A DNA stretch of 64,000 nt from an uncultured Oscillospiraceae bacterium (GTDB lineage: Bacteria > Bacillota > Clostridia > Oscillospirales > Acutalibacteraceae). The DNA is taken from assembly GCA_900545625.1 (NCBI GenBank), contig UQZS01000002.1, positions 1 to 64,000 on the forward strand, given 5' to 3'. The notes beneath the pieces were generated by a model, which saw nothing but the letters and a program-made list of their open reading frames with translations, was not told the DNA's origin and made no database searches. The translations under genes and the position numbers were made by a program. Below, piece by piece: positions 1 to 64,000 of this stretch (positions are counted from its first letter, which is position 1; each line of letters begins with the position of its first letter).

Positions 1-1771
1 GCTTTCGGTAGCCGTCTTCGATCTCTTTTTGCAGCGCCGCAGCGCGCGCACGTCGGCGGCGCTCCTCCGCCTTGTTTTTCCGTGCGGATGCATAGGCGGC
101 TTTCTGCTCGGAGACCGCTTTGCTTTTGCTGTCTGTCACCGTGGCGTTTGACGCGCTCTTTTCCTTTGCAGCAACATAATCGTCGTATTTCCCGGGATAA
201 AGCGTGATGCCCTGCGGCTGCATTTCCGCGATCGCCGTCGGTACGCTGTTGAGGAAATAACGGTCATGCGAGACGACCAGCATCGTGCCGTCGAAACGGC
301 GCAGCGCATCATCCAACGCTTCTTTCGCCGTGTAGTCGAGATGGTTGGTCGGTTCATCCAAGATCAAAAAATTTGCCCGTGTGAACATCAAGATGCAAAA
401 CGCGACCTTCGCACGGTTTGCGCCCGAAAGCTCGCGCACGCGTTTAAAAACCGCTTCATCCGTGATAAGCAGCCGGGCAAGTGCACTGCGGATCTCGTGT
501 TCGGTTTTGGCGGGAAAGCGGCGGTGTACTGCTTCTAAAACCGTACAGTTGAGGTCGAGGTCGGCAAGCTCTTGATCGAAATAGCCCACACGCACATTCC
601 CGCCGAGGCGGATCACACCCGTTGCGGGGATTTTTTTCAGGATCGCTTTGAGAAGAGAGCTTTTTCCCACCCCGTTCGGACCTACCAGCGCGAGCTTTTC
701 ACCCTTTTCGATTTCTAAATCGACGCCGTCATACAGTTGTTTGCCGCTTAGCCGATTACCAACATGTACGCCCACATTTCGCAGCTCCAAAACCGGCTTG
801 TGCGGGGGATAGTCGTAAGGAAAATCAAAATGCGCGACAGGCTGCCGGGGATTGGGCAGCTCCATTTCTTCCGCCTTTTCGAGCGCCTTAACACGTGAAC
901 CGACACTGTTGGTGCTGCTGGAACGTGCTAAATTCTTCTGCACATACTCGCGCATGGCGGCAAGCTGTGTTTGCTGTTTTTGATAGGCCTTTTCAAGCGT
1001 GCGTACGCGCTCTTCCTTTTGTATAAGAAAAGCGGAATAGCCGCCTTTATACCGCACAAGCTCGCCGCGCTCCAGCTCACAGATGTCCTTGGCAACGCTG
1101 TCCAGAAAATAGCGGTCGTGCGAAACCACGATCACGGCGCCTTTATAGGCGGCAAGATAGCTTTCGAGCCACGCAAGCATCTGGAAATCCAAATGGTTCG
1201 TCGGCTCGTCGAGCAAAAGCAGCTCCGGGTTTTGCAAAAGCGTTTTTGCAATGGCAAAACGGATCTTTTCGCCGCCGCTTAAATTTTTAACGGACATCTG
1301 CTGGTCAAAGCCGCCGAAGCCCAATCCATTTAGTACCGTTTCAATGCGAACGTCTGCTGAATACCCGTCGAGCGCCGCGTATTCGGCAGTGCAGCGGTCA
1401 TATTCCGCGGAGAGCGCACGGTAGCCGCCGCTTTGCGGGTCGGCATCCGCCATGCGTTCGGAAAGTTCGGAAAGCCGCGCCCGCGTGTCAAACACGTCTT
1501 GCAGCGCAAGGCGGATCTCCGCTTCCAGCGTGTTTTCGGAATCCAGCGCCTCATTTTGCCGCAAATACCCGATGCGAAGCCCCTTTTTGCGGTCGACCGT
1601 GCCTGTGTCGCACGGCAAAACACCCGCTGCGATTTGCAGCAGGGTGCTTTTACCGACGCCGTTTACGCCGAGCAGACCGATGCGGTCGTCCTCGCGTACG
1701 GCAAGATCAATGTTTTTCAAAACAGGTTCGTCCAAAAAGCCTTTGGAGACCTGCTGCATGGTCAATAACAT
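1..1771 (-). CDS. ABC-F family ATPase (partial, C-terminus beyond window)
   Basis: Soluble twin-ATPase protein of the ABC-F class, whose members act on the ribosome (translation factor or antibiotic target protection) rather than in transport. From the ATG at 1771 the frame is open to the window edge (590 residues), ending in the charged coiled-coil tail typical of YdiF/Uup types. Walker A motifs are GVNGVGKS (about residue 35) and GPNGVGKS (about 365). The first signature is a normal LSGGE (about 163) followed by LLLLDEPTNHLD. The second signature reads LSGAN (about 447) where LSGGE is usual, followed by an intact LILDEPTNHLD. It lies 19 bases after ktrA on the same strand and has a modest ribosome site (GGTGA). 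No transmembrane partner is present, which supports ABC-F. Which subfamily it belongs to cannot be told from sequence alone. Confidence 0.93.
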   Translation of the reverse strand, partial: MLLTMQQVSKGFLDEPVLKNIDLAVREDDRIGLLGVNGVGKSTLLQIAAGVLPCDTGTVDRKKGLRIGYLRQNEALDSENTLEAEIRLALQDVFDTRARLSELSERMADADPQSGGYRALSAEYDRCTAEYAALDGYSADVRIETVLNGLGFGGFDQQMSVKNLSGGEKIRFAIAKTLLQNPELLLLDEPTNHLDFQMLAWLESYLAAYKGAVIVVSHDRYFLDSVAKDICELERGELVRYKGGYSAFLIQKEERVRTLEKAYQKQQTQLAAMREYVQKNLARSSSTNSVGSRVKALEKAEEMELPNPRQPVAHFDFPYDYPPHKPVLELRNVGVHVGNRLSGKQLYDGVDLEIEKGEKLALVGPNGVGKSSLLKAILKKIPATGVIRLGGNVRVGYFDQELADLDLNCTVLEAVHRRFPAKTEHEIRSALARLLITDEAVFKRVRELSGANRAKVAFCILMFTRANFLILDEPTNHLDYTAKEALDDALRRFDGTMLVVSHDRYFLNSVPTAIAEMQPQGITLYPGKYDDYVAAKEKSASNATVTDSKSKAVSEQKAAYASARKNKAEERRRRARAAALQKEIEDGYRK

Positions 1772-1790
1772 ACGGGTTCACCGAAACGGA

Positions 1791-2435
1791 TCATTTGATC
1801 AGCCGTTCCACATCTTCGTTTCGCCCAAGCACCATCAGCGTCTCGTTTGCGGAAAACACATGATCGGGATTGGGCAGGGGATAGATCTGCCCGTCCGAAC
1901 GGGTCGCCAAAATGCTGATGTTGTATTTCGTGCGAACGCTCTTTTGTAAAATGGTTTTGCCGACCCAGGAAGGGGGCGTGGCGATCTCATAAATGGAAAA
2001 GTTGGGATCGATCTCCACATAGTCAAAAATATTATCGTTGCCGTATTTCACGGCGAGACGTTCCGCGGTTTCTTTTTCGGTATAGACAACGTCGTCGGCG
2101 CCGTTGCGCAGCAGGAACTTTGCGTGCACGTCGCGGCTTGCTCGGGAGAGCACAAAGCGCGCGCCGAGGTCTTTGAGCAGTGCGGTCGCTTCCAGCGAGC
2201 TTTGGAAGTTGTCGCCGATGGCAACGACGCACAGATCATAGTTGTTGACGCCCAAAGACTCCATAAACGCCTCGTTGGTCGCGTCGCCGATCTGCCCATC
2301 CGTTACAAAGGGGAGCACCGCGTTGACACGGTCCTCCGAAATGTCGATCGCCATCACGTCGTTGCCGTGTTCATTGAATTTTTCCGCCATGTGACGGCCG
2401 AAGCGCCCGAGTCCGATGATCAAAATGGATTTCAT
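1791..2435 (-). CDS. ktrA: Potassium uptake regulatory subunit KtrA/TrkA (RCK domains)
   Basis: Cytosolic gating ring of the Ktr potassium uptake system. The 214 residues fit the family length. An N-terminal RCK_N Rossmann domain has the nucleotide loop GLGRFG (residues 8-13) and an acidic strand end (AIDIS); a C-terminal RCK_C domain follows from about residue 135, the part that binds cyclic di-AMP in Firmicute homologues (known for the family, not tested here). It starts 13 bases after the ktrB stop, with AAAGGAAA as ribosome site, so the two are translated from one message. Confidence 0.95.
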   Translation of the reverse strand: MKSILIIGLGRFGRHMAEKFNEHGNDVMAIDISEDRVNAVLPFVTDGQIGDATNEAFMESLGVNNYDLCVVAIGDNFQSSLEATALLKDLGARFVLSRASRDVHAKFLLRNGADDVVYTEKETAERLAVKYGNDNIFDYVEIDPNFSIYEIATPPSWVGKTILQKSVRTKYNISILATRSDGQIYPLPNPDHVFSANETLMVLGRNEDVERLIK

Positions 2436-2448
2436 AATGCATTTCCTT

Positions 2449-3795
2449 TCAGCCGATGTTGATTTTTTCTACGGGATATTTGGAAGGCGTTGCGCCTTGC
2501 TGCCCATGGAATGCCAAAAGCAGTGTGATGCCGCCGACCCTGCCGAAAAACATCAGGGCGATCAGCACAAGCAAAGAGGGGACGGAAAGCGACGGCGTGA
2601 TGCCGAGCGTCAAGCCGACCGTACCGAGTGCGGAAGCCACTTCAAAGAAGGATTCTTTGATGGAAACGGGGTCAAATGCGCAGATGAGCATCCCCGAGAT
2701 GAAGAACAACAGCATATACATCGCCGAGACGCTGACGATTTGCAGCATCGCGTCTTCGCCCATGCGGCGGTGGAAGCTCTCGACGGTCTTGCGGCGGCGC
2801 AGAACGGAGATCATGCCGGCGAACCACATGGCAAGCGTCGTGGTTTTCATACCGCCTGCCGTGGAACTCGGCGAGCCGCCGACGAGCATCAGAAAGATGG
2901 AAAGCACAATCGTCGCATTGGAAAGCAGACCGTAATCCACGGAGTTAAAGCCCGCCGTACGCGGGGTTATCGTCTGGAACAGCATGGACAGCAGATATTC
3001 GCCCGTACCGTTCGCGTGCAGCTCCGTGCTGTTGCGCTCAAAAAAGACCATGAGCAAAAACGGGATGGCAATGAGCCCGAACGTCGTGACCAGTACCACC
3101 TTGGTGTGCAGCTTGTAGCGCCGAATACGGAACTTGTTTTTCAAAATATCGTACCAGACAAAGAAACCCAAGCCGCCGATGACGATCAGGCTGCTGATGA
3201 CGAGACTGACCAGCGGATCGCCGGAATAGGCGGTCAGCGAGGAAAACGGCGCAGTCCCGCCCATTAGGTCGAAGCCCGCGTTACAGAACGCGGAGATCGA
3301 ATGAAAAATACTGAAATAAATCCCTTTCCAAAAGCCGAACTGCGGGCAGAAGCGAAAAGCGAGCAGCAGGGCGCCCACGCCCTCAAACAGCGCCGTGCCG
3401 AGCAGGATAAAGCGCGTTATACGTACAATGCCGCCGATCTGCGACGCACCGACATCCTCCTGCATCGTAAACCTGCCGCGCAGCCCGATCTTTCGTTTTG
3501 TCAGCGACAAGGCGGAGATCGCCAGCGTCATAAAGCCGATGCCGCCGACCTGGATCATGGAAATGATGACGATCTGCCCGAACAGTGTCCAGTGTGTGTA
3601 AGTGTCGTAGACGATCAAGCCGGTCACGCATGTGGCGGAAGTGGCGGTAAAAAGCGTATCGTGAAACGGTGTCCAGGTGCCCGCGCGCGAGGAAATGGGC
3701 AGGCACAGCAAAAGCGCACCGGTCAAAATGATCAGAAAGTAGCCGAGCACAACAACACGCAAGGGGGAGAGTACTCGGGTGATTTTACGTTTCAT
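2449..3795 (-). CDS. ktrB: Potassium uptake membrane subunit KtrB/TrkH
   Basis: Ion-conducting membrane subunit of the Ktr/Trk superfamily, 448 residues. All four pore repeats can be read: SATCVTG near residue 55, SAFCNAGF near 170, TPRTAGFN near 280 and ALGTVGLTLG near 390. Each carries the filter glycine. The intramembrane loop after the third pore includes GGSPSSTAGG, the gate region of KtrB. The start follows GGAG at a six-base spacing. The gene is 56 bases downstream of the ThrE-like pair and upstream of ktrA. A co-transcribed KtrAB is typical of Firmicutes and serves osmotic and pH homeostasis. Confidence 0.95.
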   Translation of the reverse strand: MKRKITRVLSPLRVVVLGYFLIILTGALLLCLPISSRAGTWTPFHDTLFTATSATCVTGLIVYDTYTHWTLFGQIVIISMIQVGGIGFMTLAISALSLTKRKIGLRGRFTMQEDVGASQIGGIVRITRFILLGTALFEGVGALLLAFRFCPQFGFWKGIYFSIFHSISAFCNAGFDLMGGTAPFSSLTAYSGDPLVSLVISSLIVIGGLGFFVWYDILKNKFRIRRYKLHTKVVLVTTFGLIAIPFLLMVFFERNSTELHANGTGEYLLSMLFQTITPRTAGFNSVDYGLLSNATIVLSIFLMLVGGSPSSTAGGMKTTTLAMWFAGMISVLRRRKTVESFHRRMGEDAMLQIVSVSAMYMLLFFISGMLICAFDPVSIKESFFEVASALGTVGLTLGITPSLSVPSLLVLIALMFFGRVGGITLLLAFHGQQGATPSKYPVEKINIG

Positions 3796-3851
3796 AAAAA
3801 CTCCTGTTTAAGTATGAAGTGGATCATTCTATATAAAAGGAAGCAGAATGC

Positions 3852-4321
3852 CTATTTCCTTTGCGGAGGCCGTATGCAGCGTATGCGCACAAAGCGGATG
3901 ATTGCAACAACCATGCGCATGACCGAAGATACCACAATAATGCCTGCCGCAAGAGACAGAGCCACACGGATGGTGTAGGAAGCGGCAGCACCGAATTGTT
4001 CCCAGTTCCCTGCAATGGCATACTGCATGGTATTGTAAAGCGTACCACCGGGAATCAAAGGGATCATACCGGGAACAAGGAATGAGGTCGTCGGCGTTTT
4101 TTTACGCGTGCAAAAATTTCCGCGTATACGGTCACACACACAGCGGCAAGGAAACAGCGCAGCGGGCCGTCCTCCAGCACGGCGCCGAACAGCAGATAGA
4201 CGCCCCAAGAAAGCGCGCCGCCAAAGCCCGCAATCAGCAGCTTCGTGCGCCGGATGTTGAAAAGAACGGAAAAGCCCATGGACCCGAGAAAGGCGGTGAC
4301 CATTTGGACGGCGTACGTCAT
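3852..4321 (-). CDS. ThrE-type exporter small subunit (DUF3815), split by a -1 frameshift
   Basis: Second half of a two-gene threonine/serine exporter of the ThrE family: four or five membrane helices with the conserved PGMIPLIPGG loop. Translation from ATG 4321 (ribosome site GGGAGGTGG, ATGA overlap with the large subunit) runs in one frame to the A7 tract at 4097-4103 and would stop at 4064. The rest of the domain is in the -1 frame and ends at 3852. In the zero frame the tract reads GTA-AAA-AAA-CGC, so A-AAA-AAA forms a slippery heptamer. A -1 slip gives RVKKTPTTSFLVPG, which is family-like, and a full product of 156 residues. This may be programmed frameshifting, transcript slippage, a real mutation or a homopolymer sequencing error. 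I cannot separate these. Confidence 0.72.
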
Positions 4322-5079
4322 AACGACCACCTCCCAAACAAAAGTGCAGCAATGCTGTACCCGGCGGCGATGGCAATGGCAATGACGACCGACTCGCAAA
4401 ACCGCAGGATTCCCGCCATGATATCGCCGCTTATGATGTCTCGAATGGCGTTGGTCATACCGATCCCGGGGATCAGCAGCATGATATTGCCGATGATGAT
4501 GCTGTCGGCGTGCGTGCCGAACCCGACAGCGGTGCACAAGAATGCCAAAGCGCTTACCAAAAAGGAATTAACGACGTTGGCAAATACCATGTTCACGCCT
4601 GTTTTGTCAATAAGCAGTACGGAAAATTTGAGAATCGCGCCGATGAGTGCCGCTGCTGCGGCGTCCGGCACCGTTCCGCCGAAAAAGAGCGTAAAAGAAC
4701 CCGCAATCAGCGCAAATGCAGCACAAAGCACCGGCACGGGGTACGTTTTACCTGTATAGATTTTGGAAAGCTCGCCGCGGATCGCTTCCGAACCGGGCCT
4801 TTCGGCGCAGATCTTTCGAGAAAGGGCATTGAGCGCATGCAGCTTGTCAAGGTCGGTGGCGTATTTGCGGATCCGTCTTGTCTGCGTTAGCGTTTTGCCT
4901 TTTGCATCGGTTACGGTAACAACGATGCTGGAAGTGATGGTGAAAACATCCGCCCGCTGTACATCGTAAGTTGTCAAAATGCGGCGCACAGAGTCCTCCA
5001 CACGGCCGACCTCTGCGCCGCTGATCAGCATTTCTTCACCGATATCGAGCGCCAAGCCAAGCAGTTCTTCGGTCTCCAA
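4318..5079 (-). CDS. ThrE-type threonine/serine exporter large subunit (DUF1212)
   Basis: Integral membrane protein of the ThrE (DUF1212) family. The N-terminal soluble part holds the GAEVGRVEDSV and VTTSI-like segments, followed by about five helices including the LLIPGIGMTNAIRDI motif characteristic of the family. A longer frame reaches 5181, but I choose TTG at 5079: GGAGGT lies 12 bases upstream and an extended -10 (TGTTATATT) lies at 5104-5112, and family proteins begin with this ETEELL-like helix. That gives 253 residues. It overlaps the small subunit by four bases, as expected of a two-component ThrE. The amino-acid substrate is inferred from the family. Confidence 0.88.
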   Translation of the reverse strand: METEELLGLALDIGEEMLISGAEVGRVEDSVRRILTTYDVQRADVFTITSSIVVTVTDAKGKTLTQTRRIRKYATDLDKLHALNALSRKICAERPGSEAIRGELSKIYTGKTYPVPVLCAAFALIAGSFTLFFGGTVPDAAAAALIGAILKFSVLLIDKTGVNMVFANVVNSFLVSALAFLCTAVGFGTHADSIIIGNIMLLIPGIGMTNAIRDIISGDIMAGILRFCESVVIAIAIAAGYSIAALLFGRWSL

Positions 5080-5103
5080 CGATCGTTCACCTCCCGCGAC
5101 ATC

Positions 5104-5112
5104 AATATAACA
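5104..5112 (-). promoter_or_regulatory. Extended -10 promoter of the thrE-ktr operon
   Basis: Minus strand reads TGTTATATT (TGN plus a -10 hexamer), with no good -35. It lies 25 bases before the chosen TTG start at 5079 and supports that start. Confidence 0.45.
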
Positions 5113-5316
5113 TAAACCTTTCGCAATATCCACCGTTTTTTTTGAAAAATCATAAAAACTTTTTTTATCAAAAATAAACAAATTTTAATATTTTACGTTT
5201 TTCTTTTCTTTTGGCAAAAAAAATGATATACTAATCAAAAATATAGGTGAAAATCTGCCGATGGGCGGTTTTTCAGGATTTACAAATCGTTGTTTATCTT
5301 CAAGGAGGCGGAGCCT

Positions 5317-6414
5317 TTGAAACACTATGACTATCTGATCGTTGGCTGCGGGCTGTTCGGCGCTGTGTTCGCGCGCGAAGCCAACAAACACGGGAAATCC
5401 GTTTTGCTCATTGAAAAACGGAATCATATCGGCGGCAATATTTATTCCGAGGAGGTCGAAGAGATCTCCGTGCATAAGTACGGCGCGCATATCTTCCACA
5501 CAAGCAATCCGCGCGTCTGGAATTACGTGAATGAATTTGCCGAGTTCAATAATTTTGTTAATTCTCCAATCGCCAACTATAAAGGCGAGATCTATAATAT
5601 GCCGTTCAATATGAATACCTTTTCCAAAATGTTTGGCGTCGTAACACCTGAGGAGGCGCGCCGCGTAATCGACAGCCAACGCGCGGAGATCACGGGCGAG
5701 CCGAAAAATTTGGAAGAGCAGGCGATCAGCCTTGTCGGGCGCGAGGTGTATACAAAGCTCGTGAAAGGTTATACGGAAAAGCAGTGGGGCAGGGACTGCA
5801 CTGAGCTTCCCGCGTTCATCATCCGCAGGCTGCCCGTCCGGTACACCTATGACAACAACTATTTCAACGACCGCTGGCAGGGCATCCCGACAAAAGGCTA
5901 TACAGCCATGGTCGAAAAGCTGCTCGAGGGCTGTGACGTACTGCTGAACACGGACTTTTTCTCCGATCGGGAGAAATTCCTCTCCATGGCGGACAAGTGC
6001 CTGTATACCGGTATGATCGACGCCTATTACGACTATGTGTACGGCGCGCTCGGCTACCGCAGCCTGCGCTTTGAGAGTGAGACACTGGACTGTGAAAACT
6101 ATCAGGGCGTCGCCGTCGTCAATTATACCGCGCGTGAAGTCCCGTATACGCGTATCATCGAGCACAAGCACTTTGCGTTCGGCAAACAACCGAAAACGGT
6201 TATTACCCGCGAATACCCCGCGGATTGGGAGCCCGGGATGGAGCCGTATTACCCGGTGAACGACGAGGAAAACAATTCCCTGTACCAAAAATACGCCGAT
6301 CTTGCAGCCAAAGAAGACAAGGTATTGTTCGGGGGCAGGCTCGCACAGTATAAGTATTACGATATGGATAAATGCGTAGAAGCCGCCTTGGCGCTTTGCG
6401 ATAAGGAACTGTAA
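5317..6414 (+). CDS. glf: UDP-galactopyranose mutase
   Basis: Flavoenzyme that interconverts UDP-galactopyranose and UDP-galactofuranose, supplying galactofuranose for surface polysaccharides. The N-terminal FAD loop is VGCGLFG (residues 9-15), with NHIGGN following. Family motifs include HKYGAHIFHTSN, YTEKQWGRDCTELP, the substrate-binding EHKHF and TREYP. The frame is open from 5290, but TTG at 5317 is the better start because AAGGAGGCGGAG sits just upstream. The resulting 365 residues match the usual length. It is the first gene of a polysaccharide cluster, although a separate promoter precedes the next gene. Confidence 0.96.
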   Translation: MKHYDYLIVGCGLFGAVFAREANKHGKSVLLIEKRNHIGGNIYSEEVEEISVHKYGAHIFHTSNPRVWNYVNEFAEFNNFVNSPIANYKGEIYNMPFNMNTFSKMFGVVTPEEARRVIDSQRAEITGEPKNLEEQAISLVGREVYTKLVKGYTEKQWGRDCTELPAFIIRRLPVRYTYDNNYFNDRWQGIPTKGYTAMVEKLLEGCDVLLNTDFFSDREKFLSMADKCLYTGMIDAYYDYVYGALGYRSLRFESETLDCENYQGVAVVNYTAREVPYTRIIEHKHFAFGKQPKTVITREYPADWEPGMEPYYPVNDEENNSLYQKYADLAAKEDKVLFGGRLAQYKYYDMDKCVEAALALCDKEL

Positions 6415-6424
6415 GCAATATGGC

Positions 6425-6453
6425 TTGCAACTTGTCGTTTCAGGTGTTATAAT
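6425..6453 (+). promoter_or_regulatory. Sigma-A promoter of the glycosyltransferase operon
   Basis: TTGCAA at 6425-6430, a 17-base spacer and a perfect TATAAT at 6448-6453, located 64 bases before the GTG start of the first glycosyltransferase. Confidence 0.75.
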
Positions 6454-6516
6454 AACCACCGAATATTCGCATTGCCGCGAAGCGCATGCTTCGCAGAACA
6501 AAAGGAGAGAGTGCCT

Positions 6517-7575
6517 GTGGCAGAGGTGAAAGTCAGCATTATCATGCCCGTATACGGCGTGGAAGACTATGTCGGCGCTGCGATCGAGAGCATGCAGAAG
6601 CAAACCTTTACGGATTGGGAAATGTTCGCTGTCGATGACGGAAGCCCCGACCGAAGCGGTGCGATCTGTGATGCTTATGCCGAAAAGGACAATCGCATTC
6701 GCGTGATCCATAAGGAGAACGGCGGCGCGCCCAGCGCGCGGAATACCGCGATCGATAAAGCGGCGGGCAAATATTTCTATTTTATGGATTCCGACGATTT
6801 TGCGGAGCCAACCATGCTTGCGGATATGGTGGAAGCGGCGGAAAGCACGAATGCGCAGCTAGTCGTTTCGGGTTATTATATTGACACATATTATTCCGAT
6901 ACGGAAAAATACACGCAGGAGCAGGCGGCAGAAGGCAAGGTATACGCTACCCAGCGGGAATTCCGTGAGGATGCCTATCGGCTGTTTGACCGCAACCTGT
7001 TGTATACGCCCTGGAATAAGCTGTACCTCGGCGATTACATTCGGGAAAACAAGCTGTATTTCCCGAACACGTTTTGGGATGATTTCCCGTTTAACCTGAG
7101 CGTTTTGCGCGACGTGGAGCGCGTGACCGTCATCCCGGGCAAATATTATCACTTTGTACGCAAACGTGCCGAGTCGGAGACCACAAAGTACAGAAGCGAT
7201 ATGTATGAAAAGCGAGAAGAAGAGCATGGCTGGATGGTAGATCTCTACCGTCACTGGGGCGTTGACGACGAGAACAGCCGTGAATTTCTTGCACGCCGCT
7301 ACATCGAGCGTGTGATTGGCTGCGTCGAAAATGTGACGAATAAAAGCTGCACGCTGTCCACATCGGAGAAAAAGCGCGAGATCCGCAAAATCATCTCCGA
7401 CCCGAAGGTAAAAGAGCTCCTGCCGGTGATGCGTGCACAATCTTCCTATATGAAGCTCATGCTCATTCCCATCCGCATGCAGAGCACGGCCTTGACTTAT
7501 CTTGAGGGCAGCTTTATTTCCCGCGTGAAATCCGGCAATGTCAAACTGTTTGCAAAGCTGAAAGCGAAGCGGTAA
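6517..7575 (+). CDS. Glycosyltransferase family 2
   Basis: Inverting GT-A fold transferase acting at the cytoplasmic face on a nucleotide sugar. The N-terminal VSIIMPVYGVEDYV is typical of GT2, the nucleotide-binding aspartate is in AVDDGSPDRSG, and the metal-binding motif is MDSDDF. I use GTG at 6517, seven bases after GGAGAG, not the earlier ATG at 6472; this gives 352 residues. It opens a run of six genes (6517-14836) with gaps of 10-40 bases. The acceptor and donor sugars cannot be deduced. Confidence 0.92.
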   Translation: MAEVKVSIIMPVYGVEDYVGAAIESMQKQTFTDWEMFAVDDGSPDRSGAICDAYAEKDNRIRVIHKENGGAPSARNTAIDKAAGKYFYFMDSDDFAEPTMLADMVEAAESTNAQLVVSGYYIDTYYSDTEKYTQEQAAEGKVYATQREFREDAYRLFDRNLLYTPWNKLYLGDYIRENKLYFPNTFWDDFPFNLSVLRDVERVTVIPGKYYHFVRKRAESETTKYRSDMYEKREEEHGWMVDLYRHWGVDDENSREFLARRYIERVIGCVENVTNKSCTLSTSEKKREIRKIISDPKVKELLPVMRAQSSYMKLMLIPIRMQSTALTYLEGSFISRVKSGNVKLFAKLKAKR

Positions 7576-7590
7576 AGCAGGGGGAAGCCT

Positions 7591-8664
7591 ATGGAGTCAG
7601 CACCTTTTTTTACGGTCATCATGCCGATTTATAAAACCGAAGCCTATCTTCCCGCTGCGGTGGAAAGCGTATTGCGGCAATCCTTTACGGATTTTGAATT
7701 GATCCTTGTGGATGACTGCTCGCCGGACGGTTCCGGGGCGATCTGCGACGCCTATGCCGATAAGGATGTGCGTGTGCGTGTGATTCATCTGCCGCAAAAC
7801 GGGGGGCTGAGCAATGCTCGCAACACGGGTATAGATGCGGCACAAGGGCAATATATCACTTTTGTGGATTCCGATGATACGGTTTCGGATGACCTGCTTG
7901 CGCTTGGTTATTCCGTGCTGCAGCAGCATCCGGCAGATGCGGTGGCATATGGCATGCGCGAGGAGTATTTTAACGCCGACGGCGTATGCGCAAAAACATA
8001 TTTGCTTTCATACGGAGAAACGCTTTGGCTGTCAACGCAGGAACAAGTGCGCAATGCCGTGATTCACTTAGAGGAAAAGACGCTGTACGGGTATGTTTGC
8101 AATAAGTTTTTTAAGCTGGCAACAGTCCGCAAAAGCGGCGCTCGGTTTGAAACGATACCTTTGATCGAAGATGTTCTGTTCAATATTTCCTTTTTTGAAA
8201 ATGCCGCTTCCCTGCATATTTTAGACAAGACACCGTATTGCTACAAAAAACGCATTGATGGCAGTTTGACCAACCGTTATGTGCCGGATTATTTTAAGCT
8301 GCACTATCGCCGCGTTCATGAAATTGCTGAGCAATATAAAAGGTGGGGTCTTTATAACGAGTCTGTTATGCGCATACTTGCGGGTATTTTTGCGCGCTAT
8401 ATTTTTTCGGGCATCCAAAGGAACTGTGACAAGCGCGCCGGCATGACGCATGCAGACCGCTCCGAATTTTTAAGCAAATTGTTTGCAGACCCGCTTTTTT
8501 CCGAGCTTTTGCCGTATATGCCCGGCGGCTTTAGCTTGATCGGCATTTTATCCGTGTTTTTGAAGATGCGCAGCAAGCCGCTTTGCTTACTTTGCGGCAG
8601 GGTGATATACATTGTTAAGACAAAAATGCCGATTCTGTTTGCTAAGGCAAAACAAAGCCGATGA
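7591..8664 (+). CDS. Glycosyltransferase family 2
   Basis: Second GT2 of the cluster, 357 residues, paralogous to its neighbours. FFTVIMPIYKTEAYL begins the GT-A domain, VDDCSPDGSGAICD and VDSDDT carry the nucleotide/metal aspartates. The C-terminal 120 residues are helical and basic, ending in a membrane-facing amphipathic stretch. Ribosome site GGGGGAAG lies seven bases before the ATG. It probably adds one sugar of the same repeat unit. Confidence 0.92.
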   Translation: MESAPFFTVIMPIYKTEAYLPAAVESVLRQSFTDFELILVDDCSPDGSGAICDAYADKDVRVRVIHLPQNGGLSNARNTGIDAAQGQYITFVDSDDTVSDDLLALGYSVLQQHPADAVAYGMREEYFNADGVCAKTYLLSYGETLWLSTQEQVRNAVIHLEEKTLYGYVCNKFFKLATVRKSGARFETIPLIEDVLFNISFFENAASLHILDKTPYCYKKRIDGSLTNRYVPDYFKLHYRRVHEIAEQYKRWGLYNESVMRILAGIFARYIFSGIQRNCDKRAGMTHADRSEFLSKLFADPLFSELLPYMPGGFSLIGILSVFLKMRSKPLCLLCGRVIYIVKTKMPILFAKAKQSR

Positions 8665-8683
8665 ATATAAATGAGGTGTCACC

Positions 8684-9808
8684 TTGAAAGAGCAGGTTAA
8701 AGTACTGATTATCGGTATGTCCCCGACAAAAGGCGGAATCGAAATGATGCTTATGCAGTTATTCCGCAGGACAGACCGTGATCGCGTAGCGTTTGATTTT
8801 TTAACATTTTGTCCAAAATGTGTTTTCGAAGATGAGATCAAGCAAGCGGGCGGGCAAGTGTTTCATATTACGCGCCGCGGTGTAAATCCGGTTAAAAATC
8901 GCCGGGAATTGATTGCATTTTATGAATCGCACCGTGATGTATACGACTACATTTGGTATCATCTGTCGTCGGCGAGCAACTGCGCACCGATCGTACTTGC
9001 CCATAAATATACGACGGCTAAAACCATATGCCACAGTCACGGGACTTCCTTTGACAGTTCGCCGCTGTTTCGGCCGATTCATCTGTTTTTGGATCGTTTG
9101 AATCATCCTGCGCTTATGCGCAGCACCGATTACTGCTTTGCCTGTTCAAAAGCGGCGGGAGAATGGCTGTTTAAGGGCGATGCCTCTGATGTCAAAATCA
9201 TCCGAAACGGGATCGAGACCGAGCGCTTTCGCTTTAACGAAGACGTCCGCAGAGAGATTCGCCAAGAGCTGAAGGCGGATAATATGACCGTTCTTGGACA
9301 TGCAGGCCGCTTTTGTGAAGCCAAAAATCAGCTTTTCCTTTTGGATGTGTTCGCCGCATATCATAAGCTGCATCAAAATTCGCTTCTCGCGCTTGCCGGC
9401 GAGGGTGAAATGCTGCAGGATGCCAAGGCAAAAGCGCAAACATTAGGCATTCAAGATCACGTGCGCTTTTTAGGCTTCCGAGACGATTTCCCCAAGCTCT
9501 TGCAAGCATTTGACGTGTTTGTAATGCCTTCTTTATATGAGGGATTGCCGATCAGCGCGGTAGAAGCGCAGGCGGCAGGATGTCCGTGTGTTTTGGCGGA
9601 TACAATCACTTCAGAAACTGCTGTAACGGATATTGTACGTTTTTTGTCTCTGCGTGCACCGGCTAAAGAGTGGGCAGATCAAATTCAAAGCAGTATTACG
9701 GAAAACAAAGATAGAGCGTCGTATGCTGATGCTGTTCGCGCCGCGGGATATGACGCTTCGGATACAACTGCTGAAATATTACGATTTTTCTGTGGGGGAG
9801 ACATGTGA
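8684..9808 (+). CDS. Glycosyltransferase family 4 (GT-B fold)
   Basis: Retaining GT-B transferase. The start is TTG at 8684, preceded by GAGGTG. The N-terminal domain begins KVLIIGMSPTKGGIEMML, like EpsF-type proteins. The C-terminal nucleotide-sugar domain has GHAGRF, and the EX7E motif appears in PSLYEGLPISAVEAQ near residue 290. The stop overlaps the start of the downstream membrane protein by up to four bases, so the two are translationally coupled. Confidence 0.92.
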   Translation: MKEQVKVLIIGMSPTKGGIEMMLMQLFRRTDRDRVAFDFLTFCPKCVFEDEIKQAGGQVFHITRRGVNPVKNRRELIAFYESHRDVYDYIWYHLSSASNCAPIVLAHKYTTAKTICHSHGTSFDSSPLFRPIHLFLDRLNHPALMRSTDYCFACSKAAGEWLFKGDASDVKIIRNGIETERFRFNEDVRREIRQELKADNMTVLGHAGRFCEAKNQLFLLDVFAAYHKLHQNSLLALAGEGEMLQDAKAKAQTLGIQDHVRFLGFRDDFPKLLQAFDVFVMPSLYEGLPISAVEAQAAGCPCVLADTITSETAVTDIVRFLSLRAPAKEWADQIQSSITENKDRASYADAVRAAGYDASDTTAEILRFFCGGDM

Positions 9809-11241
9809 TGATGAATTCTTTGCTCAAAAAGTCGAACTCTGTGTTTACAAAGGCAGAGTTGATTTTTAAGATACTTTATTTGCTTTTGGTTTTATTGTCC
9901 TTTACGAATTTGTTTGCAAAGCACGCCGCGCTTACAGCGCTCAACTATTTCCTGGTTGCGTTTGGCGCAGTCCTGCTGATCAACAGGGGCTTGCGTCTGA
10001 AAAGGTACATAAAAAGCTATGCTTGCGTATTTCTGATCCTGTTTTGTGTCAGTTTGTTAATATCTGCCTTTTTAAATCGAGAGTACGGGATTCTGGAAAG
10101 CATACAGTCCTTTGCTTGGACAACACTGCAATTCGGACTTCTGTATATGACAGACAGCGACCGCAGTCCGGCGGATCTTAAACGGGAATTTAATGTGCTG
10201 GCAGGGGTCTTTGTTGGCTATATTTTCCTGGCGAATCTGATTGGTATCGGTATGTTCCTTGCAAATTACGGAACATTCGGGCCGTTCAGTTTCAACGGAA
10301 ATATTATCGGATTCGTTTGGGGGCGGCTGTGGGGCGTTTATTCCGATCCAAACAACGGTTCCGCCATGACTTCGCTTGCGGTGGTATTCTCGCTCGGCAT
10401 TCTTTGCAGCCCTTTGCGAAAAAAACGCTGGCTTTCAGCCGGTATGATCATAAACATCATTCTTTCATACGGCTATATTATGCTCAGTGACTCACGCACG
10501 GGAATGGTCTGCATCATTGCGGGTGTGGCTGTATTCCTCTTTATGCGGTTTTACACACACTCTTTTGCAGGCAAGCTGCAAAAACCGGCGTTGCGCGCCA
10601 TCGTCAGCATGATCCTCGCTGTTGCGGTGTCCGTTGCTTGCTTTGAAAGCATGCAGCTCGTTAAAAAAGGATATAACTTTGCAATTGAAAAAATCATTGA
10701 ACAGCAGGGGGATGCCGCAGGCGAAGAAGACGCGGATACGCCTGCGCTGATTACGGGACGCGATCAGGCGGATACGGAGACGGACATCAGCAATCGCAGA
10801 TTTTCTCTTTGGGAAAGCGGTATTGAGATTTGGAAAACTTCTCCTATCTTTGGCGTGTCGCAGCGGTATATTAAGCAATATGCGCTGGACAAGCTGCCGG
10901 ACACATATATGGTTAACAACGATTCCGGTGAATTCGACTCCACACATAACATGTTTTTAGATGTTTTAGTGGGGCAGGGTGTCGTTGGCCTCGGTATTTT
11001 GTTAGCCTTTTTCGGCTCCGTTGCATGGCTGCTGATCAAACGGTTTTTGCGGGACAAGCAAAACATTAAATCGGTTTACTATATTACCTTGTTCTCAGGT
11101 TTGGTAGTTTTATCCTGTTCATGCATGTTCGTTTTGGATGTACTGTATCTCAATTCGGCTTCAACTTTCATGTTCTGGAGCATGTTGGGCTTGTTCACAC
11201 GTTTGTTGCGGGTGTCGCCGCAATCGTCTGCATCAGAATAG
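9805..11241 (+). CDS. O-antigen polymerase/ligase-like membrane protein (Wzy/WaaL type)
   Basis: Polytopic membrane protein of 478 residues with about ten to twelve hydrophobic helices and a long extracytoplasmic loop (about residues 290-380). Two motifs of the Wzy_C/ligase family appear: NRRFSLWESGIEIWKTSPIFG and a THNMFLDVLVGQGVVGLG segment. Starts at GTG 9805, ATG 9808 and ATG 9811 all overlap or abut the previous stop behind GGGGGAG. In the context of glycosyltransferases it most likely polymerises or transfers the finished repeat unit. No flippase or initiating transferase is present in this cluster. Confidence 0.85.
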   Translation: MMMNSLLKKSNSVFTKAELIFKILYLLLVLLSFTNLFAKHAALTALNYFLVAFGAVLLINRGLRLKRYIKSYACVFLILFCVSLLISAFLNREYGILESIQSFAWTTLQFGLLYMTDSDRSPADLKREFNVLAGVFVGYIFLANLIGIGMFLANYGTFGPFSFNGNIIGFVWGRLWGVYSDPNNGSAMTSLAVVFSLGILCSPLRKKRWLSAGMIINIILSYGYIMLSDSRTGMVCIIAGVAVFLFMRFYTHSFAGKLQKPALRAIVSMILAVAVSVACFESMQLVKKGYNFAIEKIIEQQGDAAGEEDADTPALITGRDQADTETDISNRRFSLWESGIEIWKTSPIFGVSQRYIKQYALDKLPDTYMVNNDSGEFDSTHNMFLDVLVGQGVVGLGILLAFFGSVAWLLIKRFLRDKQNIKSVYYITLFSGLVVLSCSCMFVLDVLYLNSASTFMFWSMLGLFTRLLRVSPQSSASE

Positions 11242-11265
11242 AGACAGTGTGTCAAGGAGCATTTT

Positions 11266-12258
11266 ATGTGTAAAGTCAGCATTATTGTTCCTGTTTATAA
11301 CGTAGAAACATATTTGAGCGGCTGTGTTGCGTCTGTTTTAGAGCAGACGGAATCCGATTTTGAACTGATTTTGGTGGATGACGGTTCAACAGACGGCAGC
11401 GGGCGGCTTTGTGATGCATTTGCTTCGCAGGATGCGCGTATACGTGTCCTGCATCAAAAAAATGCAGGTCAGGGCGCGGCCAGGAACGCCGGATTGCGTG
11501 CGGCAACCGGGGCGTATATCCTTTTTGTGGATTCGGATGATACAATTGAGCCGCAGTTGCTCGAAAAGACATTGGCTGCTGCTGAAAAATATAAAGCGCA
11601 AATTGTTATGTTCACGCTGCATGCGGTTAACACGGCGGGAGAAACGTTATACACCATACCGGAGCGCTTTCCAACAGAGACCGTCCTTTCCATAGATACC
11701 TGTAAGGAAATTATTCTGTCCAACCCGTCTCCCTGCACAAAGTTATATGATCATGCGTTTTTGCAACAGCAAAAGTTTTCTTTTCCCGAAACCGGGTGGT
11801 ATGAGGATTTGATTGCCCTTACAAATTTAGATGCTGCCATGTATTCTGTTGTTTATATTGGTCATGAACCGCTGTACAATTACTTTTTACGTGACAATTC
11901 TACCATGCGCAACGGCGACGCCGAAAAAACGGTTACAAACCGTATTCGCGCAATCGAAATGATCTTTTCCCATTACCGTGAAATCGGCGCACAGGAGACT
12001 TTTGCCGCGCAGTTAGAATGGATCGCCGCGTATCATGGCTTTTTCCTGCCGGCGCGCGAAATTTTGCATTTTACAAATAAGCCCGGACCCTATCTCAAGA
12101 AACTTAAGGAGAATTTGCTGCAATATACCGCCGCGCCAATGCAAAACCCTTATTTTGCAAGGCTCTCCTCGAAAGAGCGGCTGATGTTCCGTTTGCTGTA
12201 TCTCGGAAATCCGGTCGTATTGCGGTTGCTTATGAAGTTGAATTCTTTTTTGAAATAA
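11266..12258 (+). CDS. Glycosyltransferase family 2
   Basis: Third GT2 of the cluster, 330 residues. CKVSIIVPVYNVETYL, VDDGSTDGSGRLCD and VDSDDTIE form the conserved GT-A core. AAGGAG precedes the ATG by about six bases. Of the three GT2 proteins it is the closest to the textbook EpsJ/WcaA pattern. It lies 19 bases upstream of the beta-mannosidase. Confidence 0.92.
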   Translation: MCKVSIIVPVYNVETYLSGCVASVLEQTESDFELILVDDGSTDGSGRLCDAFASQDARIRVLHQKNAGQGAARNAGLRAATGAYILFVDSDDTIEPQLLEKTLAAAEKYKAQIVMFTLHAVNTAGETLYTIPERFPTETVLSIDTCKEIILSNPSPCTKLYDHAFLQQQKFSFPETGWYEDLIALTNLDAAMYSVVYIGHEPLYNYFLRDNSTMRNGDAEKTVTNRIRAIEMIFSHYREIGAQETFAAQLEWIAAYHGFFLPAREILHFTNKPGPYLKKLKENLLQYTAAPMQNPYFARLSSKERLMFRLLYLGNPVVLRLLMKLNSFLK

Positions 12259-12277
12259 AAAATGTTTTGAGGTTTGT

Positions 12278-14836
12278 ATGATGCAGATTTCGTTAAACGG
12301 GGAATGGAAATTCCGCGAAGCACAAAAGGGAGAGTGGCTCCCAGCCAAAGTCCCGGGATGCAACTATCTTGATTTGCTGCGCGCCGAAAAGATCCCTGAC
12401 CCGTTTGTGGGCTTAAATGAAAATGAGGTATATTGGGTCGCCGAGACGGATTGGGAATACGAACGCACCTTTACTGTCCCCGCAGAGCTTCTCGACTGTG
12501 ACCGCGTGGAGCTGCAATGTGCAACGCTTGACACGATCTGTGATGTTTTCGTAAATGATACGCTTGTCGGCAAAGGGGAAAACGCGCACCGCCGCTATGC
12601 CTTTGATGTGAAATCCGCCCTAAAGGCGGGCGAAAACCGCATTCGGATCCTGTTTTATTCACCTGTAAATTATGTAAAGGCAAAACAGGAGGTCGAAAAA
12701 TGCCCGCGCAACAGCAACGGCATGGACGGCATCCCCCATATCCGTAAGCCGCAATGCCATTTCGGCTGGGACTGGGGCCCTGTCCTGCCGCCGAGCGGCA
12801 TTTCCGGGGATATTGGGATTTTCGGGTATTCGGGCGCGCGGATCACGGATCTTTTGATCGAACAGCGCCACGAAGACGGCAAGGTACGCCTGTCCGTATG
12901 CGGCGAGGTCGAACGTCTTTCCGCGGGCACGCCTGCGTATGTTTTACGCATTTTAACGCCTGCCGGGGAGCTGCTTTCGGAGACCTGCGGTGAGCTTGAT
13001 GACGCCGGCCGCGTGCACCTGACCATTGAGATCGAAAACCCTGAGCTTTGGTGGACGCGCGATCTGTCCGAAAAAGTGCAGCAGCCGCTGTATACCGTCT
13101 CCTTTGAGCTGCTTTGCGACGGCGCACAGACGGATAAAGCCACAAAAAAGATCGGCCTTCGCACGTTCGAGCTCAACCGCGAAAAAGACGAATACGGCGA
13201 GAATTTCCAATTCCGCATCAACGGCGTACCGCTGTTTATCAAAGGCGCGAACTGGATCCCGCCCGACAGCTTTGCTACGCGCTATACGGATGCGCGCATG
13301 GAATATGACATGGCTGCCATGCGCTTTTCCAACTTCAATATGCTGCGCATTTGGGGCGGCGGGTATTACGAGCGCGACGCGCTCTATGACAAATGCGACC
13401 GCGACGGCATTTTGATTTGGCAGGATTTCTGCTTCGCGTGTCAGGGCTATCCGTTCTTTGACGAGGCGCTTTTGGAAAATATCCACGGCGAGGTCGTCGA
13501 CAATGTCCGCCGCCTGCGCCACCACGCGTGCCTGGCGCTTTGGAACGGGAACAATGAGATCGAAACGATGTCCATCGCGTGGCAGGCTCGCCGCAAATAC
13601 ATAGATTGGGCGGAAAAATTCTTTTACCACATCCTGCCCGAATGGCTGGAAAAATTGGATGCGCAAACGCCTTATATCCCCGGCAGTCCCTGCGGCACAG
13701 GGTATTTGCAGGGTGTGGATCGCGACGGCGTTGGGGATACGCATCTGTGGGCGGTCTGGCATGGCTTGCAGCCGCTGACCTATTATCGCCGCCGCATGAC
13801 GCGCTTTTGCAGCGAATTCGGCTTTGAAAGCCTGCCCGACCAAAAAACGATCGCGCGCTATGCCGCGCCCGCGGATTACGACTTGAACAGCGCAGTCTTT
13901 TTGGCGCATCAGAAATGCGCAGGCGGCAACATGAAAATGGCGTTTTACATCGCTTCGCGCTTCCGCCTTCCGAAGCATTTTATGGATTACGTCTATCTTT
14001 CGCAGATCTGCCAGGAGGAGTGTGTGCGCGATGCCACCGAGCATTGGCGCCGCAACAAAGGACGCTGCAATGGCTCGATGTATTGGCAGTTTAACGACTG
14101 CTGGCCCGTATGCAGTTGGGCGGGGCTGGACTATTACGGCAACTATAAGGCGCTGCAATACGCCGCTCGTCATTTTAACGCGCCGTTCACCGTGTCGGTC
14201 GAGGATACAAAAGAACGGCTGCGTGTGTTTGCGCTCAACGACACGCGGCAAGACCGCCGTGCCACGCTTTCCTGGCGGCTTTTGGGCTTTGATGGCGAGC
14301 AGTTCGCTTCCGAGAAGAAAAGCATTACGGTCAACGCTCTGCAAAACGAAATCGTGTTTGATCTGCCTGTGTCGCGTCTTTCAGCAAAAGGCAATCTGAA
14401 GCGTGCCGTTTTTGTGGCAGATTTGATGGACGGCGAAACACTGCTCGCGCGGAAAACAGTGCTGTTTGATAAGGAAAAAAATTTGGCACTGCCGAAAACG
14501 CAGGTGGACATGCATGTGCGTGTGTCTGACGGCGCGGCTCAAATCGAACTGACCGCCAAGCGTTATACGCGATTTTTACAGGTACACTCCAAATCGAACC
14601 TGTTGCCGTTTTCCGACAATTTCTTCGACCTGCTGCCGGGTGAGACGAAGCGTATTGTGCAGCCAGTGCGCGACGGCGTGACAGCCGAACAGGTGAAAAA
14701 CGATCTGGAACTGTTCAGCGCGGGGGACGTTGTGCCGCGTGCAAGCCGGCTTTCGGATGCCTTGACGCGCGCAAGGGTGTTCCTCAAGCCATTAAGTATC
14801 GGAAACTTCTTCTATTATCAGCGCATCCCGAAATAA
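12278..14836 (+). CDS. GH2 exo-beta-mannosidase
   Basis: Retaining glycosidase expected to remove terminal beta-mannose. The 852 residues hold an N-terminal jelly roll (NGEWKF, VPGCNY), an immunoglobulin-like domain, the GH2 TIM barrel and C-terminal beta domains. The acid/base glutamate is in WNGNNEIE (about residue 427) and the nucleophile in CSEFGFES (about 514); the RIWGGGYYERD and WDWGP segments are typical of beta-mannosidases rather than beta-galactosidases. No signal peptide is seen, so it is cytoplasmic. Its position at the end of a polysaccharide operon could mean turnover of the polymer or of imported mannosides such as the N-glycan core. Confidence 0.93.
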   Translation: MMQISLNGEWKFREAQKGEWLPAKVPGCNYLDLLRAEKIPDPFVGLNENEVYWVAETDWEYERTFTVPAELLDCDRVELQCATLDTICDVFVNDTLVGKGENAHRRYAFDVKSALKAGENRIRILFYSPVNYVKAKQEVEKCPRNSNGMDGIPHIRKPQCHFGWDWGPVLPPSGISGDIGIFGYSGARITDLLIEQRHEDGKVRLSVCGEVERLSAGTPAYVLRILTPAGELLSETCGELDDAGRVHLTIEIENPELWWTRDLSEKVQQPLYTVSFELLCDGAQTDKATKKIGLRTFELNREKDEYGENFQFRINGVPLFIKGANWIPPDSFATRYTDARMEYDMAAMRFSNFNMLRIWGGGYYERDALYDKCDRDGILIWQDFCFACQGYPFFDEALLENIHGEVVDNVRRLRHHACLALWNGNNEIETMSIAWQARRKYIDWAEKFFYHILPEWLEKLDAQTPYIPGSPCGTGYLQGVDRDGVGDTHLWAVWHGLQPLTYYRRRMTRFCSEFGFESLPDQKTIARYAAPADYDLNSAVFLAHQKCAGGNMKMAFYIASRFRLPKHFMDYVYLSQICQEECVRDATEHWRRNKGRCNGSMYWQFNDCWPVCSWAGLDYYGNYKALQYAARHFNAPFTVSVEDTKERLRVFALNDTRQDRRATLSWRLLGFDGEQFASEKKSITVNALQNEIVFDLPVSRLSAKGNLKRAVFVADLMDGETLLARKTVLFDKEKNLALPKTQVDMHVRVSDGAAQIELTAKRYTRFLQVHSKSNLLPFSDNFFDLLPGETKRIVQPVRDGVTAEQVKNDLELFSAGDVVPRASRLSDALTRARVFLKPLSIGNFFYYQRIPK

Positions 14837-14841
14837 ATGCA

Positions 14842-14870
14842 GACCCGCCCATAAGGGCGGGTCATTTTTT
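14842..14870 (+). terminator. Rho-independent terminator of the polysaccharide operon
   Basis: GACCCGCCC, loop ATAA, GGGCGGGTC, then ATTTTTT: a nine-base-pair GC-rich stem and a T tract directly after the beta-mannosidase stop. Confidence 0.93.
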
Positions 14871-14891
14871 GAGAAAATGCATAACATAGTA

Positions 14892-14938
14892 TTGACAATT
14901 CATATGAACAGTGATAATATATGAATAAATAATCATAT
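14892..14938 (+). promoter_or_regulatory. Promoter and ArsR-type operator of the Zn/Cd efflux operon
   Basis: TTGACA (14892-14897), 17-base spacer, TAATAT (14915-14920). The inverted repeat ATATGA-N8-TCATAT at 14919-14938 covers the end of the -10 and the expected transcript start, the place where ArsR/SmtB repressors bind. The arms resemble the ATATGAA half sites known for CadC/CzrA-like regulators. Confidence 0.75.
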
Positions 14939-14955
14939 GAAAGGGGATTCATTAT

Positions 14956-15321
14956 ATGGAGAAACCCGCACATGACCATCTGGATGCGCTCAACACGGTT
15001 CGCGGCGGTATGCCGCAGGATGAACTGCTGTGCGATCTTGCCGATTTGTTTAAGATCTTCGGCGATACAACGCGCATGAAGATCTTGTTTTCGCTGTTTG
15101 AAGCGGAGCTTTGCGTGCATGAGATCACTGCGCTCTTAGGGATGACGCAGTCTGCGATCTCGCACCAGCTCAAAGTCCTCAAGGACGCACATTTGATCAA
15201 TAGCCGCCGTGAGGGCAAGACCATGATCTACTTTTTGGCAGACGACCATGTCCGTTCCATTATCGGGCAGGGCTTTGAACACATTACAGAGGAGGAACAC
15301 CCCTATGAAAAAGACTTTTAA
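14956..15321 (+). CDS. ArsR/SmtB-family metal-responsive repressor
   Basis: 121-residue winged-helix repressor. LADLFKIFGDTTRMKILFSLF leads into ELCVHEITALLGMTQSAISHQL, the DNA-recognition helix region, then a beta wing (SRREGKTMIYFLAD). There is a single cysteine in ELCVHEI, not the CXC of arsenic or lead sensors. Histidines at both ends (HDH near residue 6, and HITEEEH near the C-terminus) fit an alpha-5 zinc/cadmium site of the SmtB/CzrA kind. It is autogenously placed behind the operator and in front of an HMA protein and a P1B ATPase. Confidence 0.9.
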   Translation: MEKPAHDHLDALNTVRGGMPQDELLCDLADLFKIFGDTTRMKILFSLFEAELCVHEITALLGMTQSAISHQLKVLKDAHLINSRREGKTMIYFLADDHVRSIIGQGFEHITEEEHPYEKDF

Positions 15322-15523
15322 TTTGGAAGATCTCGACTGCGCCAACTGCGCAGCTAAAATGGAGACGGCGATCAATAAAATGGATGAAGTTAAGTCCGCT
15401 TCCGTCAGCTTTTTTACGCAAAAGCTCACGGTGGAAGCCGAAGGGGACATTACGGACGACTTGATGAAAAAAATCGCAAAGGTCTGCCGCAAGGTGGAGC
15501 CGGATTGCCGCATTATTCTGTAA
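15305..15523 (+). CDS. Free-standing heavy-metal-associated (HMA) domain protein
   Basis: 72-residue ferredoxin-like metal-binding domain. The motif is DLDCANCAAKM (CxxC), as in zinc/cadmium ATPase N-termini. I start at ATG 15305, which follows GAGGAG and overlaps the arsR stop. The downstream ATPase has no N-terminal HMA domain, so this protein is probably the detached domain, acting as a soluble donor or regulator. It could also bind copper, but the neighbouring pump is of the Zn/Cd class. Confidence 0.88.
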   Translation: MKKTFNLEDLDCANCAAKMETAINKMDEVKSASVSFFTQKLTVEAEGDITDDLMKKIAKVCRKVEPDCRIIL

Positions 15524-15535
15524 AGAAGGGTTAGA

Positions 15536-17383
15536 ATGAGCACAAAGCAAAAGCGCAGCCTTGCGCGTATCCTTATTTCGGCCGTTCTGCTGGTCATAGC
15601 ATGGGCGATGCCGCTGGAGGGCGTATGGAAACTGCTTGTCTTTCTTGTACCGTATGCCGTTGTCGGCTGGGACGTGCTTTGGAAATCCCTGCGCAACATA
15701 GCGCACGGGCAGGTATTTGACGAAAACTTTTTGATGTCGATCGCCACGATCGGTGCATTTTTTGTCGATGAGTATGCCGAAGCCGTTGCGGTTATGTTGT
15801 TTTACCAGGTCGGCGAACTGTTCCAAAGCGTTGCCGTCGGGAAAAGCCGTAAATCTATTGCGGCGCTTATGGATATTCGTCCGGACAGCGCCACGGTACT
15901 GCGCGACGGCGAAGCCGTGACCGTCTCGCCTGAGGAAGTGGAAGTCGGCGAAACACTGCTCATCAAACCGGGCGAGAAGATCCCGTTGGACTGCGTTATT
16001 ACAAAAGGGACGACGACCGTAAATACCGCAGCATTGACGGGCGAATCTCTGCCGCTGGATAAAACGGTCAGTGATGATCTCGTCAGCGGCTCTGTGAATT
16101 TGAGCGGCGTAGTCGAAGCGCGTGTCAAAAGCCCGTTTGCGGAAAGTACGGTTTCGCGTATTTTGGAACTTGTGGAGAACGCCTCCGAAAAGAAAGCGAA
16201 AAGCGAAGCATTTATTACACGCTTTGCCCGCGTTTATACGCCTTGCGTCGTGATCGCTGCCGTGCTGCTGGCTGTCGTACCGCCGCTGTTCACGGATCAG
16301 CCCTTCTCGGAATGGCTTTCGCGCGCGCTTACGTTTTTGGTCATCTCCTGCCCGTGTGCGTTGGTGGTCTCTGTGCCGTTGTCGTTCTTCGGTGGCATCG
16401 GCGCCGCGTCAAAGATCGGCGTGCTGATCAAAGGCGCCAATTATCTGGAAGCACTCTCCGGCGTCGATACGGTCGTATTTGACAAGACCGGTACGCTTAC
16501 AAAAGGGACGTTCACGGTTTCTGCCGTGCATTCCGATGTGATCCCGCCGGAGGAACTGCTGGACATTGCAGCAGTCGCCGAGGTGTATTCAAGTCACCCG
16601 ATCGCCGCATGCATCGTCAAAGCGCACGGCGGGCATATTGATAAGGGACGCATTACTGAGATCCATGAGCGTGCAGGGCAAGGAATAGAAGCCGTCATTG
16701 ACGGCAAAACGATCCTTGCGGGCAACGGCAAGCTTATGGACACCGTCGGTGCAAAATGGCATCCCTGCCATGAACCCGGTACGACCGTGCATATTGCGGC
16801 GGACGGCGTGTATATGGGGCATATCGTGATCTCCGATACGGTCAAAGAGGACGCCGCAGACGCCATTCGTTTGCTGAAATCGGTCGGTGTTCGCCGCACC
16901 GTGATGCTTACAGGCGATGACGAAAAGGTTGCACAGGCGGTTGGGCAGGCCTTGGGGCTTGATGAAGTGCATGCCCGCTTGATGCCCGAGGATAAGGTAC
17001 GAGCCGTGGAAACTTTGCTGCAAAGCAAACCCGTAAAAAGCACGCTTGCCTTTGCCGGCGACGGCATCAATGATGCGCCGGTGCTGTCCCGCGCGGACAT
17101 CGGCATCGCTATGGGCGCTTTGGGCAGCGATGCCGCAATCGAGGCGGCGGACGTCGTGCTCATGGATGATAAGCCCTCCAAACTTGCAAGAGCGGTTCGC
17201 ATTTCGCGAAAGACCATGCGCATCGTGCGTGAAAATATCGTGTTTTCTTTAGCGATAAAAGCGGTGGTGCTTGTGCTCGGCGCGCTGGGGCTTGCGGGCA
17301 TGTGGCTTGCGGTGTTTGCGGACGTCGGCGTTATGGTGCTCGCCATTCTCAATTCCGTGCGTGCGCTTCATGCCGCGAAATAG
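15536..17383 (+). CDS. P1B-type heavy-metal ATPase (Zn/Cd/Pb class)
   Basis: ATP-driven export of divalent metal across the membrane. 615 residues without a cytosolic HMA domain. The transmembrane metal motif is SCPCALVVSVP (near residue 271), the phosphorylation site is DKTGTLTKGT (D316), the nucleotide-domain HP is in SSHPIA (about 354) and the hinge is GDGINDAP (about 507). CPCALV followed by SVPL and a late acidic residue in the last helix (VFADVGVMVL) is the P1B-2 pattern of ZntA/CadA. It is the third gene of the arsR operon, 12 bases after the HMA gene. Confidence 0.93.
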   Translation: MSTKQKRSLARILISAVLLVIAWAMPLEGVWKLLVFLVPYAVVGWDVLWKSLRNIAHGQVFDENFLMSIATIGAFFVDEYAEAVAVMLFYQVGELFQSVAVGKSRKSIAALMDIRPDSATVLRDGEAVTVSPEEVEVGETLLIKPGEKIPLDCVITKGTTTVNTAALTGESLPLDKTVSDDLVSGSVNLSGVVEARVKSPFAESTVSRILELVENASEKKAKSEAFITRFARVYTPCVVIAAVLLAVVPPLFTDQPFSEWLSRALTFLVISCPCALVVSVPLSFFGGIGAASKIGVLIKGANYLEALSGVDTVVFDKTGTLTKGTFTVSAVHSDVIPPEELLDIAAVAEVYSSHPIAACIVKAHGGHIDKGRITEIHERAGQGIEAVIDGKTILAGNGKLMDTVGAKWHPCHEPGTTVHIAADGVYMGHIVISDTVKEDAADAIRLLKSVGVRRTVMLTGDDEKVAQAVGQALGLDEVHARLMPEDKVRAVETLLQSKPVKSTLAFAGDGINDAPVLSRADIGIAMGALGSDAAIEAADVVLMDDKPSKLARAVRISRKTMRIVRENIVFSLAIKAVVLVLGALGLAGMWLAVFADVGVMVLAILNSVRALHAAK

Positions 17384-17453
17384 CGCCGCGTGCGACTACG
17401 GTTGCCTGCGAAGCGTCTTATGTGCAGAAGGTGACAGGTATCTGAAAAGGACG

Positions 17454-17497
17454 GGGACGCATACGCATAGGTTTGCGCGTGCGTCCTCTTTACTTAC
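17454..17497 (+). terminator. Terminator of the Zn/Cd operon
   Basis: GGACGCATACGCA pairs with TGCGCGTGCGTCC (one mismatch and a G-T pair) across a short loop, followed by TCTTTACTT. Confidence 0.6.
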
Positions 17498-17501
17498 ATA
17501 C

Positions 17502-17534
17502 AAAAGCACGGCTTGAAAAACGAGCCGTGCTTTT
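17502..17534. terminator. Bidirectional terminator between the two metal operons
   Basis: AAAAGCACGGCT and AGCCGTGCTTTT form a 12-base-pair stem with A and T runs on both sides; it serves the convergent arsR and copA units. Confidence 0.85.
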
Positions 17535-17546
17535 GCGTTTTGCCTT

Positions 17547-17750
17547 TTACCGTATGACCTTGTAGCCTTGTGCCTCGATCACTGCGGCAAGCGTATCCTC
17601 GGAAACGTTGTCCGCCGCCTGAACGGTTGCCGTACCAGCCGTGTGGCTGGCAGTTGCTTCGGTGACGCCCTCTACGGCTTCCAGCGCTTTTTTAACAGTC
17701 GCTTCGCAGTGCGGGCACATCATGCCCTCCACTTTCAATGTGATCTCCAT
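17547..17750 (-). CDS. Possible internal start giving free CopZ-like chaperone (67 aa)
   Basis: Within copA, ATG at 17750 is preceded by GGAAAGGAG (17757-17765) at a six-base distance, as strong as any start in the window. The product from there, [17 protein letters not shown] onward, is exactly one CopZ-like domain with no extra residues. A perfect palindrome AGCAGGGATCCCTGCT (17767-17782) sits just upstream of the ribosome site. I infer that the message may yield both the fused and the free chaperone; alternatively, it is the fossil of a former copA-copZ gene boundary that has lost its stop. Confidence 0.45.
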
Positions 17751-20114
17751 TGTATGCTCCTTTCCTAGCAGGGATCCCTGCTCAGTTTGATTGACTTGTG
17801 TTTTGGTTTCCGCAGCAGGTGTAACTGTGTCGCTTTCGCGCAGTTTATCCTTTTTACGGAACTTGAAGAAATTCAGCCGCAGGGCGTTCGTAACGACGCA
17901 GAAGCTCGAAAGGCTCATTGCGGCCGCACCGAACATGGGGTTGAGCTCCCAGCCTAATAGTGGGATGAAAGCGCCCGCAGCAAGCGGGATACCGAGCGCA
18001 TTGTAGAAAAACGCCCAAAACAGATTTTCGTGAATATTTCGAAGCGTGGCTCTGCTCAGACGTATAGCGGCAGGTACGTCGGAAAGACGGCTTTTCATCA
18101 GCACCACATCCGCAGCATCAATGGCAACGTCTGTACCCGCACCGATCGCGATACCGATGTCTGCCCGTGTAAGTGCAGGCGCGTCGTTGATGCCGTCGCC
18201 GACCATGGCGACCTTGCCGTGCGTTTGCATTTCTCGCACAACCGCTTCTTTGCCGTCCGGCAGCACGCCCGCGATGACTTCGTCCACGCCCGCAAGCTTA
18301 CCGATGGCATTGGCGGTTTTCACATTGTCGCCCGTGAGCATGATAACGCGAATGCCGAGATCTTTGAGCTCGCGCACAGCGGCCGGGCTGTCCGTTTTCA
18401 GTACGTCGGCCACGGCAATCACGCCCAAAAGTGTGTCCCCGCGCGCAAAGTATAAGGGGGTTTTTCCTGTATCAGCAAGCGCTTCTGCCTGTTCTGCAAA
18501 GTCCTGCGGAACATCCAGTTTGTCGGAGATGAATTTCCGATTCCCGCCGTAAAGCGGTTCACCGTCCAGTACAGCGGTAAGCCCGTTGCCGGGAAGCGCG
18601 TGGAAATCCTGCACTTCGTCTGCAGATAAATGCAGTTCACTTCCTTTTGCCAAAATCGCTTTCGCTAAGGGGTGTTCGCTTTTTTGTTCCAGCGCGCACG
18701 CCAGCGTCAAAAGCGAGGTTTCGTCTGTATCGCCGTAGGGGAGAATGTCCGTCACAGTCGGTTTTCCTTCCGTAATCGTGCCGGTTTTATCCAGAATCAC
18801 GGTTTTGACTTTACCCGTTTCCTCCAAAGATACGGCGGTTTTAAAAAGCACGCCCTGCTTTGCGCCAACACCATTACCAACCATGATGGCGACAGGCGTG
18901 GCAAGCCCCAAAGCGCAAGGACAGCTTATGACGAGTACCGAGATCCCACGTGCCAGTGCAAAGCCGACACTTTCGCCCGCGATCATCCACGCGGCAAATG
19001 CTATAACGGCGATTGCGATCACAACAGGGACAAACACGCCCGAAACGCGGTCCGCGACCTTAGCGATCGGCGCCTTGGTCGCCGCCGCATCGCTGACCAT
19101 TTGGATGATCTGTGAAAGCGTGGTGTCCTCACCGACTTTTGTCGCGCGGCAGCGGATATAACCGGACTGATTGACCGTCCCTGCACTTACCGTGTCGCCT
19201 TCTGCCTTGTCCACGGGGATGCTCTCGCCTGTAAGGGACGCTTCGTCCACGGCGCTGCTGCCTTCGAGCACTACGCCGTCTACGGGGATGCTCTCCCCGG
19301 GGCGCACGGCAAACACGTCGCCGGAAATGACCTGTTCTACGGGAACTTCCGTTTCTACACCGTCTCGCACGACAACAGCCGTTTTCGGCGCAAGGCGCAT
19401 CAAGCCTTTAAGCGCGTCGGTGGTCTTGCCTTTCGAGCGCGCTTCCAGCATTTTTCCGACGGTAATGAGCGCCAGAATCATCGCGGCGGATTCAAAATAC
19501 AGGTCGTGCAGATGATGAAAAGCCGCTGTAGTATTTCCTGCCAGCATGTCGGCGCTCATGGCAAACAGCACATAGGTGCTGTACCCAAATGAAGCCGATG
19601 CGCCGAGCGCCACAAGCGTATCCATGTTCGGTGCGCGGTGCCAAAGCCCCTTGAAGCCGCTGATAAAGAATTTCTGGTTGATGACCATGACGATAATGGT
19701 CAAAAGCATTTGGATAAGGCCTATCGCCATGGGATTTTCGGCGAGCACGGCGGGCAGGGGAAAGCCCCACATGACATGCCCCATGGAAACATACATCAAT
19801 ACGATCAAAAAGCCGACGCTTGCGATCAGCCGACGCTTGAGTTTCGGCGTTTCCTTGTCGCGCAGCGCCTCTTCTTCTGCGGAACGGTCAGCCTTATGGT
19901 CGCTTGCTTTGCTTTCGGTGCGCTTTGCGGCGCCGTAGCCCGCCGCTTCCACAGCGGCAATGATGCTTTCGGGCGAGGCGGTGCCCTCCACGCCCATGGA
20001 ATTGGTCAGCAAACTGACGCTGCAAGAGGTGACGCCCTCTACTTTGGAGACCGCCTTTTCCACCCGCGCGCTGCACGCGGCGCAGCTCATACCTGTAACG
20101 GAATATTGTTCCAT
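17547..20114 (-). CDS. copA: Copper-exporting P1B-1 ATPase with C-terminal CopZ-like domain
   Basis: Cu(I) efflux ATPase, 855 residues. An N-terminal HMA domain carries GMSCAAC (residues 8-14). The pump core has [10 protein letters not shown] (about 398), [11 protein letters not shown] (about 438), EHPLA and [10 protein letters not shown] (about 638); the LRLNFF end is usual for CopA. Unusually, a 45-residue linker leads in frame to a second complete HMA domain (GMMCPHC, about 793-799) that looks like a CopZ chaperone. An ATG inside the linker (17750) has its own ribosome site (see separate entry). It follows csoR by 21 bases with AAAGGAG. Confidence 0.95.
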
Positions 20115-20135
20115 AAAAACTCCTTTCAGGGAAGC

Positions 20136-20441
20136 CTATTTCATCAGCTTTTGCAATGTCGCGAGCAGATCGTCGAGCGTATCTTCCTTGCCGGCGCGCA
20201 CGTCGTCGACCACGCAGGTCTTAATATGATTGGAAAGCAGCTCGCGGTTGAAGGCGTTAAGCGCCGCATTTGCGGCAGCTGCCTGCATCAGAATATCCGT
20301 ACAATAGGCGTTGTTTTCCACCATGCCTTTGATACCGCGGATCTGCCCCTCGATACGGTTGAGCCTGTGGATCAAAGCCTTATATTCTGCCTCGGAACGC
20401 TCTTTGGTCTTATGGCAGCAGGCGCACTTCGTCTTTTCCAT
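20136..20441 (-). CDS. csoR: CsoR-family copper-sensing repressor
   Basis: 101-residue all-helical tetrameric repressor that releases DNA on binding Cu(I). The ligand set Cys47, His72, Cys76 (YCTDIL and NHIKTC) is the canonical CsoR C-H-C pattern. The N-terminus has an extra CACCH cluster. GGAGGCG precedes the ATG. It heads the csoR-copA unit and its operators overlap the promoter at 20467-20517. Confidence 0.95.
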   Translation of the reverse strand: MEKTKCACCHKTKERSEAEYKALIHRLNRIEGQIRGIKGMVENNAYCTDILMQAAAANAALNAFNRELLSNHIKTCVVDDVRAGKEDTLDDLLATLQKLMK

Positions 20442-20466
20442 GAGATCGCCTCCGAACTATTCTTTA

Positions 20467-20517
20467 TATACCCTAATGGGGTATTTAAATTATATACCCC
20501 ATTAGGGTATATGTCAA
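20467..20517 (-). promoter_or_regulatory. csoR-copA promoter with two CsoR operators
   Basis: Minus strand: TTGACA (20517-20512), 17-base spacer, TATAAT (20494-20489). The site TATACCCTAATGGGGTAT occurs at 20467-20484 and its exact reverse complement at 20494-20511; each has the TACCC/GGGGTA core of CsoR operators. One fills the -35/-10 spacer and the other lies just downstream of the -10. Confidence 0.9.
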
Positions 20518-20526
20518 CTCTTTTTA

Positions 20527-20559
20527 TAAAAAAATACAGCCCGCACGCAGCAGGCTGTA
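20527..20559 (-). terminator. Terminator of the ferritin-like gene
   Basis: On minus: TACAGCC, ten-base loop, GGCTGTA, then TTTTTTT, 16 bases beyond the stop at 20575. Confidence 0.75.
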
Positions 20560-20574
20560 AAAGAAACTTTGAAA

Positions 20575-21009
20575 TTACAAATACTGCCGAATATCCACGG
20601 CAAGCTTTTCTTCAGATTGAATAAGACGCTGGGCAATGTCTTTGACCTTCGTGTCCGCGTCGGAACAGCGGTTCAAGTGGCGGCTGACCGTTTTCACGCC
20701 CATATTGCAGCCGTCCGTGATAAGGTCAGCCACGGTATCGTCCGAACCTTTCATTAACAGTTCGGCATTCGTTTTCAGCCATGACATGCCTTTTGCGATC
20801 GGGCTGGGGTCTTTGCCGGTCTGCCCGTTGGCGTTAAGCACTGTCCGTACCTCGGCCTGCAGTGCTTGATGCTCTTGCATACCGGTTTCAAGCCTTTGCT
20901 TAAAAGCCGGGTTTTTTACGTTGTCACAGACCTCATGCAGCGCATCATAGCCCATTTGCGTTCCGGTGTCGCATTCGCGTAAGAGACGGATCGTATCTTC
21001 TTGCATCAT
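20575..21009 (-). CDS. Ferritin-like four-helix protein of unknown function
   Basis: 144 residues, predicted as four amphipathic helices: LLRECDTGTQMGYDAL, RLETGMQEHQALQAEV, the GMSWLKTNAELL segment and a final QRLIQSEEKLAVDIRQYL. This layout recalls DUF2383-like, ferritin-fold proteins that are common in Clostridia, with scattered Glu/His but no clear di-iron ExxH pair. It is a single-gene unit between the sialidase and csoR, each on its own signals. No function can be given. Confidence 0.75.
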   Translation of the reverse strand: MMQEDTIRLLRECDTGTQMGYDALHEVCDNVKNPAFKQRLETGMQEHQALQAEVRTVLNANGQTGKDPSPIAKGMSWLKTNAELLMKGSDDTVADLITDGCNMGVKTVSRHLNRCSDADTKVKDIAQRLIQSEEKLAVDIRQYL

Positions 21010-21076
21010 AACCTATCACCCTTGCTTCGTTTTTTACAGTATGCGTAAAAAAGCAGGGGATATGCGCAAACAAAAT

Positions 21077-22633
21077 TTATTGGATCTCTTCTTCACACAA
21101 TTCTGAAAGTGAAAAAGAAGCAAATACAACGGTATCCACGTTTTGCGGCGTATTTGCCTGCTCATACAAAAGACCGATGTTCCCGTCGGGCAATTCGGTC
21201 AAACAGGAATAAGCAAAATACGTATCCGCGTTCGTTATCTCTTTTTTATAAGTCCAATTTACAACGTAACCCGCTGCATCACCGTTTTGCTCAACCAGTC
21301 CAACATAAATGTAACCGTTTCTTCGGCTGTCGCCCGCAGGGGCGGAAAGCAGAACAACGTCTTTTCCGTCAATTTTCTGCGAACAGTTGATGACCGAGAT
21401 TTGGCACCCCGAACCGCTCGTCAGCGACAGGTTTTCCACAAGCTGCGGGTCCTGCCATGTCGCCCCGCCGTCCGTGCTGAAAGCAACGGAAACAAAACCG
21501 TTCGTTGTGCGCGAATAAGCTTGCAGACTGCCGTCGGGCAGTTCGATCAGCTGTGTTTCGCTCATGCTGCGGATCTCGTCTGTCAGCGCAACGAATTCGC
21601 CCGCCTGCCACGTGCTGCCGCCGTCGTCGCTGAAGATAGTCATAAAACGCTGTTCGCCGCTTTCCGGATCGAGAGTATAGGCGCAAAACAGCAGACGCCC
21701 TGCATATGTTCCGTTCTGTATTTGCAAACCGCGTCCGGGACAAACGCCGAAAAAGCCGACGTCGTCCGGCTTGACCTGCGCGTTCAGATCGATCGGCGCA
21801 GACCAAGTCTCGCCGTTGTCGTCAGAATACAGCAAATACAGGTACGAAGTAGAAAGCGGTTGAAATTGCGAGTCCCGGTAGAAGATGTGCATAGGGATTT
21901 CCTTACGTGTGTTCAAGTTGAAGGGCAGATTGTACCAATATTTCTGTGTCTTTTGCTGTACGGTCAAAGGCACACCGTTTTCCGAAAGCTCACCGTTCTC
22001 GTTTACGGTGTATGCCGTTTTTGTGCCGTTCGCATCATAGATCGCGCCATCCGCGCGCAGTGTATAGGCAAAATCCTCTTCGCCCTGTTTGCGAAGCAGC
22101 AGCGCTTGTTCTCCGTTGATTTCCGTATACCCGCTGCCGACCTGTGCGGCAAAAGCGCCGGCGCCGTGGGGGAAAGCGTCCACCAGCATGAAAATGCGCC
22201 CGGTCTGCGTGTCCTGCAAAAGCGCAGGATCAATGACGGATGCGCTGTTTTGTGTGGTATATGTGCCGTTTTCTTTCAGAAAATCATCCGTATTTTCAAA
22301 ATCGTCAAACTGAAAAACCAGCTGTGGTTCACTCCAGCTTTTCCCGCTGTCCGTGCTGATGCTGACAGCGGTGTCGATGTTGTTCGGCGAGTCATGCGTG
22401 CCGCCGAAACGCGCATCGATCGCCGCCAGCACCGTACCGTCTGTCGTTGTCAGCAGGGCGGGGATCCGATAGTAATTGCAGTTGATGACAGAAGCAGATG
22501 AAAACGGCTTCACGCCGTCAACAGCGATATTCGGAGCGCCGCCCGCCTTCGGCGTGATGAAAAAGCCTAAGACGAGCACGAAAACCGCCGCCGCGCCAAG
22601 ACAGGAAAACAGTAATTTAATTACCTTGCGCAT
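21077..22633 (-). CDS. Membrane-anchored exo-alpha-sialidase (GH33)
   Basis: Surface enzyme releasing terminal sialic acid from host-type glycans. ATG at 22633 is chosen over GTG 22642 because GAGGTG lies six bases upstream; 518 residues. An N-terminal hydrophobic segment (about residues 5-28, VIKLLFSCLGAAAVFVLVLGF) ends without a clear cleavage site, so it probably stays anchored. Then comes the FRIP-type motif YYRIPALL with an arginine-triad residue, FGGTHDSP with the catalytic aspartate, four Asp boxes (STDSGKSW, SDDNGETW, SDDGGSTW, STDGGATW) and GLLYEQ with the nucleophile tyrosine. An insertion after the first box may be a carbohydrate-contact domain. No sialic-acid catabolic genes are nearby. 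Confidence 0.93.
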   Translation of the reverse strand: MRKVIKLLFSCLGAAAVFVLVLGFFITPKAGGAPNIAVDGVKPFSSASVINCNYYRIPALLTTTDGTVLAAIDARFGGTHDSPNNIDTAVSISTDSGKSWSEPQLVFQFDDFENTDDFLKENGTYTTQNSASVIDPALLQDTQTGRIFMLVDAFPHGAGAFAAQVGSGYTEINGEQALLLRKQGEEDFAYTLRADGAIYDANGTKTAYTVNENGELSENGVPLTVQQKTQKYWYNLPFNLNTRKEIPMHIFYRDSQFQPLSTSYLYLLYSDDNGETWSAPIDLNAQVKPDDVGFFGVCPGRGLQIQNGTYAGRLLFCAYTLDPESGEQRFMTIFSDDGGSTWQAGEFVALTDEIRSMSETQLIELPDGSLQAYSRTTNGFVSVAFSTDGGATWQDPQLVENLSLTSGSGCQISVINCSQKIDGKDVVLLSAPAGDSRRNGYIYVGLVEQNGDAAGYVVNWTYKKEITNADTYFAYSCLTELPDGNIGLLYEQANTPQNVDTVVFASFSLSELCEEEIQ

Positions 22634-22935
22634 AAGTGTCACCTCTATACGTATTACGTCAGCTCAAAATATTGTACCATAAATATTCTATATAAGCAAT
22701 TTGCAGCATATGGACACGACCGCAAGACGACGTTTTGCGCGAACTGTTTGCATCCACTTCAATCTCTTTGCGAATAAAAATGAAAAGGAATCGCAATTCA
22801 CAAAGAAAAAGCAGAGCCGGAGGAAATTCGCGTCCGGGGTCTGCTTGTATAACTGTTGCAAACAGTGCCTGCAATGCGAGCAAAGAGTAAAAAGAAAAAG
22901 CTGGATTTTGAAAAATCAAAATGCAGCTTTTTCCT
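22634..22935. other. Intergenic stretch between sialidase and tRNA-Ser(GCU)
   Basis: No convincing gene. Minus-strand TGG-TACAAT (-10 at 22676-22671) may be the extended -10 promoter of the sialidase. A hairpin at 22810-22846 (AAGCAGA/TCTGCTT with inner CGGA/TCCG, followed on minus by TTTCTTT) looks like a second terminator behind the tRNAs. The first is at 22895-22932. Confidence 0.5.
22895..22932 (-). terminator. Terminator after tRNA-Ser(GCU)
   Basis: AAAAAGCTG-ATTTTGA pairs with TCAAAAT-CAGCTTTTT, giving a long stem ending in a T run on the minus strand, directly after the tRNA. Confidence 0.8.
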
Positions 22936-23026
22936 TGGCGGAGAAGGGGAGACTCGAACTCCCGCGCCGGTTGCCCGACCTACGCCCTTAGCAGGGGCGC
23001 CTCGTCACCAACTTGAGTACTTCTCC
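22936..23026 (-). tRNA. tRNA-Ser (anticodon GCU)
   Basis: Minus strand: acceptor GGAGAAG/CTTCTCC, anticodon stem CGCCC-CTGCTAA-GGGCG, long class II variable arm, T-loop GTTCGAGTC, discriminator G and encoded CCA. Reads AGC/AGU codons. Probably co-transcribed with tRNA-Ser(UGA) just upstream. Confidence 0.96.
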
Positions 23027-23119
23027 GAATGGTAACAAACATGGAAATATAAACTTTTGTGCCGCCGTGCACGGCGAACGGTATATGGTACAGATAGAAG
23101 CTCTATCGTTACAGTCGTA

Positions 23120-23208
23120 TGGCGGAGAGAGTGGGATTCGAACCCACGGTACGTTGCCGTACGACGGTTTTCAAGACCGTTCCGTTATGACCGCTTCGGT
23201 ATCTCTCC
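23120..23208 (-). tRNA. tRNA-Ser (anticodon UGA)
   Basis: Minus strand: acceptor GGAGAGA/TCTCTCC, anticodon stem ACGGT-CTTGAAA-ACCGT, long variable arm CGTACGGCAACGTACC, T-loop GTTCGAATC, CCA encoded. Confidence 0.96.
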
Positions 23209-23225
23209 GTGTCGGGACGAAACAT

Positions 23226-23254
23226 ATGATAGCATAGTTTCCCCGTTCTGTCAA
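23226..23254 (-). promoter_or_regulatory. Promoter of the tRNA-Ser(UGA)-tRNA-Ser(GCU) unit
   Basis: Minus strand TTGACA, 17-base spacer, TATCAT, ending 18 bases before the tRNA-Ser(UGA) 5' end. Confidence 0.8.
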
Positions 23255-23368
23255 TGAAAAAATGCGCAACCTTTCATGATTTTCAAGGGGGATTGTATTA
23301 CACAAAAGCGTTGCATTTCAAAGCGATATATGCTACTCTAAAAGCAGAGAGAAAAAGGAGGCGTGCAC

Positions 23369-23710
23369 GTGGATGCTGGATATATGGCGATTGTTTTGCT
23401 GCTCATTTTCGCAATGTACAGCGTATACAATCGACGGGACTATATCGCCGTTCGCCGTGCCGCTGCTTGGAAAGGGAAAGGGAGGCGCGCTGAAATGCAA
23501 ACGCTTGCCAAACAATTTATCGGGAAGGATTGTCTGCTTTATACCTTCAACGGGAATCGCATCGCAGGACGCGTGCTCGAGGTGACCGAGCACGGTCTGC
23601 TTTTGCAGGCAGGGGACACGACGGAGGTTGTGAACCTTGACTTTATCATTCGTCTGCGCGAGCATCCGACGGATAAAAAAGGCAAAAAGAAAAGCGTTGT
23701 TTTGGATTAA
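23369..23710 (+). CDS. Small single-pass membrane protein of unknown function
   Basis: 113 residues from GTG 23369, seven bases after AAAGGAGG (an in-frame GTG at 23363 is too close). One N-terminal membrane helix (GYMAIVLLLIFAMYSVY) is followed by a basic linker (RRDYIAVRRAAAWKGKGRR) and a compact domain starting MQTLAKQFIGKDCLLYTFNG. That domain looks like the small SH3/Lsm-like beta barrels found in uncharacterised Clostridia proteins. An internal ATG at 23494 could give the soluble domain alone, since GGGAGGCG lies before it. Function unknown. Confidence 0.75.
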   Translation: MDAGYMAIVLLLIFAMYSVYNRRDYIAVRRAAAWKGKGRRAEMQTLAKQFIGKDCLLYTFNGNRIAGRVLEVTEHGLLLQAGDTTEVVNLDFIIRLREHPTDKKGKKKSVVLD

Positions 23711-23748
23711 CCGTCGTGGTTCTTAACGCGGATTTTACGCCGCTTTTC

Positions 23749-23777
23749 TTGACCGCGCCGCGGCGGCGTGCTAAAAT
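23749..23777 (+). promoter_or_regulatory. Promoter of mgsA
   Basis: TTGACC, a very GC-rich 17-base spacer (all but one G or C) and TAAAAT, 44 bases before the mgsA start. Confidence 0.7.
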
Positions 23778-23821
23778 GGATTTATACAAAAAGCATCCGA
23801 GGAATGAAGCAAAGGAGCAGT

Positions 23822-24337
23822 ATGGAGTTTTCGTATTCGTATCAGGAAACCGTTATCGGCAAACAGAAAAATATCGCGCTGATCGCGCATGACAACAAAA
23901 AGGAAGAGATCATCGAGTGGTGCTTGAAAAATTCAGAAATCTTAAAGCACCATTTCCTGTTCGGAACAGGTACGACCGCCCGTATGATTGCCGAGCGCAC
24001 GGCGCTGCCCATCCGCGGCTTTAACAGCGGTCCCTTAGGCGGCGACCAGCAGATCGGCGCGCGCATCGTGGACGGCAAGATCGACATCGTGATCTTTTTC
24101 TCCGACCCCTTGACCGCCCAGCCGCACGACCCGGACGTGAAAGCGCTGCTTCGCATCGCGCAGGTGTTTGATATTCCTATTGCGAACAATAAAGCGACGG
24201 CCGATTTCATCATCACTTCGAAGTTTATGAACTCCGAATATCGGCATCGCCTGATCGATTTCAATAAAAGCGTTGAGGAACGCGCCGAGCAGCTTTCCGA
24301 GGAGGAAGCTCGTGACGAAAAGCGGGAACAAGAATAG
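23822..24337 (+). CDS. mgsA: Methylglyoxal synthase
   Basis: Converts dihydroxyacetone phosphate to methylglyoxal and phosphate, a bypass of lower glycolysis. ATG 23822 follows AAAGGAG; the longer frame from 23768 would overlap the promoter. Of 171 residues, the core has IALIAHDNKKEE, the phosphate-binding GTGTTARMI, the SGPLGGDQQIGA loop, and FFSDPLTAQPHDPDVKALLR with the catalytic aspartates. The last 25 residues are a charged coil tail. Monocistronic. Confidence 0.96.
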   Translation: MEFSYSYQETVIGKQKNIALIAHDNKKEEIIEWCLKNSEILKHHFLFGTGTTARMIAERTALPIRGFNSGPLGGDQQIGARIVDGKIDIVIFFSDPLTAQPHDPDVKALLRIAQVFDIPIANNKATADFIITSKFMNSEYRHRLIDFNKSVEERAEQLSEEEARDEKREQE

Positions 24338-24399
24338 TATATGAAATAATACTGCGGCGCACTGTCGGCATAATGTATGTTTGCAAGTAAAATAAAAAA

Positions 24400-24435
24400 G
24401 AACGGCAATTTCTTTTTGAAATTGCCGTTCTTTTT
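24400..24435. terminator. Bidirectional terminator between mgsA and tRNA-Ser(GGA)
   Basis: GAACGGCAATTTC and GAAATTGCCGTTC form a perfect 13-base-pair stem with loop TTTTT; A and T runs lie on both sides. Confidence 0.92.
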
Positions 24436-24528
24436 TGGCGGAGAGCAAGGGATTCGAACCCTCGAAGCCGCGTTGACGGCTTACACGATTTCCAGTCGTG
24501 CTCCTTCGACCAGCTCGGACAACTCTCC
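24436..24528 (-). tRNA. tRNA-Ser (anticodon GGA)
   Basis: Minus strand: acceptor GGAGAGT/GCTCTCC, anticodon stem CACGA-CTGGAAA-TCGTG, long variable arm, T-loop GTTCGAATC, CCA encoded. Reads UCC/UCU. Confidence 0.96.
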
Positions 24529-24541
24529 GTGTCGCCCTGCT

Positions 24542-24570
24542 ATTATAGCGAATCCGCAGCAAAAAATCAA
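24542..24570 (-). promoter_or_regulatory. Promoter of tRNA-Ser(GGA)
   Basis: Minus strand TTGATT, 17-base spacer, TATAAT, 14 bases before the tRNA 5' end. Confidence 0.78.
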
Positions 24571-24723
24571 GACATTTTTTTCTTATGCACCGAAAAAACG
24601 GAATTCCGTTGATTTTGCTTTGTGTACGACTCAAAATTCTGCGTCGCGGCATGTACCGAATAGGGATGTGCGGAATAGAATGAAGCAAAGGACTGTTCCG
24701 AAAAAGAAGGGAGAACCATAGTT

Positions 24724-24957
24724 TTGAAATCCTATTTAGATTACTGTGACGGGGTTTTGCAAACACAATGTCCGTGCGCGGCACAGGAAAACCTGCATAC
24801 GGGCATGATGCCGCTGCCGAAATGTCCCGTTACTACCATGGCGTATGTGCCGTTCCAAACAGATACGACCATGTATGAAGCTCAAAAGGCGCTGTGCCGC
24901 GGTACGGCGTTCCCGGACCTCGATAAACCGTTTTACGGAGGGAAATGCGGATGCTGA
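24724..24957 (+). CDS. cotJA: Spore coat-associated protein CotJA
   Basis: 77-residue small coat protein, first of a cotJABC set. PLPKCPVTTMAYVPFQ and the terminal GKCGC match the CotJA family. The start is TTG at 24724 with AAGGGAGA a little far upstream; no better start exists. In Bacillus the operon is made in the mother cell under sigma-E. I did not find a convincing sigma-E promoter here. Confidence 0.88.
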   Translation: MKSYLDYCDGVLQTQCPCAAQENLHTGMMPLPKCPVTTMAYVPFQTDTTMYEAQKALCRGTAFPDLDKPFYGGKCGC

Positions 24958-25205
24958 CAGAAAGAAGCAAGTCACTCCAATGCTTATCCTCGCTGCAATT
25001 CATTTTGTGGGAGCTGCATCTCTATTTGGATACACACCCGGATGATTGCGAAGCCATGGCGCGGCACAAAAAGTATACGGAGGAATACACGGCGATGCGC
25101 GCCGACTTTGAAGGGAAATACGGCCCGCTTTCCGCCGCGACAGGCAGCGGCTGCGCGTGGCTCTCAAACCCGTGGCCGTGGGATACAGAGGAGTGTGTGA
25201 AGTAA
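24951..25205 (+). CDS. cotJB: Spore coat protein CotJB
   Basis: 84 residues, helical, with the family motifs LQFILWELHLYLDTHPDD and a conserved YGPLSAATG-CAWLSNPWPWD end. Two ATG codons are possible (24945 and 24951). I choose 24951 because GGAGG is three bases from the first and nine from the second. It overlaps cotJA by seven bases. Confidence 0.9.
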   Translation: MLTERSKSLQCLSSLQFILWELHLYLDTHPDDCEAMARHKKYTEEYTAMRADFEGKYGPLSAATGSGCAWLSNPWPWDTEECVK

Positions 25206-25208
25206 GCT

Positions 25209-25847
25209 ATGTTCCAATACGAGAAAAAATTACAGTACCCCGTCCGTATCAAGACGCCAAACCCCAAATACGCCCAGATCATCATCAGCCAGTACGGCGG
25301 ACCTGACGGCGAATTGGGCGCGTCGCTTCGGTATCTCTCGCAGCGTTTTTCCATGCCGTTCGCGGAGCTCAAAGGCCTTTTGACCGACATCGGTACGGAA
25401 GAACTCGGACATCTGGAGATGATCGGGGCGATTGTGTACCAGCTGACACGCAATCTTTCGCCGGAAGAGATCAAAAAGAGCGGCTTTGACGCATATTTTG
25501 TGGATCACACAACGGGCGTATATCCCGTTGCCGCCAGCGGTATGCCGTTCACGGCGACATATCTGCAAAGCAAAGGCGATGTGATCACCGACCTGCACGA
25601 GGACCTTGCGGCAGAGCAAAAGGCGAGAACAACTTATGATAACATCCTGCGCCTTGTAGATGATCCCGATGTGCGTGATCCGATCAAATTCCTGCGTGAA
25701 CGCGAGATTGTGCACTACCAGCGCTTCGGCGAGGGCCTGCGGCTCACGACAGACCGCTTGAACGAAAAGAATTTCTATGCGTTCAATCCCTCGTTCGACA
25801 AGCAGTGCTTAAATCGGCAGCAAGCGCAGAATCGCGCAAAATCATAG
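25209..25847 (+). CDS. cotJC: Spore coat protein CotJC, manganese-catalase family
   Basis: 212-residue four-helix protein of the Mn-catalase family, deposited in the spore coat with CotJA and CotJB. Metal-ligand candidates sit in GELGASLRY, TEELGHLEM (ExxH), EDLAAEQKAR and REREIVHYQRF (ExxH), matching the di-manganese site. It is three bases after cotJB. The protein may detoxify hydrogen peroxide in the coat or be mainly structural. Confidence 0.93.
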   Translation: MFQYEKKLQYPVRIKTPNPKYAQIIISQYGGPDGELGASLRYLSQRFSMPFAELKGLLTDIGTEELGHLEMIGAIVYQLTRNLSPEEIKKSGFDAYFVDHTTGVYPVAASGMPFTATYLQSKGDVITDLHEDLAAEQKARTTYDNILRLVDDPDVRDPIKFLREREIVHYQRFGEGLRLTTDRLNEKNFYAFNPSFDKQCLNRQQAQNRAKS

Positions 25848-25886
25848 CGTGTTTTACAAAGCGTAAAAAACAGACCGCTCCAAAGT

Positions 25887-25923
25887 TACACGGTTCGGAA
25901 AGAAGCATTTCCGAACCGTGTTT
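25887..25923 (+). terminator. Terminator of cotJABC
   Basis: ACACGGTTCGGAAA, loop GAAGCA, TTTCCGAACCGTGT, then TTGGTTG: a perfect 14-base-pair stem. Confidence 0.85.
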
Positions 25924-26000
25924 GGTTGTATTTCACAAATTTTTTCGACCAACCGATTTCCGACCGCGAGTGGATTGACATACCAAAAAATATTCGATAG

Positions 26001-26138
26001 AATAAAGAAAACCGCTTCAACGGATACAGAATTGAGGTATGGGCTTTCAACGATGCTGCACGGGACTTTTACATAAAACAGGGCTTTTCCGAGCAAAGCC
26101 GCCAGTTGGAGCTGTCCGCTTCGCAGAAAGAGGCTTAA
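26001..26138 (+). pseudogene. C-terminal remnant of a GNAT acetyltransferase
   Basis: A 45-codon open stretch reads RIEVWAFNDAARDFYIKQGF before a TAA at 26136. This is the last strand-helix-strand of GCN5-type acetyltransferases (VWAFNxxAxxFYxxxGF). It opens after an in-frame TAG at 25998 and has no start, ribosome site or acetyl-CoA loop. I read it as the tail of a decayed gene between the cotJ terminator and the GH18 gene. Confidence 0.6.
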
Positions 26139-26233
26139 TGGTTTCGGAAAAAGTGCGAAGTGCCGATTTTTACCGCAGTGCTTCAAGCACTGCGCTGAAA
26201 ATATGGTCTCATCAATTAAAGGAGAGAAATGAA

Positions 26234-28228
26234 ATGAAAGCTTTAAAACGCTTTGTAGACGCGCTGTCCTCGCGCGGCGGAGCATACATATTCCTTGTGC
26301 TCGCATTGTGTGCTGCGGCGTTTTTGCGGAGTGCAACCTGGGCCTATTCCTGGATCGCCGAACTTTATCCGCTCGGAGAAAATTTCGTGCCGGCGCTTTT
26401 GGGTGTGATTCTTGCCTGTGCGGCGGTCTCCCTGATCCTTTTACTCGTCCACGCATTTTCAAGGAAAAACGAAGAGGGTAAAGGGCTTCACGTATTCCGT
26501 GGGATATATTTGATCTTTGCCGTTTTAAGCGTCGTGGCTTTTGTTTATACTGCGGTGCTGGTATTTGGCTTGGACAGCGGCATATCGGCCGCCAATTTTT
26601 CGCGCGGGATGCAGGCGTTGCAGCCTAATTTACCGCTTTTGGGCTTTGTAGCGCTGCTGCCGCTGCCGCTTGTATTTTGCGAGAGCTTTTTAAAAACGGC
26701 AAAGGCCGCCGTCGCCGCCGCGCTTGTGGCAGTGCTTGTCATTGTGCCCTTGCAGTTTGATTTCTCCGGCGTCGGTGAACTTTCTGCTGATGCACTTCCT
26801 GCACTTACGCTGCAATCCGAGAATTTGCTGGAAGGCGCAAGTGTGACGTTCGAGAGCTTGAAAAACGGTGAACAAGCGGACGCCGCCGCGCTTTTGTCGG
26901 AAGGGGACGACTGCTGGACGCCGCAGGATCCGGCACGCGATCCTGCCGGGGGGAGCGTAGACGGCAACAACAGCTATGTGGAATTGCAGCTTGCCGGGGT
27001 TTCTACATTTAATACGGCGATCATCGAAGAGGTCGGCAACCAGGCGCAGTATTTCCGCCTGCAAGCGTATGTAGAGGATGAGTGGATAACAGTTTACCAA
27101 AGCGAGAAGATCCAGTCCATGCGTCTGTGCAGCTTTGATCCCGTTACAACTGACCGCGTCCGCCTTTCCATCGATAAATTCCGCGACAGCGAAACGCCTG
27201 TGCAGATCAAGTCCCTGCGCCTTTACAATGAGCCCGTTCACGCGGCGGAGGATTTTGAGGTCACGGTGTATCAGCGCTTAGACGGCGACGTGCCGACCGA
27301 GGTTTTGGCGCGCGGCGAAGACTACGTGCGCAATTATGCGCGCTTTTATGATGTGTACAGCACCGTTATCGTGTTTGCCGCGGTGCACTGGGATGAACAG
27401 GGCAACATGTCCTTCGGAGACGGCGGCGAAGAAGAATTTGCCCGTCAGATCGCCGCACTCAAAGAGATCATTTCGTACCGCTCCAACCCCGACCACGAAG
27501 TGAAGCTCATTGTGACCGCGCTTGCGGATGGCGCGTGGGGCGACGGACATAACGGCGTTAATACCTATATGGCGCAGTATTGGGAATCGATCGCTGACAA
27601 GATCGTGGCGTTTGTGGAAAAATATGATTTTGACGGCGTAGACATCGACTGGGAGTACCCGCAGACAGCGGACGATTGGCATGTTTACGACCAATTTATT
27701 GCGCGGCTCGACGAGGGTATGCGCGCAGGCGGCGAGGACCGCATCCTGTCCGCAGCTTTGTCGGCAAGCACGCTCGGCATGACCGAAGAAACGCTGGACC
27801 GCTTGGACCAGATCCAATTCATGGCATATGACGGCAGCGATGTAGATGGGTATCAAAGCTCGCTGCAGCAAGCGCAGGAGGGTCTGAAAGCCTTTGTTGA
27901 CAACGGTGCCGATCTTTCCAAGATCAATATCGGTATCGCCGCCTATGGTCGTCCCGTCAACGGTTCTCCGTATTGGGCGGTTTGGCGCGACTTGGACAAA
28001 GCGAATTACTGGGACAGCAAGTATTACAATGTCGAGGACGCGGGGCAGATCTATGAAGGTACGTTCTGCGCCCCTGCGCTGGCGGGTGACAAGACCGCTC
28101 TGGCGCTGTTTTCGGGCGCGGGCGGTGTCATGGTGTTCCGCATCGGCTGTGACAAGCTGATGGATGACCCGAACAGCGTCGCATGCGGCATCGAAAATGC
28201 GCTGAACCGCTATGTCGAGAATTGGTGA
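26234..28228 (+). CDS. Polytopic membrane protein with discoidin-like and GH18 domains
   Basis: 664 residues from ATG 26234 (AAAGGAGAG upstream; the frame is open from 26039 but that part is the GNAT remnant region). About five N-terminal membrane helices fall within residues 15-175. An F5/8 type C-like beta sandwich follows (about 200-335, ELQLAGVSTFNTAIIEE to IKSLRLYNEP), then a GH18 barrel (about 340-655) with the catalytic motif DFDGVDIDWEYP, acid E474. GH18 includes chitinases and endo-beta-N-acetylglucosaminidases; target unknown, perhaps host N-glycans or peptidoglycan-like polymers. The catalytic part should face outside. Confidence 0.85.
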   Translation: MKALKRFVDALSSRGGAYIFLVLALCAAAFLRSATWAYSWIAELYPLGENFVPALLGVILACAAVSLILLLVHAFSRKNEEGKGLHVFRGIYLIFAVLSVVAFVYTAVLVFGLDSGISAANFSRGMQALQPNLPLLGFVALLPLPLVFCESFLKTAKAAVAAALVAVLVIVPLQFDFSGVGELSADALPALTLQSENLLEGASVTFESLKNGEQADAAALLSEGDDCWTPQDPARDPAGGSVDGNNSYVELQLAGVSTFNTAIIEEVGNQAQYFRLQAYVEDEWITVYQSEKIQSMRLCSFDPVTTDRVRLSIDKFRDSETPVQIKSLRLYNEPVHAAEDFEVTVYQRLDGDVPTEVLARGEDYVRNYARFYDVYSTVIVFAAVHWDEQGNMSFGDGGEEEFARQIAALKEIISYRSNPDHEVKLIVTALADGAWGDGHNGVNTYMAQYWESIADKIVAFVEKYDFDGVDIDWEYPQTADDWHVYDQFIARLDEGMRAGGEDRILSAALSASTLGMTEETLDRLDQIQFMAYDGSDVDGYQSSLQQAQEGLKAFVDNGADLSKINIGIAAYGRPVNGSPYWAVWRDLDKANYWDSKYYNVEDAGQIYEGTFCAPALAGDKTALALFSGAGGVMVFRIGCDKLMDDPNSVACGIENALNRYVENW

Positions 28229-28262
28229 TCGCTGACGGCTGCAAAAATGCATGCATACTTAC

Positions 28263-28291
28263 AAAAGGACGTGCTTTAGCGCGTCCTTTTT
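28263..28291 (+). terminator. Terminator of the GH18 gene
   Basis: AAAAGGACG-TGC, loop TTTA, GCGCGTCCTTTTT, 34 bases after the stop. Confidence 0.82.
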
Positions 28292-28305
28292 GTGCGCTTT
28301 CCGGA

Positions 28306-28334
28306 TTGCTTTTTGCGGCGCGTTTTGCTATAAT
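28306..28334 (+). promoter_or_regulatory. Promoter of the (alpha/alpha)6 glycosidase gene
   Basis: TTGCTT, 17-base spacer, TATAAT, 57 bases before the ATG at 28392. Confidence 0.7.
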
Positions 28335-28391
28335 ACCAAAATCGTGTATGACACGGTAGGAATTTATGTGTTTCTGAAAAGGATAGCGGTT

Positions 28392-31091
28392 ATGAAGAAA
28401 ATTCGCGCGATCATGCCTCTTTGGGGGCCGTACTCCAAAAAATACAGCGGGATCTCCCGCATCACCGACCACGATACCGAAAAGGGCACAAGGTTTGATC
28501 TGGTCGTAAGCCCTGCGCTTGCCAACACGAACACCTGCCCGCCGAACGTGACGATCCCTGTCGGCGTGCATCCGTGGACGGCAAAGGCGGATTACAGCTA
28601 TTATTCGTATCGCTGTGATCTTGAGTGGAAAGATGTGATCTATGCGGACGTTTCGTTTACAAAACTGACGGACGAAAGCGTTTTGGTCTGCACAACGCTG
28701 GTCAACAACTCCGACATGACGCAGAATTTCCTGGTCAACTATTTTTCCGCGCTGGAATTCCCCGGCCGCTTTTCCGCACATTTGACCCTGCCGAAGATCT
28801 GTGCATATAAAAAGGCGACGGATTATGCGGCATATTCCTACCACACGCCGCGCCCGTGGGACGAGCAGTGCATGGACGCCATGAAGAAAGGCGAGTTTTT
28901 TGACGACCGTTTTGTCGAGCATCGCGGGCTCGGCGACCGTGACGACAACCGCTATATTTTGCCGAAATATCCGCGCTTCGGCGAGGAGGCAGGGGATTCG
29001 GTGTCTTATTGCATGGAAATACCCGAATCCTTGCAGGATCCGGTTTTAAGCGTGCGCTACCGCACCGTGGATGCGCGCGACTGCAAATTCCTCCTAAACG
29101 GTGAACCCGTGGTATTCCCTGCCACTGACGGGGAAATGGCGATCGTGCAATTCCGCCCGCAGGCGTTGCGGGGAAAAACATTTACATTGCAATTCGTGTC
29201 GCAGGGCACGGGCGCGCTGGAGCTGGATTTTCTGGCGGTCACGCAGGCGTGCGATGCGAACGCGATAGTTGTAGAAAATATTCCGCATGCATACAAGCCG
29301 CAGATCCAAACCAAAGCGGAAGCAGACGGCGCGCGTGCCGAATACCGGTATGACGGTGTGCAAAAGCCGTTTGTGCTGCGCACCTTCAACACGCAGACGC
29401 GATTTCGTGATTTCCCGACGGGTGCGCTGGAGGACAGCCCGACTTCGCGCATCACACAGCCTGATGAGAGCTTTCACAATATGCTGGAGCAGTTTTCGGG
29501 TTCTTTTTCCGAAAAGCACAGCGACGACGGCTTTTATCACAATGCGGTCATGCATACGATTTATGCAAAGCCGCACACCGTGAAAAAGGAATACGCTGTG
29601 ATCTCGTACGGAGAAACCGACTATCATGACATTCCGTACTATGAAGGCGTCCATATAGCGGCACAAGCGTCTTTGGAACCTGCCGGCTTTACAAAGGCGG
29701 GCGAGCCGTACGCGTTTTCCTATGAACTTTTGCGCGCGGCGCTCTTTCAGAACGTGGTGTATCCGCTCTACTGCCACGGGGAGTATGTACCGCACCACAC
29801 GCCGGGCAAGCGTTGGGATTCGTTTTACACCTGGGATTCCGGTTTTATCGGGCTTGCCATGGCGAACTTCGCTCCCGAGATCGCCGACGCGACGCTTGAT
29901 CTGTATTTCAGCGACCGCGATAATCCGGATTATGCGTTTTTGCTGCACGGCTCTCCCGTTCCTGTGCACCTGTATCAATATCTTGAAATGCTCAACGCCG
30001 CCGAGGATAAGACAAAGCTCTACGCGTATTATGATCGAGCCAAGCTGTTCTACGAGTTCCTTGCGGGCAGAACACACGGCTCGACTACAGCGCGCTTCCA
30101 AAGCAGACTTACGACCACGTTCGATTATTTCTACAACTGTGCGGGCATGGACGACCTGCCGCCGCAAAAAGAGATGTATCGGCGCGGCTTACAGTTAAAA
30201 ACAGCCCCCGCGATCTCCACATCGCAGGTCATCCGCACCGCGAAGCTTCTGCGCATCGTCGCCCTGCAGACGGGCAGAACCGAGGACGCGGCGGTTTACG
30301 AACAAGATATCCGGCGCCTGACTGACGCGCTGCAAACCTATTCCTGGGATGAAGAATGCGGCTATTTTTCGTATGTACTGCACGACGAAGCGGGCAAGCC
30401 CGTCGCGCAGCTTAGAACGGAAGCGGGAGAAAATCTCAACAAAACGCTCGACGGCGTATATCCGCTGATTGCGGGTGCTGTGACCGAGGAACAGAAGGAA
30501 CGCCTGCTTGCACATTTAAAAAGTGAAGCGGAAATGTTCACTCCCGTCGGCATCAGCGCGGTGGACCGTACCGCGAGCTATTACATTACGAACGGGTATT
30601 GGAACGGCAACGTCTGGATCGCGCACCAGTGGTTCGTTTGGAAAACCATGCTGGACCTCGGCGAGACGGATTTTGCGTGGAAGATCGCTAAGACCGCACT
30701 GGACGCCTGGAAACGCGAGGTGGAGTATTCGCACTACACCTTTGAGATGTTCAGCATCGAAACGGGGCGCGGCGGCTGGTTCCACAACTTCGGCGGGCTT
30801 TCCGCACCGATCTGCCTTTGGTCGCAGGCGTACTTTAAGCCCGGTACGCACCAGACGGGCTTTGACACCTTCTGTACGCACGGTGCGTTTTCGGAGGACT
30901 GCACCGCTTTTTCGGGCAGCTTTACAAACTACGGGGACCGAAGCGGCACACTGCTTTTGTGCCTGCGGGAAAACGGGACATACCGTGTGTGCGTCAACGG
31001 CGCGCGGACGAATCCGGTTGAGCGCCTGCCGGGGGTGTTGGAGATCTGCCTTCCCGTCGGGGAGAGCGACGTCACGGTTCAGCTTGTATAA
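28392..31091 (+). CDS. Large cytoplasmic glycosidase, GH63/MGH1-like (alpha/alpha)6 barrel
   Basis: 899 residues from ATG 28392 (AAAGGA upstream; the longer frame crosses the promoter). The N-terminal third is beta-rich. The C-terminal half is a helical barrel with RWDSFYTWDSGFIGLAMA, NGYWNGNVWIAHQW, and GWFHNFGGLSAPI, motifs like those of GH63 and trehalase-like GH37 enzymes. Aspartate in TWDSGF and glutamate in FEMFSIETG are likely catalytic positions by analogy. No signal peptide. Specificity cannot be given; alpha-glucosides or alpha-mannosides are possible. Confidence 0.75.
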   Translation: MKKIRAIMPLWGPYSKKYSGISRITDHDTEKGTRFDLVVSPALANTNTCPPNVTIPVGVHPWTAKADYSYYSYRCDLEWKDVIYADVSFTKLTDESVLVCTTLVNNSDMTQNFLVNYFSALEFPGRFSAHLTLPKICAYKKATDYAAYSYHTPRPWDEQCMDAMKKGEFFDDRFVEHRGLGDRDDNRYILPKYPRFGEEAGDSVSYCMEIPESLQDPVLSVRYRTVDARDCKFLLNGEPVVFPATDGEMAIVQFRPQALRGKTFTLQFVSQGTGALELDFLAVTQACDANAIVVENIPHAYKPQIQTKAEADGARAEYRYDGVQKPFVLRTFNTQTRFRDFPTGALEDSPTSRITQPDESFHNMLEQFSGSFSEKHSDDGFYHNAVMHTIYAKPHTVKKEYAVISYGETDYHDIPYYEGVHIAAQASLEPAGFTKAGEPYAFSYELLRAALFQNVVYPLYCHGEYVPHHTPGKRWDSFYTWDSGFIGLAMANFAPEIADATLDLYFSDRDNPDYAFLLHGSPVPVHLYQYLEMLNAAEDKTKLYAYYDRAKLFYEFLAGRTHGSTTARFQSRLTTTFDYFYNCAGMDDLPPQKEMYRRGLQLKTAPAISTSQVIRTAKLLRIVALQTGRTEDAAVYEQDIRRLTDALQTYSWDEECGYFSYVLHDEAGKPVAQLRTEAGENLNKTLDGVYPLIAGAVTEEQKERLLAHLKSEAEMFTPVGISAVDRTASYYITNGYWNGNVWIAHQWFVWKTMLDLGETDFAWKIAKTALDAWKREVEYSHYTFEMFSIETGRGGWFHNFGGLSAPICLWSQAYFKPGTHQTGFDTFCTHGAFSEDCTAFSGSFTNYGDRSGTLLLCLRENGTYRVCVNGARTNPVERLPGVLEICLPVGESDVTVQLV

Positions 31092-31402
31092 TCTTCTATG
31101 ATCTTTTGAATCTCCTCGTCTGTTTCTGCGGGAATGCCCGCTGTGATGCGTTCCTGTTCATCGGACGGGAAATTTTGCAGATACACGTCGTAGATCTCCA
31201 CCGGCATGGTGTAGCCGCGTTCATAAAGCGCGAGCCTGCCTTCATATTGTGAAAACACATATTTCGGTGCTGCTGCTTTTTGCACTTCAGTCGCAGCTTG
31301 CGTGCCACCGTCGCCTGCCTGCAATGCAAGCGCCGCCACGAGCACGACCAGTACCAGCGCGCACAATACGCCGAATATACAACGCTTAAGGATCTTTTGC
31401 AA
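31079..31402 (-). CDS. Small membrane-anchored protein, BofC C-terminal-like
   Basis: 107 residues: one N-terminal helix (residues 8-28) and an external domain KYVFSQYEGRLALYERGYT, PVEIYDVYLQNFP, ending in a helical EIQKIIEDYTS. Strand order and spacing resemble the BofC C-terminal fold of sporulation proteins, which in Clostridia often occurs as a stand-alone anchored protein. It faces the preceding gene and overlaps it by 13 bases. Function unknown. Confidence 0.7.
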   Translation of the reverse strand: MQKILKRCIFGVLCALVLVVLVAALALQAGDGGTQAATEVQKAAAPKYVFSQYEGRLALYERGYTMPVEIYDVYLQNFPSDEQERITAGIPAETDEEIQKIIEDYTS

Positions 31403-31496
31403 GCCATCACTTCCTTTTTTACAGTTTGCCCGTGCGGCACGCTTTTATTAAATTTTGTTAAAAATGGAAATTTTTAATGAAATAGCGTCAAAAATA

Positions 31497-31505
31497 TGAT
31501 ACAAT
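31497..31505 (+). promoter_or_regulatory. Extended -10 promoter of the pbp-pyr operon
   Basis: TGATACAAT (TGN plus -10) within a 19-base block TCAAAAATATGATACAATA that recurs exactly before the MBOAT gene. No consensus -35. Confidence 0.5.
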
Positions 31506-31593
31506 ACCTATGTAAGCTGATTCAATAGTACCCTTTTTGGGCAGATTTACAGCAAGCTGCGCAAAATAGGTGTCGATTTTTCAGAAAGGAGCG

Positions 31594-31637
31594 GTGCGCG
31601 GCGTTAAGCCGGCTGTCAGCTGTTTTCCGCGCACGGC
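31594..31637 (+). promoter_or_regulatory. Hairpin in the leader between a strong ribosome site and the pbp start
   Basis: AGAAAGGAG (31582-31590) is 56 bases from the ATG at 31647. GTGCGCGG (31594-31601) can pair perfectly with CCGCGCAC (31630-31637) and would bring the two close. A weaker GGCGAG lies nine bases before the ATG. Confidence 0.35.
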
Positions 31638-31646
31638 GAGAATTCT

Positions 31647-33956
31647 ATGGCAAAACAACCACGCAGAAGGAACAAAACGCGCGCGAAAAAGCGCTCCAAT
31701 GTCCTCACGAAGCATCGCACGGCAGTGACGGTGCTGTTGGCGTGTGCGTTGACCGCACTGTTGACCGTGCTGATCGTCGGGATTTATGTGCTCGCTTTTG
31801 CTGTATCCTATGTCAACGGCGATCCCAAGATCAATTTGGATGAATACCGCCAGAATCAAGACCAGACCACTTTCATTTACGCCTATGACGACAACGATGA
31901 GGTCGTCCAGCTTGCGCGGCTGCACGGTGAGCAGAACCGCGTTTGGGTGACATACAGTGAAAACCCGGAGGAGAGCACGATCCCGCAGAATCTTGCGAAC
32001 GCCTATATCGCGCTGGAGGACAAACGTTTTTACAGTCATAACGGCGTGGACTGGTTCCGCACGCTTTCCGCTATCGTCAAGGATCGCGGTTCCACGGGCG
32101 GTTCGACCATTACCCAGCAGCTCATTAAAAACCTGACCGGGGAAAACAAGCGCACGCTCAACCGCAAATTCTATGAGATCCTCATGGCGCTGAACCTGGA
32201 GAAGAATGTTTCCAAAGAAACCGTGCTCGAGGCGTATATGAACACGGTGTATATGAGCCACGGCTGCTACGGTGTGCAGACGGCTGCAGAGACGTATTTC
32301 GGCAAAAATGTGCAGGACCTGAACCTTGCCGAATGTGCTTCTCTTGCCGCGATTACGCAGTCACCCTCGGCGAACGACCCGTTGCTGCACCCGGATGCCA
32401 ACCGTCGCCGCCAAATGACCTGTTTGAATAACATGCTTGAAGAAGAAATGATCACACAGGAGGAGTACGACGAGGCGGTCGCCTATGAAATGGTGTTCAC
32501 CAACAGCGAGGGCTATGTGCCCTCTGAGGACCTCGCCTCGCAGCAGATCGAAACGGAAAATTCCGTTTGGAGCTATTATGTGGACTATGTGATCCAAAGT
32601 GTGCGGGACGATCTTATGGATCAATACGGCTATTCCCGTTCACAGGCTTCTTCGTTGATCTATTCTGGCGGCCTGCGCATCTATTCCGCTGTAGATCTGG
32701 ATGTGCAGGAGGCGATGGAAAGCGTCTATGTCAACCGAACGGACTTCCCGCGCTACAATAAAAATATTGACGACGCACAATCTGCCATGACCATCATGGA
32801 CTACAGCGGCCGCATCGTCGGCATGGTCGGCGGCGCCGGCGAAAAGACTGGAAACCGCGGGCTGAACCGTGCGGCAAACTCATACCGGCAGCCGGGTTCC
32901 TCTATAAAACCGCTGACGATCTATTCGCCCGCTATGGAAGAAAAATATATTACGTGGAGCACCAAGATTGAGAATTACGGTATCCCGAACTACTATGACG
33001 ACGGCGGATACGGCCCGGTGAACTACGGCAACGATCCCGGTTCGCCCGGTTCCTATGTGACGGTGCAAAAGGCGCTTGCAATTTCCTATAATACCGTGCC
33101 TGCGCAGATCTTACAGGAGATCGGCTTTGATGTAAGCTTTGAATATGCGACGCAGAAATTCCATTTGTCGCACCTTGTGGATCCGACGGACAAAAATACT
33201 TCCTCGCTTGCAGTCGGCGGTACGTATGAGGGCGTCTCCACGCTGGAAATGGCTGCGGCGTTCGCCGTGTTCGGCAACGGGGGCAAGTATTTCGAACCCT
33301 ATTGCTATTACGAGGTCACCAATTCAAGTGGCTCCGAAGTGCTTTTGCGTCATGCCGAAACGGAAGGTGAGCAGGCGATCTCGCAGGATACGGCGGATGT
33401 GATGAACGAGTTACTGCAAACGGTCGTGACTGACCGCGCGGGTCAGGCAACAGCCCGTAATTATGGGTTGGACAATTCTCCGCTGTTTGCAAAAACCGGT
33501 ACGACATCTGAGGACAAAGACCGTTGGTTTGTCGGCGGCACACCATATTATGTGGCGGCGGTCTGGTTTGGCTGTGATACGCCTAAGCAGATCTCCAACT
33601 ATGTATCCGGCAACCCTGCCGGCAGCATATTTGATGCTGTGATGAATCTGATCCACGACGATTTGGAGCGCAAAGACTTTGAAAAATTCTCGCCGATCGT
33701 CGAGCAGCGCACCTACTGTACCGAGACAGGTCTTTTGGCAAGCGACGGCTGCACCGGCCGCGCAACAGGCTGGTATTCCAAAGAAAATCTGCCCGGTACC
33801 TGCACGGCGAGTCATGCTTCGAGTGCGCCTGCTGCGGAAGATAATTCCGGCGGCGATCAGGAGCAGGTAACGCCGGGCGAAACAACTACGGCTGCAACAG
33901 AGACACAGCCCGCTGCGGAGACTACGCAGCCTGCTACTACAGAGTCTGCCGCGTAA
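31647..33956 (+). CDS. Class A penicillin-binding protein (PBP1A family)
   Basis: Bifunctional peptidoglycan glycosyltransferase/transpeptidase, 769 residues. A basic cytosolic tail and one anchor helix (about residues 30-55) come first. The GT51 domain has EDKRFYSHNGVDWFR and GGSTITQQLIKNLT. The transpeptidase domain has SxxK at S418-K421 (PGSSIKP), SYN (ISYNTVPA) and KTG at K616-G618. The last 60 residues are Thr/Ala/Glu-rich low complexity, probably a flexible external tail. It is followed after 19 bases by pyrC and seems to lead the operon. Confidence 0.95.
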   Translation: MAKQPRRRNKTRAKKRSNVLTKHRTAVTVLLACALTALLTVLIVGIYVLAFAVSYVNGDPKINLDEYRQNQDQTTFIYAYDDNDEVVQLARLHGEQNRVWVTYSENPEESTIPQNLANAYIALEDKRFYSHNGVDWFRTLSAIVKDRGSTGGSTITQQLIKNLTGENKRTLNRKFYEILMALNLEKNVSKETVLEAYMNTVYMSHGCYGVQTAAETYFGKNVQDLNLAECASLAAITQSPSANDPLLHPDANRRRQMTCLNNMLEEEMITQEEYDEAVAYEMVFTNSEGYVPSEDLASQQIETENSVWSYYVDYVIQSVRDDLMDQYGYSRSQASSLIYSGGLRIYSAVDLDVQEAMESVYVNRTDFPRYNKNIDDAQSAMTIMDYSGRIVGMVGGAGEKTGNRGLNRAANSYRQPGSSIKPLTIYSPAMEEKYITWSTKIENYGIPNYYDDGGYGPVNYGNDPGSPGSYVTVQKALAISYNTVPAQILQEIGFDVSFEYATQKFHLSHLVDPTDKNTSSLAVGGTYEGVSTLEMAAAFAVFGNGGKYFEPYCYYEVTNSSGSEVLLRHAETEGEQAISQDTADVMNELLQTVVTDRAGQATARNYGLDNSPLFAKTGTTSEDKDRWFVGGTPYYVAAVWFGCDTPKQISNYVSGNPAGSIFDAVMNLIHDDLERKDFEKFSPIVEQRTYCTETGLLASDGCTGRATGWYSKENLPGTCTASHASSAPAAEDNSGGDQEQVTPGETTTAATETQPAAETTQPATTESAA

Positions 33957-33975
33957 ATAGAGCAGAGGAGAGATT

Positions 33976-35259
33976 ATGGCGCAGCTATTGTTTCAAAACG
34001 CACGGGTCGTTGACCCCTCCCAAAACCTGGATGCCGTCTGTGACGTGCTGTGCCGGGACAACCGAATTGTGCAGATCGGGCAAGGCCTTTGTGCGGATTC
34101 TGCAACTGTCATCCATGCTTCGGGGCTGATTTTGGCCCCGGGGCTTGTTGATTTACATGTGCATTTGCGTGATCCCGGCTTTACGGAAAAGGAAGACATT
34201 TTAAGCGGTTGTAAGGCAGCTGCGGCGGGCGGCGTGACAACGCTTTGCGCCATGCCGAACACACGTCCCGCCTGTGATACGCCTGAGACTGTGCAATATG
34301 TTTTGGAGCAGGCAAGGCAGGCTGATGCGCGCGTTTTGCCTGTGGCTGCAATCACAAAGGGCCTTTGCGGCGAGGAATTGACCGATATGGAAGCGCTTAT
34401 GCAAAGCGGTGCCTGTGCATTTTCCGATGACGGCGTACCTGTTGCGACTGCCGCACTTATGGCGCGTGCCATGCAAGAGAGTGCGCGGCTGCACCGTCCG
34501 ATCTTTGCGCATACGGAAGACCGTTCTCTCTCGGCGGGCGGTCTCATCAACGAGGGAAAATGGAGCGCTCGATTTGATGTGGGCGGTGTCCCGAACGCCG
34601 CTGAGGACGCAGGAACTGCACGGGAGATCGCACTTTTGACGAATGCACCGAAAGGCGCGCATCTGCACATATGTCATGTGAGTACTTCGGGCAGCGCCGC
34701 GCTTATAGCGGATGCCAAAGCGAAGGGGCTGTCCATTACGGCGGAGACCTGTCCGCACTATTTTATTTTTGATGAAGATAAATTGGAAACGCGCGATGCG
34801 GATTACCGCATGAACCCGCCTTTGCGCAGTGCACAGGACCGTGGGGCGATCGAGCAGGCGCTTTTGGACGGTACGATCGACGTGATCGCGACCGACCATG
34901 CGCCGCACACGCCAACGGAAAAACAGGACTTTTTAAAAGCGCCAAACGGCGTGATCGGGATGGAAACTTCCTTTTCGGCAAGCTATACGGCGTTGGTCGC
35001 AACGGGCAAACTGTCTCTTTCTGAACTGATCCAAAAGATGTCCTGCCGCCCGGCGGAAATATTGGGGTTCGGTGGCGGGACGTTGCGTATAGGCGAACGC
35101 GCCGACCTGATTTTGATCGATGAAAACGAACGGTGGACGGTAGACATCCATCGTCTGCACGGTAAATCAAGAAACTGTGTGTTCAAAGGCTGTTCCCTGC
35201 AATCCAAAGTAAAGATGACGGTTTTGGATGGCAGGATCGTATATAATGAACTGTTTTAG
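33976..35259 (+). CDS. pyrC: Dihydroorotase
   Basis: Third step of pyrimidine synthesis: cyclises carbamoyl-aspartate to dihydroorotate. 427 residues, class I form. DLHVHLRDPGFTEKED gives the first zinc histidines, HICHVSTSGS and the TAETCPHYF segment further ligands, and IATDHAPHTPTEK the catalytic aspartate. A complete and normal-looking enzyme, in contrast to carA/carB downstream. GAGGAGAG precedes the ATG. Confidence 0.96.
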   Translation: MAQLLFQNARVVDPSQNLDAVCDVLCRDNRIVQIGQGLCADSATVIHASGLILAPGLVDLHVHLRDPGFTEKEDILSGCKAAAAGGVTTLCAMPNTRPACDTPETVQYVLEQARQADARVLPVAAITKGLCGEELTDMEALMQSGACAFSDDGVPVATAALMARAMQESARLHRPIFAHTEDRSLSAGGLINEGKWSARFDVGGVPNAAEDAGTAREIALLTNAPKGAHLHICHVSTSGSAALIADAKAKGLSITAETCPHYFIFDEDKLETRDADYRMNPPLRSAQDRGAIEQALLDGTIDVIATDHAPHTPTEKQDFLKAPNGVIGMETSFSASYTALVATGKLSLSELIQKMSCRPAEILGFGGGTLRIGERADLILIDENERWTVDIHRLHGKSRNCVFKGCSLQSKVKMTVLDGRIVYNELF

Positions 35260-35268
35260 GAGGACATC

Positions 35269-36201
35269 ATGGGGTTTGACAAATTGATCAAGCGAATTCG
35301 TGATATGCAAAATCCAACGGTAGCCGGGCTTGACCCAAAACTCGACTATGTGCCGAGTTTTATATGTGACGAAGCATTCTCGAAGCACAGCGACCCGCTT
35401 GAGGCGGCTGCCGCCGCTTTGCTGACGTTTAACAAGGGTCTGATCGACGCGCTTTGCGATATCGTGCCTGCTGTAAAGCCGCAGTGTGCGTATTATGAAA
35501 TGTATGGCTGGCAGGGTATGCGTGCGCTGTATGAAACGATCGCGTATGCGAAAAAGAAAGGTATGTTTGTCATTACAGACGGCAAGCGAAACGACATTGG
35601 TGCAACGATGCAGGCCTATGCCGCTGCACACCTCGGTACGACGGCTATTAACGGCGAACAGATCGCGGCTTTTGACGCGGATGCGCTGACGGTCAACGGC
35701 TATCTCGGTACAGACGGCATCAAGCCGTTAACCGAGATCTGTGCCGCGCAGGATAAAGGCATTTTTGTCCTTGTCAAAACCTCCAACGCCTCTTCGGGTG
35801 AATTGCAGGACAAATGTATTGGGGATAAAACGGTGTACCGTGTCATGGGGGATATGTGTGAAGCGTGGGGTGAGCCGACACGCGGCGCATATGGGTATTC
35901 TGCCGTCGGCGCGGTCGTAGGCGCTACCTATCCGCAGCAGCTTGCCGAACTGCGCCGGGCGCTGCCGCATACGTTTTTCCTCGTACCCGGTTACGGTGCA
36001 CAGGGCGGCGGGGCAAAAGATGTCGTGCCCGCGTTTGACAAAAACGGCGACGGCGCGATCATCAATTCTTCCCGCGGCATTATGTGCGCCTATCAGAAAA
36101 ACGGCTGTGATGAGCAGGATTACGCCAAAGCCGCACGTGCGGAAGCCTTGCGTATGCGTGATGATATTGCCGCTGCCATCTCGGAAAGCAAAGGGGACTG
36201 A
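35269..36201 (+). CDS. pyrF: Orotidine 5'-phosphate decarboxylase (type 2)
   Basis: Last step to UMP. 310 residues, the longer bacterial type 2 form. AGLDPKLDYVP and the catalytic DGKRNDIGATMQAYA (Lys-Asp pair) are intact, as are VNGYLGTDG and the phosphate-binding VPGYGAQGG. It starts ten bases after pyrC with AGGAGG and ends three bases before carA. Confidence 0.96.
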   Translation: MGFDKLIKRIRDMQNPTVAGLDPKLDYVPSFICDEAFSKHSDPLEAAAAALLTFNKGLIDALCDIVPAVKPQCAYYEMYGWQGMRALYETIAYAKKKGMFVITDGKRNDIGATMQAYAAAHLGTTAINGEQIAAFDADALTVNGYLGTDGIKPLTEICAAQDKGIFVLVKTSNASSGELQDKCIGDKTVYRVMGDMCEAWGEPTRGAYGYSAVGAVVGATYPQQLAELRRALPHTFFLVPGYGAQGGGAKDVVPAFDKNGDGAIINSSRGIMCAYQKNGCDEQDYAKAARAEALRMRDDIAAAISESKGD

Positions 36202-36204
36202 GCT

Positions 36205-37287
36205 ATGAGACGAATTCCGCAGAAAGCGTATCTGCTGCTCGAGGACGGAACACTGTTTGAAGGCCTTTCCATGGGAAAGCAGGGGACTGCTGTCGGCGAG
36301 GTCGTATTTAATACCTGTACAGCGTCCTATACATCGCTTTTGTCCGATCCGACTTATTATGGGCAGATTGTAGCGCAGACCTATCCGTTAGTCGGCAATC
36401 GCGGCGTTTCTGCGCAAAACCGCTCTTCGGATATTATGGCGAATGGGTATATTGTGCGTGAATGGTGCGATGTGACAGCCGAAGGCGAACGTACTTTGGA
36501 TGAATACTTGCGTTCGCGTGGGATCGTCGGGCTTTGCGGCATCGATATGCGCCGTTTGACGCGCGCTTTGCGTGACAAAGGTTATGTCAAAGGCGCGATC
36601 ACAGACAGTTTGGATGACAAAGACGCGCTGCTCGAACACATCCGCGCCTATACCATTTCCGGCGCGGTAGAGGCGATCACGATACGAGAGCCGCAGGCAA
36701 TCAAAGCGGGAACGGAAAAATACCGCGTTTGCGTGATGGATTACGGTTTTCCCCGCGAGATCTTAGAGGGTTTTATTGAACGCGGTTGTTCTCTGGATAT
36801 TTTGCCCGCTTCTTACACCGCCGAGCAGGTGTGCGCGCTGTGTCCCGACGGGATTTTTCTTTCGGACGGTCCGGCCGACCCGGACGATAACCCGGCTTTT
36901 GTGCGGGAGATCACGGAAATGACTAAGCGCGGGGTACCGATCTTTGCCGTAGGTCTCGGGCATCAGATGCTCGCGTTGGCAGTCGGTGCGCAAATTGAAA
37001 AAATGCACCAGGGGCACCGCGGCTCGAACCAGCCCGTGCTGTGTGCGAATACACACCGTTTAATGGTCACAGAGCAAAATCACGGCTATGCCGTGCGGCG
37101 TGAAAGTATTTCACCGGACTTCGCAGAGGTCTTTTTGATGAATGTAAATGACGGTTCCGTGGAGGGGCTCTTTTATCGTGCTTTTCCGGGCTTCAGCGTT
37201 CAATTTACACCAAGCGCAGATCCGGCCAGCAGCACGTCATGGGTATTTGACCGCTTTATACAAATGATGGGGGAGGCGCGCAAATGA
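36205..37287 (+). CDS. carA: CarA-like small subunit without glutaminase triad
   Basis: Homologue of the carbamoyl-phosphate synthetase small subunit, 360 residues of normal length with both CarA_N and GATase-like domains (LLLEDGTLFEG, GEVVFNT, GLCGIDMRRLTRAL, QNHGYAV). The catalytic residues are gone. GICLGHQ is AVGLGHQ, so the nucleophile Cys is Gly250. The HPEASPGP motif is TPSADPAS, so the His is Thr335 and the Glu is Ser337. The oxyanion-loop NGPGDP reads DGPADP. It therefore cannot hydrolyse glutamine in the known way. The frame is intact and shares four bases (ATGA) with carB. Comparison with the canonical sequence is from memory, by eye. Confidence 0.9.
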   Translation: MRRIPQKAYLLLEDGTLFEGLSMGKQGTAVGEVVFNTCTASYTSLLSDPTYYGQIVAQTYPLVGNRGVSAQNRSSDIMANGYIVREWCDVTAEGERTLDEYLRSRGIVGLCGIDMRRLTRALRDKGYVKGAITDSLDDKDALLEHIRAYTISGAVEAITIREPQAIKAGTEKYRVCVMDYGFPREILEGFIERGCSLDILPASYTAEQVCALCPDGIFLSDGPADPDDNPAFVREITEMTKRGVPIFAVGLGHQMLALAVGAQIEKMHQGHRGSNQPVLCANTHRLMVTEQNHGYAVRRESISPDFAEVFLMNVNDGSVEGLFYRAFPGFSVQFTPSADPASSTSWVFDRFIQMMGEARK

Positions 37288-40283
37288 GATCGCAATTTAA
37301 AAAAATCCTCGTGATCGGCGCGGGCCCCGTTGTCGTTGGGCAGTCGAGCGAATTTGACTATGCGGGCGTACAGATGTGCCGCGTGCTGAAAGAAGCAGGG
37401 ATTCAGGTCATTGTGGTGAATTCCAACCCTGCGACTGTCATGACGGAGCATGGTGTTGCGGATACCGTTTACATGGAGCCGCTCAACAGCGAGGTCATAA
37501 AAAAGATCATTGAAATCGAACAGCCCGATGCGATCCTTTCGACGGCGGGCGGTAAAACGGGTCTTGAAATCTGTTTAGAGCTTTCACAAAACGGATATTT
37601 AGAGGAGCACGGCGCGGTCCTTTTGGGCGCGCAGCCCGAAGTCATCAAAAGCATCCATAACGCGCAGGCGCTGCAATCCATGCTGCAGCGTGCGGATGAA
37701 CCGTATTTGCCTGCGGAAATCGCCGGCAGTGAGGCGGAAGCGATCGCTTTTTCTGAGGATGCGGGGTATCCTGTGCGCATACAGGCTGCGTTTTCAGCTG
37801 AAAACGGCGGCAGCACAGTATGCCGGAACTCGGATGAGCTTACTTCGGCGTTTTCAGATTTTGCCGCGCAGTCGCTGGTCGGGCAGGTGCATTTGCAGAA
37901 GTGTGTGGACGCGTATAAAGAAATCGAGCTCGCCGTTGTGCGCGATGCAGACGGCAACGCCATCAGCGTGTGCAGCACGGAAAGCATGGACACGGTCGGC
38001 GTACACTCAGGCGACAGTGTGATCGTCTTGCCCGCGCAGACGTTGACGGATGCCGAACTTATGATGCTGCGCCGTGCCGCGCGGAAGATCGCCGGATATT
38101 TGCAGATTGTCGGCGCTTGTATGGTGCGTTTTGCGCTGCATCCGACGAACGGCACCTATTATGTTTTGAGTGTCGAGCCCGAGCTCAACCGCACGACGGC
38201 GCTCATCTCCAAAGCGACGGGCTATCCGATCGCGGCGGTCTGTGCGCATGTGGCACTCGGCGAGCGGCTTTATGAGATTCCCAATGAATTGACGGGTGTG
38301 ACTACCGCTGCCAATGAACCTGCACTTGACTACTGTGCTGTGCGCGTGCCGAAGTGGTCGTTTGAACAGTTTGGGGACAGTGCCGACCGCCGTCTGGACG
38401 CAAATATGAAAGCGACCGGCGAAGCGTTCGCGATCGGCACGGGCTTTGAGCTTGCACTTTTAAAAGCGATCCGTTCCATCCACCCGAAAACGCAGCATAT
38501 TGGCTTGCCGAAACTGCGGATGTTGTCCGACGAGGAGCTGGAAGCGCGGCTTTGCAGCCCGGATAACGAGCGGATCTTCACCGTATATGAAGCGGTCAAG
38601 CGCGGCTTTTCGCTGTATCGTCTGCATGAGATCACGGGGATCGACCTGTTTTTCCTGTCTAAGCTGCAAAATATCGCCGATGCCGAGGCGGCGCTTCGTA
38701 CAGAGCTTTCGGAAGAAACCTATCTGCGCGCCAAGCACCTTGGCTTTCTCGACAGTGTGATCGCGGCGGTCAGCGGGGAAGAAGAATTGCCGTATCATGC
38801 CGAGCATTCGTTTAACACCGTGGACACCTGCGCCGCCGAATTCGATGTGCGCAAGCCCTATTTTTATTCCGCATGGGATGAGGATAACGAGGCGGCGATT
38901 TTCCTGCGCGAGCATCCGCAGCAAAAGAAAAAGATCCTTGTTGTCGGCGCCGGTCCCACCTCCATCGGGCTGGGCACCGACCGCGACTATGCGGCGTTCC
39001 TTGCGCTGCGCACGCTGAAAGACTTTGGGTTTGAGACCGTCATGCTCAATAACAACCCTGCGGCGAACACAACGGATCTTGCCGCGGCGGATAAGCTGTA
39101 TGTGGATCCGATCACGGCGGAGGATGTTGCGGCTGTCTGCGAAACGGAAAAACCCGACGGTGCGATCCTTGCTTTCGGTGGCGGCGAGGCGGTTCGCAAA
39201 TCCGAGCTGCTGCGCGACATGGGAATTACAGTATACGGCGCAGATGCAGAAGCGCATCGAGTGCTCAAAAACAAAATTGCGTTTTTTGACATTCTGGATA
39301 AGCTCAACATCCGTCATACCAATAACCGTCGCGTGCTCGTCGGCAAAGGCGCTGAGGTAGATGTGCTCACGGACGGGTCGGAATTTCTCATTCCCGGCAT
39401 TTGCGAGCACATCGAAAAGGCGAGCGTGCATTCCGGCGACTCGATTTCCGCTTTTCCCGCTGTGACGCTTTCCGATGCGGTCAAGGACGAAATCGTCGAG
39501 TTTACGGGCCGTCTCGTGCGGGAGCTCGGCTTTAAGGGCTTGCTCAATATTCAATTTGTCATCTATGACAACGCCGTATATGTTTCAAGCGCCAGCGTTG
39601 TCGCCACACGCAATATTCCGTTTTTATCGAAGGCTACGGCGCTGCCGATCATCGAATTTGCAACGCGCCTGATGCTCGGTGAGACGCTTTCGGATATCGG
39701 CATCGGTACGGGACTTTATAAAGAACCGCAGAGATCGTTTGTCCGTGTGCCGGTGTTCAGCTTTGAGCAGCTTACCGGTACGGATGTGCAGCTCGGCGGC
39801 GAAATGCAGTCCACGGGCGAGGTCATCGGCGTCGGTCGGCGCTTTGACGAAGCGCTCTTAAAAGGCTTTATCGCCTCCGGTATGCGGATCAAGCGCACGG
39901 GCGGGGTGCTGATCTCCGTTGCGGATTCCGACAAACCGGCAAGCGCATCGCTTGCCGCCGCCTTCCAAAAACTGGGCTTTAAGGTATATGCGACGTCAAA
40001 CACGGCAAAACTATTGAATGCCAATCACGTAGCTGCGAATGCTGTACGTAAGATCCATGAGGGCTCTCCGAACACGCTGACCCTGATCTTACAAAATCGG
40101 CTGTCTTATCTTGTCTCGACGGCTCAGCCGACGGCGGCGAAAAACGCCGATGAAGTGCGCATCCGCCGCACGGCGCTGCTGCGCCGCATCCCGGTATTGC
40201 CGTCGGTGGAGACCGCGGCGGCGCTCGCATCCTGCCTTGCCGAAAACAGCGCGGCGCAGGAGCTGTATGTGGAAAGCCTGTAA
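37284..40283 (+). CDS. carB: CarB-like large subunit with both ATP-grasp sites degenerate
   Basis: Homologue of the carbamoyl-phosphate synthetase large subunit, 999 residues against about 1,060-1,070 usual. First half: the Arg of the IIRPSF loop is Gln167, and the metal ligands equivalent to E. coli Q285/E299/N301 are Arg282/Ser296/Glu298. Second half: about 55-60 residues with the YPVLVRPSYVLGG loop are missing near residue 676; E841/N843/R845 equivalents are Ser769/Ser771/Val773, though Q757 (Q829) remains. GVHSGDS, SKATG, TGEV motifs and the C-terminal MGS-like regulatory domain (about 865-999, IRRTAL) are kept. It probably pairs with the altered CarA. Residue assignment is by eye. Confidence 0.9.
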   Translation: MRSQFKKILVIGAGPVVVGQSSEFDYAGVQMCRVLKEAGIQVIVVNSNPATVMTEHGVADTVYMEPLNSEVIKKIIEIEQPDAILSTAGGKTGLEICLELSQNGYLEEHGAVLLGAQPEVIKSIHNAQALQSMLQRADEPYLPAEIAGSEAEAIAFSEDAGYPVRIQAAFSAENGGSTVCRNSDELTSAFSDFAAQSLVGQVHLQKCVDAYKEIELAVVRDADGNAISVCSTESMDTVGVHSGDSVIVLPAQTLTDAELMMLRRAARKIAGYLQIVGACMVRFALHPTNGTYYVLSVEPELNRTTALISKATGYPIAAVCAHVALGERLYEIPNELTGVTTAANEPALDYCAVRVPKWSFEQFGDSADRRLDANMKATGEAFAIGTGFELALLKAIRSIHPKTQHIGLPKLRMLSDEELEARLCSPDNERIFTVYEAVKRGFSLYRLHEITGIDLFFLSKLQNIADAEAALRTELSEETYLRAKHLGFLDSVIAAVSGEEELPYHAEHSFNTVDTCAAEFDVRKPYFYSAWDEDNEAAIFLREHPQQKKKILVVGAGPTSIGLGTDRDYAAFLALRTLKDFGFETVMLNNNPAANTTDLAAADKLYVDPITAEDVAAVCETEKPDGAILAFGGGEAVRKSELLRDMGITVYGADAEAHRVLKNKIAFFDILDKLNIRHTNNRRVLVGKGAEVDVLTDGSEFLIPGICEHIEKASVHSGDSISAFPAVTLSDAVKDEIVEFTGRLVRELGFKGLLNIQFVIYDNAVYVSSASVVATRNIPFLSKATALPIIEFATRLMLGETLSDIGIGTGLYKEPQRSFVRVPVFSFEQLTGTDVQLGGEMQSTGEVIGVGRRFDEALLKGFIASGMRIKRTGGVLISVADSDKPASASLAAAFQKLGFKVYATSNTAKLLNANHVAANAVRKIHEGSPNTLTLILQNRLSYLVSTAQPTAAKNADEVRIRRTALLRRIPVLPSVETAAALASCLAENSAAQELYVESL

Positions 40284-40306
40284 TATCCCGAGAGGAGCTT
40301 TGCGAA

Positions 40307-41074
40307 ATGCTGCAAGCTGACTTTACGATCCAACGCAAAGATAAACTGAATGCAACGACCTATGCGTTTACGGTAGATTGTCCGAAATTGGCTGAAGAGA
40401 GCTGGTGCGGACGGTTCGTGCATATCCGCTGCGGCGAAAAGCCCTTGCGCCGGCCGATCTCCATTTGCGAGATCGATAAAGAGAATGGTACGCTCACCTT
40501 GGTGTTTGAAGTACGCGGGGAAGGCACCGAGTGGCTTGCCTCCCGAAAAGAGGGAGATGTCATCAATATTCTCGGCCCTTTGGGCAACGGCTTTTTCCCC
40601 GACCGGGAGAAATCCGCGATCTTTGTCGGCGGCGGCATCGGTTGTCCGCCCATGCTCGGTGCGGTGCAGGATTACGGCAAAAATGCTGAGGCAATTCTCG
40701 GATTTCGTTCCGAAGCACAGGTTATTTTGCTGGATAAATTTAAAAGCGCCTGCCGGCACGTTGCCGTCACGACAGATGATGGCTCGTTCGGAACCAAAGG
40801 GTTTGTAACAGATATTTTAAAAGAGCGGCTGGAGGCGCTTCCCGACGCAGTCGTGTATGCGTGCGGGCCGATGCCGATGCTCAAGAACGTTGCAGCGCTT
40901 TGCGAAGCCAAAAACGTACAGTGCTATGTTTCTCTGGAGCAGCGTATGGGCTGCGGGGTAGGCGCGTGCCTTGTGTGCGCTTGTAAAACGCATGACGCAG
41001 ACGGCGAGCATATGCGCCACGTCTGTAAAAACGGCCCGGTATTTGACGCGAGGGAGGTCGATTTCAATGGCTGA
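40307..41074 (+). CDS. pyrK: Dihydroorotate dehydrogenase B, electron transfer subunit
   Basis: FAD and [2Fe-2S] subunit that passes electrons from dihydroorotate, via PyrD, to NAD. 255 residues: FAD-binding RRPISICEID, the NAD-binding GGGIGCPPML, and a C-terminal cluster motif MGCGVGACLVCACKT with a final HVCKNG. GAGAGG precedes the ATG. Pairs with pyrD, whose start overlaps its end by eight bases. Confidence 0.95.
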   Translation: MLQADFTIQRKDKLNATTYAFTVDCPKLAEESWCGRFVHIRCGEKPLRRPISICEIDKENGTLTLVFEVRGEGTEWLASRKEGDVINILGPLGNGFFPDREKSAIFVGGGIGCPPMLGAVQDYGKNAEAILGFRSEAQVILLDKFKSACRHVAVTTDDGSFGTKGFVTDILKERLEALPDAVVYACGPMPMLKNVAALCEAKNVQCYVSLEQRMGCGVGACLVCACKTHDADGEHMRHVCKNGPVFDAREVDFNG

Positions 41075-41978
41075 TATGCGCGTAAATCTTGCGGGCGTGA
41101 CGCTGAAAAATCCTGTAATCACGGGAAGCGGTACGTTCGGTTTCGGCCGCGAATATGCGCGGCTTTATGATATATCACGGCTCGGCGGCATTTCCTGTAA
41201 AGGCACAACGCTGCATGAACGGCTCGGCAATCCCGCGCCGCGCATTGCAGAAACGCCTGCGGGCATGCTCAATTCCGTCGGGCTGCAAAACCCCGGCGTG
41301 GATGCCTTCCTGCAAGACGACCTGCCGTATCTCGCGTCCCAAGACGTCGTGGTGATCGCGAATGTAGCGGGCAGCACGGAGGACGAATACGCGGAGACGA
41401 TCCGCCGCTTGCAGGGCAGCGCGGTGGACATCATTGAAGTTAACATTTCCTGCCCGAACGTCAAGGCGGGCGGTGTTTCGTTCGGCACGAGCCCGCAGGC
41501 GGTTGAGCGCATCACAAAGCTGTGCAAATCGGTTTCTGACAAGCCGATCATGATGAAGCTGACGCCGAATGTAACGGATATTGCGGAAATCGCCGCCGCA
41601 GCGGAAGCAGGCGGTGCGGACGCGATCTCTTTGATCAATACGCTGACGGGTATGCGGATCGACATAAATTCCCGCAGACCCATTTTACGCAACAATACCG
41701 GCGGGCTTTCGGGTGCTGCGGTGTTCCCCGTGGCGCTTCGCATGGTTTGGCAGGCGGCAAACCGCGTCAAGATCCCCGTAGTTGGCATGGGCGGCATCAC
41801 CAAGTGGCAGGATGCCGTTGAGATGCTGCTGGCGGGCGCGTGCGCGGTGCAGATCGGTGCCGCGAACTTTACGGACGCGTATATTCCGCTCAAAGTGATC
41901 GCGGGCATCGAAGAATATTTGGACGCCAAAGGCGAAAACAGCGTTTCCGATATTGTCGGGACGGTACAGCCATGGTGA
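41067..41978 (+). CDS. pyrD: Dihydroorotate dehydrogenase B, catalytic subunit
   Basis: FMN enzyme oxidising dihydroorotate to orotate, class 1B. 303 residues from ATG 41067, with GGAGGTCG upstream. ITGSGTFGFGREY binds FMN phosphate, NISCPNVKAGGV holds the catalytic cysteine, LTPNVTDI and GMGGITKWQDAVEML close the barrel. It overlaps pyrK and ruvX by a few bases, so the set is translationally coupled. The pyr genes missing from the window are pyrB and pyrE. Confidence 0.96.
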   Translation: MADMRVNLAGVTLKNPVITGSGTFGFGREYARLYDISRLGGISCKGTTLHERLGNPAPRIAETPAGMLNSVGLQNPGVDAFLQDDLPYLASQDVVVIANVAGSTEDEYAETIRRLQGSAVDIIEVNISCPNVKAGGVSFGTSPQAVERITKLCKSVSDKPIMMKLTPNVTDIAEIAAAAEAGGADAISLINTLTGMRIDINSRRPILRNNTGGLSGAAVFPVALRMVWQAANRVKIPVVGMGGITKWQDAVEMLLAGACAVQIGAANFTDAYIPLKVIAGIEEYLDAKGENSVSDIVGTVQPW

Positions 41979-42385
41979 TCTTGGCAGTCGATTACGGCGA
42001 TGCGCGCACGGGGCTTGCCGTTTGTGACGCCATGGAAATGCTCGCGTCACCCGTAACGGTATTGCATGAGACAGATCCGCAAGCGCTTGCTATACGCATC
42101 GCCGAAATCGCACAAGAACGCGAAGCGCAAAAAATTGTCGTGGGCCTTCCGAAGAACATGGACGGCACAGAGGGCTTTCGCGCCCAAAGCTGCCGTGCGT
42201 TTGCAAAGCAGCTTCATGAACAGTGTGCGCTTCCCATAGATTTTCAGGATGAGCGGCTGACGACTGTTGCCGCACATCGCGCGCTCAATGTCACAAACAC
42301 CCGCGGCAAAAAGCGGAAAGCGGTGATCGACGCAGTTTCCGCCGTTATGATTTTGGAAGACTATTTGCGCACCGCGAAATCATAA
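41972..42385 (+). CDS. ruvX: RuvX/YqgF family RNase H-fold nuclease
   Basis: 137 residues. RuvX/YqgF acts in 16S rRNA 5'-end maturation and was long named a Holliday junction resolvase. The acidic residues are in LAVDYGDARTGLAV, DERLTTVAA and DAVSAVMILEDYL; VVGLPKNMDGTEG is a family motif. It starts inside the pyrD end and closes the operon before the hairpin at 42412. Confidence 0.95.
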   Translation: MVILAVDYGDARTGLAVCDAMEMLASPVTVLHETDPQALAIRIAEIAQEREAQKIVVGLPKNMDGTEGFRAQSCRAFAKQLHEQCALPIDFQDERLTTVAAHRALNVTNTRGKKRKAVIDAVSAVMILEDYLRTAKS

Positions 42386-42397
42386 ATGCGCCCACAA

Positions 42398-42431
42398 TTT
42401 GACAAATTATCAAATCCGACATCGTTATAAT
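42398..42431 (+). promoter_or_regulatory. spoIIG-type promoter with Spo0A box
   Basis: TTGACA at 42399-42404, perfect TATAAT at 42426-42431, spacer 21. TTTGACAAA (42398-42406) reads TTTGTCAAA on the other strand, an exact fit to the 0A-box consensus TTTGTCRAA, and covers the -35. Bacillus spoIIG has the same odd design: long spacer and Spo0A at the -35. Confidence 0.7.
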
Positions 42432-42450
42432 AACGGTGTCGGATTTTTTT
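42412..42450 (+). terminator. Terminator of the pbp-pyr-ruvX operon, overlapping the spoIIGA promoter
   Basis: AAATCCGACA-T-CGTTA, loop TAA, TAACG-G-TGTCGGATTT followed by a seven-T tract (42444-42450). The -10 of the spoIIGA promoter lies at the tip of the hairpin. Confidence 0.9.
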
Positions 42451-42462
42451 GGGGGCGCTTGT

Positions 42463-43356
42463 ATGGTTGTATATGTTGATGTTTTGCTGGTTATGAATAT
42501 CATCATAGATTATTTTTTGCTGCTGCTGGCTCGTGCGCTGCTGCGCAAAACGGTGCGCCGACGGCGCATTTTGCTCGGCGCACTGCTCGGCGGCGCATAT
42601 GCGCTGGTGATTTTTCTGCCGCCTTTGCCCGTCTGGCTGCTTATTCCGATGCATATCGCCGCCTGTGTCTTGATTGTACTTGCGGCATTTCCTATACACG
42701 GGCTGCGCGATCTCCTGAAAAGCGTCAGCGCGTATTTTGCCGTCAGTTTTATATTCGCGGGACTGATGCTCGGCATTTATCTCCTGTTTCGCCCGCAGTA
42801 TATGGCAATCCAGAACGGCGCCGTGTATTTTGATCTGAACATACGCCTGCTTTTGCTGTTCACACTTTTATGCTATGGCTTTTTAACGCTTTTGACCAAG
42901 CTTCTGCGCCGCCGTACCCCGGATGACAGGCTTTTTGACATTACGCTTACGAACCACGGGAAAAGTATTTGTGAAAAAGCTTTGCTCGACACAGGGCACG
43001 GGCTTTCGGACGGTTTTTCCGACAGACCCGTCCTCATCGCGGAGCCGCGCGTGGTGCAAAGCCTTGCACCGCCGAACTTGCGTAGCTTTTTAGAGGGCGG
43101 CGCGCCGCCCGACGGTATTCCCGAAACCGATATTCGCCTGATTCCCTATGCAAGCATCGGCGGGAAAGGCATGCTGCGTGCGATTTCCGTCTCCTGTGTC
43201 TCGGTGCCGAAGCTTGGCTTTTCATTGGAGAATGTTCTGTTGGCACAAAGCACCGAACCCTTTGCAAGCGGGGAGTACAATGTGCTGCTTTGCAGTGATT
43301 TTTTTGAAAGAGGAGGAGAACGGTATGTTCCAAAAGATAAAAGCGTGGTTTCTTAA
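42463..43356 (+). CDS. spoIIGA: Sigma-E processing peptidase SpoIIGA
   Basis: Membrane aspartic peptidase that cleaves pro-sigma-E in the mother cell during sporulation. 297 residues from ATG 42463 with GGGGGC upstream. The N-terminal half has five hydrophobic helices ([17 protein letters not shown] is the family hallmark). The C-terminal half is the peptidase, with the catalytic aspartate D176 in [10 protein letters not shown]. It overlaps sigE by 32 bases, an unusually tight link. Confidence 0.94.
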
Positions 43357-44029
43357 AGTAAGAATCCGGCTGACGCGTGCAGACGTTCACTACATAAACG
43401 GCCCGGAGACACTGCCGGAGCCGTTGTCCAAGGCGCAGGAAGAAGCGCTTCTGAAACGGCTAGCGGCAGGGGAGACGGAAGTGCGGGAAGATCTGATCGT
43501 ACATAATCTGCGGCTTGTCGTCTATATCGCCAAAAAATTTGAGAACTCAGGTGTAAATGTAGAAGATCTGATCTCGATCGGGACGATCGGGCTGATCAAA
43601 GCAGTCAATACCTTTCGCCCGGAAAAAAATATAAAGCTTGCGACTTACGCTTCACGTTGTATAGAAAATGAGATCCTGATGTTCCTGCGCAAAACAGGCG
43701 CGCACCGCACGGACGTATCCATCGACGAGCCGCTCAATGTGGATTGGGACGGCAACGAACTCTTGCTTTCCGATGTGCTCGGCAGCGACGCAGACGCGGT
43801 ACACGAGAACATTGAGCAGGACGACGAAAGACAGGTTTTGCTTTGCGCGGTCGAAAGCCTGCCCGCGCGTGAGCAGATGATCATGCGTATGCGCTTTGGC
43901 CTCGGCGGACAGGCGGAGCACACGCAAAAAGAGGTCGCCTCGCTGCTCGGTATCTCCCAAAGCTACATTTCAAGGCTCGAAAAACGAATCATCGAGCGGC
44001 TTCGTAAGGAAATGGAAAAAGCCGTGTGA
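43325..44029 (+). CDS. sigE: RNA polymerase sporulation sigma factor SigE
   Basis: Mother-cell sigma factor of early sporulation, made as a pro-protein. 234 residues. The amphipathic pro-peptide [19 protein letters not shown] is followed by [15 protein letters not shown], which matches the YYIGG cleavage area. Region 2 has [31 protein letters not shown] and [14 protein letters not shown]; region 4 has [29 protein letters not shown] precedes the ATG. The forespore factor gene sigG, usually next in this operon, is not here. Confidence 0.96.
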
Positions 44030-44086
44030 TTATTTGAACGCATGTCGATTTTTTAACGAAAAAGTCTATGCAGGCTTTCAAAAATA

Positions 44087-44095
44087 TGATACAAT
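44087..44095 (+). promoter_or_regulatory. Extended -10 promoter of the MBOAT gene
   Basis: TGATACAAT in the same 19-base block found before the pbp gene; no clear -35. It lies 36 bases before the TTG start. Confidence 0.5.
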
Positions 44096-44131
44096 AACTA
44101 TAAATCATTCCATGTTTTTGGGGGCTGTCCC

Positions 44132-45538
44132 TTGGTCTTTTCAAGCCTTGTTTTTTTATATATTTTTCTGCCGCTGTGTTTGGCAGCTTATTTTATCCCA
44201 AGAAAAATTCAGATCCGCAACATCGTATTGCTGGTTTTTTCTTTGCTCTTTTACGGCTGGGGGGAACCCGTCTATATCCTTTTGATGATCGTCACCACGG
44301 CGGTGGATTTTTTTGCCGGATTGTTTGTGGAAAAATATCGCGGTACGAAAAAAGCAAAATTGTTTTTGACCCTTGCTGTCGTACTGACGCTATCGTCACT
44401 CGGTCTGTTTAAATATTATGATTTCTTCACTACAGCGGCAAATGATTTGTTCTCCGTAAATATACCGCTTTTAGGTGTTGCGTTGCCGATCGGCATCTCG
44501 TTTTACACGTTCCAGGCGCTCACCTATGTTGTGGATGTGTACCGCGGCCGTGTGCCGGTGCAGTCAAGCTTTTATAAACTGCTTTTATATATCTCCATGT
44601 TTCCGCAGCTTATCGCAGGGCCGATCGTGCGCTACAGTGACGTCTGTGAGCAATTAGAAGAGCGCACTTGCACATTGCAAAAGGCTTCAGAGGGGATCGT
44701 ACGTTTTTGCATCGGGCTGTTAAAGAAGACGGTGCTTGCGAATTTCGTGGGCGAGCTTTGCGAACAGCTTATCGGCGGCGATCTGTCTTCGCTTACCATG
44801 CTGGGCGCATGGGTCGGCATTTTGGCTTATGCGTTTCAGATCTATTTTGATTTTGCGGGGTATTCCGACATGGCGATCGGGCTGGGTAAAATCTTCGGAT
44901 TTGATTTCCCCGAAAATTTCCGATACCCGTACGCCGCGCGCAGTATCAATGATTTCTGGCGGCGCTGGCACATCACATTAAGCACGTTTTTCCGCGACTA
45001 TGTCTATATTCCCATGGGCGGCAACCGTAAGCGTTGGGCAGTGAATATGCTGATTGTCTGGCTCTTGACCGGCCTTTGGCACGGTGCATCGTGGAATTTT
45101 GTGCTTTGGGGTCTGTATTACTTTGTGTTTTTGATGGTAGAAAAGCTGTGGCTCGGCAAAAAACTCGAAAAATTGCCCGCCGCGATCGGACATGTATATT
45201 CTCTGCTTGTCGTGCTTGTAGGCTGGGTATTCTTTTACTTTGAATCCCTGTCCGAGATCCAGGCTTTTTTCCTTGCCGCGTTCGGGGGGAACGGATTTTC
45301 CACCGTTACGCAGCGCACGGTCATCGTCAACTATATTGCGATTTTGCCTGTCTGTGCGATTTGCTCCATGCCGGTTCTGCCGTCTTTGCGCAAATTCTTT
45401 TTGCGTCTTCGCAGCGAGAAAATGCAGCGAATGCTTTTAAGCGTCGGACAAACTGTTTTTGCAGTCGGAGCGCTTCTGGTATCGACAGCGGCGCTTGTAG
45501 GTTCAAGCTATAATCCTTTTCTGTATTTCCGCTTTTAA
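44132..45538 (+). CDS. MBOAT family O-acyltransferase (AlgI/DltB-like)
   Basis: Membrane-bound O-acyltransferase, 468 residues with about eleven helices. The family signature runs from NDFWRRWHITLSTFFRDYVYIP to LTGLWHGASWNFVLWG, with the catalytic histidine H317. It moves acyl groups across the membrane to a cell-surface polymer. Start is TTG 44132 behind GGGGGC. AlgI-type enzymes normally act with an SGNH/DHHW esterase-fold partner; the only candidate here is the short protein that follows. Confidence 0.92.
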   Translation: MVFSSLVFLYIFLPLCLAAYFIPRKIQIRNIVLLVFSLLFYGWGEPVYILLMIVTTAVDFFAGLFVEKYRGTKKAKLFLTLAVVLTLSSLGLFKYYDFFTTAANDLFSVNIPLLGVALPIGISFYTFQALTYVVDVYRGRVPVQSSFYKLLLYISMFPQLIAGPIVRYSDVCEQLEERTCTLQKASEGIVRFCIGLLKKTVLANFVGELCEQLIGGDLSSLTMLGAWVGILAYAFQIYFDFAGYSDMAIGLGKIFGFDFPENFRYPYAARSINDFWRRWHITLSTFFRDYVYIPMGGNRKRWAVNMLIVWLLTGLWHGASWNFVLWGLYYFVFLMVEKLWLGKKLEKLPAAIGHVYSLLVVLVGWVFFYFESLSEIQAFFLAAFGGNGFSTVTQRTVIVNYIAILPVCAICSMPVLPSLRKFFLRLRSEKMQRMLLSVGQTVFAVGALLVSTAALVGSSYNPFLYFRF

Positions 45539-45555
45539 GGAGTATTCAAGATAGA

Positions 45556-45987
45556 ATGGTTGAATTTGCCAATAAACTAAAAAAATCGGAAACTCTTGTT
45601 CCCGGCACTTCTGAGACTTCGGGAGAAAAGGCGTTCCCGAAAATTCTAAAGCCTTTTGCCGCATTGATGTGTATATTGTTTTTCGGCGCGCTGTTTACTT
45701 TGTTTTTCATCAGCATCTTTGATACGGATAAAACAGTATCCGAAACCGAGAATCGCAATCTTGCGACAATGCCGGAGATTACCGCGCAGACTTTGTTTGA
45801 CGGCAGTTTTATGACGGATTTTGAAGCCTATTATACCGATACCTTTCCGTTTCGCGACGAGTTGATGCAGCTGCACAACACGATGTCAGACTTCTTTAGT
45901 GGTACGCGTACCTCGGAGGATATTGTCCTCGTCGAGCGCGGCGATGAGGAGGATTTCGCGGGGCAGGATATAACATACGACGAATAA
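45556..45987 (+). CDS. Short N-terminal DHHW/AlgX-like protein
   Basis: 143 residues. One membrane helix (about 35-57) is followed by SETENRNLATMPEITAQ, FMTDFEAYYTDTFPFRDELMQL, the opening segment of DHHW proteins that partner MBOAT acyltransferases and are usually about 350-400 residues. The protein ends at DFAGQDITYDE, before any catalytic DHHW motif. AAGGAG is 13 bases from the ATG, a poor distance. It may be a truncated partner or a small adaptor; no remaining partner sequence follows. Confidence 0.7.
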   Translation: MVEFANKLKKSETLVPGTSETSGEKAFPKILKPFAALMCILFFGALFTLFFISIFDTDKTVSETENRNLATMPEITAQTLFDGSFMTDFEAYYTDTFPFRDELMQLHNTMSDFFSGTRTSEDIVLVERGDEEDFAGQDITYDE

Positions 45988-46026
45988 TGGGCGCTTCGCT
46001 CAAAAAATGATATGGGGTGAAACGGT

Positions 46027-47457
46027 ATGAAGTATGACGTTGCCGTTGTCGGCGCAGGCGTTGTCGGCGCGCTGATCGCGCGCGAGCTTTCGCGCACGAA
46101 TTTGCGTGTTGCGCTGTTGGAAAAGTGCAACGACGTCGCCATGGGCACGACCAAGGCGAACAGCGCCATTGTCCACGGCGGGTTTGACGCGGCAAATGGT
46201 ACGCTGAAAGCAAAGCTTAACGTGCGCGGCACCGAATTGATGCCGCAGCTCTGCGAGACACTGCATGTGCCTTACCGCAACAACGGCTCTTTGGTACTTG
46301 CATTTTCCGATGAGGAAATGCAGCATGTGCAAACGCTTTTCGAGCGGGGACAGAAAAACGGCGTGCCCAGATTGTCCGTTTTGGATAAAGCCGCTGTGCT
46401 TGCCCTCGAACCTCACGTAAGCGGGGAAGTCGTCGGCGCGCTGCTTTCGGAAACAGCCGGTATCGTATGCCCGTACGAGCTGACGATTGCCGCGGCGGAA
46501 AATGCCGTGGAGAACGGTGTGGATTTTATCCGCAACTGCGCTGTGACCGCCATAGACAAAGCACCGGACGGATTTACCATGCAAACGACCTGCGGAGCAA
46601 TCGAGGCGGCATATATCGTCAATGCTGCCGGTATCCATTCGGATGATATTGCGCGCATGATCGGGGACGACAGCATTTCGCTTGTCGCGCGCAAGGGCGA
46701 GTATTATCTGCTGGATAAGGCCTACGGCTACATTGCCGACCATACGATCTTCCAGTGCCCCAACAAAATGGGCAAAGGCGTACTTGTCACGCCCACGGTG
46801 GACGGCAACCTGCTGATCGGACCATCCGCATTGGATGTGGACGATAAGGAAGATGTGGATACCACCGCCGAGGGTCTACAGTTTGTGTTAGAAAAGGCAA
46901 AGCGCTCGGTTCCGGAACTGAATCTGCGCGGAGCGATCACCTCGTTTGCCGGGCTTCGCGCGCATCCGACCACCGATGACTTTATCATCGGGTTTTCCGA
47001 CAAGAGCGACCGGTTTGTCAACGTCGCCGGGATCGAATCCCCGGGCCTTTCTGCCGCACCGGCCATTGCGGAAATGGTGTATGAGATGCTCCTTGAAAAA
47101 ACAAAGTTTGCAGAGCGCGCGGATTTTAAACCTGATCGTAAAGCGCCCGTTCGTTTTCGCAATATGACCAAAGCAGAACGCGAGGCGCTGATCGCCAAGA
47201 ATAAAGCATACGGCAGGGTGATCTGCCGCTGCGAGACGATCACAGAGGGCGAGATCCTCGATGCGATCCATGCGCCCGCCGGCGCACGGGATGTAGACGG
47301 CGTTAAGCGGCGCACCCGCGCGGGGATGGGGAGATGCCAAGGCGGCTTCTGCGGTTCAAAAGTTGTGGAGATCCTTTCGCGCGAGCTGGGCGTGCCGATG
47401 AACGAGATCACAAAGTTCGGCGGGAACTCCAAGATCTTGTTTGAAAAGACGAAGTGA
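46027..47457 (+). CDS. FAD-dependent oxidoreductase, anaerobic GlpA-like, with [2Fe-2S] BFD domain
   Basis: 476 residues. GAGVVGALIARELSR is the FAD loop, TKANSAIVHGGFDA the active-site region of the glycerol-3-phosphate dehydrogenase/LhgO group. The C-terminal 80 residues form a BFD-like domain with CRCETITEGEI and RCQGGFCG cysteines. Together with the next two genes it matches a trio widespread in anaerobes and assigned to glycerol-3-phosphate oxidation. Substrate is inferred from the family. GGGGTGA precedes the ATG. Confidence 0.88.
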   Translation: MKYDVAVVGAGVVGALIARELSRTNLRVALLEKCNDVAMGTTKANSAIVHGGFDAANGTLKAKLNVRGTELMPQLCETLHVPYRNNGSLVLAFSDEEMQHVQTLFERGQKNGVPRLSVLDKAAVLALEPHVSGEVVGALLSETAGIVCPYELTIAAAENAVENGVDFIRNCAVTAIDKAPDGFTMQTTCGAIEAAYIVNAAGIHSDDIARMIGDDSISLVARKGEYYLLDKAYGYIADHTIFQCPNKMGKGVLVTPTVDGNLLIGPSALDVDDKEDVDTTAEGLQFVLEKAKRSVPELNLRGAITSFAGLRAHPTTDDFIIGFSDKSDRFVNVAGIESPGLSAAPAIAEMVYEMLLEKTKFAERADFKPDRKAPVRFRNMTKAEREALIAKNKAYGRVICRCETITEGEILDAIHAPAGARDVDGVKRRTRAGMGRCQGGFCGSKVVEILSRELGVPMNEITKFGGNSKILFEKTK

Positions 47458-47467
47458 GGTGGATACC

Positions 47468-48724
47468 ATGCTGCAATATGATCTGGTCGTAGTGGGCGGC
47501 GGCCCTGCCGGTATGGCAGCCGCTTTGCAGGCACACGAGGACGGCGTTGAGAAGATTTTGGTGCTGGAGCGTGCAGACACGCTCGGCGGAATTTTGGAGC
47601 AGTGCATCCATACAGGCTTTGGTCTCCATTATTTCGGCGAGGAGCTTTCCGGTCCCGAGTATGCCGCGCGCTTTTCCGATGCGCTTTATAAAACAAATAT
47701 CGATGTGAAAGTCGATACTATGGTGCTGGATATTTCCGCCGATAATGTTGTCACGGCTGTCAACAACTTTGACGGGCTTTTGACCGTGAAAGCTACGGCG
47801 GTCGTACTTGCTATGGGCTGCCGCGAGCGTCCGCGCGGGGCGCTTTCCATTGCAGGCAGCCGCGCTTCCGGTATTATGACGGCGGGAACGGCGCAGAAAT
47901 ACGTCAATATAGACGGCTATATGCCGGGCAAAACAGTTGTGATCCTGGGCTCCGGGGACATCGGGCTGATCATGGCGCGCCGCATGACCCTTGAGGGTGC
48001 GAAGGTCAAGGCGGTTTGTGAATTGATGCCGTATTCCGGGGGGCTTACACGCAACATTGTGCAGTGCTTAGAGGACTTTGGTATCCCGCTGCGCCTTTCC
48101 TGCACGGTGATCCAAACCCACGGCAAGGAGCGGCTGGAGGGTGTGACCGTTGCGAATGTGGACGAACATTTGCAGCCGATCCCCGGTACGGAGGAGTACA
48201 TACCCTGCGACACGCTGATGCTTTCCGTCGGGCTGATCCCCGAAAACGAGCTTTCCAAAAGCGCAGGTGTAGCGCTTGATCCCGTGACGAACGGCCCTGT
48301 AGTGGATGAATACCGCGAGACTTCTAAAAAAGGTGTATTTGCCTGCGGAAATGTACTGCAAGTGCACGACCTTGTGGACTATGTGACAGAGGAAAGCAAG
48401 CTTGCGGGCGCGGGCGCGGCAAAATTTATCCGCGGTGAAAAACCCGCGGGCGGCGCGGTAACGACCGTCGGGGAGAACGGCGTGCGCTATGTCGTGCCGC
48501 AGCGCATCAACCGCGCTACGGACAAGGATGTCAAGCTGTATTTCCGCGTCGGACGCGTCTTGGAAAATGTCACACTGACCGTCACCTGCGGGGAGGAGAC
48601 TTTGATTTCCCGCAAAAAGCGCAAAATGATGCCGGGTGAAATGGAATATGTGACGCTGAAAGCATCTGTTTTGGAAAAACTGCCCGAGAACGCAAAGCTG
48701 GTTGTCAGCACAAAGGAGGCGTGA
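47468..48724 (+). CDS. NAD(P)/FAD-dependent oxidoreductase (GlpB-like partner)
   Basis: 418 residues from ATG 47468, after GAGGTGG. VVGGGPAGMAAALQA binds FAD, ILGSGDIGLIMARRM binds NAD(P), and GVFACGNVLQVHDLVDYV is the second FAD motif. The last 80 residues hold a beta-rich domain. No redox-active CxxC is seen. It probably takes electrons from the GlpA-like subunit. Starts ten bases after its partner's stop. Confidence 0.88.
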   Translation: MLQYDLVVVGGGPAGMAAALQAHEDGVEKILVLERADTLGGILEQCIHTGFGLHYFGEELSGPEYAARFSDALYKTNIDVKVDTMVLDISADNVVTAVNNFDGLLTVKATAVVLAMGCRERPRGALSIAGSRASGIMTAGTAQKYVNIDGYMPGKTVVILGSGDIGLIMARRMTLEGAKVKAVCELMPYSGGLTRNIVQCLEDFGIPLRLSCTVIQTHGKERLEGVTVANVDEHLQPIPGTEEYIPCDTLMLSVGLIPENELSKSAGVALDPVTNGPVVDEYRETSKKGVFACGNVLQVHDLVDYVTEESKLAGAGAAKFIRGEKPAGGAVTTVGENGVRYVVPQRINRATDKDVKLYFRVGRVLENVTLTVTCGEETLISRKKRKMMPGEMEYVTLKASVLEKLPENAKLVVSTKEA

Positions 48725-48727
48725 TCC

Positions 48728-49087
48728 ATGAAAACCAAAGAGTTGATTTGTGTGTCCTGTCCTATCGGCTGCGCGGTCACGGTTACGCTGGACGATAACA
48801 ATGAGGTAGTTTCAGTGACGGGCAACACTTGTAAGCGCGGCGACAGTTACGCGCGGCAGGAATGTACGCATCCCGAGCGGATGCTGACCTCGACTGTGAA
48901 GGTAACCGGCAGCCGGCTGCCCGTCGTGCCGGTAAAATCCGCAAAGCCCGTGCCGAAGGAGCTGCTGCTCGACTGTATGCAGGAGATCAATCGGGTGATT
49001 GTACAAGCTCCTGTGCACATCGGCGATGTCGTACTTTCGAATATTTTGAATACGGGCGTGGACATCGTAGCCACCAACAACGCATAA
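48728..49087 (+). CDS. DUF1667 protein of the GlpA/GlpB trio
   Basis: 119 residues with cysteines in LICVSCPIGCAVTV, NTCKRGDSYA and RQECTHPERM, the DUF1667 pattern, suggesting an iron-sulfur site. Its start is three bases after the preceding stop. Constant association with the GlpA/GlpB-like pair suggests an electron-transfer or assembly role, as GlpC has in enterobacteria. The family has no proven biochemical function. Confidence 0.88.
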   Translation: MKTKELICVSCPIGCAVTVTLDDNNEVVSVTGNTCKRGDSYARQECTHPERMLTSTVKVTGSRLPVVPVKSAKPVPKELLLDCMQEINRVIVQAPVHIGDVVLSNILNTGVDIVATNNA

Positions 49088-49107
49088 AATAATCTTATAT
49101 TTACGAA

Positions 49108-49141
49108 ACAGCGCCGAACCGGAAAGCGGTTCGGCGCTGTT
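49108..49141. terminator. Bidirectional terminator between the glp trio and the esterase gene
   Basis: AACAGCGCCGAACC, loop GGAAAGC, GGTTCGGCGCTGTT: 14 base pairs; the T tracts on both sides are short. Confidence 0.75.
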
Positions 49142-49162
49142 GAACTATTTACAAAGAATTCC

Positions 49163-51169
49163 TTATCTGCGCTTTCTGCTGCGTGCAGCGGGCGTGACTA
49201 CGGCGACGGCCCCCGCAACAGGAATTACCCATAAGAGCATGGCAAATCGTTCTACCCCGCCCGTTCCGGGAATATCTTCCGCGGAGTCAGCTGGTGTGTT
49301 GCCGGAACTTGTACTCGGTTCGGTCACAGGTTCCGTTGTCTCCGGTTCGTCGGTTGCATCCCTGTCTTGGGCTTGAATCGATATATCCGGCGTTTGCGGC
49401 GTGTCTGCAATCAAATATGCAAATTGGCGGGCTTCTCCGTCTGTAAGCGGTGTAAAAACAAAATCTTCCGTTTTCAGCAAAAGCTGCGGATTGAACAGTG
49501 TATAGGTCACACGCAGCGTAAATGGCTTTTCACAGGCGGCAAGGTCGTGTGCCGAAATGGTCACACCGCCGCTTTCGCCTGCCGCGATGCGTTGTGTAAG
49601 GCGTGTTTGCACATCGAACGGTGCACCGATGACCTCCACCTTTCGCACGGCGATCTCATATTGCTCGGAGAGATTATAAAAGAGCAGATTGCCGTCAGCG
49701 CCGCTGTGATACCCGGGCGAGGTCGCGTCAAAACGCACAAAGAGACTGTCTACCGGGTTGTGCGTCGTATTGAATTGCGGAAAATCCGGATCGGAAAACA
49801 CGTTTTTCAGCGTATCGGTGAAATAAAAAGCCTGTACTAAAGAAACAGTATACGGGTCAAACACATACATACCGTGGAATTGTCCCTTGACAAACCAGGT
49901 ATTGTCGGGCAGATATGCCGAGGATGCGTCAATGTTGCGCTCCGGGGAAATATGCAGATGCCCGCTGTTTGTGCAAGCGTCGCCCGATTGCGTGTAAGAA
50001 TCGGAGAACGTCTCGTCGAACGGCGTGCAGGAAGCACCTGAGGAAAGCGCCGTATCAATGATGTAGTCCGAATTGATGTTGTTGCCCGTAACGTTTTCAT
50101 AACCGTATTTTGTTACGATTGCGATTTCAGTTCCGGCATTTTGTGCGCGCACAAGCCCCGCGCGCATATTTTGCAGGATCCCGTAATGAAACGCATCCGA
50201 TTGCTTGATCAGTTCGGCATTGATCGTTGTGTCAAGCCGTTTTGCTTTGGCTTCTTCATAAACGTCAAGCGGGCAGAAATCCCAAATACTCGGAATATTT
50301 TGAAGGATATCTACGACATAGCGTTCGAACAAATCCGCAACAACAGCATTTAAGTTCTCAAAGCCGATGTAGCGCAGTAAGCCTTCAAATTCGCTTTCCG
50401 TACCGAGTCCGAGCTCCACAAATTGCAGAATGGTCGCGTAATCAATATCCAACGGATTGCCCAAAAGCAGGTCGCCGACTAAGCTTGTGCCGCCGATGGC
50501 AGGGGAGTCGAGCATCGCCTTGCGCACATCGCCTTTCCAGCCGTACTGATACAAATAGGATGCGCCGCACTGCCCGCCGTGGCTCAAACCGAACAGATCC
50601 ACCTGCTGCGCGCCTGTCAGGGCTTTTACCTGCCCGATAAAGTCGTCGATCGCAGCGGCGTATTCTATCTGCCCTTTGCGCCAATCAAAGTTAAAAATAA
50701 ATACATTCTCACTGCCGATGCGTTCCTCAAACATGGCAACAAGCTCTTTTTCGGCAATCAATCCTTCCTCGCCGTTCGCACGCAAGGTAGAAACGCGCGC
50801 CTGCTGCGCGGTTTGGATGTGTGGGACAAGATCATATTTCGAAGTCCCGTCGGGGTTGCAAAGTACGGGTTCCAGCGTCTCCTGCACAATACCGCCGAGA
50901 ATATCCACCAAAGCAGTCGTGTCCCCCGTAAAGGTTTCGCCCGCTGTCCCCAAAATGTCGGGGAGCGCGTCCAGTATCCGCTGACCGACGGCGTCAAAAT
51001 CCAGCCCCCAAACCTGTTCGCCGGTGGCTGCATCATCCAGCCGCGGACCGCTATATCCCTGTAATACGATCAGCGGCGTTGCCATATTTTCGGCTGCCGC
51101 TGTGACCGGCGGTATAGCCAGCAGAAAAAGAGATAGAACACAAGCCAATACCCGTTTAAACTTTTTCAT
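49163..51169 (-). CDS. Secreted LCAT-like alpha/beta hydrolase with putative cell-wall sorting signal
   Basis: 668 residues from ATG 51169 (AGAGGT six bases upstream; ATG 51175 is too close). A signal peptide ends near AAAEN (residues 1-27). The hydrolase core starts PLIVLQGYSGPRL; the nucleophile elbow is GLSHGG (Ser about 196), and FNFDWRKGQIEYA is typical of LCAT/lipase folds. A beta-sandwich region and a Thr/Pro/Glu linker lead to IPGTGG, a 20-residue hydrophobic stretch and RSRKRR, which has the form of an LPXTG-type sortase signal with Ile at the first place. Substrate unknown (lipid or glycolipid esters are possible). Confidence 0.82.
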   Translation of the reverse strand: MKKFKRVLACVLSLFLLAIPPVTAAAENMATPLIVLQGYSGPRLDDAATGEQVWGLDFDAVGQRILDALPDILGTAGETFTGDTTALVDILGGIVQETLEPVLCNPDGTSKYDLVPHIQTAQQARVSTLRANGEEGLIAEKELVAMFEERIGSENVFIFNFDWRKGQIEYAAAIDDFIGQVKALTGAQQVDLFGLSHGGQCGASYLYQYGWKGDVRKAMLDSPAIGGTSLVGDLLLGNPLDIDYATILQFVELGLGTESEFEGLLRYIGFENLNAVVADLFERYVVDILQNIPSIWDFCPLDVYEEAKAKRLDTTINAELIKQSDAFHYGILQNMRAGLVRAQNAGTEIAIVTKYGYENVTGNNINSDYIIDTALSSGASCTPFDETFSDSYTQSGDACTNSGHLHISPERNIDASSAYLPDNTWFVKGQFHGMYVFDPYTVSLVQAFYFTDTLKNVFSDPDFPQFNTTHNPVDSLFVRFDATSPGYHSGADGNLLFYNLSEQYEIAVRKVEVIGAPFDVQTRLTQRIAAGESGGVTISAHDLAACEKPFTLRVTYTLFNPQLLLKTEDFVFTPLTDGEARQFAYLIADTPQTPDISIQAQDRDATDEPETTEPVTEPSTSSGNTPADSAEDIPGTGGVERFAMLLWVIPVAGAVAVVTPAARSRKRR

Positions 51170-51287
51170 TTCCATACCTCTTTTTGTAAAAATACATAAA
51201 TTTTATTTCTTTTCGCTGGAAATACAATTCAATACTACTATACATTATGTAAAAAGTCAATCAACAGACCGACTGCAAGTGTAGAGT

Positions 51288-51316
51288 TTGAATTTTTGTA
51301 TGAACTGTGTTATACT
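51288..51316 (+). promoter_or_regulatory. Promoter of the fucosidase gene
   Basis: TTGAAT, 17-base spacer, TATACT, 31 bases before the GTG start. Confidence 0.7.
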
Positions 51317-51347
51317 ATCTGCAATTTACTAAAAAGGAGAATATGGT

Positions 51348-52781
51348 GTGGAATCCTATCAACTTGCCGCCGAGGTCGTACCGTCCGCGCGGCAGCTGGA
51401 ATGGCAGAAATTAGAGTTTTATGCATTTTGTCACTTTGGGATGAATACCTTTACGGATAAAGAATGGGGGAACGGGCAAACACCGCCGTCTTTGTTTGAT
51501 CCCAAGGACTTTGATGCTGACCAGTGGGCAAAGGCGATCAAATCCGCGGGAATGCGCGGCTTGATCTTGACCTGCAAGCACCACGACGGCTTTTGCCTGT
51601 GGCCAAGTGCTTATACGGAGTACAGTGTTAAAAACAGCCCCTTTCGCGGCGGCAACGGCGATGTGGTGCGCGAGGTCTCCGAAGCTTGTCGCAAAAACGG
51701 CTTGAAATTCGGCGTTTATCTTTCCCCATGGGATCGGCACGAGCCGACCTACGGGCAGGGGGAAGCGTACAACACTTTTTATAAAAACCAGCTCCGAGAG
51801 CTTTTGACCAATTACGGCGAGCTGTTCACCATTTGGCTGGATGGCGCGTGTGGTGAAGGCAAAAACGGCAAGATGCAGCAGTACGATTGGCAAGGCTATT
51901 ATGCCGTAATGCGCGAATTGCAGCCGAATGCCGTGATTGCGATCAGCGGCCCAGATGTGCGCTGGATCGGCAACGAAGCAGGTGTTTGCCGCAAGTCGGA
52001 GTGGAGTGTTGTGCCTTCCTGGCTTGCCATCAATGAATATGTTGCCGAGCGGTCACAAAAAACCGATGACCGCAAGTTTGCAAAAAAACATAATCATATG
52101 TCGCTCGATCTCGGTTCGCGCAAAACAATTCGCAATGAAAAAGAATTTATCTGGTATCCGGCGGAGGTGGATGTCTCGATTCGTCCCGGCTGGTTTTATC
52201 ATAAAAATGAGGACGACAAAGTCAAATCGCTTAAAAAGCTGTTTAACATTTATTTAAATTCTGTGGGCGGCAATGCCTCGCTGCTTTTGAATATCCCGCC
52301 CGATCAAACGGGAAAGATCGCCATGCATGATGCCATGACACTGGACGCATTCGGCAGAATGTTAAAGCGGGAATTCCCGCAGGATCTCTTGGAGCATGCC
52401 CATGCGTGCTCGACCAGTGAAACGGATCCGGAACACGGCGCGGCAAACGTACTGCGTGCGGATGACAGCTTTTGGCACGCGGCAGAGGACGATGAGCGCC
52501 CGGAGCTGGTTTTGGACTTTGGGACAGAGACAGCGTTTGACAGCCTCATTTTGCAGGAAAACATAGCCACCGGTCAGCAGATTGAAGCCTTTGACCTTTA
52601 TATCGACCGAAAGAATCACTGGAAAAAAATCGGAAAATATACCGTGATCGGTTATAAAAAAATTTGTCGGTTCCGCAAGGCCTATCATGCCAAGAAGATC
52701 CGAATCGTGATCAAACAACACAGAGGAAAAGCAACTATGCTGCGCGTTTTCGCATATAAACGCGAGGAATTTGCTGAATAA
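51348..52781 (+). CDS. Alpha-L-fucosidase (GH29)
   Basis: Removes alpha-linked fucose; 477 residues with no signal peptide, so probably cytoplasmic. GTG start with AAAGGAG eight bases before. CHFGMNTFTDKEWG, LTCKHHDGFCLWPS and WSVVPSW are GH29 signatures; the nucleophile is D165 in FTIWLDGA. After the barrel a beta-sandwich (about 365-475, LVLDFGTETAFDSLILQENI) resembles an F5/8C-like module. A single-gene unit with its own promoter and terminator. Confidence 0.94.
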   Translation: MESYQLAAEVVPSARQLEWQKLEFYAFCHFGMNTFTDKEWGNGQTPPSLFDPKDFDADQWAKAIKSAGMRGLILTCKHHDGFCLWPSAYTEYSVKNSPFRGGNGDVVREVSEACRKNGLKFGVYLSPWDRHEPTYGQGEAYNTFYKNQLRELLTNYGELFTIWLDGACGEGKNGKMQQYDWQGYYAVMRELQPNAVIAISGPDVRWIGNEAGVCRKSEWSVVPSWLAINEYVAERSQKTDDRKFAKKHNHMSLDLGSRKTIRNEKEFIWYPAEVDVSIRPGWFYHKNEDDKVKSLKKLFNIYLNSVGGNASLLLNIPPDQTGKIAMHDAMTLDAFGRMLKREFPQDLLEHAHACSTSETDPEHGAANVLRADDSFWHAAEDDERPELVLDFGTETAFDSLILQENIATGQQIEAFDLYIDRKNHWKKIGKYTVIGYKKICRFRKAYHAKKIRIVIKQHRGKATMLRVFAYKREEFAE

Positions 52782-52794
52782 GCTAACGACAAGT

Positions 52795-52832
52795 CGCCGC
52801 CCTTTCCAAACTTCGGAAAGGGCGGCGGCTTT
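52795..52832 (+). terminator. Terminator of the fucosidase gene
   Basis: GCCGCCCTTTCC, loop AAACTTC, GGAAAGGGCGGC then GGCTTTT. Confidence 0.88.
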
Positions 52833-53121
52833 TACTCAAAAACTGTCTGCGTTTGCAGGGGAGATTGCAAAAAATATACAGTGTCAAGTGACGGCCTTGT
52901 CAAAAATTTCGGGCCTTGTAAAGCGAATCTCTTTACGTGCTTTTTACACCCGAAATCCCGAAAAATCAAAGTTTTTAACATTATGAACAGAGTTTTGAAC
53001 ATTTTTAACGTTGAAAACAAGCTATGTATAAAGGGCTGCCTTAGACTGCATATGCGCAAAAAAACAGAAAAAATCTGCATTTTTTCGCCCGAAATCCTGC
53101 AAAGATGATTCTTTTCGACGC
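52833..53121. other. AT-rich intergenic region with no recognised gene
   Basis: Between the fucosidase terminator and the ttcA stop. Two overlapping short frames (75 and 98 codons, opposite strands) have no ribosome site and unlikely composition. Nothing else is recognised. Confidence 0.6.
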
Positions 53122-53841
53122 TTACCATCCGTCCACATGTCCGCGTTCCAGCGCACCGAGAAGTTTTTTTCGCAGTGCCGGGTAGTCCGCTTCAAGAGAC
53201 GCTAAAACTTCTTTCGCTTTTTGGCGATCTGTTGTTTTGTCTGCCGGGCAGGCGGAAGGCTGCACCGGAAGATTTGCATGTCTTGCGGCATCGGCAACCT
53301 GTTTTTCCGTAGCAAAGACAAGCGGGCGGATCAAGGTAAGGTTTTTGCGAGATAGATAGGAGACAGGGGAGAAACAGCCAATTGTGCCATTCCCAAACAG
53401 ATTCATGATAAAGGTCTCTACGGCGTCATCGGCATGGTGGCCGAGTGCGATCTTATTGCAGCCGTATGCCTTTGCCGTGTCGTGCAGGATCCCGCGGCGC
53501 ATTTTTGCACAAAGCCCGCAAGGGTTCTTTTCCTGCCGTATTTCAAAGATGACCTTCCAAAGATCTGTGCTGCGCACCACATAGTCCACATCCAGCTGTT
53601 TGCACAGCGCGGCGATCTCGGAAAAATTCCCGTCTTTATCGTTAAAGCGATAGTCTAAGGTCACGGCTAAAATATCAAAGTGTTTCGGATAAAAGTTTTT
53701 CAGCCGTGCAAGCGTATACAGCAGCGCCAGGGAATCTTTCCCGCCCGAAACGCCTACAGCGATCTTGTCGCCCTCCTCGATCATATGATATTTGTCCACC
53801 GCCGCGCGGCAGAGGGAAAGCAGCTGTTTCAAAAGGACCAT
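53122..53841 (-). CDS. ttcA: TtcA-family tRNA 2-thiolation ATPase
   Basis: 239-residue PP-loop ATPase. SGGKDSLALLYTL is the PP-loop (about residue 33), CGLCAKMRR is the cluster-binding CxxC of TtcA/TtuA-like enzymes, and LGHHADDAVETFIMNL is the family motif. Members thiolate tRNA using an iron-sulfur cluster. The exact tRNA position is inferred. AAGAGGAT precedes the ATG. Confidence 0.9.
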   Translation of the reverse strand: MVLLKQLLSLCRAAVDKYHMIEEGDKIAVGVSGGKDSLALLYTLARLKNFYPKHFDILAVTLDYRFNDKDGNFSEIAALCKQLDVDYVVRSTDLWKVIFEIRQEKNPCGLCAKMRRGILHDTAKAYGCNKIALGHHADDAVETFIMNLFGNGTIGCFSPVSYLSRKNLTLIRPLVFATEKQVADAARHANLPVQPSACPADKTTDRQKAKEVLASLEADYPALRKKLLGALERGHVDGW

Positions 53842-53995
53842 CCTCTTCGTTTTCTCGCAGCCATTTTACCGTAAAACTGCATATAAGTAAACCGATTTTA
53901 CAAAAATCATATTTAAGAAAATCGTATAAAAATGAGAGAAAATAAAAGAAAACAAGAGAAATGAAACCGATGCCTTAAAAAATACAAAATTTTAG

Positions 53996-54024
53996 TTGAC
54001 GAATCGGTTTTTGCGTGGTATTAT
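53996..54024 (+). promoter_or_regulatory. Promoter of rplM-rpsI
   Basis: TTGACG, 17-base spacer, TATTAT, 46 bases before rplM. Confidence 0.75.
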
Positions 54025-54070
54025 GTTTAGGCTTTGAGAAAAAGAATCCAAAAATACGGAGGTTACGTCT

Positions 54071-54499
54071 ATGTCCACTTATATGCCCAAAGCCGGCGAC
54101 ATCAGCCGCGAATGGTATGTGCTTGATGCAGACGGCAGAACGCTCGGCGAAGTCGCTGCCGAGGCGGCTACGCTTCTGCGCGGCAAACATAAGCCGACCT
54201 TTGCACCGCATGCGGACTGCGGAGATAACGTCATCGTTATCAACGTCGAAAAGGTCGTGCTCACCGGCAACAAGCTGGAGCAAAAAATGTATTATCATCA
54301 CACCGGCTACATCGGCAACATGAAGAAGGTCCAATATAAGACCCTCATGGCTGAAAAGCCCGAATTTGCCATGAAGAAGGCGGTCAAGGGGATGCTTCCC
54401 GACAATACCGTCGGCAGAAAATCGCTTACAAGACTTCACATTTACCGCGGCGCTGAGCATCCGCATCAGGCGCAGAAGCCGCAGGTAAGAGAATTCTGA
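54071..54499 (+). CDS. rplM: 50S ribosomal protein L13
   Basis: 142 residues, standard length. [24 protein letters not shown] opens the family; the KMYYHHTGY and [13 protein letters not shown] segments are canonical. GGAGGT upstream. First of the conserved L13-S9 pair. Confidence 0.97.
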
Positions 54500-54518
54500 G
54501 AAAGGGAGGCAACACGAA

Positions 54519-54917
54519 ATGTACGATACCAATCCTTATTTTTACGGAACCGGCAGAAGAAAGAAATCCGTTGCACGTGTCCGCGTGTATGCAGGTACGG
54601 GAAAAATCACCGTAAATGACAGAGAGCTGGATGATTATTTCGGGCTTGAGACCCTCAAGTTGATCGTTCGTCAGCCTCTCACGCTTACGAATACCACAGA
54701 GAAGTTCGACATCGTCTGCAAGGTTGCGGGCGGCGGTGTTACCGGTCAGGCAGGCGCGATCCGTCACGGCCTTTCCCGCGCGCTTTTGCAGTATGATGAA
54801 AGCTTGCGCCCTGTGCTGAAAAAGGCAGGCTTCCTGACGCGCGACCCGAGAATGAAAGAGAGAAAGAAATACGGTCTCAAAGGCGCTCGCCGTGCACCGC
54901 AGTTCTCTAAGAGATAA
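54519..54917 (+). CDS. rpsI: 30S ribosomal protein S9
   Basis: 132 residues. [34 protein letters not shown] and the basic C-terminal tail [16 protein letters not shown], which reaches the P-site tRNA, are all present. Starts 19 bases after rplM with AAAGGGAGG. Confidence 0.97.
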
Positions 54918-54936
54918 CAGCTTTATTTGTTTCTTT

Positions 54937-54972
54937 CGGCAGCAGTCGCTTTGGCTGCTGCCGCTTTTTTAT
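54937..54972 (+). terminator. Terminator of rplM-rpsI
   Basis: CGGCAGCAG, nine-base loop, CTGCTGCCG, then CTTTTTT. Confidence 0.92.
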
Positions 54973-54978
54973 CTAAAG

Positions 54979-55020
54979 AAAACACCCCGCCGTTCCGTAG
55001 GAGGAACAGCGGGGTGTTTT
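54979..55020 (-). terminator. Terminator of the MerR-controlled operon
   Basis: AAACACCCCGC-CGTTCC, loop GTAGGA, GGAACA-GCGGGGTGTTTT; eight bases beyond the cupin gene stop on the minus strand. Confidence 0.8.
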
Positions 55021-55027
55021 ATGTTGC

Positions 55028-55429
55028 TTACTTTAATTTTGCATATTCTTCATCCGTTACGGGTTCAAGCCATTCATTGGATGCACCCTCGGCGGGGACT
55101 TCTACGGCAAGATGCTGGAACCAACTGTCCGGTGCCGCGCCGTGCCAATGCTTGACTTCCGGCGGGATGTTGACCACATCGCCGGGATGCAGCTCCTGCG
55201 CGGGTTTACCCCATTCCTGATAGTATCCGCGCCCGGCGGTGCAAAGCAGGATCTGGCCGCCCTTGTGATGAATGTGCCAGTTGTTGCGGCATCCGGGTTC
55301 GAATGTTACATTGCCGATGCCGACGCCGCTTGTGGTGAGCATGTTTAAATAGCTTTGCCCAAAAAAATATTGTGCAAACGCATTGTTTTTTTCGCCGATT
55401 GGAAAGACAGAAAGATTTTTTTCAGACAT
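55028..55429 (-). CDS. Cupin-domain protein
   Basis: 133 residues, one double-stranded beta-helix. Metal-site residues are in NNWHIHHKGGQIL (HxH), and VKHWHGAAPDSWF (H), as in cupins found beside carboxymuconolactone-decarboxylase-like or aldo/keto reductase genes in Clostridia. Last gene of the minus-strand operon, 14 bases after the aldo/keto reductase. Enzymatic role unknown; small-molecule detoxification is possible. Confidence 0.88.
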   Translation of the reverse strand: MSEKNLSVFPIGEKNNAFAQYFFGQSYLNMLTTSGVGIGNVTFEPGCRNNWHIHHKGGQILLCTAGRGYYQEWGKPAQELHPGDVVNIPPEVKHWHGAAPDSWFQHLAVEVPAEGASNEWLEPVTDEEYAKLK

Positions 55430-55443
55430 AATAAGAAGTCCTT

Positions 55444-56574
55444 TTATTGTAATTTCTGTACAAAGTCTGCCAATGCTTCCGAAATCTTGATTTGCTGCGG
55501 GCAGACTGCTTCACAGCTGCGGCAGCCGATGCAGGAGCTTGGCTGTTTGTCAGCCGGCAGCGAGGAAAGCGCCATAGGCGCTAAGAAACCGCCACCCGTA
55601 ACGACATGCTCGTTGTAAAGCTCTAAAAGATAAGGGATGTTGAGACCCTGCGGGCAGTGAGACGTGCAATACCGGCAAGCGGTGCAGGGGAGCGCCGATT
55701 TGTTGACCATATGTGCTGCAATGTCGAACAGTTCCTTTTGCTCATGCTCATTCAGCGGCTTATCTTCAGAGAAGATCTCAATATTCTGCTTAAGCTGCGC
55801 AAGATTTGACATACCCGAAAGCGTTACGGTCACCTGTGGGAGACTCTGTAAAAAGCGGAATGCCCAGCTGGGAATACTTTCCTCTGGGCGCAGCGCATGC
55901 AGCCGTGCTTCAAAATTTTCTGCAAGCGAAGCCAGCTTACCGCCGCGCAGCGGCTCCATGACCCAAACGGGAATATTGTAGGTTTTCAGAAGTTCCAGCT
56001 TACCCTTCGCATTTTGGAAATCATAATCCATGTAATTGAGCTGGATCTGGCAAAATTCCATATGTTTGCCGTAGGCTTCCAGGAAGCGTTTTGCAACGTC
56101 GTAACTGCCATGTACAGAGAACCCGAGATGGCGGATCCTGCCGTTTTCCTTTTGCTTGAGCAAATACTCCAAAATACCGTATTTCGGATCCAGGTATTGC
56201 TCGATATTCATCTCACAGACATTGTGGAACAAATAAAAATCGAAGTATTCCACACGGCACTTTTCCAATTGTTTTTCAAATATGGTCTCTACCTTATCCA
56301 TGTTGGAAAGGTCGTACCCGGGGAATTTGGTAGCAAGGTAAAAGCTGTCACGCGGGTATTTTTCTAAAAGCTCGCCCATGACAAGCTCTGAATTGCCGTT
56401 GTGATAACCCCAGGCCGTGTCGTAGTAGTTGACACCGTGCTGCATGGCGTATTCCACCATTTCGGCGGTCGCTGCCTTGTCAATGTTTGCGTCATTGCCG
56501 TCGATGGTCGGCAGGCGCATCGAGCCGAGCCCGAGCGCCGAGAGCTTCAAATCTTGGAAATCCTTATAAATCAT
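55444..56574 (-). CDS. Aldo/keto reductase with two [4Fe-4S] motifs
   Basis: 376 residues. The barrel begins LKLSALGLGSMRLP; YYDTAWGYHNGNSE holds catalytic Asp and Tyr, the lysine is in FYLATKFPG, and the histidine in FYLFHNV. The C-terminal extension carries CTACRYCTSHCPQG and CIGCRSCEAVCPQ, two ferredoxin-type clusters common in Clostridia members of this family. AGAGGG precedes the ATG. It lies 34 bases after DUF1893, within one MerR-controlled operon. Confidence 0.93.
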   Translation of the reverse strand: MIYKDFQDLKLSALGLGSMRLPTIDGNDANIDKAATAEMVEYAMQHGVNYYDTAWGYHNGNSELVMGELLEKYPRDSFYLATKFPGYDLSNMDKVETIFEKQLEKCRVEYFDFYLFHNVCEMNIEQYLDPKYGILEYLLKQKENGRIRHLGFSVHGSYDVAKRFLEAYGKHMEFCQIQLNYMDYDFQNAKGKLELLKTYNIPVWVMEPLRGGKLASLAENFEARLHALRPEESIPSWAFRFLQSLPQVTVTLSGMSNLAQLKQNIEIFSEDKPLNEHEQKELFDIAAHMVNKSALPCTACRYCTSHCPQGLNIPYLLELYNEHVVTGGGFLAPMALSSLPADKQPSSCIGCRSCEAVCPQQIKISEALADFVQKLQ

Positions 56575-56608
56575 GCGAATCCCTCTTATTTCCTTTATAT
56601 ACAGATCA

Positions 56609-57046
56609 TCAAGCGGACGGTTTCTCTTTCAGCAATTCTGCGAGTCGCTGCCGGATGGCGGCGGGCGCGTCTTTCGGATCTTCAATATCGCGAACGGCAT
56701 CTTCCATGGGGCAGGGGCCTGTGTCCGTGCGGTTTCGGATGCCGGATACTATAGTATTATAGTATAGAGAAATACCGTGCGCCCGCAAAACCGCAGCCGC
56801 TTTCTCGCTGACGGTTACAGCATACAGCTCGCGAACGTCTAACAGAACGTACAGGAATGCCGCCCCTTTGCCGACGACTTTATCCGCCGCACAAAAGCCT
56901 TGCAAAGATACGCGGCTGTCCAATCGGGACAGCAGCGGCTTCACGCCGCGTGCGGTATCGGTGTAAATGGTGTCCGCCTTGCAGAAAACGCAGGTGTAAT
57001 GCCCGCTTTCCAGCAGCTTCTTGGCTGCTTTTGTATCGTTACGCAT
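56609..57046 (-). CDS. DUF1893 protein
   Basis: 145 residues. KLLESGHYTCVFCKADTIYTD and RGVKPLL-LDSRVSLQGFCAADKVVGKGAA are typical of DUF1893, a family with a deaminase-like fold and a C-terminal CPMEDAV motif that retains cysteine. It overlaps the ECF S-component gene by eight bases. The pairing suggests it processes the molecule that the transporter imports, but no function is proven. Confidence 0.88.
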   Translation of the reverse strand: MRNDTKAAKKLLESGHYTCVFCKADTIYTDTARGVKPLLSRLDSRVSLQGFCAADKVVGKGAAFLYVLLDVRELYAVTVSEKAAAVLRAHGISLYYNTIVSGIRNRTDTGPCPMEDAVRDIEDPKDAPAAIRQRLAELLKEKPSA

Positions 57047-57602
57047 CAGCTTTACGCGAACGGTTCTCGATCCAATACAGAAGTAGCGGCAGCAGCGCCC
57101 ATTGCAGCAAAAGCCCGGGAAGTCCAGTTGTAATGCTGCGCCAAATGGTTGCTACGGGAATCGCTGTGCTGTCAAGCCCATAGAAGGCGATCAGGATCGC
57201 TGCGGCGCGGACTGCTCTACCGCCGAGCTGCGCAAGGACAACTTTGCCGAGCGAAGGAATACGTGCTGTACGCAGAAGTCCTGCAAATAAACCATAGCAC
57301 AGCAGCTCGATCATCATGAAGGGCAGCATAGCGGCCGTAGGCATTCCCGAAAGAGCAAAGCTGACAAGCGGGGCTAAAACACCGGAAATCGCACCTGCAG
57401 CAGGGCCGGCAGTCAGACCAACCAATAAGATCGGCAGGTGCATGGGCAAAAAGGTTTCGCCAAGTGCCGTGCCGAGCCCCGAAACGGCGCCGACGGCATG
57501 AAAGACCTGCGGGAGTGCAACGGCGACGGCAAGCGCCCCAACCGTAGCGAGCGTTTGTACTTTTACGGATACTTTGGGTTTGGTTCGAACAAGTGTAGAC
57601 AT
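57039..57602 (-). CDS. ECF transporter S component (substrate-binding membrane subunit)
   Basis: 187 residues with six hydrophobic helices. PMHLPILLVGLTAGPAAGAISGVLAPLVSF is typical of ECF S components, which use a shared energising module encoded elsewhere. ATG 57602 with AGAGG upstream is preferred over TTG 57608. First gene of the divergent operon controlled by the MerR-type promoter. Vitamin or nucleobase-like substrate cannot be assigned. Confidence 0.87.
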   Translation of the reverse strand: MSTLVRTKPKVSVKVQTLATVGALAVAVALPQVFHAVGAVSGLGTALGETFLPMHLPILLVGLTAGPAAGAISGVLAPLVSFALSGMPTAAMLPFMMIELLCYGLFAGLLRTARIPSLGKVVLAQLGGRAVRAAAILIAFYGLDSTAIPVATIWRSITTGLPGLLLQWALLPLLLYWIENRSRKADA

Positions 57603-57666
57603 TCTCAAAGCCTCTTTCTTGACAGATTTTCAGCTGCATGCTATACTGCATCTGAAGTTCATTTAA

Positions 57667-57697
57667 ATTCTACAACTTAAAGTTAACTTTAAGTCAA
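57667..57697 (-). promoter_or_regulatory. MerR-type 19-bp-spacer promoter with palindromic operator
   Basis: Minus strand: TTGACT (57697-57692), spacer of 19, TAGAAT (57672-57667). The 20-base perfect palindrome centred on GTTAAC at 57675-57694 overlaps the -35 and fills most of the spacer. It sits between the ECF gene and merR, as MerR activators require. Confidence 0.75.
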
Positions 57698-57731
57698 TAG
57701 GGTTTTTGAAATTTTTGAAAAGAGGATCATT

Positions 57732-58202
57732 ATGTTTTACACGGTAGGCGAGGCGGCAAAACGGCTGGGTGTTGCACCTTCTACATTGCGTTATTATGAT
57801 AAAGAGGGGCTTTTGCCGTTCGTGGAGCGCACAGACGGCGGGATACGGATGTTCAAGCAGAGCGATTTTGAGGGCCTGCGCCTGATCGAGTGCTTGAAAA
57901 AAACCGGAATGCCGCTCAAAGACATCAAACGATTTATGGATCTGTGCTCCGTTGGGGACGAAAGCATCTCCGAACGGTTGGAAATGATCGACCGCCAACG
58001 TGAGCGCGTGCTCGGGCAGATCGAGCAGCTGAAAGAGAATTTGCAGATCTTAGACTATAAGCATTGGTATTACGAGATCGCGAAAGCGGCGGGAACCTGT
58101 GCTGTGCATGAGACGTTGACTGATGCAGACATCCCGCAAGATCTTCGCTCCGCCCGCGAGTGCTTAGAGGGCAAGGAAGCACGCCGCGTCGTTCGCCAAT
58201 AA
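57732..58202 (+). CDS. MerR-family transcriptional regulator
   Basis: 156 residues. The winged helix-turn-helix is FYTVGEAAKRLGVAPSTLRYYDKEGLL, followed by VERTDGGIRMF and a long dimerising coil (about 85-120). The effector region (YKHWYYEIAKAAGT) is like that of MerR regulators near aldehyde-responsive reductases (AdhR type). It is transcribed away from the ECF-DUF1893-reductase-cupin operon, whose promoter has the long spacer that MerR proteins remodel. AGAGGATC precedes the ATG. Confidence 0.9.
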   Translation: MFYTVGEAAKRLGVAPSTLRYYDKEGLLPFVERTDGGIRMFKQSDFEGLRLIECLKKTGMPLKDIKRFMDLCSVGDESISERLEMIDRQRERVLGQIEQLKENLQILDYKHWYYEIAKAAGTCAVHETLTDADIPQDLRSARECLEGKEARRVVRQ

Positions 58203-58210
58203 AATAATAT

Positions 58211-58216
58211 TATAAT
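58211..58216 (+). promoter_or_regulatory. -10 box directly before traX
   Basis: TATAAT ending six bases before the ATG at 58222 would start the transcript at or next to the start codon. No Shine-Dalgarno sequence is present and the -35 is poor. Confidence 0.35.
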
Positions 58217-58221
58217 GTAAT

Positions 58222-58974
58222 ATGGAAAAGACCATTCAAGCCCGCTCCTTCGGCTTATCGGGAAATGCGCTCAAGGGGATTGCGATCATCACGATGACCA
58301 TAGACCACCTGACATGGGCACTGTGGCCCGGATACGATACGCGCTGGTGGGTGCTTTGCCTGCACGCTGTCGGCAGGATCACCGCGCCCATTATGTGGTA
58401 TATGATCGCTGAAGGGTACCATTATACGCGTGACCGCAAAAAATATGCCCTTCGCCTGCTCGGTTTTGCGTTTGTTTCGCATTTTGCATACAATTTTAAT
58501 GCGGGAATTCCGCTGATCCCGTTTTCAACGGGCGAGATCTTTAACCAAACCAGCGTTATGTGGGCGCTGTTTTTGGGGCTTGTGGCGCTGATGCTGTTTG
58601 ACGTGCCGCAGGAAAAGCTCTCCAATCCGCTGAAATATCTCTTATTTATTGGTATATGTGTGCTGGCGTTTCCCGCAGATTGGAGCTGTGTAGCTGTGCT
58701 CGCAGTTTGTTGCATCGCATCGTATCGCGGCAATTTTACCAAACAAATGGTTGCCATGGTGCTGTGCGTTGCCTGCTATGCGGCGGTTTACTGCATCTTT
58801 TTAGATGTCGTTTACGGGCTTTTGCAGTTATGCGTGTTGCTGTCCATTCCGTTTTTGGCTATGTATAACGGTAAGCGCGGCAAGGCACGATGGATGAAAT
58901 GGTTTTTCTATATCTATTATCCGCTGCACCTGACCCTGATCGGACTGCTCCGTATCTGGCTGAACCGGGCTTGA
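58222..58974 (+). CDS. TraX-like membrane protein
   Basis: 250 residues with seven or eight hydrophobic helices. LSGNALKGIAIITMTIDHLTWAL opens the family; VGRITAPIMWYMIAEGYHYTRDRKKYALRL and WMKWFFYIYYPLHLTLIGLLR close it. TraX N-acetylates pilin on the F plasmid, but chromosomal relatives in Firmicutes are uncharacterised acyltransferase-3-like proteins. No conjugation genes are near. No ribosome site is seen; it may be leaderless or coupled to merR. Confidence 0.9.
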   Translation: MEKTIQARSFGLSGNALKGIAIITMTIDHLTWALWPGYDTRWWVLCLHAVGRITAPIMWYMIAEGYHYTRDRKKYALRLLGFAFVSHFAYNFNAGIPLIPFSTGEIFNQTSVMWALFLGLVALMLFDVPQEKLSNPLKYLLFIGICVLAFPADWSCVAVLAVCCIASYRGNFTKQMVAMVLCVACYAAVYCIFLDVVYGLLQLCVLLSIPFLAMYNGKRGKARWMKWFFYIYYPLHLTLIGLLRIWLNRA

Positions 58975-59004
58975 CAGACCAGCAAGTAAAAACCTTTACA
59001 CAAA

Positions 59005-59040
59005 AATCCGTACAGTGTTTCTCCTTTACACGGTACGGAT
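59005..59040 (+). terminator. Terminator of traX
   Basis: AAAATCCGTAC-AGTGT, loop, ACAC-GGTACGGATTTT then CTTTTTT. Confidence 0.85.
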
Positions 59041-59073
59041 TTTCTTTTTTAATTGCTCAGTTGTATTTTTTTA

Positions 59074-60036
59074 TTATAATGTACCTTCGAAAAATGCTTT
59101 TCGAAACCAAACGTCGGATATTTCAAAGCTCCTTTTATCCAAATAGGAGAGCTCAGCGGCCTCCGTTCGAAAGTCAAAGGTCAGTTTATAGGAATACAGG
59201 CATTGCTTTTTGTATCCGTATGGCTTGTTTTGTGCATTGCTGCCGTATTTGCCGTCGCCGAGCAACGGATGCCCGATCGCGGCAAAATGCGCGCGGATCT
59301 GGTGCGTGCGCCCGGTGAGCAGTTCGACTTCCGTCAAAGCAAGACCGTTCTTTTCGGCGAGAACGCGGTATTTTGTGCGGATCTGTTTGCCGTCCGCACA
59401 GGGCGCTTTTAGGACTTCAACCTTATTATGCTTTGTATCTTTGCGCAAAAACCCCTCTAAGATCCCGCTTTTCCGCCTTGGCGCGCCGTGCAGAATGCAT
59501 AAATAGTATTTATGCAGCTCGCGGTCTTTCATTTTTTGATTGAGTATGCGCAGCGCCTGTGCGTTCTTCGCGGCGATCACGATCCCGCCCGTATTGCGAT
59601 CGATGCGGTTGACAAGCGCAGGGGTGAACGCGTTTTCCGCAGACGGGTCAAATTCGCCTTTTTCATATAAATAGCGCTTGACCCTGCCAATGAGCGTATC
59701 CGCATATTCGCGGTCATCCGGGTGACAAAGTACGCCCGGTTTTTTGTCGAGCAACAGCAGGTTTTCATCCTCGTACACGATGGAAAGCGCTTTGCCCGCA
59801 TGCAGAAAATCATAAGTATACTGCGGTTTCTCCATAAAAGCATCCGCAATGTAAAGCGTGACCGTATCGCCTGCGGAAAGGCGCAGGGAAATCTCCGCGC
59901 GCTTACCGTTTACCTTGATGCGTTTTTTGCGTATGTACTTATACATCAGCGCCTGCGGCAGGTTTGGAAATGCTTTTTGCAAAAATGCGTCCAGTCGTCT
60001 GCCGGCATCGTTGGGCTGTATGAGCAACTCTTTCAT
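59074..60036 (-). CDS. RluA-family 23S rRNA pseudouridine synthase
   Basis: 320 residues from ATG 60036 (AGGA upstream; the frame is open to 60123). An N-terminal S4 domain (RRLDAFLQKAF, YIRKKRIKVNGKRA) is followed by the catalytic domain with the active aspartate in VNRIDRNTGGIVIAAKN, and GRTHQIRAHFAAIGHPLLGDGKYG. The usual HRLDxxTSG is NRIDRNTGG here, which retains the Asp. Target uridines unknown. Confidence 0.93.
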   Translation of the reverse strand: MKELLIQPNDAGRRLDAFLQKAFPNLPQALMYKYIRKKRIKVNGKRAEISLRLSAGDTVTLYIADAFMEKPQYTYDFLHAGKALSIVYEDENLLLLDKKPGVLCHPDDREYADTLIGRVKRYLYEKGEFDPSAENAFTPALVNRIDRNTGGIVIAAKNAQALRILNQKMKDRELHKYYLCILHGAPRRKSGILEGFLRKDTKHNKVEVLKAPCADGKQIRTKYRVLAEKNGLALTEVELLTGRTHQIRAHFAAIGHPLLGDGKYGSNAQNKPYGYKKQCLYSYKLTFDFRTEAAELSYLDKRSFEISDVWFRKAFFEGTL

Positions 60037-60476
60037 ATACACATTCCTATACAATTCTTTTTCTATAGTATAACATATACCGTCCGCTTTTTCCAACTTT
60101 TCTCCAATGGTAATCCAAATCACGAATTCTATGAATCAATAGCTTGTTTTTTTCACTTAAGTGGGGGAGAAATGCATTCATTTTATAATTTGTGTGCCTA
60201 AATCGAAATCTTTTTTCCTCAGATAAAATATAAAATGCATTTTTTTCAAGGAATTTCATATACTATATATGGAAAAACATCTGGTTTTTACTGAAAAAAC
60301 AGTGCATATTTGCGATTGTAACCCCTTTGTAATCAATTGTAAGATTTTTAACTTTTTCACAAATATTCACCCGAAAGTAAAAGGGAATGTTCAAAACTCC
60401 GTTTAGAATCCAAGGTTTCTGACAGATTTTGACATGCGGGCTTGTGCAAAATTCATAAAAAGCCAAAAGAAAAAAA
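60037..60476. other. Intergenic region between the rluA-type gene and the G5/3D promoter
   Basis: About 440 bases, strongly AT-rich, divergent in context. Only short frames without ribosome sites; nothing recognised. Confidence 0.55.
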
Positions 60477-60477
60477 T

Positions 60478-60506
60478 TTGACAATTAGGGGACTTGGAAA
60501 TATAAT
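60478..60506 (+). promoter_or_regulatory. Consensus sigma-A promoter of the G5/3D gene
   Basis: TTGACA, 17-base spacer, TATAAT: the only fully consensus promoter on the plus strand in this window, 137 bases before the start codon. Confidence 0.88.
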
Positions 60507-60534
60507 GTCCCACGTCACAAGCGAAAGTAACAGC

Positions 60535-60623
60535 GGCGTCACGAAAAACGTTTGTCTGCGGCAGTGTTTTTGCCGTGACCGACGGACGCCCAACAGCCGC
60601 CCACCGCGCTTTTCCTCGGGCGG
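60535..60623 (+). promoter_or_regulatory. Structured 5' leader of the G5/3D gene
   Basis: Helices visible by eye: P1 GGCGTC (60535-60540) with GACGCC (60585-60590); P2 ACG-AAAA-ACGT at 60541-60551; P3 GTC-CGGCA (60554-60563) with TGCCG-GAC (60571-60579); P4 CCGCCC (60597-60602) with GGGCGG (60618-60623), ending nine bases before AAAGGAG. P1 encloses P2 and P3 as a three-way junction. It does not match a riboswitch class I know, including ydaO, which often precedes genes of this type. Confidence 0.5.
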
Positions 60624-60642
60624 TATGAGTTAAAGGAGCAGA

Positions 60643-61899
60643 ATGATGATATCAGAACTAAAAGGGTATGCGAAAGCGACCCGCATGACCTTCTCTAAGG
60701 TCATCGCGCTGATTCTGGCGCTGGCACTGCTTTGCGCCGTCACCGCTTTTGCTGCCGCTCCGTCCGCCTATGTCGTAGACATTTATGACGGTACGGAAAT
60801 CACAAGAGTAGAGACGACCCATTCGGACGCCTACGAAATTGTGGAACAAGCCGACATTACGCTTAACGAAAAGGACAAATTAGACCTTTCGGAGTTCACT
60901 GCCGGCGAAGACAGCGTGATCACGATCTATCGTGCCGCTTCTGTCACCTTTGTAAGCATTACAGGTGAAACGACCGAGCTTGTCGCCGCCGGAACCGTGG
61001 CGGACCTGCTCGCGGAGCTCGGGGTAGCGGTGCAAGCTGAACAGCTTGTCAGCGTTCCCGAAGACACGGTGCTGTATGACGGGCTCACCGTGAAAATCAC
61101 TGACGCATATCATGTTTCCGTCACTGCCGACGGCGTTTCCCAAACGCTGCTAATGGGCGAGGGCACCGTGCAGGATGCGCTCGAGCAAGCAGGCGTCACG
61201 ATGGACGCGGACGACGAAGTGGAACCCGCTTTGGACGCCGCGCTGTATGATGCCCTCAGCATCACCGTTTACCGTGTTGAATACACGGAGCGCACCGTAA
61301 CCGAAACGATTGCTTTCCCGAAAGAAACCGTACGGACTTCCGACCTGTATAAAGGTCAAAGCCGCGTCACACAGCAGGGCGTGGACGGTTCCAAGACCGT
61401 TACGTATCGGGATAAGATCGTAGACGGCGCCGTTGCTTCTTCCGAAGTCCTGTCCGAGACTGTCCTGCAAGAGGCGGTTTCGCAGATCACGCAGGTCGGC
61501 ACCAAGCAGAAGCCCGTCAGCATTTCAAGTTTGAAAAACAGCGGTACGCCGATTTCGGAATTGACTGCCCCCGCAACGCTTCAAATCGTTGACGGTGCGC
61601 CGACCCAGTATTCCAAGATTATCACGGGCAAGGCCGCCGCTTATACGGCGTCCTCCGGTTCTAAGACAGCGAGCGGCAGAACAGTTAAACCGGGATATAT
61701 CGCTGTAGATCCCAAACAGATTCCTTACGGGACGGAAATGTGGATCGTCTCGACAGACGGAATCGTATATGGATACGCCATTGCGGCGGATACCGGCGGA
61801 TTTGTCAAAAAGGGCAAATTTACGGTGGATCTGTTTATGAACACCGAATCCGAATGTATTCAATGGGGTTCGCGCGACGTTGTGATCTATATCCTGTGA
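60643..61899 (+). CDS. Cell-wall protein with DUF348 repeats, G5 and 3D domains
   Basis: 418 residues. A long signal peptide (AAGTTTTGC-free, ends near AFAAAPSA, residue 38) directs export. Three ubiquitin-like DUF348 repeats cover about 45-210, a G5 domain about 210-290 (VTETIAFPKETVRT), and the C-terminal 3D domain has the aspartates in AADTGGFVKKGKFTVDLFM. This architecture is that of YabE/resuscitation-promoting-factor relatives, probable murein lytic transglycosylases of growth or germination. It sits alone behind a consensus promoter and a structured leader. Confidence 0.92.
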   Translation: MMISELKGYAKATRMTFSKVIALILALALLCAVTAFAAAPSAYVVDIYDGTEITRVETTHSDAYEIVEQADITLNEKDKLDLSEFTAGEDSVITIYRAASVTFVSITGETTELVAAGTVADLLAELGVAVQAEQLVSVPEDTVLYDGLTVKITDAYHVSVTADGVSQTLLMGEGTVQDALEQAGVTMDADDEVEPALDAALYDALSITVYRVEYTERTVTETIAFPKETVRTSDLYKGQSRVTQQGVDGSKTVTYRDKIVDGAVASSEVLSETVLQEAVSQITQVGTKQKPVSISSLKNSGTPISELTAPATLQIVDGAPTQYSKIITGKAAAYTASSGSKTASGRTVKPGYIAVDPKQIPYGTEMWIVSTDGIVYGYAIAADTGGFVKKGKFTVDLFMNTESECIQWGSRDVVIYIL

Positions 61900-61935
61900 C
61901 CGCGCCCCTAATATGTAAAAACTTGTGACGAAGTA

Positions 61936-61968
61936 CCCCGAGCCGGTCGGCTCGGGGGCATTTTTTTA
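61936..61968 (+). terminator. Terminator of the G5/3D gene
   Basis: CCCCGAGCC, loop GGTC, GGCTCGGGG, then GCATTTTTTT. The T tract overlaps the stop region of the convergent gene. Confidence 0.92.
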
Positions 61969-62490
61969 CAGCCGCAGTTTCAGGCTTTTTGCATCGGTTT
62001 TTCCGCAAAGCAGCAACACGCTGAAGGCGTATAGAGCTGTGCGGCTGTCAATAGGTTTGGATAAAGTCACGCTGTATTCGCACGGCAGGATCTGTGCGCC
62101 GTCAAGCGTTCGCACGACCGACTGCACGCTGATGTGCAGCATATTGCTTTCGGCGCTGGCAACACTTATCGTACTGTGCCGGCTTAATCCAACCGAAAGC
62201 ATGTTTTCTGTTGCTTCTATACTTTCGGTCGGCTCGAACACAAGAATGCGGTCAAATCGGTTGGATGGAACAACGCGCGGCAAATTTGCACTGCCATCCA
62301 AAAGCAAGATCGTCTTTTCAGCTGGAATCTCCCGTACATTATCCGTATAGAAGACTAAAAATTCCGGCGGTACAGCGGAAAAGTCCAGCACGCCGTCTTT
62401 TGACAAAAAGAATGCTCCGCCGAAATTCTCAAAGATTCGACAAAGCTCTTTTGCGTTTTGCGCGCTTTCTGTTGTAACAACAGTCGTCAT
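61966..62490 (-). CDS. Unrecognised protein, 174 aa
   Basis: From ATG 62490 (GGGTGAG upstream; GTG 62499 also possible). An alternating hydrophobic pattern, TTVVTTESAQNAKELCRIF, FLVFYTDNV, KTILLLDGSANLPRVVPSN, looks like an alpha/beta fold of Rossmann type with a deposited C-terminal beta region (ISVQSVVRTLDGAQILPCEY). No motif I recognise. It converges on the G5/3D gene and is divergent from hprK, and may be a lineage-specific protein. Confidence 0.6.
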   Translation of the reverse strand: MTTVVTTESAQNAKELCRIFENFGGAFFLSKDGVLDFSAVPPEFLVFYTDNVREIPAEKTILLLDGSANLPRVVPSNRFDRILVFEPTESIEATENMLSVGLSRHSTISVASAESNMLHISVQSVVRTLDGAQILPCEYSVTLSKPIDSRTALYAFSVLLLCGKTDAKSLKLRL

Positions 62491-62629
62491 GCCGCTCACC
62501 CGTAATTAGTATGGCGGCCGCTTTTGCGCTTATGCGCAATTTTTACGGGAAATGCGGTTCTGATCTTGCACATGGGCGCATAGGTTGCTTTTGCATTTGA
62601 AAATTCTTGTGAAAGTTTACAGAAAACGC

Positions 62630-62658
62630 TTGGAAAGTTCAATGGAATCGATTATAAT
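62630..62658 (+). promoter_or_regulatory. Promoter of hprK
   Basis: TTGGAA, 17-base spacer, TATAAT, 29 bases before the GTG start. Confidence 0.75.
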
Positions 62659-62687
62659 AAAAGAAATCCAACAAAGGAAGTGTCGCC

Positions 62688-63656
62688 GTGGCTACCAACT
62701 ACTCGGTTTCACTGGAACGCATCTTGCGCGAATTCGGCTTTGAAACACTTTATTTGCCGTCGGATGCTTCGGAACTGTACGTAACTTCACAGGATGTTAA
62801 TCGTCCCGGGCTGCTGCTTGCGGGACGTGATGATTATTTCGACCCGGCGCGCGTGCAGATCCTTGGTCTTTCCGAATTGGAATTCCTAAAGACCCAAACG
62901 ACGCAGCAGCAGAATGAGGCTTTGGAGCGGCTGACGTCCCGCAAGCCTGCCGTGATTTTGATCACGCGCAATTTGGAATGTCCGGACAATCTGCTCTCGC
63001 TTTGTCAAAAATACGGTGTACCGCTGCTGCGGACGGAGGAATCCACCTCCAGCTGTATGTCGGCGATCATCTATTTTCTCGGCACGGAGCTTGCCGAGCG
63101 CATCACGCGCCATGGGGTTTTGGTGGAAGTCTACGGCGAAGGTGTATTGATCGTCGGAGACAGCGGCGTCGGCAAAAGCGAGACCGCTATCGAATTGATC
63201 AAACGCGGACACCGCCTGATCGCGGATGATGCGGTGGAGATCCGCCGCGTTTCGGCAAAATCTTTGGTCGGTTCTGCGCCGGACAACATTCGTCACTTTA
63301 TTGAGGTGCGCGGCATCGGCATCATCAATGCGCGCCGCATTTTCGGTATGGGCGCCGTCAAGCTGACGGAAAAGATCAATTTGGTGGTGCAGCTGGAGCC
63401 TTGGGATCCCGAAAAGGTTTATGACCGTATGGGGCTCGATAACGAATATACGACCATTATGGGTGTAAAGGTCCCAGTGGCGGTCGTACCCGTTAAGCCC
63501 GGACGGAATCTCGCGGTCATCATTGAAGTGGCAGCCATGAATAACCGCCAAAAGAAAATGGGCTATAACGCAGCGCGAGAGCTGCTGCAGCATCTCGGCA
63601 TTGAAGAGGAAGCCGAGTCGCATGAAGAAAATACGGAATTTTGGCAAAATGATTGA
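62688..63656 (+). CDS. hprK: HPr kinase/phosphorylase
   Basis: Phosphorylates and dephosphorylates Ser46 of HPr, controlling carbon catabolite repression. 322 residues from GTG 62688 with AAAGGAAG upstream. Walker A is GDSGVGKSE (about 156), and the family signature EVRGIGIINARRIFG and the capping-loop ADDAVEIRR are intact. The next gene, 32 bases on, is a sugar kinase, which fits a carbon-control unit. Confidence 0.96.
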   Translation: MATNYSVSLERILREFGFETLYLPSDASELYVTSQDVNRPGLLLAGRDDYFDPARVQILGLSELEFLKTQTTQQQNEALERLTSRKPAVILITRNLECPDNLLSLCQKYGVPLLRTEESTSSCMSAIIYFLGTELAERITRHGVLVEVYGEGVLIVGDSGVGKSETAIELIKRGHRLIADDAVEIRRVSAKSLVGSAPDNIRHFIEVRGIGIINARRIFGMGAVKLTEKINLVVQLEPWDPEKVYDRMGLDNEYTTIMGVKVPVAVVPVKPGRNLAVIIEVAAMNNRQKKMGYNAARELLQHLGIEEEAESHEENTEFWQND

Positions 63657-63688
63657 TTTGCCTGCAATACAGAACGGAGGAAAAATAT

Positions 63689-64000
63689 ATGTATCGAGTC
63701 GGGGTAGATCTTGGCGGCACGAATATTGTCGCCGGTGTGGTAGATGAATATTACAAAATCATCGGCAAGGGTAAGCGCAAGACCGCCTGCCCGCGCCCGG
63801 CAGGGGAGATCTTAAAGGATATCGCTTTATGTGTGCAGGACGCTGTGCGCACCGCAAAAATCGACATGGAGGACATCGTATCCATTGGCATCGGGACGCC
63901 CGGTTCCGTGAACAAGCGCCTCGGGATGATCGAATATGCCAATAATCTCTGTTTCGACAAGGTTCCGGCACGCGATATTCTTTCGAAATACTTTACACAG
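63689..64000 (+). CDS. ROK-family glucokinase (partial, runs off window)
   Basis: The first 104 residues are seen. YRVGVDLGGTNIVAGVVDE is the ATP phosphate-binding start of ROK kinases, and SIGIGTPGSVNKRLGMIEYANNL matches glucokinases of Firmicutes. GGAGG lies eight bases before the ATG. The catalytic aspartate and the zinc motif would lie beyond the edge. Confidence 0.9.
   Translation, partial: MYRVGVDLGGTNIVAGVVDEYYKIIGKGKRKTACPRPAGEILKDIALCVQDAVRTAKIDMEDIVSIGIGTPGSVNKRLGMIEYANNLCFDKVPARDILSKYFTQ

What the first reader, a model, noticed from the sequence alone, without database searches (positions are those of the whole stretch)
37284..40283. CarB homologue with both ATP-grasp active sites dismantled but regulatory domain kept
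Equivalents of Q285/E299/N301 are Arg/Ser/Glu, R169 is Gln167, and E841/N843/R845 are Ser/Ser/Val. About 55-60 residues of the second half, including the Gly-rich ATP loop, are missing near residue 676. Yet 999 codons are open and the C-terminal MGS-like allosteric domain is recognisable. Losing both catalytic centres together with the CarA triad suggests the complex changed role, for instance to a UMP-sensing scaffold or regulator of the pyr enzymes.
Basis: partly seen in the sequence, partly recalled or inferred. Interest (0 to 1): 0.85.

Follow-up and report, generated by a model that had tools for sequence, protein, structure and literature searches.

The report
Conserved dead twin of carbamoyl-phosphate synthetase
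A group of uncultured Clostridia, some known from the chicken gut, keeps inside its pyrimidine-synthesis genes a complete but apparently dead copy of the pathway's first enzyme; selection has kept its nucleotide-sensing domain, so it probably senses or regulates rather than catalyses.

Summary
The 999-aa CarB has lost catalytic residues of both ATP-grasp halves and the second half's 60-residue lid; its CarA has lost the Cys/His/Glu triad. It is neither decay nor artefact. Eighty-four database proteins, the window's included, share the second-half losses, and 42 representatives form one clade (SH-aLRT 100). The pair lies between pyrF and pyrK in the four genera where I saw that neighbourhood. 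dN/dS is about 0.05, like neighbouring pyr genes. All 11 carrier genomes tested also encode a catalytic-type CarB of one other lineage.

Constraint has moved: in the window's clade the C-terminal effector (MGS) domain is the most conserved part, whereas it is among the least conserved in active CarBs. UMP-site residues K954, T974 and T977 are kept in 84 of 84, K993 in 70. The 14 exceptions are one subclade; its three genomes with visible loci have left the pyr operon and have a PyrI-like gene, found in none of 18 other carriers.

Best explanation: a non-catalytic, nucleotide-sensing regulatory complex of pyrimidine synthesis, acting prozyme-like, most likely on catalytic CarAB. The conserved pseudoenzyme is strongly supported; effector and partner are inferred.

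The parts
37284..40283 (+). carB*: non-catalytic CarB homologue, 999 aa
36205..37287 (+). carA*: non-catalytic CarA homologue, 360 aa (C269G, H353T, E355S); overlaps carB* by 4 nt
39324..39329 (+). junction of the 60-residue deletion (lid of the second ATP-grasp, E. coli 693-752), between residues 681 and 682
39882..40280 (+). MGS effector-domain region, about residues 867-999; UMP-site equivalents S878, K884, T904, T907, K923; ornithine residue T1042 is P973
33976..35259 (+). pyrC (dihydroorotase), same gene block
   Evidence: name recalled
35269..36201 (+). pyrF (OMP decarboxylase)
   Evidence: name recalled
40307..41074 (+). pyrK
   Evidence: name recalled
41067..41978 (+). pyrD (start chosen)
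   Evidence: name recalled
31647..33956 (+). penicillin-binding protein gene (PBP1A-like), upstream neighbour also in the related loci whose contigs reach it
   Evidence: name recalled
41972..42385 (+). ruvX/yqgF-like gene, downstream neighbour (start read off the frame listed at 41840)
   Evidence: name recalled

Best explanation
CarA*B* is a pseudo-carbamoyl-phosphate synthetase: a CarA-CarB pair that, by its residues, cannot make carbamoyl phosphate (shown at sequence level only) and has been kept by selection for a non-catalytic job (shown). The job is most likely to read a nucleotide, probably UMP, with the MGS domain of CarB* (inferred from site conservation and the constraint shift), and to pass that signal to pyrimidine synthesis by binding another enzyme (inferred). 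The likeliest partner is the catalytic CarAB encoded elsewhere in the same genome. CPSases pair through their MGS domains and join pairs through their oligomerisation domains, and in E. coli UMP leaves the enzyme as the unpaired heterodimer; a mixed CarAB/CarA*B* assembly could therefore couple UMP level to carbamoyl-phosphate output, as prozyme does for AdoMetDC in trypanosomes.
For: Catalytic residues lost in both halves and in CarA. One clade, SH-aLRT 100. dN/dS 0.050-0.057 for the window against three relatives; 0.047-0.087 in three other pairs. carB* diverges like pyrC and PBP1A. Full CarB architecture in the AF2 model, pLDDT 90.2, pTM 0.90; best PDB matches are E. coli CPSase, TM 0.91-0.92. 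In the same genomes the MGS-to-rest divergence ratio is 0.74-0.94 for carB* but 1.74-2.13 for the catalytic copy. It is 0.45-0.78 in three loop-keeping groups and 1.05 where the K993 loop is deleted. K954, T974, T977 84/84 and K993 70/84; the ornithine residue T1042 is Pro in 17 of 17 clade-1 representatives. The N-terminal half of CarA* is its most conserved part, the reverse of catalytic CarA. Catalytic-type CarB of one lineage, 80-100% identical to that of G001, in 11 of 11 carrier genomes. PyrR over cut-off in 1 of 13 carriers; no PyrI match in 18 of 18 carriers outside clade 2, the K993 loop being seen intact in 17 of these. MGS pairing, T977/K993/S948 and UMP effects: PMC6245113, passages. 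Prozyme precedent: PMC5201418, start of abstract in a listing.
Against: No binding, activity or expression data. The review from which I take the pairing model also says that oligomerisation as such has no effect on regulation of E. coli CPSase (PMC6245113, passage), which weighs against control by mixed oligomers. In clade 2 the K993 loop is deleted, so nucleotide sensing is not universal. The PyrI contrast rests on one evolutionary event, and four non-carriers with the same catalytic CarB also lack PyrI. In absolute terms the MGS domain of the catalytic copy is still more conserved (0.858 against 0.767 in five clade-1 genomes); the shift is relative. One pair of relatives (L076-L086) gives dN/dS 0.100 for carB*. 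Five of 19 genomes with the same catalytic CarB lineage have no dead copy that I found. G359 keeps carB* without carA*.
Confidence: 0.42

Rival explanations
1. Scaffold: CarA*B* holds the pyr enzymes (PyrC, PyrB, PyrK/PyrD) together or stabilises one of them, as the inactive pseudo-dihydroorotase does for Pseudomonas ATCase; nucleotide binding is secondary.
For: Same position between pyrF and pyrK in four genera; precedent of pDHO needed for ATCase activity, PMC7053772 passages; the N-terminal part of CarA* is conserved.
Against: In clade 2 (G018, G014, G481) carA*B* stays at the locus after pyrC, pyrF, pyrK and pyrD have gone from it. In the loop-keeping groups the MGS domain, not the oligomerisation domain, is the most conserved part.
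Confidence: 0.27
2. New chemistry: the altered first ATP-grasp site (Q285R, with E215, G241 and H243 kept) binds or acts on a new ligand. In less decayed members, which keep most first-half residues, it may still be a bicarbonate-dependent ATPase.
For: E215 kept in 81 of 84; H243 in 46 of 50 representatives and Q285R in 16 of 17 of clade 1. P0126 and P0127 keep 9 of 11 first-half residues checked, changing only R129 to T and N301 to D.
Against: E299 and N301 (metal ligands, recalled) are lost in the window, and E299 is not replaced by one constant residue in its clade; the first ATP-grasp is less conserved than the MGS domain in all three loop-keeping groups.
Confidence: 0.12
3. Transcriptional or RNA-level regulator of pyr genes that reads UMP, filling in for the missing PyrR.
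For: PyrR over its cut-off in only 1 of 13 carriers tested (weaker matches below it in some others), but in both non-carriers tested; no Rfam pyr leader in the window at gathering scores.
Against: No DNA- or RNA-binding domain found by Pfam; the AF2 model is plain CarB; G007 has both PyrR and carB*.
Confidence: 0.08
4. Slow decay: an operon gene that is inactive and kept only because frameshifts would be polar on pyrK/pyrD.
For: A catalytic-type copy elsewhere makes the activity redundant; carB* evolves about five times faster than catalytic carB in G001-G013 (10.8% against 2.1% divergence).
Against: dN/dS 0.05-0.10; carriers in 8 genera, pairs down to 40% identity, no stops inside the full-length matches; domain-specific constraint; kept in clade 2 with no pyr genes downstream.
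Confidence: 0.05

Closest known systems
Carbamoyl-phosphate synthetase CarA-CarB (E. coli 1JDB/1CE8; NCBIfam PRK05294, TIGR01369)
   Same: Whole domain order and predicted fold (TM 0.91-0.92 for CarB), paired carA-carB genes, pyr-operon position, MGS effector residues.
   Different: Both ATP-grasp sites and the glutaminase triad dismantled; second lid deleted; below the TIGR01369 cut-off (930.8 against 1027 bits) though above that of PRK05294 (942.4 against 599), so it can still be named CarB automatically.
Pseudo-dihydroorotase (pDHO) of Pseudomonas ATCase and of the yeast-type Ura2 protein
   Same: Dead homologue of a pyrimidine-pathway enzyme kept as a non-catalytic partner in the same pathway (PMC7053772, passages).
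   Different: Different enzyme; here two subunits are dead together; no binding partner has been shown.
Trypanosomatid prozyme (AdoMetDC) and dead DHS paralogue
   Same: Catalytically dead paralogue coexisting with an active paralogue (PMC5201418, PMC3663545; listing only).
   Different: There the complex of dead and active chain is proven; here it is hypothetical and the paralogues are about 40% identical.
CPSase I-type, ammonia-dependent enzymes with a lost glutaminase Cys
   Same: CarA Cys lost.
   Different: CPS1 keeps both ATP-grasp sites (recalled); carB* does not. A closer parallel is the CarA of the catalytic pair in G018, G014 and G359.

Membership tests
Carbamoyl-phosphate synthetase large subunit (CarB) | Four-part fold: two ATP-grasp halves, oligomerisation domain, MGS domain | tested here: met
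   second lid missing
Carbamoyl-phosphate synthetase large subunit (CarB) | Catalytic residues of the carboxyphosphate half (R129, R169, Q285, E299, N301, R303) | tested here: not met
   A, Q, R, S, E, E
Carbamoyl-phosphate synthetase large subunit (CarB) | Catalytic residues of the carbamoyl-phosphate half (R571, R715, E761, E841, N843, R845) and its lid | tested here: not met
   S, deleted, G, S, S, V; 60-residue deletion
Carbamoyl-phosphate synthetase large subunit (CarB) | Score over TIGR01369 cut-off | tested here: not met
   930.8 bits against 1027 (PRK05294 cut-off is met)
Glutamine-hydrolysing CarA | Cys269-His353-Glu355 triad | tested here: not met
   Gly, Thr, Ser (the CarA models' score cut-offs are met)
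Regulatory pseudoenzyme (prozyme or pDHO-like) | Homologue with lost catalytic residues, under purifying selection | tested here: met
Regulatory pseudoenzyme (prozyme or pDHO-like) | Active paralogue in the same genome | tested here: met
   11 of 11 carrier relatives have a catalytic-type CarB; its residues were read in seven of the 11 and are intact, apart from unread stretches in G300; not testable in the window's own genome
Regulatory pseudoenzyme (prozyme or pDHO-like) | Physical binding to, and modulation of, a partner enzyme | not testable with these tools
   no complex prediction or assay available
Nucleotide-binding MGS domain | UMP/IMP residues S948, K954, T974, T977, K993 | tested here: met
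   S878, K884, T904, T907, K923; binding itself not tested

The most novel reading that the evidence does not exclude
A whole metabolic enzyme complex, CarA plus CarB, made redundant by a second CPSase, lost its active sites and became a dedicated nucleotide receptor that governs pyrimidine synthesis in trans, in a group of Clostridia that mostly lack PyrR and PyrI. When a PyrBI-bearing operon replaced the native pyr genes in one branch, the receptor lost its nucleotide loop.
Probability: 0.35. Interest if true: 0.85.

Novelty: new variant of a known kind. Interest (0 to 1): 0.72.

Why it matters
Dead homologues are known for dihydroorotase in this pathway, but I found no description of a conserved dead CPSase in the held library (searches; only listings seen). 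It is annotated as an ordinary CPSase (for example P0030, P0040, P0126, P0141), so metabolic models built on annotation would credit these operons with an enzyme they do not have. A CPSase stripped of catalysis but not of its effector domain would let allosteric sensing be studied apart from catalysis. The graded series of members is also a record of how a double-ATP-grasp enzyme can become a pseudoenzyme.

Tried and rejected
Pseudogene or assembly artefact: rejected. Independent decay in many lineages: not supported, since the 42 dead representatives form one clade with SH-aLRT 100 (quick tree, no bootstrap; letter make-up warnings on 12 rows, 11 of them dead copies). The lid is still present in 16 of 84 dead proteins that have already lost second-half residues, which suggests that residues went before the deletion. 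PyrR leader in the window: an Rfam gathering search gives only three tRNAs. Literature search for a dead CarB: searches gave 0 papers; others (25 of 270 listed; 15 of 102 listed) showed nothing on the point. Per-domain dN/dS on three near relatives was too noisy to separate domains (MGS 0.038-0.078, others 0.037-0.081).

Limits. Genomes in which no dead copy was reported were not all screened at residue level: one search used E <= 1e-200 and missed lid-keeping forms later found in G167 and G295. The match lists were cut by the tool. Representatives: tree, 60 of 274 rows; conservation, 50 of 105 dead rows (thinned at 85% identity) and 68 of 169 catalytic rows (E. coli and locus rows L left out, the rest thinned at 85%), 14 CarA* and 17 catalytic CarAs of the rows, leaving out duplicates, partial rows, L080, the triad-less CarAs of catalytic pairs and L085, 12 of 14 genomes (G004 and G300 left out, catalytic copy incomplete). 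Residue roles are recalled, except UMP/ornithine residues T977, K993, S948 and T1042 and the domain limits.
Full report
Observation. The window encodes pyrC-pyrF-carA*-carB*-pyrK-pyrD between a PBP1A-like gene and a ruvX-like gene (gene names recalled). CarB* (37284-40283, 999 aa) and CarA* (36205-37287, 360 aa) overlap by 4 nt. Pfam finds the CarB domains including MGS, and both CarA domains. The missing block is 60 residues, E. coli 693-752. CarA* has Gly, Thr and Ser at C269, H353 and E355. TIGR01369 scores below its cut-off (930.8 against 1027), PRK05294 above (942.4 against 599).

Distribution. Of 30 relatives searched, 28 matched; nine carry a full-length dead CarB of 989-999 aa at 48-96% identity with no stops, and a tenth (G009) carries the start of a related frame at a contig end, beside a triad-less CarA*. 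All ten also have a CarB of catalytic type, two of them cut by contig ends (G004, G015). A scan of named genomes gave 18 loci: 12 at 63-96% (Candidatus Fimenecus, uncultured Clostridia, Ruminococcaceae UBA7212 and others), one dead at 44% (L080), and five other CarBs (residues, which printed neither L075 nor L085). Protein searches (the best 120 of about 8,000 each were listed) and a residue table of 274 CarBs give 84 dead proteins, the window's included. A survey of 398 genomes of the family at E <= 1e-200 returned 14 genomes. Nine of these carry the dead copy by residues (G001 and G008; G481, G302, G262, G359, G300 and G174; G171); the other five are of ordinary CarB length and were not checked at residue level. 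In an order-wide sample of 147 genomes only G001 gave an unbroken match among the rows listed (list cut). With, carriers are in 8 genera (g1, g88, g92, g95, g100, g140, g182, g203), the last by a fragment only.

One origin, graded decay. In a 60-row tree all 42 dead representatives form one clade (SH-aLRT 100, stem 0.37) nested in order-level CarBs, next to the catalytic-type P0039. Members range from 1051-1056 aa forms with the lid but without second-half residues (P0036 and P0160 types; lid kept in 16 of 84), through lid-less forms with most first-half residues (P0126), to the window's clade with neither. The second half is more decayed than the first in nearly every member; P0009 (same as L074) is an exception.

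Selection. Nei-Gojobori dN/dS of carB* between the window and L069, L070 and L071 is 0.057, 0.050 and 0.050; carA* 0.072, 0.054 and 0.052; pyrC 0.084-0.105; pyrD 0.020-0.035. Two further pairs give carB* 0.063 (L069-L070) and 0.100 (L076-L086, where pyrC is 0.131 and pyrK 0.148). In clade 2 (G018-G014), carB* 0.087 and carA* 0.071. In G001-G013, carB* identity is 89.2%, pyrC 86.7%, PBP1A 90.0%, catalytic carB 97.9%. So carB* is constrained like its neighbours, and less than the catalytic copy.

Where the constraint lies. In 17 clade-1 representatives the MGS/rest conservation ratio is 1.146 and in 50 dead representatives 1.067, against 0.749 in 68 catalytic CarBs; 300 random catalytic subsets of 17 gave at most 0.820. 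Small same-genus catalytic sets are higher (0.881 in 8, 0.984 in 10), though still below the dead ones. In the same genomes, MGS divergence over rest is 0.94 (12 genomes), 0.77 (5 clade-1) and 0.74 (4 others) for carB*, but 1.80, 2.13 and 1.74 for the catalytic copy. By group it is 0.71 (clade 1, 28 rows), 0.45 (lid-keeping P0036 type, 8), 0.78 (21-row clade) and 1.05 (clade 2, 9), the group with the K993 loop deleted. The MGS domain is the most conserved domain in the first three groups, not in clade 2; over the whole dead set it ties with the first pre-ATP domain (0.556 and 0.557). Of 38 sites invariant in clade 1 but variable in catalytic CarBs, 18 are in the MGS domain (hypergeometric P 2e-7 on all columns, 2e-4 on columns variable in catalytic CarBs). 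In absolute terms the MGS domain of the catalytic copy is still the more conserved (0.858 against 0.767 in five genomes). UMP-site residues: K954, T974 and T977 84 of 84, K993 70 of 84. T977 and K993 are crucial for UMP inhibition and binding, S948 for the UMP/IMP response and T1042 for ornithine activation in E. coli (PMC6245113, passages); T1042 is Pro in 17 of 17 clade-1 representatives. In CarA* the N-terminal half is more conserved than the amidotransferase half (0.729 against 0.628, 14 sequences); in 17 catalytic CarAs it is the reverse (0.491 against 0.540).

Context. PBP1A-pyrC-pyrF-carA*-carB*-pyrK-pyrD-ruvX, or as much of it as contigs and the frame tiling show, is found in clade 1 (g1) and in G302 (g100), G262 (g182, the genome of L080), G300 and G174 (g95); G359 (g182) has the block without carA*. 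In clade 2 (G018, G014, G481) the pyr genes are absent beside carA*B*: PBP1A is upstream in G018 and G481 (the G014 contig ends first), and downstream is a ruvX-like frame in G481 and frames of 137-138 aa in the same place in G018 and G014, whose sequence was not printed. G018 has another pyr block (L162) with pyrC, pyrK and pyrD matches and the pyrB and PyrI matches. A CarB of one catalytic lineage (80-100% to that of G001; partial in G300) is in 11 of 11 distinct carrier genomes tested (13 handles, one a duplicate and one not a carrier). Its CarA has lost the triad in G018, G014 and G359 and has H353Y in G302. Of 19 genomes with that lineage at 78% or more in the 398-genome sample, 14 carry the dead copy, two as fragments, and in 5 none was found. 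PyrI matches (all below the curated cut-off; partial in G009) occur in 4 of 4 clade-2-like genomes (G009, G014, G018, G481) and 5 of 5 non-carriers of the same genus, and in 0 of 7 clade-1 and 0 of 11 other carriers; of five further non-carriers four have none and one (G375) a marginal match. PyrR is over its cut-off in 1 of 13 carriers and 2 of 2 non-carriers. The clade-2 contrast is one evolutionary event.

Fold. AlphaFold2 on 89 rows gives pLDDT 90.2 and pTM 0.90; Foldseek's best matches are E. coli CPSase chains, TM 0.91-0.92 over the model. The alignment holds catalytic relatives, so the model shows compatibility with the CarB fold rather than proof of it.

Mechanism. E. coli CPSase pairs through its regulatory domains and forms tetramers through its oligomerisation domains, and UMP leaves it as the heterodimer; the same passage says that oligomerisation as such has no effect on regulation (PMC6245113). 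A dead complex with pairing and effector domains kept could join the catalytic one. Prozyme (PMC5201418, PMC3663545; listing) and pDHO (PMC7053772, passages) show that dead homologues can control or stabilise active enzymes. Shown: loss of catalytic residues, conservation, selection, constraint shift, co-occurrence. Inferred: nucleotide identity, partner, direction of control.

Verdict. A real, widely conserved pseudo-CPSase, under selection, with its sensing domain favoured. New variant of a known kind (regulatory pseudoenzymes); interest 0.72.

Noticed in passing
L046 (G018), L047 (G014), L159 (G359), L066 (G021), L067 (G026): CarA partners of catalytic-type CarBs have also lost the Cys/His/Glu triad (G/I/D, G/I/D, G/Y/D, R/E/D, D/Y/D), suggesting ammonia-dependent CPSases in these Clostridia. 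In G018-G014 this CarA evolves faster (dN/dS 0.167) than the dead CarA* (0.071).
   Followed up: partly
L061 (G016), L056 (G002): In these same-genus genomes without the dead pair, a catalytic-type carB stands in a pyr block with no carA beside it.
   Followed up: no
P0069, P0095, P0099 and others of about 1346 aa; 1340-1370 aa frames: Several CarBs are listed with a precomputed DAP-epimerase Pfam domain (PF01678), apparently a CarB fusion; the long frames were not checked for it.
   Followed up: no
L085 (Periweissella beninensis): CarA without the triad next to an 830-aa CarB-like frame: possibly another, unrelated degenerate carAB.
   Followed up: no
L152 (G359) 3896-7874: carB* is present between pyrF and pyrK with no carA*, so CarA* can be lost while CarB* is kept.
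   Followed up: partly
window 22939-24528 (-): Three tRNA genes by Rfam.
   Followed up: no
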